The translations under genes and the position numbers were made by a program. Shown here piece by piece: positions 1 through 42,427 of a stretch of 42,427 bases of DNA. Source of the DNA: Spirochaetota bacterium (GTDB lineage: Bacteria; Spirochaetota; Spirochaetia; Treponematales; Treponemataceae). Under the pieces are notes generated by a model. The model had not been told where the DNA came from. It searched no databases and saw only the letters and a list, made by a program, of their open reading frames with translations. The stretch lies in the NCBI GenBank assembly GCA_016285185.1, contig JAEEQG010000161.1, forward strand, positions 1 to 42,427, given 5' to 3'. Numbering within the stretch: the first letter of the stretch is position 1; each line of letters starts with the position of its first letter.

Positions 1-1376
1 ACGGCCGGAATGCGGGCAAGGTTTACGAATGTGGTGAACAAATCTGAAAGATACATCGCCATAGGGTCGTCAACCTTTTCGCCGAGCTTGAAAGCCGGAG
101 TAGGGCTTGTAGGACAAAGAATCATGTCGTACTTTTGGAGAACGTCTCCGATTTCACGCTGAATGCGCGCGCGCACCGTCATTGCCTTTTTGTAGCAGTC
201 GCCTGAGAAATTTGAAGAAAGTACGTAGTTTCCGATGATGATTCGGCGTTTTACTTCTGCACCAAAGCCCTGACTGCGTGTTGCAATGTAAAGCTCGTCG
301 TAGCCTTCGCCGGGGTCTTTGCGCGCGCCGTAACGGATGCCGTCAAAGCGCGAAAGGTTGCTGGCGGCTTCGGAAAGCGCGATAACGTAATAACAGGCGA
401 TTGAAGCATCCAGTACAGGAATTTCAACAATCTCCACGCTTGCGCCGTTGCTTATGAACCACTGCTTTGCTTCTTCAAACTTTTCGGCAATTGAAGAATC
501 AAGGCCTTTTGTTTCCATGAACTGTTTGGGGATTGCAATACGCATTCCCTTTATCTGTGCTTTTTCAAGTTTGCCGCCGGGAACAGCCGCTTTTTTGCAG
601 ACTGAAACGTCAAGGTCGGCGGATGTGTCGTCGTAAAAGTCCGTACCTGCAAGAACAGAAAGCGGAATTGCTATGTCGGAGGGTTCTTTTCCTAAAAGAC
701 CTACCTGGTCAAGCGATGAACCGAATGCAACAACACCCCAGCGGCTCAATGCGCCGTATGTGGGCTTGTAGCCGTATATACCGCAGTATGCGGCGGGAAG
801 ACGGACTGAACCGCCTGTTTCTGTTCCGAGTGCGAACGGAATCTGACCGCCTGCAACAACGGCCGCTGAACCGCCGGAACTACCGCCCGGTGTGCAGTTT
901 CGGTCAACAGGGTTGCGTGAAGGTCCGTAGCATGAGTATTCGGTGGAAGAACCCATTGCAAACTCGTCCATGTTTGTTCTACCGAACGGGATTGCCCCTG
1001 AGTTTATAAGTCTTTCAATAACTGTTGCGTTGTACGGGGCAACGTAGCTTTCAAGAATTTTGCTTCCGCATGTGCAGGGTTTGCCTTTTACGGAAATATT
1101 GTCTTTTACGGCAAAAGGGATTCCCAAAAGAGGCTTTTTTTGGAACAAAGCGGTAACGGCGGCTTCCCCGCCGTTTTTTCTTGCTTCCGCTATTTCCGCA
1201 TCAGCAGCAGAGGCTTTATCCGCGGCGTCTGCGTACAAATCAATGTAGCCTTTCAGCGCATCTTTGGATTCGCAGTCTTTTTTGTATATTTCAATAAAAT
1301 CGGCGGTTATTTTTGCGCTGGTTGTTCTGCCGGCAATCAAATCGGACTGAAGTTGTGAAACTGTGGATGTGTTCAT
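1..1376 (-). CDS. gatA: Glutamyl/aspartyl-tRNA amidotransferase subunit A (partial)
   Basis: This is the amidase subunit of GatCAB, which releases ammonia from glutamine and uses it to convert Glu-tRNA-Gln (or Asp-tRNA-Asn) to the amide form in the cytoplasm. About 458 residues are visible, starting MNTSTVSQLQ; the last 25-30 residues expected for the family lie left of the window. The amidase signature is intact: the Lys of FAVKDNI, the serines of TPGGSSGGSAA, and GTETGGSVRLPAAYCG. These match the Ser-cisSer-Lys catalytic set of the family. The start codon shares one base with the gatC stop (TAATG), so the two are translationally coupled. gatB is not in the window and may follow to the left. 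Confidence 0.97.
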   Translation of the reverse strand, partial: MNTSTVSQLQSDLIAGRTTSAKITADFIEIYKKDCESKDALKGYIDLYADAADKASAADAEIAEARKNGGEAAVTALFQKKPLLGIPFAVKDNISVKGKPCTCGSKILESYVAPYNATVIERLINSGAIPFGRTNMDEFAMGSSTEYSCYGPSRNPVDRNCTPGGSSGGSAAVVAGGQIPFALGTETGGSVRLPAAYCGIYGYKPTYGALSRWGVVAFGSSLDQVGLLGKEPSDIAIPLSVLAGTDFYDDTSADLDVSVCKKAAVPGGKLEKAQIKGMRIAIPKQFMETKGLDSSIAEKFEEAKQWFISNGASVEIVEIPVLDASIACYYVIALSEAASNLSRFDGIRYGARKDPGEGYDELYIATRSQGFGAEVKRRIIIGNYVLSSNFSGDCYKKAMTVRARIQREIGDVLQKYDMILCPTSPTPAFKLGEKVDDPMAMYLSDLFTTFVNLARIPA

Positions 1377-1687
1377 TATGCTCCGCCTCCGAGAACTTTT
1401 GGTACTCTAAAGTAACCGTCCAGAAATTCCGGTGTCATTTTTTTGAGATTCTGCATTTCAACACCGCTTACGGCAGAATCATCCCTGAGCTTGTCTGCGG
1501 TTGTTGACGGATAGGCATCATAAGGGTTTTCGTTATCATCATATTCCGACAGAACGTCAAAATATTCTACAATCTGGTCAACCTGCGCTTTTAATATGTC
1601 CATGTTTGTGCTTTCGGGCGAAAGCCGTGACAAAAAGAGCAAAGCGTCAAGTGTATTTGAATCAATTTTGTTTTTTTCGACACTCAT
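1376..1687 (-). CDS. gatC: Glutamyl/aspartyl-tRNA amidotransferase subunit C
   Basis: GatC is the small subunit that wraps around GatA and stabilises the GatCAB complex. The 103-residue product has the usual family size and shows the family landmarks: an N-terminal helix with LDALLFLSRLS, the LRDD motif near the middle, and the C-terminal FRVPKVLGG. I chose the ATG at 1687 over an in-frame TTG at 1699, because the TTG overlaps the Shine-Dalgarno sequence TTGAGGA that sits 5-6 bases before the ATG. The gene is first in a gatC-gatA operon, and a promoter with a 17-base spacer lies just upstream. Confidence 0.95.
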   Translation of the reverse strand: MSVEKNKIDSNTLDALLFLSRLSPESTNMDILKAQVDQIVEYFDVLSEYDDNENPYDAYPSTTADKLRDDSAVSGVEMQNLKKMTPEFLDGYFRVPKVLGGGA

Positions 1688-1718
1688 TGTGTTCCTCAAA
1701 AGTTGAAATTACAAGAAA

Positions 1719-1747
1719 ATAATAGAATATTTTTTTAATTGCAACAA
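1719..1747 (-). promoter_or_regulatory. Promoter of gatCA
   Basis: On the minus strand a -35 TTGTTG (1747-1742) and a -10 TATTAT (1724-1719) are separated by exactly 17 bases, 30 bases upstream of the gatC start. The 22-base-period array begins only 8 bases beyond the -35, so it could influence this promoter. Confidence 0.55.
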
Positions 1748-1755
1748 GGGGAGCG

Positions 1756-1821
1756 GATAATCCAAGCTATGTTAACAGATAATCCAAGCTACGTTAACAG
1801 ACTCTCCAAGGGACCGTTAAT
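1756..1821. repeat. Three 22-base tandem units with GTTAAC core
   Basis: Units start at 1756, 1778 and 1800, each 22 bases long. The first two differ at one position and carry a GTTAAC palindrome near the end; the third is diverged and ends CCGTTAAT. That end forms a perfect 8-bp hairpin with ATTAACGG (arms 1814-1821 and 1825-1832, 3-base loop). The array abuts the next one in a shared orientation. No coding potential is evident. Confidence 0.85.
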
Positions 1822-1831
1822 GGTATTAACG

Positions 1832-2007
1832 GAAACGAAACGTTTCGTGTATTGAAATGAAACGTTTTAAGCATAGAAATGAAACGTTTCGTGTATTGAA
1901 ACGGATCGTTTTAAGTATTAGAAATGAATCGTTTCATGTATTGAAACGAAACGTTTTAAGTATAGAAACGAATCGTTTCATGTATTGAAATGAAAAATTT
2001 CTAATTT
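1832..2007. repeat. Eight 22-base tandem units with GAAACGTTTC core
   Basis: Units begin at 1832, 1854, 1876, 1898, 1921, 1943, 1965 and 1987; all are 22 bases except one of 23 and a last unit of about 21. Odd units follow GAAAYGAAWCGTTTYRTG plus TATT, even ones end TTTTAAGYAT plus A, so there is also a 44-base higher-order period. Each unit contains a near-perfect palindrome (AAACGTTT or ATCGTTTC type). Units are fully repeated with no unique spacers, so this is not a CRISPR array. Function is unknown. Confidence 0.9.
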
Positions 2008-2100
2008 GCGCACCAAAAATGACACAACTTTTTCACTGTCTGCACCGGAACTGACACAGAAAAATCGCTGACTGCCCCTAAAATGTCACAGACAGAACTG
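2005..2100. repeat. Weak 31-32 base repeats with TGCACC...GACACA
   Basis: Three diverged copies of a TGCRCC-(A/G)AA-TGACACA type segment can be aligned, with GACACA or GTCACA cores at 2021, 2053 and 2084 (spacing 32 and 31). This is far less regular than the flanking arrays and may be a decayed array. Confidence 0.4.
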
Positions 2101-2121
2101 CCACTGTAAAAATAGACGAGC

Positions 2122-2236
2122 AGAATATCTGCGGTCTGTTCCCTCGCACATCTGCGGTATCTCCCCCCGCACATCTGCACACTCTCCCCTCGCACATCTG
2201 CGGTCACTTCCCTCGTATATCTGCGATTGATATCGT
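2122..2236. repeat. Five 23-base tandem units with CGCACATCTGCG hairpin
   Basis: Units start at 2122, 2145, 2168, 2191 and 2214, an exact 23-base period. The core CGCACATCTGCG is itself a small hairpin (CGCA and TGCG with loop CATC), followed by a pyrimidine-rich linker ending TCCCCT or similar. The first and last units are the most diverged. The array lies about 90 bases upstream of the DnaB-like gene and shares the palindrome-plus-linker design of the neighbouring array. Confidence 0.85.
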
Positions 2237-2278
2237 CTGCATGTATTTCGCATTATCTAAAAAAATTGAATTTCTCAT

Positions 2279-2310
2279 TAAATGAGATTCTTCTGTGCAA
2301 TTATAAAAGT
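2279..2310 (+). repeat. Direct repeat, copy 1 (upstream of DnaB-like gene)
   Basis: This 32-base segment begins TAAATGAGATTCT and ends ATTATAAAAGT; it matches 8392-8423 at 28 of 32 positions. It overlaps the inverted repeat TCTCATT-A-AATGAGA (2273-2287) and contains a TATAAA-like -10 (2302-2307), so it is probably the promoter or operator region of the gene at 2325. No good -35 at 17 bases was seen. Confidence 0.6.
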
Positions 2311-2324
2311 ACAAGGAGATAAAC

Positions 2325-3128
2325 ATGCAAATTATTCATTCAATAAAATCTGAAATTAGTGAATTGGACGAACTTACAGGTGGATTCTTTCCTGATGAAT
2401 TAACAATTGTGGGGGCTTTTGAGTATGAAGTAGCACAGGCTTTTTTTCTTGCTGCCATTCAAAACATGATTGTAAATCATACTGCGAGAACAGTCATTTT
2501 CCCGGTTTTCATGCCGTATACCTACTTTAAGAATAGTTTAATTACAATGCTTTCCGGGGTTCCGATTGACGAAATTAATAATGGTACAGCAAAAAATACA
2601 GATGTTGTGAAAAAAGCTGAGAAGATGATAGACGATTCAGGTTTGATAATTGGGGATATCTTTGAAACACCTCAAATTGATGATTTTTGTGATAAATTAA
2701 GGCAGCTTGTGTATGAAAATGAACAAGAGCAAACTATTATATTTATTGAAAGATTATGGCATCTTGAAATTGATAAAAGACCTCTTTATGAAATATTAAC
2801 GGAATTAACAATGAAATTAAAAGCACTGGCACAAGAATTAAGTGTTCCCATTGTTTGTATACTTCCTCTTAATTTTTCAAGTGTATATCCAGAGAAGAAC
2901 ATGAGGATATTGAGAAAAAATTATGGCTCTTCAATAGAAGATAATGCGGATGTTGTGATTGTGACTTACAAGGATAAGAACCAAAAGGATGATAACGACA
3001 TATTGAATCGTGAACTGATTGTTGCAAAAAATAGAGACGAAAAAACTGGCAGGTGTCCTTTTTCATTTTCATGTAACTGGCTTCAACCTTCGAGCCAGGT
3101 ATTGTATCGTCCGCACCCAGAGTGGTAA
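2325..3128 (+). CDS. DnaB-like RecA-fold protein without a Walker A lysine
   Basis: This 267-residue protein aligns by eye with the C-terminal ATPase domain of replicative helicase DnaB. TGGFFPDELTIVGA corresponds to the DnaB segment leading into Walker A; IIFIERL to the Walker B strand; GSSIEDNADVVIVTYKD to the conserved SGxIEQDAD segment; and ELIVAKNRDEKTG to EVIVAKNRxGPTG. The P-loop itself is lost: where DnaB has a GKT/S, this protein reads VGAFEYEVAQAF (about residues 27-38). ATP hydrolysis in the normal way is therefore unlikely. There is no N-terminal DnaG-binding domain. A Shine-Dalgarno AAGGAG (2312-2317) precedes the ATG by 7 bases. It stands alone between repeat arrays and the restriction-modification genes. 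It could be a regulator or a decoy derived from phage or plasmid replication genes; the role is unknown. Confidence 0.6.
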   Translation: MQIIHSIKSEISELDELTGGFFPDELTIVGAFEYEVAQAFFLAAIQNMIVNHTARTVIFPVFMPYTYFKNSLITMLSGVPIDEINNGTAKNTDVVKKAEKMIDDSGLIIGDIFETPQIDDFCDKLRQLVYENEQEQTIIFIERLWHLEIDKRPLYEILTELTMKLKALAQELSVPIVCILPLNFSSVYPEKNMRILRKNYGSSIEDNADVVIVTYKDKNQKDDNDILNRELIVAKNRDEKTGRCPFSFSCNWLQPSSQVLYRPHPEW

Positions 3129-3133
3129 ACCGT

Positions 3134-3148
3134 CCGCTCGTCTAGCGG
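3134..3148. other. Small hairpin after the DnaB-like gene
   Basis: CCGCT (3134-3138) and AGCGG (3144-3148) form a 5-bp stem around CGTCT, five bases after the stop codon. The core CGCTNGTCTAGCG recurs at 8437-8449, shortly after the second copy of the upstream direct repeat. No T-run follows, so it is not a clear terminator. Confidence 0.5.
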
Positions 3149-3258
3149 AACATCGTATGTGATACATTAACAATGAATGATTATTTTATGACTTTTATCA
3201 GTTTACAGATGAGTTCTTGAATGAGGGTATGGTAACTGTTTGTAATGCACATATTATA

Positions 3259-3292
3259 TTGACAAATACTATCTATCATATTATGATAGATA
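3259..3292 (+). promoter_or_regulatory. Methyltransferase promoter overlapped by a 23-base palindrome
   Basis: A consensus -35 TTGACA (3259-3264) and -10 TATGAT (3282-3287) are 17 bases apart. A perfect inverted repeat, TATCTATCATA (3270-3280), centre T (3281), TATGATAGATA (3282-3292), covers the spacer and the -10. A protein bound there would block RNA polymerase, so this is a strong operator candidate. The expected transcription start is only a few bases before the ATG at 3297, which has no Shine-Dalgarno sequence, so the transcript may be leaderless. Confidence 0.75.
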
Positions 3293-3296
3293 CATC

Positions 3297-5921
3297 ATGC
3301 AGCAACAATTCAAATCTATTTATTTCCCATCAAGCAATAACTCTAATGCTGGAAAGAGTATTACGATTTCATTTTCAGATAAAGAAACTAATTTATATTC
3401 TATTTTTACAAAGAAAACTAATAATGAATTAAGAACTTTAGTAGGAGATACATATTTAGAAAATCTTCAAAAAAATGCTGAAAAAGAAAATAGAAATTTA
3501 AGCCAATATATAAAAAATCAATTACTTAAAAATTTAAAAAAATCAATATCTGGAGATGTGACCTTTAAAAGTAGTAAAAAGCAACCTTTACAACGTTGGT
3601 TTAACTATGCTGAGGGTTTTTCTATGGATTTTGTTAAAAGTATTATAGAAAAATATTTTGGTGATGCAAATAATATATATGAGCCATTTGCCGGGACAGG
3701 TACAACTATTTTTGCTTGTAATTCCCTAATGAAAGATTGTTGCTATTCAGAAGTAAATCCACTTATGTTTTTTCAGATTCAAACAAAAATAGATTTACTT
3801 AGATTGAAAGATAAAAACATTTTTTCATCTCAAATTGATTATTTCTTAAAAGAATTAGATAAAATGTATTCAGATGCAAAAATGGATGAAAAATTGAAAT
3901 TAAGCTATCACAAAACATTTGAGAATAGCATATATTTTTCTGAAATATCATTTGAATTTATTTTAAAAATGAAAACTATCATAAGGAATATAGAAACTGC
4001 AAATAAACTTCTAGCAGACACTCTTTCTATGGCAATTATTTCTATACTTTTACAAATTTCTATGCTAAAAAAATCTGGAGATGTTCGTTTTAAAACAAAA
4101 AGAGAATTAGAAAATGATAATGTAATTCCAATGGAAATATTCAAAAAACAATTGGAAATAATTAAAAATGATATTTTATTGTATGGTGAAGATTTTCATA
4201 TTAACTCTTTTCCAATATTGTTTAATTCAAAGAAAATTAGATTTACAAATGATTTTTATTTTGATGGCATTATAACAAGTCCTCCATATTTAAACGGTAC
4301 AAATTATATCCGAAATACAAAAATTGAACTTTGGTTTATGGAGTATATCAAAAACAAAGATGATTTAAGATTTTTTAGAAATGAAATTATTACAAGTGGA
4401 ATTAATGATGTAATTGTTACAACTGATGATGAAAAAAGAATTATTGGCGGAATCTCTAATCTTCTGGATAAAACAATAAAAGAATTGAAACAAAATGCAT
4501 ATGATTTGCGGATACCTTTAATGGCAGAACAATACTTTTCCGATATGTATGTGACTTTTGAAGGAATAAAAAAACATTTGAAAGAAGGATCGCATGTTGC
4601 AATAGATATTGGAGATTCCATATTTGGAGGAATTCATATACCTACAGATTTGATACTAATCGAAATATTAGAAACGCTTAGTTTTAAATTCATCGAATCA
4701 ATAAATTTAAGAGAAAGACGTTCTCGCTCTGGAAAAATAATAAAACAAGTTTTATTAATATTTGAAAATTTAAATGAATTCAAAAATGAAGAAAAAACAA
4801 AAACTTTTTGGTTTAATAAGTGGAATCAATTTAAAGACAATATTCCATACCAACAATTACCATTTTCAAAAAGAAATTGGGGCAATAAAATACATTCACT
4901 ATGTTCTTATCAGGGAAAACTAAAACCCTCAATTGCTCATTTTCTTGTTGATACATTTATACCTAAAAAGGGAACAATGCTTGATTTATTTTCTGGAGTC
5001 GGAACAATACCATTTGAAGCTCGATTGGACAATAAAAAAGCATATGGGTTTGATATTAGTTTGCCTGCTTATTATATTTCATCTGCAAAGATGGGAATAA
5101 TAAATGTTGATAAAATGTATCAAAAATTACAATGTTTAAAAGAGTATATAATCTCAAATGTCATTACAGAAGATTTACAAAATAAATATGATAACTTTGG
5201 TTTCAATGGACACATAAAAGATTATTATGAAGAAAATACTTACAAAGAAATATTATTGGCAAGGAATTATTTCCTATTAAATTCTCCAAAAGAAACAGAA
5301 GATTTTTTTATTATTTCTGCATTACTGCATATCTTACATGGAAATCGTCCTTATGCATTGAGTCGACATTCTCATCCTATTGTACCCTATGCGCCAACAG
5401 GAGATTTTATTTATAAAAATCTTATGGAGCATCTTTATGACAAAATAAATAAAGATATATCTGATTGTTCCAGTAATATAGAAGGTGAAATTTTTCTTCA
5501 AGATTCAACAAAGTTTTGGCCAACAAAAATAAATAATATTGATGCAATAATAACATCTCCACCATTTTTTGATAGTACAAGATTTTATTCCGCAAATTGG
5601 ATTAGACTTTGGTTTTGTGGTTGGGAAAATATTGATTTTAATAATAATCCAAAGGAATTTATAGATGAGAGACAAAAAAAGACTTTTTCTGTTTATGAAC
5701 CAATATTTTTACAAGCTAGAGAGAGATTAAAGAAAGATGGTGTATTTGTTCTTCATCTTGGAAAAAGTAAAAAATGTGATATGGCAGAAGAATTAATAAG
5801 AATTTCAAGAAAATGGTTCAAAAAATATGATTTGTTTACAGAGGATGTAACACATTGTGAAAAATTCGGAATAAAAGATTTAGGAACCGTTGAAAAACAT
5901 CAATTCCTAATTCTAAATTAA
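3297..5921 (+). CDS. Tandem-domain DNA methyltransferase (N4-cytosine/N6-adenine type)
   Basis: The 874-residue protein has two amino-methyltransferase domains in a row. Domain 1 shows RWFNYAEGFS, then the AdoMet-binding YEPFAGTGTT (about residue 130) and catalytic ITSPPYLNGTNY (about 328). Domain 2 shows the parallel CSYQGKLKPSIAHFLV, then DLFSGVGTIPFEA (about 563) and ITSPPFFDSTRF (about 754). In family terms SPPY/F marks exocyclic-amine methylation. Two domains in one chain usually mean an asymmetric site methylated on both strands. The first 80 residues are an extra segment; residues around GDTYLENLQKNAEKEN followed by LSQYIKNQLLKNL look like a strand-helix-helix (ribbon-helix-helix) motif. 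It runs convergently into the HNH endonuclease with a 9-base overlap. Base composition is strikingly AT-rich against the core genes, which suggests transfer. Confidence 0.88.
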   Translation: MQQQFKSIYFPSSNNSNAGKSITISFSDKETNLYSIFTKKTNNELRTLVGDTYLENLQKNAEKENRNLSQYIKNQLLKNLKKSISGDVTFKSSKKQPLQRWFNYAEGFSMDFVKSIIEKYFGDANNIYEPFAGTGTTIFACNSLMKDCCYSEVNPLMFFQIQTKIDLLRLKDKNIFSSQIDYFLKELDKMYSDAKMDEKLKLSYHKTFENSIYFSEISFEFILKMKTIIRNIETANKLLADTLSMAIISILLQISMLKKSGDVRFKTKRELENDNVIPMEIFKKQLEIIKNDILLYGEDFHINSFPILFNSKKIRFTNDFYFDGIITSPPYLNGTNYIRNTKIELWFMEYIKNKDDLRFFRNEIITSGINDVIVTTDDEKRIIGGISNLLDKTIKELKQNAYDLRIPLMAEQYFSDMYVTFEGIKKHLKEGSHVAIDIGDSIFGGIHIPTDLILIEILETLSFKFIESINLRERRSRSGKIIKQVLLIFENLNEFKNEEKTKTFWFNKWNQFKDNIPYQQLPFSKRNWGNKIHSLCSYQGKLKPSIAHFLVDTFIPKKGTMLDLFSGVGTIPFEARLDNKKAYGFDISLPAYYISSAKMGIINVDKMYQKLQCLKEYIISNVITEDLQNKYDNFGFNGHIKDYYEENTYKEILLARNYFLLNSPKETEDFFIISALLHILHGNRPYALSRHSHPIVPYAPTGDFIYKNLMEHLYDKINKDISDCSSNIEGEIFLQDSTKFWPTKINNIDAIITSPPFFDSTRFYSANWIRLWFCGWENIDFNNNPKEFIDERQKKTFSVYEPIFLQARERLKKDGVFVLHLGKSKKCDMAEELIRISRKWFKKYDLFTEDVTHCEKFGIKDLGTVEKHQFLILN

Positions 5922-6905
5922 ACCTAACTTTTTTTTGTTTGCATCTGATAATTTATCAACAAGGTCATATTCAATTATAATTTTTCTAATTTCAGATACA
6001 CGTTTATCAAGATTAGAGTTTTCTCTTACAGATAAATAATTATCAACGCCGGCATTTACATTATCAACTGTAATTTTCTGGTTAATAATAGGTTCTTTAC
6101 TTGATAGTAATTGTAAATCTGCTCCAGTTATATTTGCAAGTTCAATCAATTCATTATTGGTATAAAATTCAGAAGGCCATCGATCTCTTTTATTCAAATT
6201 AGCTTCGCTACTTAATAAGGCTGCATTTTCTTTTGTTAAAGGATATAGATACTTAGAGGGAAGAATATGATCTATTGCCCATGAATCTCTATCTTCAATA
6301 TCTAAATGCTTCTTTGTTTTAAAACATTTAGAATCAAATCGTTCAAATAGTTCTTTAATAAATAAATCATCTTTTATTAAGTTTTCTTTTTGAACAAATA
6401 AATCTGCAATTCTTCTTCGAATTGATGATTCACGTAATTGTTCTTTTGTCCGTTCGGGGTTAAGAGATGCATTTATAACACCTTTACAGGCTCTGCATTC
6501 CATTTGACGCTCTAATGGTCCAAAATTGCTATGCTTACTAAAAGCTGAAAAGGGTAATATTTTCCCACAACAGTTGCATTGTTTCCAATATGCTTCTTTA
6601 TTTTCTGTATAAATTCTAAAAAAAGCTTGCCAAAATCTCTGCACAGGTAACGAGCCCTTTTTTTTACTTTCTGTAGGCCAATTAGAATAAGAAAGAGAAT
6701 TATTTTTTGAATGTTCAAATCCACAATTATTACATACCCATTTTTGAGTTTCATATGCAACTTGTGGATCTAAAAGTTTTTGTCCAATATTTATTGTATT
6801 TAAGCTATTGCATTGAACACAGATAAAACCAACATACACATCATTAGGTTGTATACCTTCTATCCTGCTTATATTTGTTTGATTTTTTGTTTTTCTTCTA
6901 GGCAT
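5913..6905 (-). CDS. Zinc-finger HNH endonuclease, probable restriction enzyme
   Basis: This 330-residue protein has two pairs of CxxC half-sites: C29/C32 with C58/C61, and C109/C112 with C136/C139, so two zinc-binding modules are likely. Around residues 210-240, WAIDHILPSKYLYP followed by SSEANLNKRDRWPSEF gives the DH...N...N pattern of a beta-beta-alpha-metal (HNH) nuclease. Its 3' end overlaps the 3' end of the tandem methyltransferase by 9 bases, tail to tail, a common arrangement for type II restriction and modification genes. From this I infer it is the partner restriction enzyme. No clear Shine-Dalgarno precedes the ATG; TATAGT and TATAAC boxes lie 25-40 bases upstream. It could also be a homing-type HNH nuclease, but the partner gene makes restriction more likely. 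Confidence 0.75.
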   Translation of the reverse strand: MPRRKTKNQTNISRIEGIQPNDVYVGFICVQCNSLNTINIGQKLLDPQVAYETQKWVCNNCGFEHSKNNSLSYSNWPTESKKKGSLPVQRFWQAFFRIYTENKEAYWKQCNCCGKILPFSAFSKHSNFGPLERQMECRACKGVINASLNPERTKEQLRESSIRRRIADLFVQKENLIKDDLFIKELFERFDSKCFKTKKHLDIEDRDSWAIDHILPSKYLYPLTKENAALLSSEANLNKRDRWPSEFYTNNELIELANITGADLQLLSSKEPIINQKITVDNVNAGVDNYLSVRENSNLDKRVSEIRKIIIEYDLVDKLSDANKKKLGLI

Positions 6906-7142
6906 ATTCTTTTATCGGAAACAATTGTTATAGACTATAATAATAATACTTAGTGCCACAGTACAGGACTCTCATAACAAATTTCTTCGTATAAGTTTTA
7001 TTACAGTTAAAAAATGTCCGTATATTATTATGGATTATGCTTTCCCATTATTCTTCAACAGGTTTTCGTCTTTTCATAGCATTTTATGTCAATGCTGATA
7101 TGCCGAAACAAACACAGTATTGAATTATTTTAGCTATCATTA

Positions 7143-8060
7143 TCAAATAGTAATATTTGGCATTGGTAAATTATTACCTTTAGAATCCTTTAGCATAATA
7201 TCAATAGTACTTTCTGTCTTTTTTTTACCTGCTGCTACTGAGCTTAAAAAATATTGAAGAGCATAATTGCTTACTTCAAATGAGTGAAGAATTTTAGCAG
7301 ATAGAATAAATAATTCATTAAATTTGTTTCTATTCATTTCTTTTGCTGCAACATTTATTTCATTTGATAAATACAACAAAAGCATGCTATTATATTTTAA
7401 TTTATATTTGGAAGAATCCCTTGAAAGAAAATTTCCATTGATTACTCTTTTGCTATTTAATTCTGTATTCGTTTCAAATTTCTCTGGTACAACTTGCAAG
7501 TCAAATCCTATGTTTTTCCTTTCAATATTTTCTTGATCTAACTTAATCCACGCATTGAGAATAGATTCATATTTTTTCTTTATTTCTGATTTTCCGATAT
7601 CAAGTATATAGGATCTTATTATTGGCTTTGTGAACTTTGCTATATATACTTCATCAGAACTTTTAATATTACAATTTGAATTAAATGTTATTATTACTTT
7701 TTTTAATTTATCTTTTGCCATTAAACTTGGTATAAACTCTGTTGTATATATTTCCAATATATTTTCTTTTTTATCAATTAGGCATATAAGTATGGGATAA
7801 TTATGAGAAAGCAACCATTTGCAACTATCATTTTCATAAATGATATCATCTTTTTTGCTTTTAATTTGCACTAGGTAGTAGTTTTCAATAAATAACAATG
7901 GACCTTTTCGTGTTCCAAGTGAACAATACAAATCGATCCCTGAGTCTTCCTGATGTGGAACCAAGAATGATGTACCAAATGCTGAAAAAAAGTATTGTGC
8001 TAGGTATTCTGATCGACTACCTTCATGAAAGTTAGCTGCTATGCTACCTGTATTATTCAT
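7143..8060 (-). CDS. DUF4365-like PD-(D/E)XK nuclease-fold protein
   Basis: The N-terminal half of this 305-residue protein resembles DUF4365: an early acidic helix (SEYLAQYFFSAFG), then HQEDSGIDLYCSL and, after a hairpin, YYLVQIKSKKD. The D and the Q-x-K/E-x-K spacing fit a PD-(D/E)XK nuclease core at about residues 40-75. KWLLSHNYPILICLIDKK and IYTTEF continue the fold as in DUF4365 proteins. The C-terminal half (from about residue 150) is unrecognised and helical. The start is supported by TAGGA seven to eight bases before the ATG. It lies in the same AT-rich block as the methyltransferase and HNH gene, on the same strand as the latter, separated by 237 bases in which I see no gene. It may be an accessory defence nuclease; this is inference from family and context. 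Confidence 0.6.
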   Translation of the reverse strand: MNNTGSIAANFHEGSRSEYLAQYFFSAFGTSFLVPHQEDSGIDLYCSLGTRKGPLLFIENYYLVQIKSKKDDIIYENDSCKWLLSHNYPILICLIDKKENILEIYTTEFIPSLMAKDKLKKVIITFNSNCNIKSSDEVYIAKFTKPIIRSYILDIGKSEIKKKYESILNAWIKLDQENIERKNIGFDLQVVPEKFETNTELNSKRVINGNFLSRDSSKYKLKYNSMLLLYLSNEINVAAKEMNRNKFNELFILSAKILHSFEVSNYALQYFLSSVAAGKKKTESTIDIMLKDSKGNNLPMPNITI

Positions 8061-8103
8061 TTCAAATCCTAAAAAAATGAACTAGAATTTTGAATAGAGT
8101 GTG

Positions 8104-8319
8104 TCACTGATTCGTGGCAATATATTCATCAATTTCCCTTACCATTTCTGGCTTTGTCATGCTGTCAAAAACATCAGGGCAGTCTGCGATATAAATTAAA
8201 ATTTCGTATTTTTCATCGAGTTGTAAAAACGGCAAAGATGTAATATTATGCTCGTGTTTGTAATCTTCTATTGCGAGGTACATAAGAAAAATTGAATTAT
8301 TCAATCTTAAATCAGACAT
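8104..8319 (-). CDS. Small DUF3791-like protein
   Basis: The 71-residue product reads MSDLRLNNSIFLMYLAIEDY at its start, continues through a helical middle (FLQLDEKYEILIYIADCPDVF) and ends MVREIDEYIATNQ. This matches the plan of the DUF3791 family (short protein, EIYxxxHNLS-like helix, YI(Y/L)DCYxxLH, terminal DIDEYI). I chose the ATG at 8319 because an excellent AGGGAGGT lies 7 bases upstream; an in-frame extension to 8391 would start inside its promoter. DUF3791 genes often sit beside putative toxin genes of the DUF3990 type; here no intact partner is present, though a gene relic follows on the same strand upstream. Function unknown. Confidence 0.65.
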   Translation of the reverse strand: MSDLRLNNSIFLMYLAIEDYKHEHNITSLPFLQLDEKYEILIYIADCPDVFDSMTKPEMVREIDEYIATNQ

Positions 8320-8347
8320 AGTAAAACCTCCCTTCAAATATGTAGTT

Positions 8348-8376
8348 ATTATAACATAAGTAATTTGAATCCACAA
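8348..8376 (-). promoter_or_regulatory. Promoter of the DUF3791-like gene
   Basis: Minus strand: -35 TTGTGG (8376-8371), 17-base spacer, perfect -10 TATAAT (8353-8348), 29 bases before the start codon and just ahead of the strong Shine-Dalgarno. Confidence 0.7.
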
Positions 8377-8391
8377 TAAAGTTAATCCCAC

Positions 8392-8450
8392 TAAATGAGA
8401 TTCTCCCGTGTAATTATAAAGGTGTATCTCATTATTCGCTGGTCTAGCGA
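8392..8450 (+). repeat. Direct repeat copy 2 with cassette-edge hairpin and no gene
   Basis: Bases 8392-8423 match 2279-2310 at 28 of 32 positions. Only 12 bases later (8436-8450) comes TCGCT-GGTCT-AGCGA, the counterpart of the hairpin after the DnaB-like gene (3134-3148). Thus the upstream and downstream edges of that gene recur here with the gene missing. AATGAGAT (8394-8401) and ATCTCATT (8426-8433) also form an inverted repeat. Confidence 0.55.
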
Positions 8451-8476
8451 TTCATAGTCTATTGTTACTGCACTTT

Positions 8477-8687
8477 TTATTTGCGCTTTTCATACACCGT
8501 TTTCTTTCCGGGAACATAACAGTCATAATACTCTATCGTGCCGCCATTTCCCCAACACATCCTCATTCAAAAGAAAATCCTTGAGCGAAATTACATACAC
8601 TCCGTCATCATTATAATAGGCTTTTGCAGATTCACGCGTGATGACTACCCTTGTGAACGAACCCAAATTTTGCAAGAGACAAGATTT
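8477..8687 (-). pseudogene. C-terminal relic of an unrecognised gene with one frameshift
   Basis: Read on the minus strand, one frame gives FTRVVITRESAKAYYNDDG followed by VYVISLKDFLLNEDVLG. At about 8550 the sense shifts to another frame that gives GNGGTIEYYDCYVPGKKTVY and ends EKRK-stop at 8477. The two halves read naturally as one protein tail separated by a one-base-type frameshift. No start codon or ribosome site is left. It may be the lost partner of the DUF3791-like gene, but nothing in the sequence identifies it. Confidence 0.45.
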
Positions 8688-8752
8688 TTACTCCAAATTT
8701 TTGCGTAAATACGCATTTTTCTGGAGTAAACTGAGCATAAAAGTCACTTGTC
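8678..8752. repeat. Nested inverted repeat (about 75 bases)
   Basis: Outer arms GACAAG (8678-8683) and CTTGTC (8747-8752), middle arms TTTACTCCA (8687-8695) and TGGAGTAAA (8722-8730), inner arms GCGTA (8703-8707) and TACGC (8710-8714) with an AA loop. The middle and inner stems share an exact centre at 8708.5. This could fold into a cruciform or RNA hairpin; it lies between the gene relic and the WYL promoter. Confidence 0.7.
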
Positions 8753-8774
8753 AATAGCTGTTATTCAAAACAAC

Positions 8775-8803
8775 TTGAAATATTAAACCTGCGGGCATAT
8801 CAT
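8775..8803 (+). promoter_or_regulatory. Promoter of the WYL-AAA+ cluster
   Basis: -35 TTGAAA (8775-8780), exactly 17 bases, -10 TATCAT (8798-8803). The start codon follows at 8837 with GGGG (8826-8829) as a modest ribosome site. The long inverted repeat ends 23 bases before the -35. Confidence 0.6.
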
Positions 8804-8836
8804 AGAAATGCGGTTTATCCAAAGCAGGGGTAAGTT

Positions 8837-10054
8837 ATGATACACGAAAACATAAACAGTTTTGAGCTTGAGTATCTCAAAGAAGAAGCTGAAGAAGGAT
8901 ACAGATTATATGCCAAAAGATACAGGCGTGAACATGACAAAATGCCGTCAGAAAAAGAAAAAAACGCATTCATAAAGAAGTATATTAAAGAGCATACCAT
9001 TAAGACTGATTCCTCAATGCGGCAGATAGACAAAGAAAAAGGGCAGGTGGAATTACTTAAAAAAATAATTATCCGCGATAAAAAGAAGTTATCAATTCAA
9101 GAAATGTCGGAAATCCTGATTAACGAAGGATATACAAAAGGCTCCAGCGTAAAGACAATCTACAGGCGGATTCTGCCGGAGATTACAAAATTTGGAAATA
9201 TAAAAAAAGGAGCTGACGGCAGGTATTATTTTGATGAGAACAACAGCAGGCTGAGAAATTATAAAGAAATTACTGCAGACATTGCAGAAAAAGTTAGTCT
9301 CAGTATAACGAGTATAAACATAATCTCCAGCTTTTTAGAGACAATAAAAGATTCTCCTGTTTATGAGCAGGCAAAGAATTTTATTGAATCTGAAAAAGTG
9401 CAGTTTACACGTGGACGCAGAGAAAAAGTAAAAAATCAGAACAGCTCTTCAAGGCTTTTATTTCTTGGAGCGCCGGAATCAACAATTAGTACAAGAATTT
9501 GGGAAACAATCTATGATGCAATGGACAAAAATTCCGCAATCGACATTCATTATACTGCAGAAGGAAGGGTCAAAGAAGAAACATATACCGTATACCCGTA
9601 TCAGCTGATTTTTGATAATGGCAGCTGGGATTTATGGGGAGAATGTCTTACTGCGGGGCATAAAGGTAAAAGGCTTTTTAATCTGTCAAGAATTTCACAT
9701 GTTGCAACACGAGCAATGATAAAAACATTTGAGCTGCCGGACGATTATGACTTTTTAACAACCATGTCAGGCAGCTTTGGCTGTTACAATGACGGAAAAC
9801 AAAAGGTATATAAAATAAAGTTTCAAAAAGATTCGTATGCATGGACATATTCCAAAGATCGTATTTGGGGTGACAATCAGAAAATTGAAGAAGCGGAAGA
9901 CGGCTATATCCTTAGTTTTGAGGCTTCTCAATTTAAACCTGTATTGCGCTGGGTTTTAGGATGGGGGGACGAAGCAGAACCAGTGGAACCTGTTGAACTT
10001 GTAGACGAATGGAAGAAAAAAATTAAAAAAATAGCAAAAAAATTCAAAATTTAA
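8837..10054 (+). CDS. WYL-domain transcriptional regulator
   Basis: The 405-residue protein has a helical, charged N-terminal region (residues 1-60), a likely winged-helix part around LSIQEMSEILINEGYTKG (about 85-130), and a WYL domain at about 225-300. The WYL core is visible as TVYPYQLIFDNGSWDLWGE with the following KGKRLFNLSRISHV. The C-terminal part (QFKPVLRWVLGWGDEAEPVEP) fits the WCX extension. WYL proteins of this type sense nucleic acid or nucleotide ligands and very often control phage-defence operons. It is the first gene of a six-gene same-strand cluster and has its own promoter, so it probably regulates that cluster. Specific ligand and operator are unknown. Confidence 0.8.
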   Translation: MIHENINSFELEYLKEEAEEGYRLYAKRYRREHDKMPSEKEKNAFIKKYIKEHTIKTDSSMRQIDKEKGQVELLKKIIIRDKKKLSIQEMSEILINEGYTKGSSVKTIYRRILPEITKFGNIKKGADGRYYFDENNSRLRNYKEITADIAEKVSLSITSINIISSFLETIKDSPVYEQAKNFIESEKVQFTRGRREKVKNQNSSSRLLFLGAPESTISTRIWETIYDAMDKNSAIDIHYTAEGRVKEETYTVYPYQLIFDNGSWDLWGECLTAGHKGKRLFNLSRISHVATRAMIKTFELPDDYDFLTTMSGSFGCYNDGKQKVYKIKFQKDSYAWTYSKDRIWGDNQKIEEAEDGYILSFEASQFKPVLRWVLGWGDEAEPVEPVELVDEWKKKIKKIAKKFKI

Positions 10055-10071
10055 TCAAAAACCCTCTTTTT

Positions 10072-10086
10072 TCTCATTTTTTGAGA
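10072..10086. other. TCTCA/TGAGA inverted repeat between WYL and AAA+ genes
   Basis: TCTCA (10072-10076) and TGAGA (10082-10086) flank five T residues, 18 bases after the WYL stop and 43 before the AAA+ start. A similar TCTCATT-A-AATGAGA lies at 2273-2287. It could be a weak terminator or a protein-binding site. Confidence 0.35.
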
Positions 10087-10128
10087 ATGCATTGTTTTAT
10101 ATTTTCCTCGTTAACTAAGGAGGAAAAT

Positions 10129-12471
10129 ATGACAAACACTATCAGAAGAAAACGTGCAAGCGCATTACGCAGGGCTAAAAGGAATTCAGGCCCTGTAACA
10201 GCAGAAACAAAAGCAGAAGCTTATGCATTTTGTTTTTATCTTTATAACATTTTTTATGAAATACCAAATTACCGTGTTTTAAACCGTTATGATGATTTCC
10301 TTTTTGATTTTGTTGAGTATTGCAGGGAAACAGGTAAAGAGGAACGTCTTGATGCAGTTTTAAATAATGAAATTAAAAAGCTTGAGAAGGAAGGGCTTCT
10401 TGTTCCATTCAAGACGGACGTTCCTGATGAGATGATTTTTACGAATTCTAAAATCAAATATCGTTATGAAGAGGACAAAGAAGTAGACAGGAAGATTAAT
10501 AATGACAATCTTGTAACGGAAAACGTTGTAAATCTATACAGGATTCTGAATATAGAAAAAGAACCTGTTTTTTCTTCAATCATAAATACGGTTGTTTTTG
10601 ATGAAACAGATTTGCATGTTCTTCATAATGACATCAAGATGACAAAGAAAATAAGGAACACAGTTTATGATATTTCAAAAACCATGTTTCTTGTAGATCA
10701 GATAGGGCTTTCTAAGGAAGAAGCAAGATATATCCTTTTCGAAAACCGTATGAATACATTTCATAGATTCACGAGTATAATTGAGGATGAATTTCACGAA
10801 AAGAAAGAAAAAGAAAAATGCATCGCGAATATTGTTGGTATTTCACATAATGAATTCAGACAGATGCTCCGCCCTGACAATAAAATCAGAGCATTCGGTT
10901 TTATTGATGAAGACGGGGATTACGATTCATCATTAGATAATTGCATTATCGAAAAATCAATTTATCCGTATTTTGCAGATTTGATTAAACCTCTTGATTG
11001 CAGCGCCGCATACGGTCTGGATTCTTTTTCTGTAAAAAGAGAATCAATAGACATTACGGTTGATTTGCTCAAAGGTAAAAATCCTGTTTCCATTCTGTTT
11101 TACGGCAAGCCCGGTACGGGTAAAACAGAACTTGCAAAGGCAATCAGCAAACAAACGGGGAATAAAGTTTATATATTTAAGAATGAATCTGAAGTTGATC
11201 AAGATAAGAATCTTCTCGGTCGTCTTGTCTGTCTGCTTTCAATGGATTGGACGGATTCAGTTTTGATTGTTGATGAGGCTGATTCTTTGCTTAAAACGAT
11301 TGAAAGAAGTTTCTTTGGAACTTTTCCTGCACAGACAAAAGGCACTGTCAATAAGATGCTCGAGAACAACAGGAACAAGGTTATCTACATCATTAACCAC
11401 CAGAGACAGATTGATGAATCCACCCGCCGCCGGTTCACGTTCAGCATTAAGTTTGAATCAATGCCTGCTTCAACACTCCGCTCAATTGCGGAATCAAAGC
11501 TTGCGCCAATGGCAATTGAACAGGATGTTAAAAACAACCTGTTAGCTATGCTCGGCAAATATCACCTTACGGGAGCAAGCGTGGATAACCTTGTTAAGAC
11601 AATACAAGGCATGGAATGTTCCAATAACGATGAGCTTCTCAAAAAGGCGGAAATCGTGATGAAAGAAAATGCGCTTCTTTTGGACGGAAAATCAAAAATG
11701 AGGGAAACCGTAAAAGCCGAGTACAATCCAAAAGTTTTGAATGCATCAATGGATCCGCTCAAAATTGTTGAGATGATACAGAACGCCGCAAAATTTGCTG
11801 AAAAGAATAAAGACTCCGAGAACGGAATAAGAATGCTGTTTTACGGACTCAGCGGAACCGGCAAAACGGAGCTTGCCCGATACATTTCAGAACAACTCGG
11901 CAAGCCCATTATCCTTAAGCGCGCAAGCGATATTTTAAGTCCATATGTTGGGCGAGATGAACAGAATATCTGCGATGCTTTTGCCGAAGCAGAAACCTCT
12001 GATTCAATACTCTTGTTTGATGAAGCCGACACTTTCTTCTACAACCGGAATCAGGCGCAAAGAACTTGGGAACGCTCTCTTGTAAACGAATTTCTTACCC
12101 AGATGGAAGAGTTTTCCGGTATCCTGATCTGTACGACAAACCTGCGCAATGTAATGGATCCTGCTATGCAGCGCCGTTTTCACATGATGGTTGAGTTCAA
12201 GCCTATGAAGTTTGACGGTATCAAAATTATGGCGGAACGGTATTTTCCTGCTTATCATCTTTCCAACAGTCAGATTGAAAGCCTTGAAGATATGGAAAGT
12301 GTAACTCCTGGTGATTTTGGTGCGCTTTCAAGCCGCATCCGGTTTATGAATCCCGATGATGTTGATTCGGATTACATTCTTGAAGAGCTCAAAAAGCTTC
12401 AGGAAGAAAAGAAAAAACAGTGGAAAGCCGAAAGCGGCGAAAGTGAACACAAAATTGGATTTACAGCATAG
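10129..12471 (+). CDS. Double AAA+ ATPase
   Basis: The start is fixed by a consensus AAGGAGG six bases before ATG 10129, giving 780 residues. Residues 1-320 are a helical N-terminal region of unknown family. AAA+ domain 1 has Walker A GKPGTGKTE (about 325), Walker B VLIVDEADSLL and an arginine pair in STRRRF. AAA+ domain 2 has Walker A GLSGTGKTE (about 573), a pore-loop-like SPYVGRDEQNI, Walker B ILLFDEADTFF, sensor CTTNL and AMQRRF. Both Walker motifs are intact in both domains, so two active rings are possible. Family knowledge suggests a hexameric remodelling or unfolding motor. It is the largest gene in the WYL cluster, with the next gene 12 bases downstream. Its substrate is not evident. 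Confidence 0.85.
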   Translation: MTNTIRRKRASALRRAKRNSGPVTAETKAEAYAFCFYLYNIFYEIPNYRVLNRYDDFLFDFVEYCRETGKEERLDAVLNNEIKKLEKEGLLVPFKTDVPDEMIFTNSKIKYRYEEDKEVDRKINNDNLVTENVVNLYRILNIEKEPVFSSIINTVVFDETDLHVLHNDIKMTKKIRNTVYDISKTMFLVDQIGLSKEEARYILFENRMNTFHRFTSIIEDEFHEKKEKEKCIANIVGISHNEFRQMLRPDNKIRAFGFIDEDGDYDSSLDNCIIEKSIYPYFADLIKPLDCSAAYGLDSFSVKRESIDITVDLLKGKNPVSILFYGKPGTGKTELAKAISKQTGNKVYIFKNESEVDQDKNLLGRLVCLLSMDWTDSVLIVDEADSLLKTIERSFFGTFPAQTKGTVNKMLENNRNKVIYIINHQRQIDESTRRRFTFSIKFESMPASTLRSIAESKLAPMAIEQDVKNNLLAMLGKYHLTGASVDNLVKTIQGMECSNNDELLKKAEIVMKENALLLDGKSKMRETVKAEYNPKVLNASMDPLKIVEMIQNAAKFAEKNKDSENGIRMLFYGLSGTGKTELARYISEQLGKPIILKRASDILSPYVGRDEQNICDAFAEAETSDSILLFDEADTFFYNRNQAQRTWERSLVNEFLTQMEEFSGILICTTNLRNVMDPAMQRRFHMMVEFKPMKFDGIKIMAERYFPAYHLSNSQIESLEDMESVTPGDFGALSSRIRFMNPDDVDSDYILEELKKLQEEKKKQWKAESGESEHKIGFTA

Positions 12472-12483
12472 GAGGAGGATTTT

Positions 12484-13338
12484 ATGAGTCTTATGGCATT
12501 GGGTGTAAAAATCAACGCACTTCAAAAAGGTATAAAGGAAGGACGGTTCACAACAAAAGCACAGGTTAAAGAAGCTGCAAAAGAACTCCGTGTTGCATCC
12601 GCAATTGGATATGGAAACCTTTCTCCCGAAGATAATGAACGCTGGTATGAGCAGCTTGCCGTGAATCTTTTTGAAAACCACAACAACTGGATTCCCTGCT
12701 TTATTGATATTGGCTTTGGCAGGGAACTGATTGATCATTCGGCAAATGTACAGAATAACACAATTCCTAAAAAGCAGCAGTGGAAGATTATCGTAACAAG
12801 AGACAAATTCCCGGAATGGCAGTTCTGTGCAATTGTAGCAACTTTTTGCAGGGAAGAAGCTGTTCTGTATCTGAAAAAATACTTCTCTGATTATGGTGAT
12901 TTGGGCTTTAACTATCACGAACCTTCTGAAATAAAACAAAGAGTGCCGTGGGTAGAAGTATCGACTAAGAAAACCGGTTCATACAAGGAACAAAAGGTTA
13001 AATATGACTTGGCTGTTCCATGTTCACCTAAGAGTGCAGGGGGAAAATATCCTATGTGGATAACAATTCCGTATTTGCAGAAAGAGCATCCGCCTGCTCA
13101 TGCTCATCTGTATACGGCGGATTTAAAATTCATAACCAAATTTGAAATAACGGAGAATCCTCCGGTAGATATGTCGGATTTAAAGGTTCTGCCTAATTGT
13201 AAAAAGCTTCCGCAGAGATATTGTGAGCTACTTATTGAGTGGGCAAAAGATACTCAAAATGGTGTTAGCAATTGGGAAAAACTAAAATCCAACTGGCAGG
13301 ATTTTATGGATGCCGCTCAATCCGGCTTGTTTGAATGA
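12484..13338 (+). CDS. Unknown protein with DUF4160-like C-terminal region
   Basis: This 284-residue protein starts 12 bases after the AAA+ gene with GGAGGAGG before the ATG, so the two are co-expressed. Residues 1-60 are a basic helical segment containing FTTKAQVKEAAKELRVASAI. The middle (WKIIVTRDKFPEWQFCAIVA) is an unrecognised alpha/beta region. From about residue 190, ITIPYLQKEHPPAHAHLY resembles the EHxPPHxHV start of DUF4160, a small fold often seen in toxin-antitoxin and conflict contexts. It ends in a helix with WEKLKSNWQDF. The tight coupling suggests a partner or adaptor of the AAA+ protein. The DUF4160 resemblance is by eye only. Confidence 0.6.
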   Translation: MSLMALGVKINALQKGIKEGRFTTKAQVKEAAKELRVASAIGYGNLSPEDNERWYEQLAVNLFENHNNWIPCFIDIGFGRELIDHSANVQNNTIPKKQQWKIIVTRDKFPEWQFCAIVATFCREEAVLYLKKYFSDYGDLGFNYHEPSEIKQRVPWVEVSTKKTGSYKEQKVKYDLAVPCSPKSAGGKYPMWITIPYLQKEHPPAHAHLYTADLKFITKFEITENPPVDMSDLKVLPNCKKLPQRYCELLIEWAKDTQNGVSNWEKLKSNWQDFMDAAQSGLFE

Positions 13339-13422
13339 GTTATTTGGAAAATCAGGTGATTGCTTTTGCGACACCTTAAATATCAGCTGTATTTAGAAAA
13401 CTTTGATAAAAGGAGAAATGCA

Positions 13423-13611
13423 ATGCCACACGCAAAAAACTTACCGTGTCAGTTATGTCCGAGCTGCGCAAACTATGAGTATCATGCTCATACCAGTGCG
13501 CCTCATCGTTGCAAAGATTCCGGCAGTTTTACCAACAGCAGTAAATGCGGTCAGGATCCGAACAAAGATGGTACATCTTCAAACAACTGCAAGAAGTATG
13601 AACCGGCTTAA
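13423..13611 (+). CDS. 62-residue cysteine-rich protein
   Basis: The ATG at 13423 has AGGAG (13411-13415) upstream; the longer in-frame ORF would start inside the spacer after the previous gene. The product is small and has six cysteines: CQLCPSC near the start, then single cysteines in HRCKD, SKCGQ and NNCKKY. Histidines (HAHTSAPHRC) add further ligands. This looks like a small metal-binding or redox peptide. It keeps the strand and spacing of the cluster (84 bases after the previous gene, 70 before the next) and has no hydrophobic signal. I do not recognise the family. Confidence 0.65.
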   Translation: MPHAKNLPCQLCPSCANYEYHAHTSAPHRCKDSGSFTNSSKCGQDPNKDGTSSNNCKKYEPA

Positions 13612-13632
13612 TAAGTTCAACTGATTAAAACT

Positions 13633-13659
13633 CGGCAGAAAACCGGCCACCTTCTGCCG
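13633..13659 (+). terminator. Hairpin inside the WYL cluster, possible attenuator
   Basis: CGGCAGAA (13633-13640) and TTCTGCCG (13652-13659) form a perfect 8-bp stem with an 11-base loop. Only TTTCAG follows, so termination would be partial. It separates the first four genes from the last two and could set their expression ratio. Confidence 0.5.
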
Positions 13660-13681
13660 TTTCAGTTAGGGAGAAATAATC

Positions 13682-14620
13682 ATGGGAAAAAAATACGAAA
13701 TAACACTAAAAGATATCAATAAGGAAATTGAATTATTACTCACTAAGCTTAATCTTTTGATAGAGGCTTGTACCAATTCTGGCAATAATATAGAAGATTT
13801 ATATTCAGAATTAACAGAACAAATAAAACAATATAAAAAACACATTTCTGAATATCAACTTCAGGATCTTCCTTTTGTTGAAGAAATGGATAATGGCAAT
13901 CCAATTTCATTTGCGGGTAAAGAAAATGCTGAAGCAGAAGAAAATTCAAAATTAGTAAAACTCTGTGCCGAAAGGGCAATTGATGCTATTTATGCAATTA
14001 GAAATTGCGATGCCTGTACTGAAAAAGAAGCAAAAAGAGAAGAGTTATATTGGCTTCTTCACCGATTAAGATTTCCACTCCAATTCAAGATATATGCATT
14101 ATCAACTCTCGATTCTTATTTACCATATTCACTGGGGTTCCGTCTTAATAGAGAAATTAAAAATTGGCAGTTAAAAAATGCATATAGAAGTTTGATAAAG
14201 GAAAACAACTGGAAATACCTCGGACATGCAGAGACTTTTAAAGAAGCCTATCATTATGCAGAAAATAATGGATTCTCTTGGGGCGGAGTTATTCACCTTT
14301 GCGCAGAACCAGAAGATGAATACACAAATAGTTTTGTAAAAATCGAAACTCCTTTCTTTACCGAATATTTTGATTCCTATGCAAAAGGTCCGATAGGGCA
14401 TAGATTCAATTATCGAAAAACAGAAATAACTTGCCTTTTCTGTAAAAAGGTATTCACATATCAAGGACATTCATGCGATCCAATTGTCAACAGAAGCAAT
14501 GATATTTATTTTCAGTATGCACGGTGCTGTAAGAAATGCTATAGAAAATATGTAAAACCGGCAAAGAAAGATGAGAACCTTGCTCAGAAAATCCGTACAG
14601 ATTTCAAGCTGGATATTTAG
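13682..14620 (+). CDS. Unknown protein with C-terminal zinc-ribbon cysteines
   Basis: The 312-residue product begins with a coiled-coil-like helical region (residues 1-60, KEIELLLTKLNLLIEACTN). A helical middle follows, with CDACTEKEAKREELYWLLHR at about 113-132. The C-terminal part has ITCLFCKKVF (about 257) and CCKKCYRKYVKP (about 290), which together would give a four-cysteine zinc ribbon. A Shine-Dalgarno AGGGAGAAA lies before the ATG. It follows the 70-base spacer containing the hairpin and is separated from the next gene by only 16 bases. No catalytic motif is visible. A DNA- or RNA-binding role is possible from the zinc ribbon alone, but this is speculative. Confidence 0.6.
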   Translation: MGKKYEITLKDINKEIELLLTKLNLLIEACTNSGNNIEDLYSELTEQIKQYKKHISEYQLQDLPFVEEMDNGNPISFAGKENAEAEENSKLVKLCAERAIDAIYAIRNCDACTEKEAKREELYWLLHRLRFPLQFKIYALSTLDSYLPYSLGFRLNREIKNWQLKNAYRSLIKENNWKYLGHAETFKEAYHYAENNGFSWGGVIHLCAEPEDEYTNSFVKIETPFFTEYFDSYAKGPIGHRFNYRKTEITCLFCKKVFTYQGHSCDPIVNRSNDIYFQYARCCKKCYRKYVKPAKKDENLAQKIRTDFKLDI

Positions 14621-14636
14621 TTATAGGAGACTCTGT

Positions 14637-15584
14637 ATGAAAGATTTAAACATTCCATTAGAAAAACTGATTGCATCCAAAGACATTATTGCGCAATTCA
14701 AAAAAGAGAAACGTGTCTTTACACCATTTGAGCAGGCTGTTTTGATTTATCAGAATCCGAAACTTACGCATGAAGAAATGCTGAATCTCCTGAAGCAGAT
14801 TCAAGACGCTGTAAAAGATGAAGAAGAATACAAGGAACTGTATCAGCAACTTGAAGAACGTATCAAATTCCAGGTTGAACTTGAAAAAAGGTTCTATTCT
14901 GGCGAAGAAAACCAGTATTTCAATTTTTCATATAAAGATGCGGAGAATATGGAAATTGTGAACGACGACAGTTTCTTTTCTGATTTGCACAAGCTTTTAG
15001 ACTACATTGATGATTATTTCAAAAGATATGGAATTAAAGCGGTTCAATCTGCCGTCAATGGCAAATTCACTGTACATAAACATTATCTTAACAGCAATGA
15101 TATTGAAATTACTGCTGTTTTTGATGGTCAGAATAAAATAAAAAAAATCTATTCTTACAGTTTAGATACCCTGATTGATTATACTAAGCCTGATAACTTT
15201 GCAAATGCATTTGTGGAAATACCTTTCCCGTTCAGAAACGGTGATTTTGTTCATGTTATAGGTAATCCGCAAATTGGTATTTTTACCAGCTGCAAAGATG
15301 AAGAAGATTATCGGTATTTACAATTGCTTCATAAAAGAATTACGGAAAAGGGGCTTAATATTGATGCTTCTGATATCAGTTGCAGGGTTGAACTGCTTGC
15401 CCAAGCTGATAATTCCGAACGGTTGTACTTTTATCATTACCATCCAAGCTTGCTTTCTTTGGAATATGCAGAATTGAAAGAATCGGACGAACATTATGAA
15501 CTGCTTAAAAGTGCGCAAGCCCTCATGCAGGGCAAAGGTTCTCTGGAAACCTTTTGTGGTTATTTGAATGTAGGAAATAAGTAA
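14637..15584 (+). CDS. Unknown 315-residue protein, last gene of the WYL cluster
   Basis: I chose ATG 14637 because ATAGGAGA lies just upstream; a longer ORF would overlap the previous gene. The N-terminal third is helical and strongly charged (residues 1-85, FTPFEQAVLIYQNPKLTHEE then LLKQIQDAVKDEEEYKEL), consistent with a coiled coil. The rest appears alpha/beta, with IEITAVFDGQNKIKKIYSYS and FVEIPFPFRNGDFVHVIGN. No signal peptide, membrane segment or cysteine cluster is seen. The family is not recognised. Its stop is followed by degenerate 33-base repeats and a long inverted repeat that mark the end of the accessory block. Confidence 0.6.
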   Translation: MKDLNIPLEKLIASKDIIAQFKKEKRVFTPFEQAVLIYQNPKLTHEEMLNLLKQIQDAVKDEEEYKELYQQLEERIKFQVELEKRFYSGEENQYFNFSYKDAENMEIVNDDSFFSDLHKLLDYIDDYFKRYGIKAVQSAVNGKFTVHKHYLNSNDIEITAVFDGQNKIKKIYSYSLDTLIDYTKPDNFANAFVEIPFPFRNGDFVHVIGNPQIGIFTSCKDEEDYRYLQLLHKRITEKGLNIDASDISCRVELLAQADNSERLYFYHYHPSLLSLEYAELKESDEHYELLKSAQALMQGKGSLETFCGYLNVGNK

Positions 15585-15648
15585 AGGAGTATGATTTGAT
15601 GTGTATCAGGCGTATAAGAAAATGAAAAACAGCTTTATAGGGTTGTAT

Positions 15649-15704
15649 TACACTTTTTATTCGCACTTTTTAGGCTTACACCACACTTTTTATTCGCACT
15701 TTTT
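15649..15704. repeat. Two 33-base repeats with CACTTTTTATTCGCACTTTTT
   Basis: CACTTTTTATTCGCACTTTT occurs from 15651 and again from 15684, a 33-base period. A third diverged copy (GCACTTTTTATTTGCGCTTT) lies at 8470-8489, at the other end of the WYL cluster. There it forms the end of the gene relic. Confidence 0.65.
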
Positions 15705-15716
15705 TATTTGTCAGTT

Positions 15717-15758
15717 TTTTATGTAATTTGTATACTCGACTACCCAAATTACATAAAA
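15717..15758. terminator. 14-bp perfect inverted repeat between the accessory block and polA
   Basis: TTTTATGTAATTTG (15717-15730) pairs perfectly with CAAATTACATAAAA (15745-15758) around a 14-base loop. The arms are AT-rich with short T and A runs at the outside, so it may terminate from both sides. It lies 56 bases before polA. Confidence 0.5.
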
Positions 15759-15814
15759 ATGTTCCTCATACCAAAAATTGGGTTTTTGTGTTATGATAAT
15801 AAAAAAGAGGTTTT

Positions 15815-18586
15815 ATGAAAGATTCTGACAAAACACTGTACGTGCTTGATTCGTACGGGTTGATTTACCGTGCTTACTATGCTTTTATCAGCCGTCCGCT
15901 GGTCAATATAAAAGGCGAGAACGTTTCCGCCGTTTTCGGGTTTTTCCGCAATTTTCTAAAGATACTAAAAGACTATAAACCCGCTTATGCCGTTGCGGCT
16001 TTGGACTCCCGAACACCCACGTTCCGGCACAAACTGTTTGACGAATACAAGGCAACCCGCCAAAAAACACCGGAAGACCTTCATGCGCAGATTCCCGTTA
16101 TAGAAGAAATACTTACCGCTCTTGGAATTCCTATTCTCCGGTGCGACGGCTACGAGGCGGATGACATAATCGCGACTCTTGCCCGTGAGTGTGAGCAGAA
16201 CGGAATGCGGTGCTGCATTCTTTCCGGTGACAAAGACTTGATGCAGCTTGTTAACGGCAGTATTTCAATATTAAAGCCCAACCATTCAGGCGGCTGGACA
16301 GCCGTTGACGAAAAAGGCGTTATGGAAGAGTGGGGCGTGCAGCCGTCGCAGATGCAGGACATGCTCTCGCTTTTGGGCGACACCGCGGACAATATTCCCG
16401 GCGTAAAGGGAATCGGCGAAAAAACGGCGCAAAAGCTTCTTACCGAATACGGAACGCTTGCAAATATTTATGAGAATGTGGAATCAATTGCGGGTTCTGT
16501 AGGCAAAAAGCTTGTAGAAGGCAAAGAATCCGCATTTTTTTCAAAAAAACTTGTGGAACTGTGCACGGATGTTCCCGTCTCGCTGGAACTTTCCAATTAT
16601 TCAGTGGCTTCACTCGATTTTGCTTCCGCGGCGCGCCATCTTTTTAATGCTGGCGTTCCTGTAGTTGCCAAATCCTATGCCGAATTCGGGGCTGTTGCCG
16701 AAGTTCAGGCAGGTGCGGCAAGCGTTGCCGCCGAAGAAGACGGGGAACCTGTTTTTGACTCGCTTGTTCAGAATACCGGTGATTATCGCGCTGTAACAGA
16801 CATAAACGAACTTGAAACAATTATTGACCAGGCGCTTGCCGCAGGTTTTGCGGCTTTTGACTGCGAAAGCAACAGCCTTAACCCGCATGAAGCACGCCTT
16901 GCAGGCTTTTCAATTTCAATGCAGAAAGGCAAAGCCGTTTACATTCCGCTTGTTACGGCGGAAAGCGGAACTCTCGGTTCCGTTTCGTACATCAGTGCGG
17001 AAGCCGCTCTCGGCGAGCTTGCAAGAATGTTCGGGCGTGCTGAGATGACCGTAATCACACACAACGGCAAGTATGATTACGAGGTACTGCGCGCAAACGG
17101 TCTTAAAGAACTGAAATGCCGCTTTGTTGATACGATGGTGGCGGCATGGCTGTTGAATCCTGAGCGTGCGTCGTTCTCACTTGAGGCCTTGAGCGAAACT
17201 CAGCTCGGGCTCAAGACAATTCCTTTTACGGATTTGGTTCCCAAAAAAGAAAAGGAAATGACGTTCTTTGACGTTCCGCTTGAAAAAGCTGTTCCCTATG
17301 CCGCCGAGGACGCGGATTTGACGTTGCAGTTGTGGCAGCTTTTTGAGCCCAAGTTAAAGGAAAAAGGACTTCTGCCGCTTTTTGAACAGACTGAAATGCC
17401 TGTAATGCCGGTTCTTGCGGAAATGGAAATTGCCGGAATCCGCCTTGATACACAGAACCTTGCCGCGTACGGAAAAGAACTTGCCGCTCAGATTGAGGAT
17501 GCCGAAAAGAGTATATTCAGTCTTGTAGGACATGAGTTTAACATTGCTTCAACAAAGCAGCTTCAGGATGTGCTTTTTGAAGAACGAAAGCTTAGTCCCG
17601 TAAAAAAGACAAAAACCGGCTTTTCAACTGATACCGCCGTTTTGGAAGAACTTGCCCGTGTTGATGAAGTTCCCAAAAGAATACTTGATTACCGTACGCT
17701 CACAAAGCTACAGTCCACCTATGTGGAAGCAATCCCAAAGCTTGTTTCGTCCGACGGCCGCGTGCGCACAAGCTTTATTCAGACCGGAACGGCAACGGGC
17801 CGCCTCTCGAGCCGGGATCCCAACCTGCAGAACATTCCTGTGCGTGAAGAAGCCGGACGCAAAATCCGTTCCGCGTTTACGGCGTGTGAAGGCTGCAATC
17901 TTGTTTCCGCGGACTATTCGCAGATTGAGCTTGTCATACTGGCACATCTTTCCGGCGACGAAAACCTTAAAAAAGCCTTTTTGAGCGGAGTAGACGTTCA
18001 CAAGGCTACCGCCTGCCTCATATTCGGGGTGGACGCAGAAGCCGTAACACCCGATATGCGCAGAACCGCAAAAACAATCAACTTTGGTGTTATGTACGGA
18101 ATGAGCGCGTTCCGGCTTGCCAACGAGCTCGGAATTTCCAACACACAGGCTAAATCATTCATAGATTCGTACTTTGCAACATACTCCGGGGTACAGTCCT
18201 TTATTCATAGTACTGTGGAACATGCGGAAGAAAAAGGTTTTGTTGAAACAATATTCGGTCGCCGCCGGTACATTCAGAATATCAATTCAAAAAACAAGAT
18301 AGAAAAATCCGCGGCGGAGCGGGTTGCCGTAAACACACCTATACAGGGTTCGGCGGCGGATATTGTCAAAAAGGCTATGATTGCCGTTGATGGTGCTTTA
18401 AAAAAAGAAAACCTGCATGGGCGAATGCTTCTGCAGGTTCATGACGAGCTTATTCTGGAATGTCCCGAAACTGAAACCGAAAAAGTCTCAGCACTCGTAA
18501 AAAGAGAAATGGAACAGGTTGTTGCCCTGTCCGTTCCTCTCAAAGTCAGTGTTGAAAGCGGTAAAAACTGGGGACTGTTCCACTAA
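15815..18586 (+). CDS. polA: DNA polymerase I
   Basis: The 923-residue enzyme, normal length for the family, fills gaps and removes RNA primers in replication and repair. Three domains are visible. The 5' nuclease (about 1-290) has LYVLDSYGLIYRAYYAF and YEADDIIATLA. The 3'-5' exonuclease (about 325-520) has all key acidic motifs: FDCESNSL, HNGKYDYEVL and YAAEDADLTL, so proofreading is probably active. The polymerase domain has motif A SADYSQIELVILAHLSGD, motif B RRTAKTINFGVMYG and motif C QVHDELILE. The ATG follows AAGAGG. It converges on gltX, with stop codons overlapping by 4 bases. Confidence 0.98.
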   Translation: MKDSDKTLYVLDSYGLIYRAYYAFISRPLVNIKGENVSAVFGFFRNFLKILKDYKPAYAVAALDSRTPTFRHKLFDEYKATRQKTPEDLHAQIPVIEEILTALGIPILRCDGYEADDIIATLARECEQNGMRCCILSGDKDLMQLVNGSISILKPNHSGGWTAVDEKGVMEEWGVQPSQMQDMLSLLGDTADNIPGVKGIGEKTAQKLLTEYGTLANIYENVESIAGSVGKKLVEGKESAFFSKKLVELCTDVPVSLELSNYSVASLDFASAARHLFNAGVPVVAKSYAEFGAVAEVQAGAASVAAEEDGEPVFDSLVQNTGDYRAVTDINELETIIDQALAAGFAAFDCESNSLNPHEARLAGFSISMQKGKAVYIPLVTAESGTLGSVSYISAEAALGELARMFGRAEMTVITHNGKYDYEVLRANGLKELKCRFVDTMVAAWLLNPERASFSLEALSETQLGLKTIPFTDLVPKKEKEMTFFDVPLEKAVPYAAEDADLTLQLWQLFEPKLKEKGLLPLFEQTEMPVMPVLAEMEIAGIRLDTQNLAAYGKELAAQIEDAEKSIFSLVGHEFNIASTKQLQDVLFEERKLSPVKKTKTGFSTDTAVLEELARVDEVPKRILDYRTLTKLQSTYVEAIPKLVSSDGRVRTSFIQTGTATGRLSSRDPNLQNIPVREEAGRKIRSAFTACEGCNLVSADYSQIELVILAHLSGDENLKKAFLSGVDVHKATACLIFGVDAEAVTPDMRRTAKTINFGVMYGMSAFRLANELGISNTQAKSFIDSYFATYSGVQSFIHSTVEHAEEKGFVETIFGRRRYIQNINSKNKIEKSAAERVAVNTPIQGSAADIVKKAMIAVDGALKKENLHGRMLLQVHDELILECPETETEKVSALVKREMEQVVALSVPLKVSVESGKNWGLFH

Positions 18587-20172
18587 AAGTTTTTCAGCGT
18601 TTTTTCCGTTCTTTCAAGGGCTTTTTCAGTTCCGAGAATAAGAATTGAGCCCATCAAAGGCGGAGAAATGCGGCTACCGGTAACAGCCATGCGGATCGGC
18701 ATCATAAAGTCGCCGAGCTTGACACCCAGTTCCTCTGCCATCTGCTTTGCAAGGTTTTCCTGTTCCTCGTGGTCTGTTATAGAAGGCAGCTTTTTGATGA
18801 ATTCTTTTGATTTTTCAAGAACTTCCTTTGTTTTTGCGGCATCAAGACGTTTTGGAACAATCTCTTCCACAGGCGGAACTTTTACGTTCTTGAACAAAAA
18901 GCCTACCATTTCAGCGGCATCGGTCAAAAAGTGCAGTCTTTCTTTTATGAGCGGCATCAGTGCCATAAGTTTTTCGCGAATCTGTGCGTCGGTAAGTGTT
19001 TCCGCACCGTCTGCAAGTGCGCTTTCTGCAATTTTAAGCGTTTTTCCGTCAGTGGCGTACTCAATGCCGGAATAAGCAGGACCAACGTGCGGGGCGGGGA
19101 ATTCTTCCGAAGCGTTTATCGGAATTGCAGCATCGCCTGTTCCTGTAATAAAGGGCAGGGTTGCGTCAAAAAGTTCCTGGTCGCTCATAAGGCGCATATA
19201 CTGACCGTTGAACCATTCCAGCTTTTTGTAGTCAAAAACTGCCGGAGCCTTGTTAAGGTGTTCAAGCTTAAAGAGTCGTTCAAAGTCGGCAAGTTCGTAC
19301 ATGTCGCGTCCGTCTTCGTAAGAACAGCCGAGCATAGCAACGTAGTTAATCAGTGCCTTTGGCAGATAACCGCGCGCGCGGAATTCGTTTACGCTGGTTG
19401 CACCGTGGCGCTTTGAAAGCTTTTGACCGTCCTTGCCCATAACCATAGGCAGGTGGCAAAAGTCAGGATAATCCCAGCCGAAAGCCTTGTACATAATAAC
19501 GTGCATAGGTGTTGAAGGAATCCATTCCTGCGCGCGCATAACGTGCGAAATCTTCATAAAATGGTCGTCAACAATGTTTGCAAGGTGATATGTAGGAAAT
19601 CCGTCACTTTTAAGGAGAACCGGATCAGGACTTATGTCTTCGTTTTTCCACTCAATGTCGCCGAGCAGCGCGTCGTGAAAACGTGTTACGCCTTCCATCG
19701 GAATCTTAAGGCGGATAACGTAAGGTTTGCCTGCCTTGAGATTTGCTTCAACTTCTTCCGGTGTCAGGTGGCGGCATTCGCGGTCGTATCCGGGCGGCAT
19801 TTTGTTTTTTGTCTGAATCATGCGGATGCGTTCAAGACGCTCTTCATCACAGAAGCAATAGTAAGCCTGTCCTTTGTCTACAAGTTCCTGTGCATATTTT
19901 TTGTACAGGTCAAAGCGTTCGGACTGAACATAAGGACCGTATTCGCCGCCCTTAGGACCGCCTTCGTCCCATTCAATACCGAGCCATGCAAGCGTATCGT
20001 AAAGGTTCTGCACATATTCTTCGCCGTAGCGTGTGCGGTCTGTGTCTTCGAGACGCAGAATGAATTTTCCGCCGTTGGCGCGCGCAAACAGGTAATTAAA
20101 AAGCGCTGTTCTTACACCGCCGATGTGCTGCATTCCCGTCGGAGACGGAGCGTATCTTACTCTTACTTCCAT
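18583..20172 (-). CDS. gltX: Glutamyl-tRNA synthetase
   Basis: This class I synthetase attaches glutamate to tRNA-Glu and, in organisms without a glutaminyl enzyme, also to tRNA-Gln. The HIGH-type motif is RYAPSPTGMQHIGGVRTAL and the KMSKS-type motif is GQKLSKRHGATS; the product is 529 residues. I chose ATG 20172 because AGAGGA precedes it by six bases; a TTG at 20187 sits upstream of that site and would be an unlikely start. The zinc-site region has YCFCDEERL and RECRH. With gatCA and tRNA-Gln in the same window, a non-discriminating role is plausible. The 3' end overlaps polA by 4 bases tail to tail. Confidence 0.97.
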   Translation of the reverse strand: MEVRVRYAPSPTGMQHIGGVRTALFNYLFARANGGKFILRLEDTDRTRYGEEYVQNLYDTLAWLGIEWDEGGPKGGEYGPYVQSERFDLYKKYAQELVDKGQAYYCFCDEERLERIRMIQTKNKMPPGYDRECRHLTPEEVEANLKAGKPYVIRLKIPMEGVTRFHDALLGDIEWKNEDISPDPVLLKSDGFPTYHLANIVDDHFMKISHVMRAQEWIPSTPMHVIMYKAFGWDYPDFCHLPMVMGKDGQKLSKRHGATSVNEFRARGYLPKALINYVAMLGCSYEDGRDMYELADFERLFKLEHLNKAPAVFDYKKLEWFNGQYMRLMSDQELFDATLPFITGTGDAAIPINASEEFPAPHVGPAYSGIEYATDGKTLKIAESALADGAETLTDAQIREKLMALMPLIKERLHFLTDAAEMVGFLFKNVKVPPVEEIVPKRLDAAKTKEVLEKSKEFIKKLPSITDHEEQENLAKQMAEELGVKLGDFMMPIRMAVTGSRISPPLMGSILILGTEKALERTEKTLKNF

Positions 20173-20213
20173 ATTATTCCTCTTCAAGTATTTGTCATCG
20201 ATAAATTATGAGG

Positions 20214-20242
20214 ATTATAATGCTTTTACAGGATTTTGGGAA
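20214..20242 (-). promoter_or_regulatory. Candidate promoter of gltX
   Basis: Minus strand: a perfect -10 TATAAT (20219-20214) with a weak -35 TTCCCA (20242-20237) at 17 bases, about 40 bases upstream of the gltX start. Confidence 0.4.
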
Positions 20243-20276
20243 CACCCGTATCCGGCGCAGATATGTACGCAAAAAA

Positions 20277-20306
20277 AAAGACTTTCCGCAAAGGAAAGTC
20301 TTTTTT
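20277..20306 (-). terminator. Bidirectional-looking terminator after the SNF-type transporter
   Basis: AAAGACTTTCC (20277-20287) and GGAAAGTCTTT (20293-20303) form a strong stem with loop GCAAA. A-run on the left and T-run on the right allow termination in both directions. In the minus direction it ends the transporter transcript 20 bases past its stop. Confidence 0.85.
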
Positions 20307-20326
20307 ATGCTCAAAGCAAAGTCAGC

Positions 20327-21739
20327 TTATTTTGCGCCGAAGATGTCAAAGTATCCTGCAACGAATACTACGAGAATGATAATCGGAGCAATCCATTTAA
20401 GGTAGAACTGGATAGCCTTTGCTTTGGGGAATTTGATACCGTTACCGGCGTCAGTTTCGGCAATAAAGTTCTTCCAGCCCCAGCCTTTTTTGTGCATACA
20501 GAAGCAGAGGAAGATAAGTGAACCGAGCGGCAGCAGGTTCTGACTTACGATAAAGTCTTCGAGAGCATCGATTGAACCGATGTGCGCGCCAAAGTGAACG
20601 CCTGACCAGATGTTCATTCCGAGAGCGGCAGGTGTAGCAAGAATCAGCATTGCAACAAAGTTGATAAGAACTGACTTTGTTCTGCTCCAGCCGAACTTGT
20701 CCATCGGGAAAGCTACAATATTTTCGAATACAGCGATTACAGTTGAAAGAGCTGCAAATGCCATAAACAGGAAGAAGAAGCCGCCGACAACGCGTCCTGC
20801 AACAGGACCCATTGCGTTGAATACGTTAGGAAGTGAAACGAATGCAAGACCTGCACCAGCTCCCGGCTGAACACCGAATGCGGCACATGCAGGGAAGATA
20901 ATCAAACCTGCACAGATTGCAACGAATGTATCCAGTCCGATAACGCGGATTGATTCGCCTGTAAGAGAGTTTTCTTTTCCAATGTAAGAACCGAAGATTT
21001 CCATTGAACCGATACCAAGGCTCAGTGTAAAGAATGCCTGACCCATAGCAGCGTAGATTGTATCCCAAAGACCGTGACCGCCGGCTCCGTTTCCGTTTAC
21101 AAGAGCTTTAAAGTCCGGTTTGAGGTAGAATTTGTATCCTTCGCCTGCACCAGGAATTGTTGCAACATAAATTGCAAGACCAACCATGATAACAAACAGA
21201 GCGCTCATCATGAATTTGGTAATGCGTTCAACACCCTGCTGAAGTCCGAGGAAACAGGTTGCAAAGCCGATTACGATAACAACAACCATCCAGATTACGA
21301 GAGATACAGGATTACCTACTGTACCGCCAAAAGCAGCTCCAACCTGGTCCGGTGACATGTTTGTAAATTTTCCGCCGATCATTTCAAAAAAGTATTTTAA
21401 GAACCAACCGGAAACAACTGTATAGAACATCATCAAAAGGTAGTTACCTGCAATAGCGAATCCTGAGTACCAGTGCCATTTTGTTCCTGCAGGTTCAAGC
21501 TCTTTTAATGCGCCTGCCATACTTTTTCTGGAAGCGCGTCCTACAGCAAATTCACATACCATTACCGGCAATCCGAGAATTACCAGAAAAACAAGATAAA
21601 TCAATACAAAGGCTGCTCCGCCGTATTTTCCGGTAATATAAGGAAACCGCCATACGTTTCCAAGACCGATTGCACAGCCGGCTGACAACAGAAGAAAGCC
21701 GAGTCTGCTTCCGAGGGTTTCTCTTTTCTTTTCACCCAT
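20327..21739 (-). CDS. Sodium-dependent transporter of the SNF/NSS family
   Basis: The 470-residue membrane protein has about 11-12 hydrophobic segments. Its first helix carries the NSS signature, with LGFLLLSAGCAIGLGNVWRF then PYITGKYGGAAF. These residues form the sodium and substrate sites in LeuT-fold transporters. It is expected to take up an amino acid or related amine together with Na+ across the inner membrane; the substrate cannot be read from the sequence. A Shine-Dalgarno TAGGAG precedes the ATG by 7 bases. It has its own promoter upstream and terminator downstream, so it is a single-gene unit. Confidence 0.93.
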   Translation of the reverse strand: MGEKKRETLGSRLGFLLLSAGCAIGLGNVWRFPYITGKYGGAAFVLIYLVFLVILGLPVMVCEFAVGRASRKSMAGALKELEPAGTKWHWYSGFAIAGNYLLMMFYTVVSGWFLKYFFEMIGGKFTNMSPDQVGAAFGGTVGNPVSLVIWMVVVIVIGFATCFLGLQQGVERITKFMMSALFVIMVGLAIYVATIPGAGEGYKFYLKPDFKALVNGNGAGGHGLWDTIYAAMGQAFFTLSLGIGSMEIFGSYIGKENSLTGESIRVIGLDTFVAICAGLIIFPACAAFGVQPGAGAGLAFVSLPNVFNAMGPVAGRVVGGFFFLFMAFAALSTVIAVFENIVAFPMDKFGWSRTKSVLINFVAMLILATPAALGMNIWSGVHFGAHIGSIDALEDFIVSQNLLPLGSLIFLCFCMHKKGWGWKNFIAETDAGNGIKFPKAKAIQFYLKWIAPIIILVVFVAGYFDIFGAK

Positions 21740-21795
21740 TTTTTAACTCCTAATTATGAAGAGTTCCTTCATTCTTTTATGAAGTAACGATGTGT

Positions 21796-21824
21796 ATTAT
21801 ACTTTAATACGGATTCTTTTACAA
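21796..21824 (-). promoter_or_regulatory. Promoter of the SNF-type transporter
   Basis: Minus strand: -35 TTGTAA (21824-21819), 17-base spacer, perfect -10 TATAAT (21801-21796), 57 bases before the start codon. Confidence 0.7.
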
Positions 21825-21859
21825 GGTTTATTTGTCCGAAAAATCTTTGGGCTTAACTC

Positions 21860-21888
21860 TTGTACAATACAAAAAAATTTGATATTAT
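21860..21888 (+). promoter_or_regulatory. Promoter of tRNA-Gln
   Basis: -35 TTGTAC (21860-21865), 17-base spacer, -10 TATTAT (21883-21888). The predicted start is a few bases before the tRNA 5' end at 21903. It may also serve rplY. Confidence 0.7.
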
Positions 21889-21902
21889 GACTTCACATTT
21901 TT

Positions 21903-21975
21903 TGGGATGTCGTCAAGTGGTAAGACAACGGCTTTTGGTGCCGTCATTCCGCAGGTTCGAATCCTGCCATCCCAG
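21903..21975 (+). tRNA. tRNA-Gln (anticodon UUG)
   Basis: A complete cloverleaf can be drawn: acceptor TGGGATG with CATCCCA, D stem GTC/GAC, anticodon stem ACGGC/GCCGT with loop TTTTGGT giving anticodon TTG, T arm GCAGG-TTCGAAT-CCTGC, discriminator G. The 3' CCA is not encoded. The first pair is U1-A72, the feature by which bacterial GatCAB selects tRNA-Gln for transamidation. The 3' strand of the acceptor also pairs with ACTGGGA just downstream, which may act in 3' processing or termination. Confidence 0.96.
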
Positions 21976-22041
21976 TTAAAACTGGGAATTATGGCTGTTC
22001 CAGAAAAATAACGTTTTTTATAATATACAAGGAGTCCTGTG

Positions 22042-22596
22042 ATGGATTATTTAGTTTTAAATGCCAACGAACGCAAAGAAAAAGGAAAGGAAGCTGCAAA
22101 AAGAATTCGCAGTGCCGGTCGTCTGCCTGCTGTTATGTACAATTCAAAAGGCAAAGCTACAATGCTTGATGTAGACGAAGCTGAATTTACTAAAGTCTGG
22201 AAGGTAACAACACCCAGCACTCTTATCAGCCTTGATGTAGGCGGAAAAAAGTCACTGGCTTTGATAAAAGACACATTGTATGATATTAAAACAGACAAGA
22301 ACCTTCATGTTGATTTTCAGGTAGTTGATGAAAAGAAACCTTTGAAATTTACAATGAAAGTTCAGACAGCCGGAAACCCTGTCGGTGTTCTTCGTGAAGG
22401 CGGCTTTTTTGAAACTGGTGTTAAGGAAGTTACAATCCAGTGCCTTCCAAAAGACCTTCCTCCGCGCATCGTTGCTGATGTAAGCAACCTCGCTGTCGGT
22501 GCATCTTTCCTTGTAAAGGATCTCCCTTTTGAAAAAAGTGTTAAAATCCTTTCAAACGGAGAAGAAGTAGTAGCAAGAGTTAAGAATTCAAAATAA
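22042..22596 (+). CDS. rplY: 50S ribosomal protein L25, Ctc form
   Basis: L25 binds 5S rRNA in the large ribosomal subunit. This 184-residue version has the N-terminal L25 domain (LNANERKEKGKEAAKRIRSA, then GRLPAVMYN) and the extra C-terminal beta domain typical of Ctc/TL5 proteins (VGVLREGGFFETGVKEVTIQ and the final LSNGEEVVARVKNSK). AAGGAG at 22029-22034 fixes the ATG at 22042 rather than the GTG just before it. The gene follows tRNA-Gln and ends at a strong terminator, so it may share the tRNA promoter. Confidence 0.95.
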   Translation: MDYLVLNANERKEKGKEAAKRIRSAGRLPAVMYNSKGKATMLDVDEAEFTKVWKVTTPSTLISLDVGGKKSLALIKDTLYDIKTDKNLHVDFQVVDEKKPLKFTMKVQTAGNPVGVLREGGFFETGVKEVTIQCLPKDLPPRIVADVSNLAVGASFLVKDLPFEKSVKILSNGEEVVARVKNSK

Positions 22597-22618
22597 TTCT
22601 GCATTAGTGCTTTAAATA

Positions 22619-22663
22619 AAGGGTATCTTGAAAAGATTGTTTTTCGAGTTACCCTTTTTTTTT
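22619..22663 (+). terminator. Terminator after rplY
   Basis: AAGGGTA at 22619-22625 pairs with TACCCTT ending at 22656, extended inward by CTTGAAAA with TTTTTCGAG (one G-U pair). A run of nine T follows. This is a typical intrinsic terminator between rplY and tilS. Confidence 0.9.
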
Positions 22664-22680
22664 GAACAGGTGACCGGAGA

Positions 22681-24057
22681 ATGAAAGAAGATTCTTTGCA
22701 ACAGGTAAAAGAAAGACTTGTCCGGGAATGGTCCGGAATCGGTTTGACCCGTGTGGGTGCAGGTGTATCCGGTGGTCCCGATTCCATGGTGATGCTGCAT
22801 ATCCTTTTGGATGTATGCGCAAAGACCGGAACGGACTTGTTTGTTCTTACTGTTGACCACAATATGCGCTCCGGTACGGTAAGCGCGGAAGATTCTGACT
22901 TTGTGGTCGAATACTGCCGCAAAGTTTCCGCAAAGCAACCTTTCAAACTTTTGTGCGAAAAAAAGACCGTTCCTTCAGGTCAAATCAAACAAATTGCCGA
23001 AGAACGCAAAAAAGGCAGCGAAGAAGCTGCGCGCAGCGTACGCTATTCCCTTTTTGACCAGTTTATAAGCGAACACAATCTTTCCTGTTTTTGCATAGCC
23101 CACAATCAGGACGACCAGCTGGAAACGCTTTTTCAGCGTTTTCTGCAAGGCAGCCCGATAACCTCATCTCTTGGCATAAGCGAACGGCGCGATGTTTTTT
23201 TGCGGCCGCTACTTAACGTTTCAAAACAGCAAATCCTGTGCTTTGCGGAAGAAAACCACATTCCGTACCGTACAGACAACACAAACCTTTTGAGCGATTA
23301 TTACCGCAACCGTATACGAAACAAGCTTTTTCCCGTTTTGAACGAGTTCTTTCCCGGCTGGAAAACCGGTGTGCTGCACGGTGCTGAAAAAAACCGGGAT
23401 TTTGCCGCTGTAATTGAAAACCTGATGCAGAATATTTCATGGCAGAAAGAAAATGAGACTTTTTATATTGACGAGACTGTTTTTGATAAATGCGAACCTG
23501 CTGTCCGGCTTTCACTTTTGTATAGAATTTTGCAGGAATGCGGCTGCCGTGAAAGGATAAAATATGAATCACTTAAAAAAACTGTTCTTGCGGGAAAAGA
23601 TTTTTTGCATGATGAAATAAAAATCTTCCGTAAAAACGGCAGGGTATGTGTTGAAAAAAATGATGCGGAGCAAAGTATCCCTGACGGTTTTTTCTATCTT
23701 GCCGCAACAAAAGATGATGTTCAGTTTGATGATTTTTTACTTAGATTTTCAAAAACGCCGCAGGAGGGTTTTTTTGGACCTTTTGCGCTGCCCCTTGTAG
23801 TCAGAAACAGCCAATCTGCCGATAAAATAAAATGTGCTGACGGCAAATACAAATTGATTTCACGTATTTATTCAGATTGGAAAATCCCGTTGGAAACACG
23901 AAAACGCATACCTGTCGTTGAATTGTCCGGAACTTTGGCTCTTATAGAAGGAAGCTGTCTTGGCTTTAAAAGCTGGTTCGTAGCGGACGCCGAATTCCGG
24001 AAAAATGAGGAAATGGTGTATATAAGATTTGAACCATTATCTCAGGAGGACACATGA
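22681..24057 (+). CDS. tilS: tRNA(Ile)-lysidine synthase
   Basis: TilS converts C34 of the CAU-anticodon tRNA-Ile to lysidine so that it reads AUA. The PP-loop ATP site GVSGGPDSMVML (residues 28-39) is intact, followed by VDHNMRSG and the typical HNQDDQLET (about residues 140-148). The N-terminal catalytic domain continues to LLSDYYRNRIRNKLFPVL; the rest of the 458 residues is the less conserved substrate-binding part. ATG 22681 has CGGAGA just upstream. Its stop overlaps the next start by four bases (ATGA), so the gene is coupled to the exported protein downstream. Confidence 0.95.
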   Translation: MKEDSLQQVKERLVREWSGIGLTRVGAGVSGGPDSMVMLHILLDVCAKTGTDLFVLTVDHNMRSGTVSAEDSDFVVEYCRKVSAKQPFKLLCEKKTVPSGQIKQIAEERKKGSEEAARSVRYSLFDQFISEHNLSCFCIAHNQDDQLETLFQRFLQGSPITSSLGISERRDVFLRPLLNVSKQQILCFAEENHIPYRTDNTNLLSDYYRNRIRNKLFPVLNEFFPGWKTGVLHGAEKNRDFAAVIENLMQNISWQKENETFYIDETVFDKCEPAVRLSLLYRILQECGCRERIKYESLKKTVLAGKDFLHDEIKIFRKNGRVCVEKNDAEQSIPDGFFYLAATKDDVQFDDFLLRFSKTPQEGFFGPFALPLVVRNSQSADKIKCADGKYKLISRIYSDWKIPLETRKRIPVVELSGTLALIEGSCLGFKSWFVADAEFRKNEEMVYIRFEPLSQEDT

Positions 24058-26096
24058 AGTTACTGAAAAAAAAGCTTGCTCTTATTTGTTCCATTATATA
24101 TGCAGTGTTTGTTGCTGCTTTTGCCTTTGGTCAGGTATCTTCCACGGCTGATGCCGCCAACAGAAGAACAGCCCTTTTGTGTCTGGAACAAAGCCGTGAT
24201 TCAATAATGGATTTTGACTGGGTAAGTGCTTTTGATGAAGCAAACCTTGGTCTTTCATACGATTCCGCAATTTCGGACCTGTGGTATATAAAGGCTGTTG
24301 CTGCTGTAGAACTTAACACTCCCAAAGCAGATGTAATTTCGATGCTTGCTTCCGCACTGAATACCAATGAATGGATACAGTACGAAAGGGATGCGGCGCG
24401 TGTTCTTTATGCGGATTTACTTTCGGATACATGCCGTAGTTCTTTTGCCCTGCAAATTCTTGACGAAGAACCCGTTATTATGTCAGCTGATGCTGACTAC
24501 ATCAGGGCAAAGTCTTATTACCGTTTGAACGACAGAAAAAAAGCCCGTACCGTAATTTCAAACGCAAAAAATCTGTATGCACACGACGGAAGATTCCCGC
24601 TTTTGTGCCTTGAGATGGAACGCAGACAGACCGCTGATTATGAAGTTCTTCTTCTTGCGGATTATTACCGCAAAAACATTCACACCTGGACAGATGAATT
24701 TCCGGAACTTGCGGTGTATGCGGCGGCTTTTGCAACTTCTCCCGAAGAACGCGAATACCTTTTAAAGTCCTTTTTTGCACGCGGAAACAATCACCCGTTT
24801 TATACAGTGCTTGCATTACAGAACGGCATAATCTCCGAACAAACCGCTTTTTCGCAGATTCTCGCGTTTGCGCAGACAGGTTTGCGCTTTGATTTTTTTC
24901 AGGATTTCATTACTACGGTACAAAACGAAAAGACCATTGCAGAACTTGAAGAATGGCTTACGGCATTTGCCGGAACACTGCTTTTTGATACAAACTCCGA
25001 CGGTCTGATTGATATGGAAGTTTTGTACCGCCGCGGCAGAGCCGTTTATATAAACTATGATGATAATCAGGACGGAGTAGCCACTTGCAAGGCTGACTGC
25101 GATTTTGGCGTTCCTTACAAGATTTTTATGCCCGAAACAGATACAACCGTAACATACGAGGCATATCCCTTTGTTAAAACCGCGCAAATGCCTGCCGGTA
25201 CAGGTAACGTTCAGTATGAGGTAAACGCGAACGAACTGCGCTGGACACCATTTGACATAACAGAGGCGCTCCCGCCGAATTTAGGCGTTTCTTTCTTTAT
25301 TCCTGTTCCAAAACAGCAAAAGCAAATTCTTACGGACAGAGTTTTGATTTCTTTTTCAAATACTGTAACTGTTCCCGGTTATGAACGGCCCGATTCTGAG
25401 ATACGTTTTGCGGTATTCAACGGACAACCGCGTTCTGCTGTATATATGGTAGATGCAAAACCCTATGCGTATGCTGTTTTTAATGACGGAATCCTTCAGT
25501 TCCGTACAGTGGATGCAAACAATGACGGTTTTTATGAGCTGACAGAATATTATGCCTTTAATAAGGAAGAAATCCGTCAGTTTTTGACCGAAGAAGAAGA
25601 AAAAAGACTTCTTAAAAACATATTTGGTACTATAAACGCCTCTTCCGGTATTTATTTGTCCGAGACAGTCATAGATACGGATTCTGACGGCAAACACGAA
25701 TATTCGGAAAAATATTTTGCCGACGGCAGAAGAATTGTTGCCTGGGATGACGACAACGACGGCAACTGGGACATAAAGTGTATAATTACAAAAGAGGCCG
25801 AAGTTACCAAATTTATAAATCCTGTAAACAAGGCCGAAATAACCGTTACTGCACGCAAAGGTGTTCCTGTTTTAGTTGAGACACCGAGAGGCCGAAAACC
25901 CATATTCCGTGATGATTTGAACGGAAACTTATATTGGATTGGCAAAAAACTTGATGCATCAGAATCAATAAAAATAATAAATTTCTTTAACCTTTCGCCA
26001 TATCCGGGTGTTACAATAATAGAAACTGACAACGGCAGAATTGTAGCTGCACGTGTCGGCTCATTCTATTTTGGAGAATTGTTTGATGAAGATTAA
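24054..26096 (+). CDS. Exported TPR-like protein with EF-hand-like DxDxDG loops
   Basis: The 680-residue protein has an N-terminal signal peptide (LALICSIIYAVFVAAFAFG) and a helical, TPR-like region to about residue 300. The second half carries five calcium-loop-like motifs: DTNSDGLIDM (about 312), DDNQDGVATC (336), DANNDGFYEL (487), DTDSDGKHEY (541) and DDDNDGNWDI (565). Such loops bind calcium in other extracellular proteins. They sit in beta-rich repeats resembling a surface or periplasmic sensor. The start overlaps tilS by 4 bases, and the 3' end overlaps the protease gene by 11 bases, so all three are co-expressed. I do not know a family name; a periplasmic role beside the HtrA-like protease is an inference. 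Confidence 0.7.
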   Translation: MKLLKKKLALICSIIYAVFVAAFAFGQVSSTADAANRRTALLCLEQSRDSIMDFDWVSAFDEANLGLSYDSAISDLWYIKAVAAVELNTPKADVISMLASALNTNEWIQYERDAARVLYADLLSDTCRSSFALQILDEEPVIMSADADYIRAKSYYRLNDRKKARTVISNAKNLYAHDGRFPLLCLEMERRQTADYEVLLLADYYRKNIHTWTDEFPELAVYAAAFATSPEEREYLLKSFFARGNNHPFYTVLALQNGIISEQTAFSQILAFAQTGLRFDFFQDFITTVQNEKTIAELEEWLTAFAGTLLFDTNSDGLIDMEVLYRRGRAVYINYDDNQDGVATCKADCDFGVPYKIFMPETDTTVTYEAYPFVKTAQMPAGTGNVQYEVNANELRWTPFDITEALPPNLGVSFFIPVPKQQKQILTDRVLISFSNTVTVPGYERPDSEIRFAVFNGQPRSAVYMVDAKPYAYAVFNDGILQFRTVDANNDGFYELTEYYAFNKEEIRQFLTEEEEKRLLKNIFGTINASSGIYLSETVIDTDSDGKHEYSEKYFADGRRIVAWDDDNDGNWDIKCIITKEAEVTKFINPVNKAEITVTARKGVPVLVETPRGRKPIFRDDLNGNLYWIGKKLDASESIKIINFFNLSPYPGVTIIETDNGRIVAARVGSFYFGELFDED

Positions 26097-27774
26097 CGGG
26101 AGATTTACAGCCAGAGGCTGTTTGATTTTCCTTTTTTCAGTTTTTATTGTTTCTTCTGCTTTTTCATCCGGTACACCCGAGAAAAAAACTGAAGCGGGAG
26201 AAACTCTGGAAAAAGTTATTTACACGGATACCGACAGAAAACGCATAGAAATCAAAAACATCGAAAAAACAGCTGAACAAAATCCGACTCTTGCGTTATG
26301 GCGTTCATACCTGATGTTTCAATCCCTGCCTCAAGATAATGAAGCGCATGAACTGTACAACAAAATATACCAAAAAATCGAAACATTGTTTAAGGATGCC
26401 GTTGAAAAGGACGACTGGCTAAAAGCCATTTCATACTATGATTCCATTTGTGCAATAGAGCCATCAACAAAGTCCTTTTGCGGATGGACGGCAGAAAGCC
26501 TTAAAAGTGCTTCTTCACGTTTGTTCACGGAATATGTCAATGTAGTACCTTCCTCCGAAAAAGTAAAAGTTTCGCGTATGATACAGGGAACGGTAACTGT
26601 ATACGTTGATTTGGGCTTAAGGGTTCAGGCCGGGGTAGGGTATCCCAACAAGATGCTCGGTTCTGGTTTTTTTATTGACAAACGCGGTTATCTTGTAACA
26701 AATCATCATGTTATCGCTAATATGGTAGACCCTACTTATGAAGGCTATGCACGGCTTTATGTAACACTGCCGGACGATCCTGACGAGCGTATTCCTGCAA
26801 AAGTTATAAGTTGGGATACTTCTCTGGATCTTGCGCTTTTGAAAGTAGAAATTACGCCGCCTTATGTTTTTACGCTCGGTTCTTCCGAAAACCTCGACAT
26901 AGGCGACAAGATATATGCAATAGGCTCTCCAATCGGTTTGGAGCGCACAATGACGTCCGGTATTGTTTCTGCAGTTAACCGTCCTCTTTTGTCAACAGGC
27001 CGTGTAATGCAGATTGATGCCGCCATAAACTCCGGAAACTCCGGCGGTCCGATTATCGACGAATACGGCAATGTACAGGGAATTGTTTTTGCCGGAGCAA
27101 CTGATTATGAGGGCTTGAACTTTGCAATCCCGGTTGAATACCTCAAAATGAATCTTCAGCGTATGTATGCCGGTGACCAGATTTTTCATCCATGGACAGG
27201 CTCTTTCGGGATAACCAAAAAAACGGATGTTGCCAAAGCTGACGGGCTTGAAGTGCTTTATACAATGCCGGGTAGTCCCGCTTATATTTCGGAACTCAAA
27301 AAAGGCGATGTAATTACAGGCATTGACGGCATAGCGGTAAAAAACCTTGAAGAATTTCAGGATATTCTGTTGTCAAAAGATGTTGGCAGCATTGTCCGCC
27401 TTACATGCCGTTCCGACGACAAAAAAAAGGAAATACCTGTTTATCTTGCAAAACGTCCTGAAAGTCCGGGTTATGAAGTTTATGAACATGATTCCATAGG
27501 CAATGCCTTGCTGCCGTTGTTCGGTATTGAAGTTTCCAACGGAGCGTCTGCTACAGCAAAGGTAAAGAAGTTCTTTATAAAGACCGTCTACACCGGAATG
27601 CCCGGAGATGACAGCGGATTTTCGCCTAACGATACCATTGAGGTTACAAAGTCCAAGTTTTCTGACGACAAAAGTACCATTATGACCGAAGTATTTGCGA
27701 CAAAACGCCGCAACGGTTTTATGGGACTATGGGTATCGCTCATAAACGCACTGGACACACCTAATTATTTCTAA
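26086..27774 (+). CDS. HtrA-like periplasmic serine protease with PDZ domain
   Basis: The start is ATG 26086, 7-8 bases after TTGGAGAA; it gives 562 residues beginning MKINGRF with a signal peptide (CLIFLFSVFIVSSAFSSG). Residues 30-170 are a helical region not usual in DegP. The trypsin-like domain has all three catalytic residues: His in TNHHVIANM (about 208), Asp in TSLDLALLKV (about 248) and Ser in NSGNSGGPII (about 319). One PDZ domain follows (MPGSPAYISELKKGDVITGI, about 400). A C-terminal beta region of about 100 residues is unassigned. It probably degrades misfolded envelope proteins. It overlaps the upstream exported protein by 11 bases. Confidence 0.88.
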   Translation: MKINGRFTARGCLIFLFSVFIVSSAFSSGTPEKKTEAGETLEKVIYTDTDRKRIEIKNIEKTAEQNPTLALWRSYLMFQSLPQDNEAHELYNKIYQKIETLFKDAVEKDDWLKAISYYDSICAIEPSTKSFCGWTAESLKSASSRLFTEYVNVVPSSEKVKVSRMIQGTVTVYVDLGLRVQAGVGYPNKMLGSGFFIDKRGYLVTNHHVIANMVDPTYEGYARLYVTLPDDPDERIPAKVISWDTSLDLALLKVEITPPYVFTLGSSENLDIGDKIYAIGSPIGLERTMTSGIVSAVNRPLLSTGRVMQIDAAINSGNSGGPIIDEYGNVQGIVFAGATDYEGLNFAIPVEYLKMNLQRMYAGDQIFHPWTGSFGITKKTDVAKADGLEVLYTMPGSPAYISELKKGDVITGIDGIAVKNLEEFQDILLSKDVGSIVRLTCRSDDKKKEIPVYLAKRPESPGYEVYEHDSIGNALLPLFGIEVSNGASATAKVKKFFIKTVYTGMPGDDSGFSPNDTIEVTKSKFSDDKSTIMTEVFATKRRNGFMGLWVSLINALDTPNYF

Positions 27775-27786
27775 TACTATGTATCA

Positions 27787-29592
27787 ATGGAATTATCCCG
27801 TATTCGCAATTTCTGTATAGTTGCGCACATTGATCACGGCAAGTCCACATTAGCGGACCGACTCATTCAAAAGGCAAAGATAATAGATGACCGCCAGTTT
27901 CAGAATCAGATTCTGGACAACATGGATATTGAACGTGAACGCGGTATCACGATAAAAAGCCAGGCCGTAACAATTCCTTATGTTGCGGCTGACGGTATTG
28001 AATACGAACTTAACTTTGTAGATACTCCCGGACACGTAGATTTTACATACGAAGTTTCAAGGGCAATCGCATCGTGCGAGGGCGCTCTTCTCCTTATCGA
28101 CGCATCTCAGGGCGTTGAATCGCAGACGCTCTCCAATATGTATCTTGCTCTTGAACACGACCTTGAGATTCTTCCCGTAATAAACAAGATAGACCTCCCT
28201 GCTGCTGATATTCCTTCATGCAAGCACCAGATTGAGCATGATCTGGGACTTGATCCGGATGACGCCATACTTGTTTCGGCAAAACAGGGCAAAGGCATCG
28301 ACGAACTTTTCGAAGCGATTGTTAAACGGATACCCGCGCCAAAGCCGGCTGACGATGACAGAACAAAAGCTCTCATATTTGACTGTCACTATGACCCTTA
28401 CAGGGGCGTTGTTGTACATGTGAGGGTATTTTCCGGTTCTCTTAAAGTGGGACAGACAATCCGTTTTATGAGTAACAATTCCGAATACAAGATAGAAGAC
28501 GTTGGTATTTTCAAAATAAAGCTTGAGCCCAAGGACGAGCTTTCCGCGGGTTCTGTCGGTTACTTTATCGCAGGAATAAAAACTGTTTCTGATATTCGTG
28601 TAGGTGATACGGTAACTTCGGCGGAAAATCCTGCTGATGCGCCTCTTGCCGGTTTTAAGGAAGTTAAGCCTGTAGTTTTTTCTTCTATATATCCTATGGA
28701 TTCCAACGATTACGACGAACTTCGTGACAGTATGGAAAAACTCAAGCTTAATGACGCAAGCCTTACTTTTGAAAAAGATTCTTCCATCGCGCTCGGACAC
28801 GGATTCCGCTGCGGCTTTTTGGGACTTTTGCATCTTGAAGTTATACAGGAACGCCTCGAAAGAGACTTTGACCAGGCTGTCATATTCACAGCTCCTTCTG
28901 TCCGTTACAGCCTGACGCTTACTTCGGGTGAGGAGGTTTTTGTAGACAACCCTGCGGAATATCCCGATCAGGGCCGAATCGCCTCTGCACGAGAACCTTT
29001 CATAAAAGCTTCTATAATCACGCCCGCCACATATTTGGGCAGTATTATCTCACTTTGTACCGAAAAACGCGGAACCCAGACAAACATGCAGTATCTGGAT
29101 GAAAAACGTGTTGAAGTAACATACGAAATGCCACTTGCCGAAGTTCTGTTTGATTTTTATGACAGACTTAAAAGCTATAGCCGTGGTTATGCGTCTTTTG
29201 ACTATGACGTAATCGGCTATCGCGATACGGAACTTGTAAAAATCGATATACTACTCAACGGCAAAGGCGTGGATGCTCTCTCGCAGCTTGCTTTTAAGGG
29301 CAATGCCTATGACAAAGCAAGACATGTATGCGAGATGCTCAAGGAGGAAATCAGCAGGCAACAGTTTAAGATAGCGATTCAGGGTGCAATAGGCAGCCAG
29401 ATTATTGCGCGTGAAACCGTAAACCCTGTGAGAAAGGACGTTCTCGCAAAGTGTTATGGCGGTGACATTACACGCAAAAGAAAGCTGCTTGAAAAACAAA
29501 AGGAAGGAAAAAAACGCATGAAGATGGTAGGCGATGTAGAACTGCCTCAGAGTGCATTCCTTGCAGTATTAAAAACAAAAGAAGATAATTAA
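27787..29592 (+). CDS. lepA: Elongation factor 4
   Basis: LepA is a ribosome-bound GTPase that affects translocation and subunit assembly. All G motifs are present: AHIDHGKSTLADRL, DTPGHVDF and NKIDLP. The C-terminal domain that defines LepA is complete (ETVNPVRKDVLAKCYGGDIT, then RKRKLLEKQKEGKKRMK). The length of 601 residues is normal. No Shine-Dalgarno lies before the ATG at 27787; instead a 13-codon mini-ORF begins at 27780 (ATGTATCAATGG) in another frame and overlaps the start. The gene is 12 bases after the protease gene and followed by an HD hydrolase gene one base past its stop. Confidence 0.98.
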   Translation: MELSRIRNFCIVAHIDHGKSTLADRLIQKAKIIDDRQFQNQILDNMDIERERGITIKSQAVTIPYVAADGIEYELNFVDTPGHVDFTYEVSRAIASCEGALLLIDASQGVESQTLSNMYLALEHDLEILPVINKIDLPAADIPSCKHQIEHDLGLDPDDAILVSAKQGKGIDELFEAIVKRIPAPKPADDDRTKALIFDCHYDPYRGVVVHVRVFSGSLKVGQTIRFMSNNSEYKIEDVGIFKIKLEPKDELSAGSVGYFIAGIKTVSDIRVGDTVTSAENPADAPLAGFKEVKPVVFSSIYPMDSNDYDELRDSMEKLKLNDASLTFEKDSSIALGHGFRCGFLGLLHLEVIQERLERDFDQAVIFTAPSVRYSLTLTSGEEVFVDNPAEYPDQGRIASAREPFIKASIITPATYLGSIISLCTEKRGTQTNMQYLDEKRVEVTYEMPLAEVLFDFYDRLKSYSRGYASFDYDVIGYRDTELVKIDILLNGKGVDALSQLAFKGNAYDKARHVCEMLKEEISRQQFKIAIQGAIGSQIIARETVNPVRKDVLAKCYGGDITRKRKLLEKQKEGKKRMKMVGDVELPQSAFLAVLKTKEDN

Positions 29593-29593
29593 A

Positions 29594-30694
29594 ATGAATG
29601 CAATTAAAATAGTTTTTGAAATAATCAAGGCAAATATTAAAAAAAAAGATTATATGGGAGACTACTACAAAATTCTATGTCCTTACGAAGATTATCCCAC
29701 TTTTATAGCCAAATACATGAAAGTGCCGGCTTTGCAGCGTCTCGACGGTGTAGGACTGCTTTGCGGTACAGACTGGACACGTCTTTATAAGAACCGGTTC
29801 TTTTATTCGCGGCTTCAGCACAGTGTATCAACAGCCCTTATTATCTGGAACTTTACCCACGACAAGGCACAGACCATTGCAGGACTTTTGCACGATGTTT
29901 CGATGCCGGCGTTTTCGCATGTTTCGGATTTTCGCAAAGGGGATGCGCTCACGCAAACTGCAACCGAAGCAACAAATGCCGAAATTCTCAAAAACGATCC
30001 TGTGCTTCCGGAGATGCTTGCCAGAGACAACCTTACAATTAATCAGGTTGAAGACTATCATCGTTATCCTGTGGCGGACAACGAGATTCCGCAACTGAGC
30101 GCAGACCGGCTGGAATACATGTTCCCGTCCGGCATGATTCTTGCTAACTGCTGGACAAAAGGCGAGATAAAACGGTGTTACGAGGACCTTTCTGTTGTCA
30201 AAAACGAGAATGATGTAGAAGAACTTGGCTTTAGAACGCTTGCCACAGCAGAGCTTTATTGTGAGCGTTTCTGCATGATCGGGCACATGCTTCAGCTTAA
30301 CGAAAACAAACTTACTCTCCAGATGCTCGGTGAGATTATGGACCTTGCCGTACAGGAAGGTCTTTTCAGCGAAAGCGACTTTATGACGCAGACCGAAAAA
30401 CAGATAATTGCAAAGCTGGATGCTGCCCAAAAAAACAAAAACGTATCTCCAAAACTCAGACGGCTTTATAAAACATTCCGCAACATGACCGAAATCCAGC
30501 GTACCGATGAGCCTCTGCCTGAGGAAAAATATTATTGTGTATCCCTCAATGTTAAGAAGCGTTACATAGATCCTCTTGTTAGAACGGAGTATGACTCGGC
30601 AAGGCTTTCTGAACTTTCTCCAAGAGCACGCAAGTTAATAGACGCTTTTATTGCTTTTAACGACACGCCCTATGGTTGTGTAAAACTCCTCTAG
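29594..30694 (+). CDS. HD-domain phosphohydrolase
   Basis: The 366-residue protein has an HD metal-binding core: H in RLQHSVSTAL (about residue 76), HD in GLLHDVSMPAFSHV (about 99), and a distal Asp in QLSADRLEYMF (about 172). This arrangement is typical of HD enzymes that act on nucleotides or related phosphoesters, such as dGTPase-like proteins. The actual substrate cannot be told. The gene starts one base after the lepA stop with no strong ribosome site, so translation is probably coupled to lepA; yhbY follows after 15 bases. No membrane segment or signal is seen. Confidence 0.82.
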   Translation: MNAIKIVFEIIKANIKKKDYMGDYYKILCPYEDYPTFIAKYMKVPALQRLDGVGLLCGTDWTRLYKNRFFYSRLQHSVSTALIIWNFTHDKAQTIAGLLHDVSMPAFSHVSDFRKGDALTQTATEATNAEILKNDPVLPEMLARDNLTINQVEDYHRYPVADNEIPQLSADRLEYMFPSGMILANCWTKGEIKRCYEDLSVVKNENDVEELGFRTLATAELYCERFCMIGHMLQLNENKLTLQMLGEIMDLAVQEGLFSESDFMTQTEKQIIAKLDAAQKNKNVSPKLRRLYKTFRNMTEIQRTDEPLPEEKYYCVSLNVKKRYIDPLVRTEYDSARLSELSPRARKLIDAFIAFNDTPYGCVKLL

Positions 30695-30709
30695 ACGGGA
30701 CATGGGAAT

Positions 30710-31012
30710 ATGATTGAATTAAACAGCAAACAAAGAAAGATTCTCGAAAAAGCGGCGCACAACCTGCAGCCCGTTGTAATTGTGGGCGGTGCAGGTGTTA
30801 CTGATGGTCTTATAAAAATGGTTGATACATCCGTTAAGGCACACGAGCTTATAAAAATAAAATTCAATGAATACAAAGACGAAAAGGTTGATCTTACACA
30901 AAAAATCTGTGCTGCCTGCGATGCATCGCTTGTCCGCATCATCGGCAATGTGGCGATTGTATACCGTCCTGCCGACGATCCCGAAGACCGCGTAATAAAA
31001 AATTTAGAATAA
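30710..31012 (+). CDS. yhbY: YhbY-type RNA-binding protein (CRM domain)
   Basis: The 100-residue product is one CRM domain. It shows the expected LNSKQRKILEKAAHNLQPVV start, the glycine loop VGGAGVTDGLIKMVD, the basic strand HELIKIKF and the ending IGNVAIVYRPA. Family members bind pre-50S particles and help ribosome assembly. The gene is the last of the lepA-HD-yhbY run, with GGGA a few bases before the ATG. A hairpin lies shortly after its stop. Confidence 0.93.
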   Translation: MIELNSKQRKILEKAAHNLQPVVIVGGAGVTDGLIKMVDTSVKAHELIKIKFNEYKDEKVDLTQKICAACDASLVRIIGNVAIVYRPADDPEDRVIKNLE

Positions 31013-31030
31013 AAATTCGATTTTGTGAAA

Positions 31031-31055
31031 AAACTCACTAAAAACATGTGAGTTT
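31031..31055 (+). terminator. Possible terminator after yhbY
   Basis: AAACTCAC (31031-31038) and GTGAGTTT (31048-31055) form a perfect 8-bp stem. The nearest T-run (eight T) begins about 13 bases later, so termination may be weak. Confidence 0.45.
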
Positions 31056-31121
31056 ACCCACACACTATTTTTTTTAAATGTGGTAAATTAAGCTGTCTCA
31101 AAAAAAATGTGAGGTAACAAA

Positions 31122-31519
31122 ATGAGCATTGCAGAATTTGTTGAACAGGAATTAGCCGGAAAAGGTACCGGACTGCTGAATTTTACTCAGCGGCTGCCGG
31201 TTTCCGATTATCTGGACGGTAAAAAAACATATAACCTTGAAGTTAGTACTGATGAAGATTCTGAACAGAGTTACGGCTGGTCTCTGACAAATCCGTACTC
31301 AACCGACTTTTGCGCAGTGCACGAAAAACCGCGTCCATGAACAGCCCAAAAGTTACGCTTGAACCGGCGCCGGACACCAAATCATGTACTGTTACGGTCG
31401 ATCCTGACAATCTTTTTAAGACTGCAGGTTCTATAACAGTTTTTGTTTGGGCCGCGGATAATCCTTCTGAAGCAGCAGCACAAATCTGCGTTTCAGAAAT
31501 GTATGTATTCAAAAAATAG
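31122..31519 (+). pseudogene. Frameshifted gene for a small unrecognised protein
   Basis: A good ribosome site (GTGAGGTAAC) precedes ATG 31122, which opens a 72-codon frame starting MSIAEFVEQELAGKGTGLLN and ending at a TGA at 31338. A second frame covering 31310-31519 continues with MNSPKVTLEPAPDTKSCTVT then SITVFVWAADNPSEAAAQIC and ends MYVFKK. The join at about 31320-31340 reads as a single protein of about 130 residues broken by a one-base-type frameshift. The C-terminal half looks like a beta-sandwich. Two separate small genes are possible but less likely, as the second has no ribosome site. Family unknown. Confidence 0.45.
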
Positions 31520-31542
31520 TATATATAAAAAAGAGTAATAAT

Positions 31543-31659
31543 ATGAAAAATGAGTTGGATGAGAAAAAAAGTTCAGTAAGCAGACTGCTGAGAATCAGCA
31601 TAATCATTCTGGCAGGCGTAGTCCGGGGTCGCTTGAAAGTAGGCTTGGAAAATATGTAA
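31543..31659 (+). pseudogene. N-terminal stub of a membrane protein (38 codons)
   Basis: The frame begins MKNELDEKKSSVSRLLRI and then enters a hydrophobic stretch (SIIILAGVV), like the start of a membrane-anchored protein. From codon 28 on it reads into an inverted repeat (GGGGTCGCT, 31625) and stops at 31659. I infer that the rest of the gene was replaced by the repeat-rich DNA that follows. The ribosome site is weak (AAGAG). Confidence 0.4.
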
Positions 31660-31707
31660 CAGACTTTAGCGACCCCTTCGAGAATTGGGGTTTCACCCCA
31701 ATTCTCG
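31625..31707. repeat. Two adjacent inverted repeats
   Basis: GGGGTCGCT (31625-31633) and AGCGACCCC (31668-31676) are perfect arms 34 bases apart, with AAAGT/ACTTT extending them. Three bases on, CGAGAATTGGGGT (31679-31691) and ACCCCAATTCTCG (31695-31707) form a perfect 13-bp hairpin with a 3-base loop. They start inside the stub ORF and end just before the next array. They resemble ends of a small non-autonomous element or a strong transcription barrier. Confidence 0.7.
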
Positions 31708-31715
31708 CGAAACCA

Positions 31716-31803
31716 TTTTCATCCCGATGAAAAATTATTTTCATAAGGATGAAAAAAAAATTTCATCAAGAAGAAAATAAATTTTCGTCAAGATGAAAAT
31801 TTG
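31716..31803. repeat. Four exact 22-base units with TTTTCATC...GATGAAAA palindrome
   Basis: Units start at 31716, 31738, 31760 and 31782. Each has a palindrome of the type TTTTCATC-NN-GATGAAAA plus a 4-base linker; the third unit is the most degenerate. The period is exactly 22 bases across all four units. Confidence 0.9.
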
Positions 31804-31845
31804 ATAAAGAATGATATGCGCCTGAAAGTGGGAGTAATCAGCTTA

Positions 31846-31977
31846 TTTACCGAGGGTAAATCGACTGTTTACCTATGGTAAATCTATTATTTACCCATGG
31901 TAAATAGACTATTTACCTATGGTAAATCGACGATGCGCAGAAGGTAAATAAGCTATTTACCATTGGTAAAGCCGTTT
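31846..31977. repeat. Six exact 22-base units with TTTACC...GGTAAA palindrome
   Basis: Units start at 31846, 31868, 31890, 31912, 31934 and 31956. Five show TTTACC-NNN-GGTAAA followed by a 7-base linker such as TAGACTA or TCGACTG; the fifth keeps only the right arm. The period is 22 bases without exception. The sequence is unrelated to the TTTTCATC array 42 bases upstream or the arrays at 1756-2007. Confidence 0.92.
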
Positions 31978-32009
31978 TGCGGCAACCGTTCCGTTTATTT
32001 TGCGACAGG

Positions 32010-32243
32010 CTAGAGCTTTGCGGCAAGCTGTTCTATCGTTTCCAGCGGAAGTCCTGTACATGCTGATATTTCTTCAAATGTAAGCTTATTCATAGACAGC
32101 ATATTCCGTGCCGCTTCAAGCTTGGCTTCTGTTTTTGCTTCTTCCATTATGTCATAATCATGAAGATTGCATCTCATATACTCGCTCCTGAACTTTTCGT
32201 CCTTCATGACCTTACCAAACATATAGTCATCGGTAAAAGTCAA
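32010..32243 (-). pseudogene. Internally deleted Rpn/PD-(D/E)XK transposase-type gene
   Basis: The 77-codon frame joins two parts. The first 20 or so residues (MTFTDDYMFGKVMKDE) are the typical start of Rpn-like recombination-promoting nucleases, and the last 45 (EAKTEAKLEAARNMLSMNKL, then FEEISACTGLPLETIEQLAA) are their usual C-terminal tail. The 200 or more residues expected between, including the nuclease core, are gone, and the reading frame is kept. The product would have no nuclease activity. It lies between the 22-base arrays and secA. These genes are abundant in treponemes, so it is a good lineage hint. Confidence 0.7.
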
Positions 32244-32265
32244 CTTTTCAAATGTGTGCGATGTC

Positions 32266-32294
32266 TTGCCAGTAGCAAAAATAAATAGTAAATT
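32266..32294 (+). promoter_or_regulatory. Candidate promoter of secA
   Basis: -35 TTGCCA (32266-32271), 17 bases, -10 TAAATT (32289-32294). The predicted transcription start falls on or next to the secA ATG at 32301, and no Shine-Dalgarno is present, so a leaderless mRNA is possible. Confidence 0.4.
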
Positions 32295-32300
32295 AAAAAC

Positions 32301-35072
32301 ATGAGTATCGCAGATAAAATTATGACCGTCATTTTTGGTTCAAAACATGAACGGGACATAAAGGAACTTATTCCAATCGTTAAAAAAGTCAATGAAAAAG
32401 AATCCTGGGCGGCTTCTCTTACCGAAGACCAGTTCCATGAACAGACTGAAAAATTCAAAAAACAGATTGCGGAGGGAACTTCGCTTGATGATATACTGCC
32501 CGAAGCTTTTGCCCTTGCGAGGGAAGCTTCTAAACGCATGCTCGGTGAGCGACCGTACGACACACAGATTATGGGTTCAATCGTTCTGCATTCCGGCAGA
32601 CTTGCCGAATTAAAGACCGGTGAAGGTAAAACCCTTATGACTGTTGCGCCCGCCTATTTGAACGCGTTAACGGGTAAAGGCGTTCACGTTGTTACCGTAA
32701 ACGATTACCTTACCGAACGAAACGCCGACTGGATGCGCCCCGTTTATTCGTACCTCGGTGTTACCGTCGGCGCAATACTTGCGAACATGGACAACGAGCA
32801 GCGCAAACAGGCTTATAACTGCGACATTACTTACGGAACAAACAATGAGTTTGGGTTTGACTATCTGCGCGACAATATGAAATTTCCGCCCGAACAAAAA
32901 GTTCAGCGCGGTTTTGCTTATGCCATTGTGGACGAAATAGACTCAATCCTCATAGATGAAGCGCGAACACCGCTTATTATTTCAGGTCAGGGCGAAGACG
33001 ACACCTACAAATTCCACGAGGTGGACAAATACGTTAACCAGCTTTCGGAAGTTAAAAAGAACCCCGAAACCGACGAGTACCCGGACGAAGTTCAGGGAGA
33101 AGTTGTTGAAGGCGACTACAAGCTTAACGAAAAGAACAAGGGTGTTGCATTTACCGATCAGGGTATGCTGCACATTGAAGAAATCCTTAAAAAGCATAAC
33201 ATTATTACAAGCGGCAGTCTTTTTGACGAAGAAAACTTTGAATACATCCACTATTTTACACAAGCTGTGCGCGCACACAAGCTGTACAAGCCCGATGTAG
33301 ATTATGTTGTTAAAGACGGCGAAGTTCAGATTGTAGACGAGTTTACCGGACGTATTCTTGAAGGACGCCGTTACGGTGACGGTCTGCATCAGGCTATAGA
33401 AGCCAAAGAACACATAAAGATTGCCCAGCGCAACCGTACTCTGGCAACAATCACATTCCAGAACTTTTTCCGTATGTACCAAAAGCTTTCCGGTATGACC
33501 GGTACAGCTGACACGGAAGCCGTTGAGTTCAACAAGATTTATAACCTTGACGTTGTTGTTGTTCCAACCAATAAGCCTGTTGCCCGTGTTGACGAAAACG
33601 ACGAGGTTTATCTGACCGAAGGCGACAAGTGGCAGGCAATCTGCAACGAAATTATCCGTATCCACAAAACCGGACAGCCGGTTCTTGTCGGTACAATCTC
33701 AATTGAAAAATCCGAGCTGCTTTCTTCAATGCTCACCAAATGCGGCGTTCGCCATGAGGTTCTTAACGCAAAGAACCACGCACGCGAAGCTCTCATTATT
33801 GCGGAAGCCGGTGCAAAAAACGCCGTTACTATTGCAACAAACATGGCAGGACGCGGTACCGATATCAAGCTCGGCGGCAACCCCGAATTCCGTGCGCGCA
33901 AGCGTGCCGGCACTGAAGCAACGCCGGAACAGTATGAGGCTGCTCTTAAGATTGAAAAAGAACAGTGGCAGAAAGACTATGAGGAAGTAAAAGCACTCGG
34001 CGGTCTTTGTGTACTTGGTACAGAACGCCATGAGAGCCGCCGTATTGATAACCAGCTGCGTGGTCGTTCAGGCCGTCAGGGTGACCCGGGTCGCAGTAAA
34101 TTCTATCTCTCGCTTGACGATGACCTTATGAGGCTGTTCGGCGGCGAAAAGATGAAGATGATGATGAGCCGCATCGGTATGCAGAGCGGCGAGCCTATTT
34201 ATCATCCGTGGCTCAGCAAGACAATAGAAAAGGCACAGACAAAGGTTGAGGAACGCAACTTTGAAATAAGAAAGCACCTGCTCGATTATGACGATGTTCT
34301 GAACGAACAGCGCACATTCATTTACGGACAGCGTGACGATATTATAGCCGACAATGAGCTGCCTAAGCGCGTTATGCAGACGGCGAGTGATACAATAGAA
34401 GATTTTATTGACGAGTATAAGCACGATGCGCGCAAAAATTCGGACGAAGCTGTTTCCGCCCTGTTCAATCAGGTTAAGGAAACATTCGGTCTTACGCTGA
34501 ATCTCGACAAATCCGCTTATCTCGGTACCAAGAACAGCGAAAATCTGCAGGCCGACATTCTTGAAGAAATGCGCAAGGATTTGCAGGAAAAAGAACTGCT
34601 TGCCGGTAAAGAGAACCTTAATATGTTTATTCGTTCACTTTACATTCAGGCGATTGACCGCAAATGGCTTGACCACCTTGAAACGCTTGAAGCTCTGCGC
34701 GAAGCTGTTTATCTGCGTTCATACGGTTCCAAAAATCCTCTTACCGAATACAAAATTGACGGTTTTAACATTTTTTACGATATGCTTGATTCAATCAGGC
34801 TTGATATTGCACGCAAGGTTTTCCGCGTAAAGATTCAGGTTGGTCCTGCAAATTACGAGCGTTCGCGCCGAGCTGTGCGCAATGTGAACGAGCAGCATCA
34901 GGATGCGGGCATGTTTGCGGGTGGTATGCAGGCAGCAGGTGGACGTTCTGTTGTATCGGCTCAGAGCCGTCCCGAAAGTGCCACATACGTACGTGCAACG
35001 CCTAAGGTTGGACGCAACGAACCGTGTCCGTGCGGAAGCGGTAAAAAGTACAAGAACTGCTGCGGAAGATAG
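32301..35072 (+). CDS. secA: Preprotein translocase ATPase SecA
   Basis: SecA drives preproteins through SecYEG by ATP hydrolysis. The 923-residue protein has Walker A in [10 protein letters not shown], Walker B-type [16 protein letters not shown], the helicase motif [14 protein letters not shown] and [20 protein letters not shown]. The C-terminus has the zinc-binding, SecB-contacting tail [16 protein letters not shown]. Start [19 protein letters not shown] agrees with the family. No Shine-Dalgarno lies within 20 bases upstream, which is odd for so central a gene. plsC follows after 34 bases, probably in the same transcript. Confidence 0.98.
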
Positions 35073-35106
35073 AGTAATTTTAAATAATATAGATGGAAGG
35101 TATCTG

Positions 35107-35817
35107 ATGAAAACTCTCATTGCTGCTATAAAAATCCTCATAAATCTTATCAGCTACAACAAAGAGCTGAAAACTGCCCAAAAACTGAATAAAGAAGGCA
35201 AAATTGCGGAAAGGGATGCGTTTGTTAATCCGCTTGTTCAACAATGGGCAAAGTTTATTATAGGCATTACCGGAAAGAATACTACGGTTTCGGTTACAGG
35301 CACGGAAAACATTCCTAAAGATTCGGCCTGTGTTTTTATCGGTAATCATCAGGGATATTTTGATATTCCTCTTTTGCTCTCATGTGTAAACAAGCCGATT
35401 GCTTTTATTGCAAAGAAAGAAATAAAAAAGGTTCCGTTCCTGAACAAATGGATGGATCTTATGCAGTGTACTTTTCTTGACAGGAATAATCCCCGCCAGA
35501 CTGTACAGGCCATGGCCGAGGCTGTTGAGAATGTTAAAAAAGGATACTCTCTCGTTATTTTTCCTGAAGGACACAGGAGCAAGGGCAAGCCTATGCAGGA
35601 TTTTAAACCCGGCAGTTTTAAGCTTGCGTTCCGTTCTGAAGCACCGATTGTTCCTGTAACGATTGACGGTACCTGGAAGTTGTTTGAAGAAAAGGGACTG
35701 CGCTCCGCGGATTTGAGGCTGATTATTCATCCGCCCGTTGAAACAAAAGGTTTGACTAGGGAAGAACAGGCGGAATTGCCTGCAAAGATTCAAAAAACAA
35801 TAGCAGATGCACTTTAG
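35107..35817 (+). CDS. plsC: 1-acyl-sn-glycerol-3-phosphate acyltransferase
   Basis: PlsC adds the second acyl chain to lysophosphatidic acid at the inner membrane. The 236-residue product has the catalytic NHxxxxD motif as GNHQGYFDIPLL, and the phosphate-binding FPEGHRSKGK; VPVTIDGTW is the third family block. The N-terminus (LIAAIKILINLISY) is the amphipathic or membrane anchor. GGAAGG before ATG 35107 fixes the start; an in-frame extension would run into secA. Its last codons form one arm of the hairpin that terminates nagB from the opposite strand. Confidence 0.92.
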   Translation: MKTLIAAIKILINLISYNKELKTAQKLNKEGKIAERDAFVNPLVQQWAKFIIGITGKNTTVSVTGTENIPKDSACVFIGNHQGYFDIPLLLSCVNKPIAFIAKKEIKKVPFLNKWMDLMQCTFLDRNNPRQTVQAMAEAVENVKKGYSLVIFPEGHRSKGKPMQDFKPGSFKLAFRSEAPIVPVTIDGTWKLFEEKGLRSADLRLIIHPPVETKGLTREEQAELPAKIQKTIADAL

Positions 35818-35831
35818 TTGCACATCTGCTA
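35792..35831 (-). terminator. nagB terminator inside the plsC 3' end
   Basis: On the minus strand TAGCAGATG (35831-35823) pairs with CATCTGCTA (35809-35801), followed by TTGTTTTTTG. The hairpin and T-run overlap the last nine codons of plsC, so coding and termination share the same bases. Confidence 0.8.
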
Positions 35832-35839
35832 AACCTGAC

Positions 35840-36643
35840 TTAAATGCTGTTGTCGTAGTTTGAAGACTCAATTTCCTTAAAGTATTTGACTGTTCCCACT
35901 TTAAGTTCGTCCGTGGCGTCTTCGTCGCAGACGATTACGGCGTTTGGATGCATTTGCAGTGCACTTACGGTCCACATTTGCGAAATGCCTTCTTCTACCG
36001 CGTGTTTAAGAGCCTGTGCCTTGTTGTGTCCGTTTATGAGAATAAGAACTTCTCTCGCGTCACAGATTGTTCCAACGCCCACTGTTAAGGCTGTAGTCGG
36101 TACTTTGGAAATATCGCCGCCGAAAAATCTTGAGTTTACTATGATTGTGTCTTTTGTGAGCGCGTTCTGACGGGTACGTGATGCAAGCGAAGAACCCGGC
36201 TCGTTAAATGCGATGTGTCCGTCAACGCCGACTCCGCCCAAAAACAAGTCGATTCCGCCGTAAGAAGCAATCGCTTTTTCGTATGCGTCACATTCCGCCT
36301 GAAGGTTTTTTGCCATTCCGTTGAGAATGTGGATGTTTTCTTTTTTTATATCTATGTGTTTAAAAAAGTTTTCGTGCATAAAGTAGTGGTAGCTCTGGTC
36401 GTGCTTTTCATCCAGGCCCACATATTCGTCCATGTTGAATGTAACTACGTTTTCAAAGGAAACTTTGCCTTTTTTGTTCAAATCAATAAGATTGCGGTAT
36501 GTGCCAAGTGGTGTTGAACCGGTAGGGAGTCCTAGTACAAAAGGTTTTTTTGCCGTCGGCTTAAAATCGTTTATTTTTTTTGCTATGTGGTTTGCCGCCC
36601 ACTTTGCGCAGTCATCGTAATTGTCACGGATGATAAGTCTCAT
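35840..36643 (-). CDS. nagB: Glucosamine-6-phosphate deaminase
   Basis: NagB converts glucosamine 6-phosphate to fructose 6-phosphate and ammonia, feeding amino sugars into glycolysis. The 267-residue enzyme shows the phosphate loop [15 protein letters not shown], the catalytic NMDEYVGL region and [16 protein letters not shown]. The C-terminal part with [18 protein letters not shown] is also standard. TGGAG lies 5-6 bases before the ATG, immediately after the T-run of a hairpin, so nagB may be controlled by attenuation. No other amino-sugar gene is adjacent in the window. Confidence 0.96.
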
Positions 36644-36654
36644 TTTTTCTCCAT

Positions 36655-36696
36655 AAAAAAAGCAGTTCAGAATGTGATAAACGCATACTGAACTGC
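36655..36696 (-). terminator. Intrinsic terminator or attenuator between uraA and nagB
   Basis: Minus strand: GCAGTTCAG (36696-36688) and CTGAACTGC (36670-36662) form a perfect 9-bp stem with a 17-base loop, then seven T (36661-36655). The nagB ribosome site follows directly. It ends uraA transcripts and may also attenuate a nagB leader. Confidence 0.85.
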
Positions 36697-36706
36697 CTTG
36701 CAGATT

Positions 36707-36735
36707 ATATTATTTTTTGTCTTTAGGAATTACAA
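36707..36735 (-). promoter_or_regulatory. Candidate nagB promoter at the uraA stop
   Basis: Minus strand: -35 TTGTAA (36735-36730) and, at 17 bases, TAATAT (36712-36707); a perfect TATAAT overlaps it at 36709-36704 with a 20-base spacing. If used, the transcript would start just before the terminator-like hairpin, giving a short leader with an attenuator. Confidence 0.4.
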
Positions 36736-38005
36736 GATTCAAAAGAATACCGACTAATGTTGCGAGTGCTACACCGCCCAGTGAGAAGTTAAAGCTGCTG
36801 CCGATTTTGAACTGCAGAATTCCGCCGCCGATTCCTATTACCATAATGACTGAAGAAATTGTGAGATTTCTTTTGTCCTGATAGTCAACGCCGCTTTCTA
36901 CGATTGTGCGCAGACCGCTTGATGCGATTAATCCGTAAAGGAGCATTGAAATACCGCCCATAACAGGGTTAGGAATAGTCTGAATAAGTGCGCCGAATTT
37001 CTGGAAGAATGACAGGATAAGCGCTATAACTGCTGCTCCGCCGATAACCCAGACGCTGTATACTTTTGTAATAGCCATAACACCGATGTTTTCGCCGTAT
37101 GTGGTGTTTGGCGGTCCGCCCCAAACTGCAGCCCATGCTGTTGCAAGACCGTCGCCGAGCAATGTGCGGTGAAGTCCCGGATCCTTGTAAAAGTCCTTGC
37201 CTACAACTCTTGATGTTACAAGAGTGTCTCCGAGATGTTCGCAGATTGTTGCGAGCGAAACGATGACGAATGTGAGGATTGCAACAAGATTGAATTTTGG
37301 AGCAAGCCAGAATGCTTTGCCTGTGGAGTCAATCTGAAGGAAAGGAAGTCCGAACCACTTTGCGTTTGCAACCGCAGAAAAGTCGATCAGTTTGTATGCG
37401 GGAAAGAAGCATCCCATGATGAGTGTAAACAGATAGCCGCCTACAAGTCCTATCAAAATGGCAATTGTGTTAAAGAAGCCTTTAAGAAAGATTGTTGCAA
37501 TGATTGCTATTGCAAGTGTAACGATTGCTATTGACAAGTAAACGAGGGAGTATTCGCCGTTGTTGTACATTGCCGAATTCATTGCTGTAGGAGCAAGGTT
37601 CAGTCCTATTACGATGATAACAGAACCGATTACAACAGGCGGAAGAGCCTTGTCCAGCCAGTCTTTGCCTGAAACCTTTATTATTCCAGCAACAATCGCG
37701 TAAAAAAGACCTGCGCAGATTGCACCGCCCAAAGCGTAGGCTCTGCCGTAGGCTTCGGAAATGGTAATCAGTGCTGGAATAAAAGCGAATGATGAACCCA
37801 GGAACGCCGGAACTTTTGCGCCTGTACAAAGAATGTAAATCAATGTACCTGTTCCTGCCGTAAAAAGTGCTGTGGAAGGATTGAATCCTGTCAGCAGCGG
37901 AACTAAAACCGTAGCTCCAAACATGGCGAATACATGCTGAAAACTTAGCGGAATCCAACGCAGTAACGGAGGTTTTTCGTTTACTCCGAACATGTCGTTA
38001 CTCAT
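36710..38005 (-). CDS. uraA: Uracil/xanthine permease family transporter
   Basis: The 431-residue inner-membrane protein has about 12-14 hydrophobic segments of the nucleobase:cation symporter-2 fold. Characteristic parts are LSFQHVFAMFGATVLVPLL near the start, PAFLGSSFAFIPAL, EHLGDTLVTSRVVGKDFYKD and PNTTYGENIGVMAITKVYS. These match UraA, which takes up uracil with protons. I chose ATG 38005 because TTGGAG precedes it; the frame is open further upstream but covers the promoter region. Xanthine transport is a less likely alternative. It has its own extended -10 promoter and terminator. Confidence 0.9.
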   Translation of the reverse strand: MSNDMFGVNEKPPLLRWIPLSFQHVFAMFGATVLVPLLTGFNPSTALFTAGTGTLIYILCTGAKVPAFLGSSFAFIPALITISEAYGRAYALGGAICAGLFYAIVAGIIKVSGKDWLDKALPPVVIGSVIIVIGLNLAPTAMNSAMYNNGEYSLVYLSIAIVTLAIAIIATIFLKGFFNTIAILIGLVGGYLFTLIMGCFFPAYKLIDFSAVANAKWFGLPFLQIDSTGKAFWLAPKFNLVAILTFVIVSLATICEHLGDTLVTSRVVGKDFYKDPGLHRTLLGDGLATAWAAVWGGPPNTTYGENIGVMAITKVYSVWVIGGAAVIALILSFFQKFGALIQTIPNPVMGGISMLLYGLIASSGLRTIVESGVDYQDKRNLTISSVIMVIGIGGGILQFKIGSSFNFSLGGVALATLVGILLNLVIPKDKK

Positions 38006-38034
38006 ATTTATCTCCAATAAAATAGGCTTTTTTG

Positions 38035-38043
38035 AGTATAACA
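38035..38043 (-). promoter_or_regulatory. Extended -10 promoter element of uraA
   Basis: Minus strand TGTTATACT (38043-38035) is an extended -10 (TGnTATACT), 29 bases before the start; no good -35 at 17 bases is seen. Confidence 0.45.
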
Positions 38044-38081
38044 CAACCAAAAAAACATGAACAGGGCAGAACTGGACTCTA

Positions 38082-38110
38082 TTGCTATTTTTTTGTTTAA
38101 ACCTTATATT
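38082..38110 (+). promoter_or_regulatory. Promoter of the thiBPQ operon
   Basis: -35 TTGCTA (38082-38087), 17 bases, -10 TATATT (38105-38110). Transcription would start around 38116, right at the 5' edge of the TPP riboswitch. Confidence 0.6.
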
Positions 38111-38113
38111 ATG

Positions 38114-38210
38114 CGCACCGGGGTGTAAAACACTTTGTTTTGCTGAGATTATACCCGCAGAATATCGTATGATGTTCCAACCTGATCCAGATAATACTGG
38201 CGGAGGGAGT
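38114..38210 (+). promoter_or_regulatory. TPP riboswitch (THI element)
   Basis: The conserved THI-box blocks occur in order: CGGGGTG (from about 38119), GCTGAGATTATACCC (about 38142-38156), then CCTGATCCAGATAATACTGG and CGGAGGGA (about 38181-38208). These bind the pyrimidine and pyrophosphate parts of thiamine pyrophosphate. The last block, GGAGGGA, is also the ribosome site of the next gene, so ligand binding most likely hides it and shuts off translation. No separate terminator hairpin is seen between the aptamer and the gene. Confidence 0.95.
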
Positions 38211-38211
38211 A

Positions 38212-39225
38212 ATGAAGACTCGTCTTTTTTTACCCTTTTTATTTTTATGTTGTTTTTCGGCTGTCTTTGCTGCCGGAAAAAAAGATTCTCAAAAACCACA
38301 GGAATTGGTTGTTTATGCCTATGACTCGTTCGTTGCCGAATGGGGGCCGGGACCTGAGCTTATTGCAAAATTTGAAGCAAAAACCGGTTATTCTGTAACG
38401 ATGCTGTCTTGCGGTGATGCGGCGCAGGCTCTTTCAAGGGTTGTACTCGAGAAGAACGCTCCAAAAGGTGACGTTGTAATCGGAATTGACAACCAGCTTT
38501 ACAGCAGGGCTGTGGAAGAAGGTGTTCTGCAAAGTTATAAACCTGCTGGTGCTGACAAGATTATAAGAAAGGATTTGCGTTTTTCTGACGACTGGTATTT
38601 GACTCCCTACGACTGGAGTTATTTTGCGATTATATGGGATAGTAAATCTACAGTTCCTGCACCGAAGAGCCTTGCCGACTTGACAAAAGAAATCTACCGC
38701 AAAAAGCTCATTCTTATGGATCCGCGCCTTAGTACTCCTGGTCTTGGTTTTGTTACATGGACAAAAGGGGTTTTCGGTGACGGATACAAAGAGTTCTGGA
38801 ATCAGCTTAAGCCTAATGTACTTACCATGGCACCGGGATGGGATGCGGGTTACGGACTTTTTACGGCTGGAGAAGCGCCGCTTGTAATAAGCTACACAAC
38901 AAGCCCTGCGTATCATGTTGAGTACGACAATACTGACAGATACAAGGCTTTGATTTTTCCTGAAGGTCATCCTGTACAGATTGAAGGCGCGGGCATTATT
39001 AAGGGCGCAAAAAACCTTAAAGCCGCTAAAGAATTCATAGACTTTTTAATTACGGAAGAAGCTCAGGACGTGCTTCCGCTTACTCAGTGGATGTATCCTG
39101 TAAATGAAAACGTAAAGTTACCGCCGTGCTACGATGCAGCGCCTATGGCAGATAAAACCGTTAGCGCCGGCGAAGCTGAAGTTTTGGAAGCTGTTGATAC
39201 GGTTCTCCAGATTCTTTCAAAATAA
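38212..39225 (+). CDS. thiB: Thiamine-type ABC transporter, substrate-binding protein
   Basis: This 337-residue periplasmic protein is expected to bind thiamine, TMP or TPP and deliver it to ThiPQ. A signal peptide is clear (LFLPFLFLCCFSAVFAAG); the CC pair inside it could also serve as a lipobox, so a lipoprotein is possible. The mature start ELVVYAYDSFVAEWGPGPEL is almost the E. coli ThiB signature. TPYDWSYFAIIWDSK and LSTPGLGFVTWTKG are ligand-site regions of the family. The start codon lies right behind the ribosome site sequestered in the TPP riboswitch. thiP follows after 8 bases. Confidence 0.94.
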   Translation: MKTRLFLPFLFLCCFSAVFAAGKKDSQKPQELVVYAYDSFVAEWGPGPELIAKFEAKTGYSVTMLSCGDAAQALSRVVLEKNAPKGDVVIGIDNQLYSRAVEEGVLQSYKPAGADKIIRKDLRFSDDWYLTPYDWSYFAIIWDSKSTVPAPKSLADLTKEIYRKKLILMDPRLSTPGLGFVTWTKGVFGDGYKEFWNQLKPNVLTMAPGWDAGYGLFTAGEAPLVISYTTSPAYHVEYDNTDRYKALIFPEGHPVQIEGAGIIKGAKNLKAAKEFIDFLITEEAQDVLPLTQWMYPVNENVKLPPCYDAAPMADKTVSAGEAEVLEAVDTVLQILSK

Positions 39226-39233
39226 ATTAACGC

Positions 39234-40670
39234 ATGCAGTTTGTTTTTTCATTGCGCCTGTGGAACGTAATACTTTTTACGGTGATACAGGCGTGTGTTT
39301 CAACTTTTATTGCCGTAGCTGTTGGAATGCCAGCAGGATGGCTTACCGCAAAACGGAGATTTATAGGTAAATCCATGTTTTCCGTAATTACGGCGGTTCC
39401 TTTCTGTGTGCCGCCGCTATTGATTGCGCTTGGTGTTGTAATGTATTACGGCATGAACGGTGTGATAAACAAACTTGCGGCGCAGTTTTCGCTTCCGGCT
39501 TTTACCGGTTTGTATTCTTTCGGCGGAATTGTTTTTACGCACGGTTTTTACAACTTTCCCATCATAATGCGAATGTGTTCTGACGCCTGGGCAAAAATAC
39601 CGCCGGAAGAATCTGATGCGGCACGACTTTTGGGTGCCGGTCGGTTCAGAATTTTCAGAACGATTACACTGTACCAGCTTGCACCGTCACTTGCATCGGC
39701 TTCTATTCTTGTTTTTTTGTACTGCTTTTTCAGTTTTATAATTGTTCTGCTGCTCGGCGGAGTAGGACTCAGTACAATAGAGGTTGAAGTTTATCAGGCC
39801 GTAAGGGCTTCGGTTGACATTGCACAGGCGGTAAAACTTGCTGTGCTCGAAACTCTTGTTGCTTTGGGCGCTGTATTTTTGTATTCAAAACTGGAACAGA
39901 ACGCTTCCAAAAACAGGGAAGTAAGTTTTTCTGCAAGGGTAGATGCAAAGCCTGTTACAGGCATTGCGGAAAAAGTCCTTACAGCGTTATTCGTTCTATT
40001 TATACTTGTTTTTTTTGCAGGACCGCTGCTGACCATTCTGTATAAGTCTTTCGGTTCTTATTCCGTTCTGCTGAAACGAAGGAATTTTGCAAAATCTATT
40101 GTAAATACTGTTACTGTCGGAATTTTTACAGCCTGCCTTTGTGTGCTGACCGGGACTGTTTATGCATTTTTTGTTCATATGCGTGATTCCGACAAGAAAA
40201 ACTATTTTCTACGGCTTTTGTTCCCTATGCTGCCGGTAGCAGTTTCGCCGGTTGCGGCCGGGATTATAATTATTCTTGTTTTTGGACAGGGAAATGTTGC
40301 TTCACTTGTAATTGTACAGACACTTCTTTTTTGGCCGTTCGCATACAAGCAGATAATTTCTGCGCTGGATAAAATACCGGTACAGGTTGAAGAAAGCGCA
40401 AGTCTTCTTTCCATGCGTTCCATGGATGTTCCTCTGCGTATTTATGTTCCTGTATGCGGAAAATCGTTTTTCTCTGCATTTGCATTCTGTTTTGCCATGA
40501 GTGCCGGAGACACAACAATTCCGCTGGTTCTTTCTATTCCTAATTTTGAAACATTGTCACTTTTTACATACAGGCTTGCCGGTGCATATCGCTTTAATGA
40601 GGCGTGTGCTGCGGGAATGGTTCTTGCCCTGCTTTCGGCAGGTGTTTTTGCTCTGGGAAAAAAGAAATGA
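39234..40670 (+). CDS. thiP: Thiamine-type ABC transporter, permease
   Basis: The 478-residue inner-membrane protein has two copies of the binding-protein-dependent permease domain, about 6 hydrophobic segments each, as in ThiP and iron FbpB types. The EAA loops are visible: PPEESDAARLLGAGRFRIFR (about residues 122-141) in the first half and PVQVEESASLLSMRSMDVP in the second. No clear Shine-Dalgarno precedes the ATG, so translation is probably coupled to thiB. The stop overlaps the thiQ start (ATGA). The riboswitch upstream makes a thiamine substrate far more likely than iron. Confidence 0.92.
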   Translation: MQFVFSLRLWNVILFTVIQACVSTFIAVAVGMPAGWLTAKRRFIGKSMFSVITAVPFCVPPLLIALGVVMYYGMNGVINKLAAQFSLPAFTGLYSFGGIVFTHGFYNFPIIMRMCSDAWAKIPPEESDAARLLGAGRFRIFRTITLYQLAPSLASASILVFLYCFFSFIIVLLLGGVGLSTIEVEVYQAVRASVDIAQAVKLAVLETLVALGAVFLYSKLEQNASKNREVSFSARVDAKPVTGIAEKVLTALFVLFILVFFAGPLLTILYKSFGSYSVLLKRRNFAKSIVNTVTVGIFTACLCVLTGTVYAFFVHMRDSDKKNYFLRLLFPMLPVAVSPVAAGIIIILVFGQGNVASLVIVQTLLFWPFAYKQIISALDKIPVQVEESASLLSMRSMDVPLRIYVPVCGKSFFSAFAFCFAMSAGDTTIPLVLSIPNFETLSLFTYRLAGAYRFNEACAAGMVLALLSAGVFALGKKK

Positions 40671-41347
40671 AACTTGAAATTTGTGATATTAGAAAAAAGT
40701 GGGATACTACTGAAATTCAGTTTTCGGCGAACGTTGAAAGCGGAAAAATGCTTGTTATAGCCGGGCATTCCGGCAGCGGCAAATCGACTGTTCTGCGGAT
40801 GATTTCGGGGCTTGTTCCGTGTGAATGTGGAAAGATTTTACTGGATGGAAAGGACATAACGGCTGAAAAACCTTCAAAACGCTCGGTAGGAATGGTTTTT
40901 CAATCGCACGCGTTGTTTCCGCACATGAATGTGCTGGAAAACGTTGCTTACGGCCTCAGATGCAGAGGTATTAAAAAAAAGCCAGCGCTTGAACAGGCGT
41001 ATGATTTGTTGCAGGGTTTTTCATTTACCGAAATGGATGCCTTTGTAAGACGCTATCCTGATGAAATCTCGGGTGGTGAGGCTCAGCGTGTTTCAATCGC
41101 ACGTACGTTGATAGTAAAACCTGCTGTTGTGCTTTTTGATGAGCCGTTTTCTTCGCTCGATGTACCGCTTAGAAAAAAACTTATGGCGGAAATTGAAAAT
41201 CTGCAGACCGAAACAGGTTTTATCGGGATTTTTGTAACTCACGACATAAACGAGGCAAAGACTGTTGCAGACAGTATAACTGTTATGAAGAACGGAAAAC
41301 AGGTATGGAACGGTTTGCCCGAAGACTTCGGTGAACACCTTTTATAA
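40667..41347 (+). CDS. thiQ: Thiamine-type ABC transporter, ATPase
   Basis: The 226-residue protein energises ThiBP. All ABC motifs are intact: Walker A GHSGSGKST, Q-loop VFQSHALFPHMNV, signature ISGGEAQRVSIARTL, Walker B VVLFDEPFSSLD and switch histidine VTHDINEA. Its short length, ending soon after the nucleotide-binding domain, fits ThiQ. The ATG at 40667 overlaps the thiP stop by four bases; a longer in-frame start would lie inside thiP. A hairpin downstream ends the operon. Confidence 0.94.
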   Translation: MKLEICDIRKKWDTTEIQFSANVESGKMLVIAGHSGSGKSTVLRMISGLVPCECGKILLDGKDITAEKPSKRSVGMVFQSHALFPHMNVLENVAYGLRCRGIKKKPALEQAYDLLQGFSFTEMDAFVRRYPDEISGGEAQRVSIARTLIVKPAVVLFDEPFSSLDVPLRKKLMAEIENLQTETGFIGIFVTHDINEAKTVADSITVMKNGKQVWNGLPEDFGEHLL

Positions 41348-41352
41348 TCGTA

Positions 41353-41388
41353 CTTACGACAGCTGTCCTTACGGACGGCCGTCATAAG
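41353..41388. terminator. Hairpin between the convergent thiQ and pspC genes
   Basis: CTTA-GAC-GC-GTCC on the left pairs with GGAC-GC-GTC-TAAG on the right, with single-base mismatches and loop TTAC. There is no T-run, so it may be a Rho-type or weak bidirectional terminator. Confidence 0.5.
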
Positions 41389-41400
41389 CAGATTGCGGGT

Positions 41401-41685
41401 TTATTTTTTGAAATAGCTGTTGAATTCGTCGTCAGAGCGGCTGTCTCTGGGTCTTTCTTCGTCAGGAATGTTTGCGCTTCTGAGGTTTTCCGTGTCGTCC
41501 AGGGAATAATCAGGCATAATCACTGCTGCAATTATGTAAATGACAATTCCGGTACCGAATCCTGCTATTATCAGAACGACTGCCAAAAGTCTTATGATTG
41601 TAGGATCAATATTAAAATAATCCGCGATTCCGCCGCAAACTCCGCACAGAACCTTGTTTCTTGATTTGTATAATCTTTTGCTCAT
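41401..41685 (-). CDS. PspC-domain membrane protein
   Basis: The 94-residue product is a PspC-type protein: RLYKSRNKVLCGVCGGIADY and FNIDPTIIRLLAVVL are the domain hallmarks, followed by a second hydrophobic stretch ending IIAAVIMPDY. The C-terminal 30 residues are acidic and basic and probably cytoplasmic. Such proteins act in envelope-stress sensing, often with phage-shock partners. A strong AAGGGGAG precedes the ATG. It follows the DUF4097-type gene by 15 bases on the same strand, so they form an operon, a common pairing. Confidence 0.9.
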   Translation of the reverse strand: MSKRLYKSRNKVLCGVCGGIADYFNIDPTIIRLLAVVLIIAGFGTGIVIYIIAAVIMPDYSLDDTENLRSANIPDEERPRDSRSDDEFNSYFKK

Positions 41686-41700
41686 TTTTTCTCCCCTTTC

Positions 41701-42427
41701 TTAGTTGAAGCTGATATTTACAGAGCCAAGTCCGCAAACTACGGAAAAATGGTTCTGTTTGTGACCGTCGGAAAAAAATGTTTTTATTCCCGACTTTTTC
41801 ATGTCGCCAAAGCGGATTTCGCCCAAACCGACTCTTGCGTCGATGGAGTAATCGTCCTGACTGCCGTTTATTTTAAGCCCGATGTTTCCCATTCCGCAAT
41901 CTATATTGTTTATACCTGATACAGTTCCACTCATTTGAAGATTACCCATACCGCAGCGCAGATTGACCTGTCCGCCGATGAGACTGTTCAGAACGAGATT
42001 GCCGGCGGCGACATCCAAAAGCGCACTTTGGCACCTGATTGAAGTTTTTGCCGTCAGCGAACCTGCACCTACATTTATTTTGAGAATCTTAAGAGAAACG
42101 TTCTCTGGAACCGTTATAAGCATTCGCGGGTGAAAATTCTTCATGTTTTCATGCGAAAAAAAGTTTAATGACGGCAACCGCTTTGTATTTTTGATTGTCA
42201 GCGTTTTTTGTGCTGAAACAGAGCACTCCATTGCTTCGCGGGCTATTCCCCTTGTTTCAACGGAGAAAGAATTTCCGCCGATTATAACTATTTCCGCCGC
42301 ACCGACACCGATTTCGAGATTTGCGATGTCTTTTTCGGCAAAAGTAAACTTTTGCGCGGACGGTCCTGTGCTGTAATCATTGTTATATGATTCAGATTTG
42401 GTGCCCTCGGTTTTCTTGTCGCTTTTG
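41701..42427 (-). CDS. DUF4097-type repeat protein (partial, N-terminus outside window)
   Basis: The frame is open to the right edge, giving 241 residues of the C-terminal part. It consists of short beta-strand repeats rich in glycine and asparagine, such as LKINVGAGSLTAKTS, DVAAGNLVLNS, NLRCGMGNLQMSG and NIDCGMGNIGLKI. This is the pattern of DUF4097 or putative adhesin domains, a right-handed beta helix. An internal ATG at 42231 is not the start, since the repeats continue upstream of it. Together with the downstream PspC gene it probably belongs to an envelope-stress module. Confidence 0.75.
   Translation of the reverse strand, partial: KSDKKTEGTKSESYNNDYSTGPSAQKFTFAEKDIANLEIGVGAAEIVIIGGNSFSVETRGIAREAMECSVSAQKTLTIKNTKRLPSLNFFSHENMKNFHPRMLITVPENVSLKILKINVGAGSLTAKTSIRCQSALLDVAAGNLVLNSLIGGQVNLRCGMGNLQMSGTVSGINNIDCGMGNIGLKINGSQDDYSIDARVGLGEIRFGDMKKSGIKTFFSDGHKQNHFSVVCGLGSVNISFN

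Follow-up and report, generated by a model that had tools for sequence, protein, structure and literature searches.

Six genes lie on one strand before polA in a Treponemataceae genome, and they raise the question of whether they form a system and, if so, what that system does. In this study, we analysed the 42,427-nucleotide stretch of DNA that carries them (the window), which is one contig of a 2.77-Mb Treponemataceae assembly with an estimated contamination of 8.15%. The initial annotation had placed six same-strand open reading frames here, 12-84 bases apart, and all six are present at those positions on the plus strand (Table 1). The gaps in the order WYL, AAA2, P3, P4, P5 and P6 are 74, 12, 84, 70 and 16 bases. 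A Pfam scan of the six proteins found WYL and WCX domains in the first and two AAA domains in AAA2, which agrees with the proposed two-ring ATPase of 780 residues counted from the ATG. The small Cys-rich protein was also as described (P4, 62 aa, six Cys). The DUF4160-like tail ascribed to P3 has a match, but a sub-threshold one (E 0.009). P4, P5 and P6 gave no Pfam match, P3 and P5 gave none against PDB sequences, and none of the small proteins of the unit is named by PADLOC, NCBIfam or PHROGs. The structure prediction for P6, made from three sequences, was uninformative (pLDDT 44). The WYL gene had been credited with its own promoter; a TTGAAA-17-TATCAT site does exist upstream at 8775-8803, but shuffles of the region yield such sites at least as often. 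The cluster hints at an undescribed defence system.

Table 1. Features of the accessory unit and of the DnaB_C-like gene in the window.
Feature	Position	Strand	Basis
Accessory unit, six genes and leader region	8760-15601	+	Cleanly absent from G007
WYL + WCX domain regulator, 405 aa	8837-10054	+	Pfam WYL E 5e-11, WCX E 7e-9
AAA2, double-ring classical AAA+ ATPase, 780 aa from ATG	10129-12471	+	Pfam AAA x2, AlphaFold, Cdc48/p97/NVL-like fold
AAA2 C-terminal I-G-F codons, residues 776-778, disordered tail	12454-12462	+	[ILVM]G[FLY] in 124/138
P3, ~170-residue N-terminal domain and DUF4160-like tail	12484-13338	+	Homology to L081, L035-L037
P4, 62 aa, 6 Cys, Cys-rich	13423-13611	+	Homologues in L078, L035-L037
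P5, mosaic protein, C-terminal zinc-ribbon-like Cys motif	13682-14620	+	Homologues in L078, L034, L038, L081
P6, recurrent C-terminal domain ~185-310	14637-15584	+	In 18/274 family genomes
DnaB_C-like protein, Walker A lost, outside removable block	2325-3128	+	Pfam DnaB_C E 1.7e-25; alignment

The cluster was compared with the corresponding site in a relative, G007, whose PolA protein is 99% identical to that of the window. The G007 contig (L072) aligns to window positions 8546-8765 (95%) and 15602-20521 (96%), and the block between them is missing; the block edges, 8759/15602, were taken from a gapped alignment of the two sequences. Because the block is cleanly absent from G007, the six genes form one accessory unit. 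A chimeric contig is a residual possibility as the source of the block, though both flanks share the same identity (~96%). Terminal repeats were rejected as an explanation of the clean insertion, since the block edges share no repeat longer than 6 bases. Translations read by eye suggest that the polA-side site is occupied by HigBA-like genes in G007, by HicAB-like ones in both G004 and G006, and in G002 by an HsdM-like fragment. The unit thus has the hotspot location and horizontal variability expected of an anti-phage system, as judged by its absence from G007 and by the toxin-antitoxin- and restriction-like genes read by eye in relatives. The six genes are thus a single removable unit, and the site before polA that it occupies is a hotspot of defence and toxin-antitoxin genes. 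This supports the earlier view of a unit in a defence-type setting, and the precise absence from G007 goes beyond what the sequence of the window could show.

The genes upstream of the unit had been regarded as decayed. This did not hold, as the 874-aa methyltransferase-like, 330-aa HNH-like and 305-aa DUF4365-like proteins are all encoded by open reading frames. The first is a double N6/N4 methyltransferase-like protein (3297-5921, plus strand; PADLOC MTase_II, E 4e-64), and the gene of the second (5913-6905, minus strand; Cas9-type HNH match, E ~1e-6) is convergent with it. By their domain matches, these two genes look like an intact restriction-modification pair. The DUF4365 match of the third (7143-8060, minus strand) is sub-threshold (E 0.0017). 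A DUF3791-like protein of 95 aa is encoded at 8104-8391 on the minus strand (PADLOC PDC-M13C, E 9e-9). DUF3990 is the usual partner of DUF3791, and a DUF3990 protein is found on another contig of the same genome (L034 8411-9124).

We then considered AAA2 itself. An AlphaFold model built from 58 sequences (pLDDT 88.5) consists of a helical N-domain (~28-282), D1, D2, a C-terminal helix (747-768) and a disordered tail (pLDDT ~45). In the structure search with the full model, residues 290-770 matched p97, NVL, Rix7 and Cdc48 (Z ~19-20 over ~450 residues), and residues 1-290 were covered by none of the matches listed. The best PDB profile match was the archaeal VAT/VCP-like ATPase. Two Walker A motifs were found in 132 of 138 AAA2 homologues, and an aromatic-hydrophobic-Gly pore loop in D2 was likewise found in 132 of 138. 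With its two AAA modules, their Walker A and B motifs and its Cdc48-like D1-D2 fold, which are marks of classical AAA+ unfoldases, AAA2 looks like a protein unfoldase. The suggestion of a protein quality-control device was half right in this respect. AAA2 shares with Cdc48, p97 and VAT the tandem D1-D2, the substrate-threading pore loop of D2 and a C-terminal tail that possibly docks a protease, as the C-terminus of archaeal Cdc48 does with the 20S proteasome. It differs in being bacterial, in having an N-domain not matched to the Cdc48 N-domain among the matches listed, in carrying an IGF tail instead of HbYX and in having a WYL neighbour. Its score against the CDC48 family TIGR01243 was 75.5 bits, compared with a curated cutoff of 802.65. 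AAA2 is not of a known housekeeping family.

The motif [ILVM]G[FLY] occurs 3-14 residues from the C-terminus, nearly always within 9, in 124 of 138 AAA2 proteins, and this is the only unbiased figure for the tail motif, because the sequences in the structural alignment had been selected for having it. At least four of the 14 proteins lacking the motif are truncated or masked. Ahead of the motif, the linker is variable (~2.7-3.6 bits); within the motif, the G is fixed and the F nearly so. It has been reported that (L/I/V)-G-(F/L) is the tripeptide by which Clp ATPases dock on ClpP (PMC8745299, a study of ClpP binders). The IGF of the window fits this pattern of ClpP-dependent unfoldases, but on a tail. 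Since the tripeptide of Clp ATPases sits in an internal loop and not in a C-terminal tail, docking by the AAA2 tail is an analogy. AAA2 resembles ClpX, ClpA and ClpC in the tripeptide, the pore loop and a ClpP gene adjoining it in four loci, and it differs from them in belonging to another AAA+ family and in having no ClpP gene in the window. These ClpP genes lie 16-63 bases from AAA2 in L201, L227, L228 (Pfam E 1e-66) and L238, all of one Treponema genus, and are extra copies in addition to core ClpP. They are 75-97% identical to each other and ~50% identical to core ClpP1, and they keep the Ser/His/Asp triad. Their lineage has six members in the 274 family genomes, and the four at ≥79% identity to the query are the AAA2-adjacent four.

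Our preferred reading, which we hold tentatively, is that the unit is a WYL-controlled, ATP-driven protein-shredding module whose most likely role would be defence against phages or mobile DNA. The WYL protein would repress or activate the operon on an infection signal. As its fold and pore loop suggest, AAA2 would form a Cdc48-like double ring and thread proteins through the D2 pore. Its flexible C-terminal IGF tail may dock on the hydrophobic pockets of ClpP to give an unfoldase-protease, with the host's own ClpP as the proposed partner here and a dedicated copy in some loci. P3-P6, which are exchanged between loci, might select the prey as adaptors or baits; no domain marking adaptors was identified in them.

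A reading to which we give a smaller but real share of belief is that AAA2 is a protease-free disassembly chaperone like Cdc48 or Rix7, with neighbours that are its clients and an IGF tail that binds another partner or itself. Its best structural matches are disassembly machines, and components of large assemblies (FliM, FliG, FlhA and DnaB) are among its partners. However, the tail matches the ClpP-docking tripeptide, which is its conserved part, the remainder being variable, and dedicated ClpP copies adjoin AAA2.

AAA2 homologues were present in 76 of the 274 family genomes with a patchy distribution, most of them 39-70% identical, and more distant ones occur in Proteobacteria, Fibrobacter and other phyla. 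Phages gave no more than partial matches, the best 31% identical over 55% of the protein, and a single-sequence search of viral contigs confirmed none; the phage relative is encoded in a human gut phage record (MT835507.1, 18115-19380). A WYL gene lay within 1 kb of AAA2 in 25 cases on 168 covered sides (93 loci), and only three lay beyond 3 kb over several hundred side-kilobases. Those at ≤500 bases were upstream on the opposite strand (8), downstream on the same strand (7) or upstream on the same strand (6). The link between WYL and AAA2 has therefore been remade repeatedly. Many AAA2 loci have no WYL gene within reach. On annotated plasmids, WYL adjoins AAA2 in Pantoea, Desulfosarcina, Novosphingobium and Fuscovulum and is one gene away in Rhodoferax; further neighbours there encode SNF2/DEAD helicases, RecB-like nucleases, HEPN, HipA and PDC-M27 A-C. 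On this comparative evidence, the core of the locus is AAA2 plus WYL, and the pairing of a WYL regulator with an AAA+ protein pointed out earlier recurs across phyla, on plasmids beside nuclease and candidate defence genes. The arrangement is akin to WYL-regulated defence loci of the BrxR/CapW type (PMC9122601, PMC4012209), in which a DNA-binding WYL regulator accompanies an accessory defence-type unit, and it differs in that the window unit has no BREX, CBASS or CRISPR genes.

Two further gene associations were seen at AAA2 loci. In L079 (1400-3115) and L202, the gene immediately before AAA2 encodes another AAA+ protein, a shorter one of 559-571 aa. The surroundings of AAA2 also include AddB/AddA-like nuclease-helicase pairs in L087 (13842-19787), L275 (12868-16001), L287 (1276-7129), L124 and L126; the hosts are Treponema and sphingomonads, and one pair is on a plasmid.

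Two known systems were examined as possible homes for AAA2. IetA, the AAA+ ATPase of the anti-phage system IetAS, in which its protease partner is IetS, is the best PADLOC match of the AAA2 AAA domain. IetA is a single-ring protein of ~370-395 aa, and the match covers the AAA domain only. Membership was rejected, as AAA2 scored 117.8 bits against the IetA equivalog NF042959, far below its cutoff of 510, and PADLOC found no IetS match among the six proteins or the scanned neighbours. For the PADLOC candidate PDC-M27, the Rhodoferax plasmid carries AAA2, DUF2779 and WYL followed by PDC-M27 A, B and C, although the PDC-M27 models do not include AAA2. One plasmid gave this strong match, a second gave weaker similarity and the other AAA2 loci had no PDC-M27 genes nearby, and PDC-M27 was rejected as a general AAA2 partner. 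The initial annotation knew of no named system with this gene set, and we likewise found none in PADLOC, NCBIfam, PHROGs or open-licence papers. Open-licence literature on the system, on a C-terminal IGF tail and on decoy paralogs with ClpP yielded nothing relevant.

Some of the genes that accompany AAA2 resemble host machines. Its same-strand neighbours in Treponema include full sigma-70 paralogs, FliM-, FliG_C-, FlhA- and DnaB_C-like proteins, PcfJ and LRR proteins. The AAA2-linked FliM-like copies have E values of 1e-9 to 1e-23, compared with ~1e-86 for core FliM. GK[TS] of Walker A is lost in four of seven DnaB_C-like copies, including the copy in the window, which lies 6.9 kb upstream of AAA2, has relatives near AAA2 in L078 and L202, and probably belongs to the same repertoire as the AAA2 partners. 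Mimics of host proteins were found at 29 of 67 AAA2 loci and in one of 20 control regions (Fisher p 0.001, a value inflated because test loci were the source of the profiles and four of these loci had been picked via P6). Two fusions were observed: an FlhA cytoplasmic domain joined to sigma-70 region 4, in the gene immediately following AAA2 (L094 9865-11196), and a DnaB_C domain joined to a DnaA ATPase domain, in the second gene past AAA2 (L078 11688-12845).

These neighbours bear on another explanation, which we consider somewhat unlikely: stress or regulatory proteolysis with no defence role, in which WYL-controlled AAA2-ClpP would adjust alternative sigma factors and motility. Sigma-70 paralogs adjoin AAA2 in ~10 loci, in three of them together with ClpP, and flagellar paralogs recur at AAA2 loci, as this explanation would have it. 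It fits less well with a locus that is accessory, patchy and swapped, that sits in a hotspot of toxin-antitoxin and restriction genes, and whose plasmid copies lie with candidate defence genes.

The six genes do not travel as a fixed set, as the idea of a six-gene system would require. No other locus examined holds all six, and a fixed six-gene system was rejected; the loci closest to the window unit by homology share only parts of it. L078 shares AAA2 (70%), P4 (80%), P5 (75%) and the C-terminal part of P6 (58%), and L081 shares AAA2 (64%), WYL (48%), the P3 N-terminal domain (66%) and rearranged domains of P5 and P6. The P3 N-terminal domain is also found at 33-37% identity in L035-L037, where a P4 homologue (59%) adjoins P3 without AAA2. 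There, a 218-aa gene lies beside the P3- and P4-like genes; in L078 its relative, of 203 aa and HsdS-like by eye, is the gene immediately before AAA2. The middle domain and the Cys-motif domain of P5 are separate genes in L034, L038 and L081. P6 occurs in 18 of the 274 family genomes; it adjoins AAA2 in L274, and in L268, L269, L270, L276 and L279 it lies next to FliM-like genes or one gene away. A plasmid origin of P3 and a phage origin of P6 were rejected, as P3 had no match in plasmids and P6 none in phages. The comparison of loci shows, at the level of homology, partner genes exchanged between AAA2 loci, and P4, P5 and P6 belong to the same shuffled repertoire as the other partners. That there is no single system, with AAA2-WYL as one unit and P3-P6 as unrelated cargo of the same hotspot, is improbable: P3 and P4 do occur together without AAA2, and most genomes with P6 carry it at a distance from AAA2, but the block comes and goes as a whole, P4, P5 and P6 follow AAA2 in L078 as P3, P5 and P6 domains do in L081, and the module families are rare in control regions.

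Within the preferred reading of a protein-shredding module, a more specific form of immunity can be imagined, which we regard as a long shot. The partners would be copies of host machines that invaders seize, and an invader protein gripping such a bait would be pulled into AAA2 and passed to ClpP. The bait candidates would be DnaB, DnaA, sigma-70, ClpP and flagellar switch proteins, with inactive active sites in some of the copies. P3-P6 would also be baits, but ones that have diverged too far for their host originals to be recognised.

Whether or not the bait idea holds, AAA2-WYL marks a set of accessory loci that spans phyla and has no name in current defence databases. If AAA2 docks ClpP, it would be a widespread bacterial Cdc48-like unfoldase-protease, for which we found no description, with a testable docking tail. 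Its swapped partners would then show how a shredding motor gets re-aimed, and the DnaB, sigma and flagellar mimics would point to the targets of invaders.

Follow-up and report, generated by a model that had tools for sequence, protein, structure and literature searches.

What kind of element occupies the spacer upstream of secA in this spirochaete contig, where two rows of different palindromes follow each other and keep the same 22-base step? The window, by which we mean the whole stretch of DNA analysed, is a contig of 42,427 nucleotides (C29) from a draft genome of 2.77 Mb in 173 contigs (G000), which is 99.89% complete with a contamination estimate of 8.15%. The SecA protein marks the source as a treponeme: searches with it returned spirochaete loci, the named relatives being largely gut or digester Treponema; the nearest match is a partial record from Treponema sp. 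UBA1240, 98% identical over residues 396-923. The arrays are real, more widespread than the window shows, and not hairpin-driven. The explanation we prefer, with a confidence that falls slightly short of even, is that they are BOX-like modular interspersed non-coding repeats of a gut Treponema lineage, made of two-turn recognition sites for a putative binding protein.

The order of features in the spacer is a yhbY-like gene, a small gene, a 38-codon remnant, the F2 array, the F1 array, a broken Rpn-type gene and secA (Table 1), so that the arrays are flanked by two decayed genes. The first-pass annotation had called the Rpn-type gene internally deleted. This is confirmed by the nearest relative compared, G007 (largely 80-96% identical by stretch), in which a longer gene shares both termini with the remnant and carries the ~200 internal codons that are absent here. 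The C-terminal part of the remnant matches positions 235-273 of TIGR01784 with an E value of 3.7e-5, below the curated cut-off. The arrays had also been placed ahead of both the Rpn-type gene and secA. This is correct for secA, which starts downstream on the plus strand, but the Rpn-type remnant is on the minus strand, and the arrays therefore lie beyond its 3' end and not in front of it. Over the whole window, nothing except one tRNA (21903-21975) exceeded an Rfam gathering score.

Table 1. Features of the window spacer and of related loci (window positions unless a locus or contig is named)
Feature	Position	Strand	Remarks
yhbY-like gene	30710-31012		name by eye
38-codon 5' gene remnant	31543-31659	+	by eye; gene runs on in G007 (L182); truncated just 5' of the arrays
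F2 array	31716-31799	.	four 22-base units, TTTTCATC-NN-GATGAAAA type; TRF and step count
F1 left-end module	31819-31845	+	GCCTGAAAGTGGGAGTAATCAGCTTA; resembles L002 and L005 left ends, by eye
F1 left closing arm	31839-31851	+	CAGCTTATTTACC; predicted pairing with 31943-31954; similar ends at L002, L005, L006
F1 array	31846-31970	.	six units at a 22-base step around GGTAAAT; TGCGCA(G) replaces TTTACC in unit 5
F1 right closing arm	31943-31954	+	GGTAAATAAGCT
Rpn-type gene, internal deletion	32010-32243	-	77 aa; G007 version 277 aa
secA	32301-35072	+	ORF list
Second window cluster	1733-2240	.	F5 1756-1810 (step 22), F3 1832-1995 (22), F32 2017-2092 (32), F6 2120-2234 (23)
cas1-cas2 repeat loci	L101 (G000:C159) 184-7125; L034 (G000:C70) 1899-4491; L166 (G142:C71) 1-2847; L167 (G111:C24) 9253-17222; L168 (G167:C59) 10251-11544
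HU-DUF4469 genes	L026 4170-4988; L104 357-1172; L111 6493-8571; L108 6358-8393; L103 4678-5388
Array-adjacent HU-DUF4469 operons	C25; C3; C47; C4		F4 at C25; F4+F32 at C3; F3+F32 at C47, leading to XRE, ImmA-like (by eye) and HU genes; F6 at C4, likewise

Both arrays are detected by TRF and are strictly phased. The four F2 units start at 31716, 31738, 31760 and 31782, giving three steps of 22, and the GGTAA cores of F1 repeat at step 22 five times, giving six units. The original description of two exact 22-base arrays of four and six units, free of insertions, therefore stands, and shuffles produced nothing comparable. Some of its details needed amendment. The fifth F1 unit carries TGCGCA where TTTACC was described; the outermost arms of the two arrays are separated by 46 bases (31800-31845) rather than 42; and the first F1 loop reads GAG rather than CGA.

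A search of the own genome with the window arrays returned 12 places, overlapping matches counted. F1 is present at five own-genome loci besides the window (L002, L004, L005, L006 and L018), with a stub at C156. Each of the six loci has 5-7 cores, and the left and right ends are related at most of them, the left end of L018 being degenerate; the counterpart of the window's left-end module is CCTGAAGGTAGGAGTAATCAG at L002 and lies in reverse complement at L005 (by eye). Among the 34 units, GGTAAAT is near-invariant and most remaining columns vary, the variable half reading TTTACC, TGCGCA, TACGCA, TTCGCA, CGCGCA, CGAACT, CGAACC, TGAACC or TAAACC. The GGTAA anchor used for alignment pre-fixed five of the seven right-arm columns; despite this anchor, no rung was lost inside any array, since all 28 within-ladder steps equal 22. 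These are not 28 independent observations, because the units share ancestry. The F2 family recurs at L003 in the own genome and at L009 and L013 in G007. In an alignment of 19 F2 units from four loci, two of these in G007, the step is 22 in 14 of 15 cases and 21 in the other, and the symmetric core is conserved.

The step itself extends well beyond these two families. In the intergenic DNA of the window and 20 own-genome stretches, self-similarity of at least 25/33 was found at lag 22 in 11 places, while shuffles averaged 0.00 per lag. At the same cut, lag 23 was found eight times, lag 44 seven times, lag 46 five times and lags 32, 33 and 45 once each, with none at the remaining lags from 14 to 55; a relaxed cut of 22/33 adds lag 28, three times. 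Unselected stretches of the own genome, window excluded (213.5, 166.2 and 364.0 kb non-N, ~744 kb), contained six non-coding arrays, every one at lag 22, 23, 32 or 44: C25 (23), C45 (32), two at C60 (22), and C13 and C16 (both 44, with an inner step of 22 by eye). The C16 array sits within a 116-codon stop-free stretch. Excluded from this count were a coding repeat at lag 18 and another at lag 54, three all-N stretches and a lag-33 row that appears at the looser cut only (L024 14337-14414). The small contigs C10, C100 and C140 (L023, L037 and L039) are N throughout. The 364-kb set, mostly large-contig stretches, had no arrays, so array density is uneven.

Approximately nine further families with a 22-23-base step can be recognized in the own genome besides F1. 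With anchors of our own choosing, F3 (GAAACGAATCGTTTC type) has a step of 22 in 22 of 28 cases and 23 in four, F4 (AGCTTAGTTTAATATATCGAAC type) 23 in 15 of 17, F5 (AATCCAAGC...GTTAACA type) 22 in 8 of 12, and F6 (TCCCCTCGCACATCTGC type) 23 in 14 of 15. More rows of step 22-23 were seen by eye at L101 (5940-6080), L126, L182 and L186. Four families form the second window cluster, between gatC-like and DnaB-like genes (names by eye). Besides the window copy, this F5-F3-F32-F6 composite occurs at C60, and pieces of it are present at C47, C66, C159, C139, C4 and C163; the search with the cluster returned 14 own-genome places, overlapping matches counted. The window also has an array-like 33-base repeat of CACTTTTTATTCG type at 15625-15715, a three-turn pitch. 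Descriptions of interspersed repeats in bacteria usually deal with a single family. In this genome ~ten unrelated families keep to an almost uniform pitch, which suggests that the pitch is itself what is selected or produced.

If selection is at work, what does it act on? It had been proposed that the arms change more slowly than loops and linkers and are under selection, with compensatory arm changes as the prediction. Slow arms are found on both sides in F2, where mean entropy over the 19 units is 0.29 and 0.31 in the arms, 1.74 in the loop and 1.04 in the linker. In F1 only the right arm, GGTAAAT, behaves in this way: over the 34 units from six loci its entropy is 0.05, against 0.98 in the left arm, 1.41 in the loop and 1.28 in the linker. 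The predicted compensation failed to appear in either family: 129 of 152 F2 pair cells are Watson-Crick and none of the other 23 is compensated, and for F1, summed from the pair table, the figures are 163 of 238 and 0 of 75.

These counts bear directly on the possibility that the arrays are transcribed as hairpin chains, with the palindromes serving as RNA structure in a BIME-, terminator- or stabiliser-like manner. The window arrays do fold far better than dinucleotide shuffles (z -7.6 for F2 and -6.1 for F1); for the five F1 arrays elsewhere, read in the GGTAAAT orientation, z lies between -2.7 and -6.9. C/T variation at two arm positions of F3 would, by eye, retain G-U pairs. However, when the interior units of the six F1 arrays were permuted, redrawn from the family or column-resampled (both strands, 36 comparisons), the native energies were not extreme, the lowest rank being 7/200 (L004, minus strand, column null). 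Strong folding is thus a by-product of the units, and we rejected the whole-array hairpin as a selected feature. In addition, folding is weak in F6 (z -2.0) and absent on the opposite strand of L006 (z -0.3), and positions 31000-32400 are devoid of terminator-like sites. We consider hairpin chains unlikely. With zero compensation and folding as a by-product, selection on hairpins is unsupported, and the alignments support the view that the constraint, where present, would act on a recognised sequence.

Comparison with relatives gives some insight into how the arrays change. The F5 array at C163 and its orthologue at G007:C48 differ by exactly one 22-base unit, and the flanking proteins are 97-100% identical. 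At C161, the convergent spacer that carries an F1 element measures ~300 bases, versus ~35 in G007:C126, where both flanking genes persist. The spacer edges have diverged in G007, so a clean insertion boundary cannot be drawn; copies at unrelated loci are known, and no target duplication is visible at this spacer with its diverged edges. The G007 stretch orthologous to C59 can be aligned only from just 3' of the F1 array onward. As for the window spacer, the yhbY-like gene of G007 has a different gene (partly masked) after it within ~100 bases, with no tandem repeat; the small gene that precedes the arrays is on a different contig, before an intact longer gene; and secA lacks its start. The window spacer therefore has no intact counterpart there, and one genome or both must have been rearranged where the arrays stand.

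The arrays may instead be selfish or neutral tandem satellites of no use to the cell, spread by slippage, unequal exchange and a putative mobiliser and owing their pitch to amplification. This is a substantial possibility, though one we doubt. The whole-unit difference between the F5 orthologues fits it, as do the greater identity at 44 than at 22 bases in F1 and F3 (TRF), a three-unit block duplication seen by eye in the F4 array at L089, the location of arrays in spots of gene decay such as the window spacer, and the finding that sampled stretches of G002, G004 and G006 contain no array of step 22-23. Yet the F1 unit is half fixed and half variable, which homogenisation alone does not yield, and several unrelated families share one pitch. 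By eye, the flanking genes have no clearly preferred orientation, which fits passive insertion and function equally.

When F1 and F2 were used as queries against 40 relatives, the own genome included, five gave matches; F2 arrays are clear in G007, whereas another three genomes have short AT-rich matches only. G007 shows self-similarity at lag 22 (four times) and lag 44 (twice), with single cases at 15, 51 and 54. The arrays in G002 stretches are at lag 40-41; for example, step-41 tandem repeats occupy contig ends at L052 (1-130) and L054 (1-132), and in L052 a 21-base palindrome alternates with ~20 variable bases. The secA neighbourhoods of 80 relatives gave mainly AT-rich rows with scattered lags and array-like rows at L212 (7556-7632, step 22) and L241 (1-90, step 23); these are near secA in two other ruminant-gut treponemes and are unrelated to F1 and F2. 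Pattern scans of IMG/VR for F1, F6 and F3 gave no matches, nor did a scan of a genome collection for F1, from which near records were possibly excluded. Phage records and 72,556 plasmid records likewise held no match to the arrays. Judged by titles and abstract openings, no paper returned by the literature searches, which did not extend to bioRxiv, deals with such arrays.

Pho boxes and LytTR sites are tandem regulator sites with a similar step, and each array could theoretically be an operator for a dedicated regulator of the neighbouring gene or operon (for the window, secA or rpn). The positions of F4, F6 and F3/F32 arrays, upstream of HU-DUF4469 or XRE-ImmA-like-HU operons, would be compatible with this. 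On the other hand, F1 and F2 copies are mostly found at 3' ends or between convergent genes, the window copy is 330 bases away from secA and past the 3' end of a gene that is itself broken, and the C161 spacer is short in G007 with both flanking genes retained. We regard operators as very unlikely.

To judge from their sequences, the arrays resemble dispersed series of docking sites for a protein more than RNA hairpins. In the BOX-like explanation that we prefer, each element is a head-to-tail row of 22-23-base units around a family-specific core that would serve for recognition. Such rows change length by whole units and occupy many unrelated intergenic sites, alone or as composites, and the families adjoin differing genes. 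The core might be bound by a putative DNA-binding protein, and the two-turn pitch would set successive proteins on the same face of the DNA. The F1 plan, in which the ends are conserved and the inner units vary in number, resembles the A-(B)n-C arrangement of pneumococcal BOX.

A lead to such a protein is the HU-DUF4469 family. Five of its genes were found in the own-genome DNA examined, four of them in operons that start within ~300 bases downstream of an array; four of the five lie on stretches chosen for their arrays and the C25 gene comes from the unselected set, so the link is partly ascertained. The C107 gene is 3.1 kb from the F1 array there. Pfam identifies DUF4469 in the C3 and C25 proteins (E values of 1.6e-19 and 1.3e-20), where HU falls short of its gathering score, and an HTH in both XRE genes. 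The link concerns F3, F4, F6 and F32; none of these genes is near the window arrays, and the association therefore remains a lead only. A bolder version would have one pitch-sensing nucleoprotein machine, with HU-DUF4469 as the candidate, that reads or builds the rows and so makes unrelated families converge on the 22-23-base step, the rows moving as modules, including inside Cas1-Cas2-associated repeat arrays; this we think improbable. If one protein were behind all families, it would represent a novel means of organising or marking bacterial chromosomes, and if no protein is found, the arrays would point to an unusual amplification process.

How do these elements compare with known systems? 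The BOX elements of Streptococcus pneumoniae consist of boxA and boxC around a variable row of tandem boxB units, and are intergenic and over-represented between convergent genes (PMC3049150). F1 resembles BOX in plan: it is a composite, and at most of its six loci conserved outer modules enclose inner units in variable copy number. It differs in its 22-base inner unit, boxB being ~45 bases long, in its asymmetric fixed core, in its occurrence in Treponema and in the presence of many unrelated families at nearly one pitch in one genome. REP/BIME and REPIN sequences are short palindromes outside genes that occur in many copies, in part as clusters (PMC3733652, PMC3116915). The same can be said of the Treponema arrays, but their rows are strictly phased and not doublets. 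By eye, a constant GTAG/CGTC tag is absent from the 34 F1 and 19 F2 units, CGTC occurring only in some F1 linkers. Mobilisation by a RAYT is unlikely, as G000, at its 99.89% completeness, has no match to the Y1 transposase profile PF01797, which as a control finds matches in 5 of 14 genomes.

Plasmid iterons are direct-repeat sites of 17-22 bases at a two-turn pitch, close to the array units in size and spacing. However, no rep gene was seen beside the window arrays, the arrays occupy many chromosomal loci in several families, and the plasmid records gave no match. CRISPRs share with the arrays the alternation of regular repeats and variable parts; in F1, by contrast, a 9-base core alternates with a 13-base variable part whose variants are re-used across loci, and the window ORFs close to the arrays showed no cas gene.

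A separate set of repeats does adjoin cas genes in G000. Contig C159 encodes cas1 and cas2 (Pfam and NCBIfam; the Cas1 is type II-like), and 12 bases past cas2 begins a series of nine 36-base direct repeats, eight identical and one with a single change, with 195-875 bases between them; a tenth, longer variant lies 1876 bases further. On C70, four related repeats follow a cas1 remnant at distances of 850, 598 and 409. In G142 and G111, whose Cas1 is ~48% identical, repeats of 36-37 bases are found just past cas2 and then at 222-970 and 461-2831 bases, respectively, and G167 has one such repeat at a contig end. Since the arrangement recurs at four loci in three genomes, it is unlikely to be an assembly artefact. 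The repeat-bounded segments of 0.2-2.8 kb carry HTH/Gp49, PIN, Barstar and PBECR1 family genes among others, together with a weak YokU match below cut-off, and several hold toxin-, antitoxin- or immunity-type genes. From their sequence organization, these loci look like Cas1-Cas2-associated gene-cassette arrays. No description of such arrays was found in titles and abstract openings, in a search whose scope left bioRxiv outside, and Cas1 relatives in IMG/VR gave seven candidate stretches, none confirmed.

One C159 segment is an F1 element and another is an F5/F3 piece. We had considered the co-extent of the C159 segment and the C161 copy as proof of a mobile cassette; we gave this up, since the capture of any segment from a locus of this kind would give the same picture. 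An integron cassette carrying the C159 copy was also rejected: the 36-base repeats are located after cas1-cas2 and do not show the attC end motifs. Elsewhere in G000, C153 (1942-2708) contains an integron-integrase-like sequence (TIGR02249) in two pieces and different frames; the match falls short of the curated cut-off, and the gene is probably broken.
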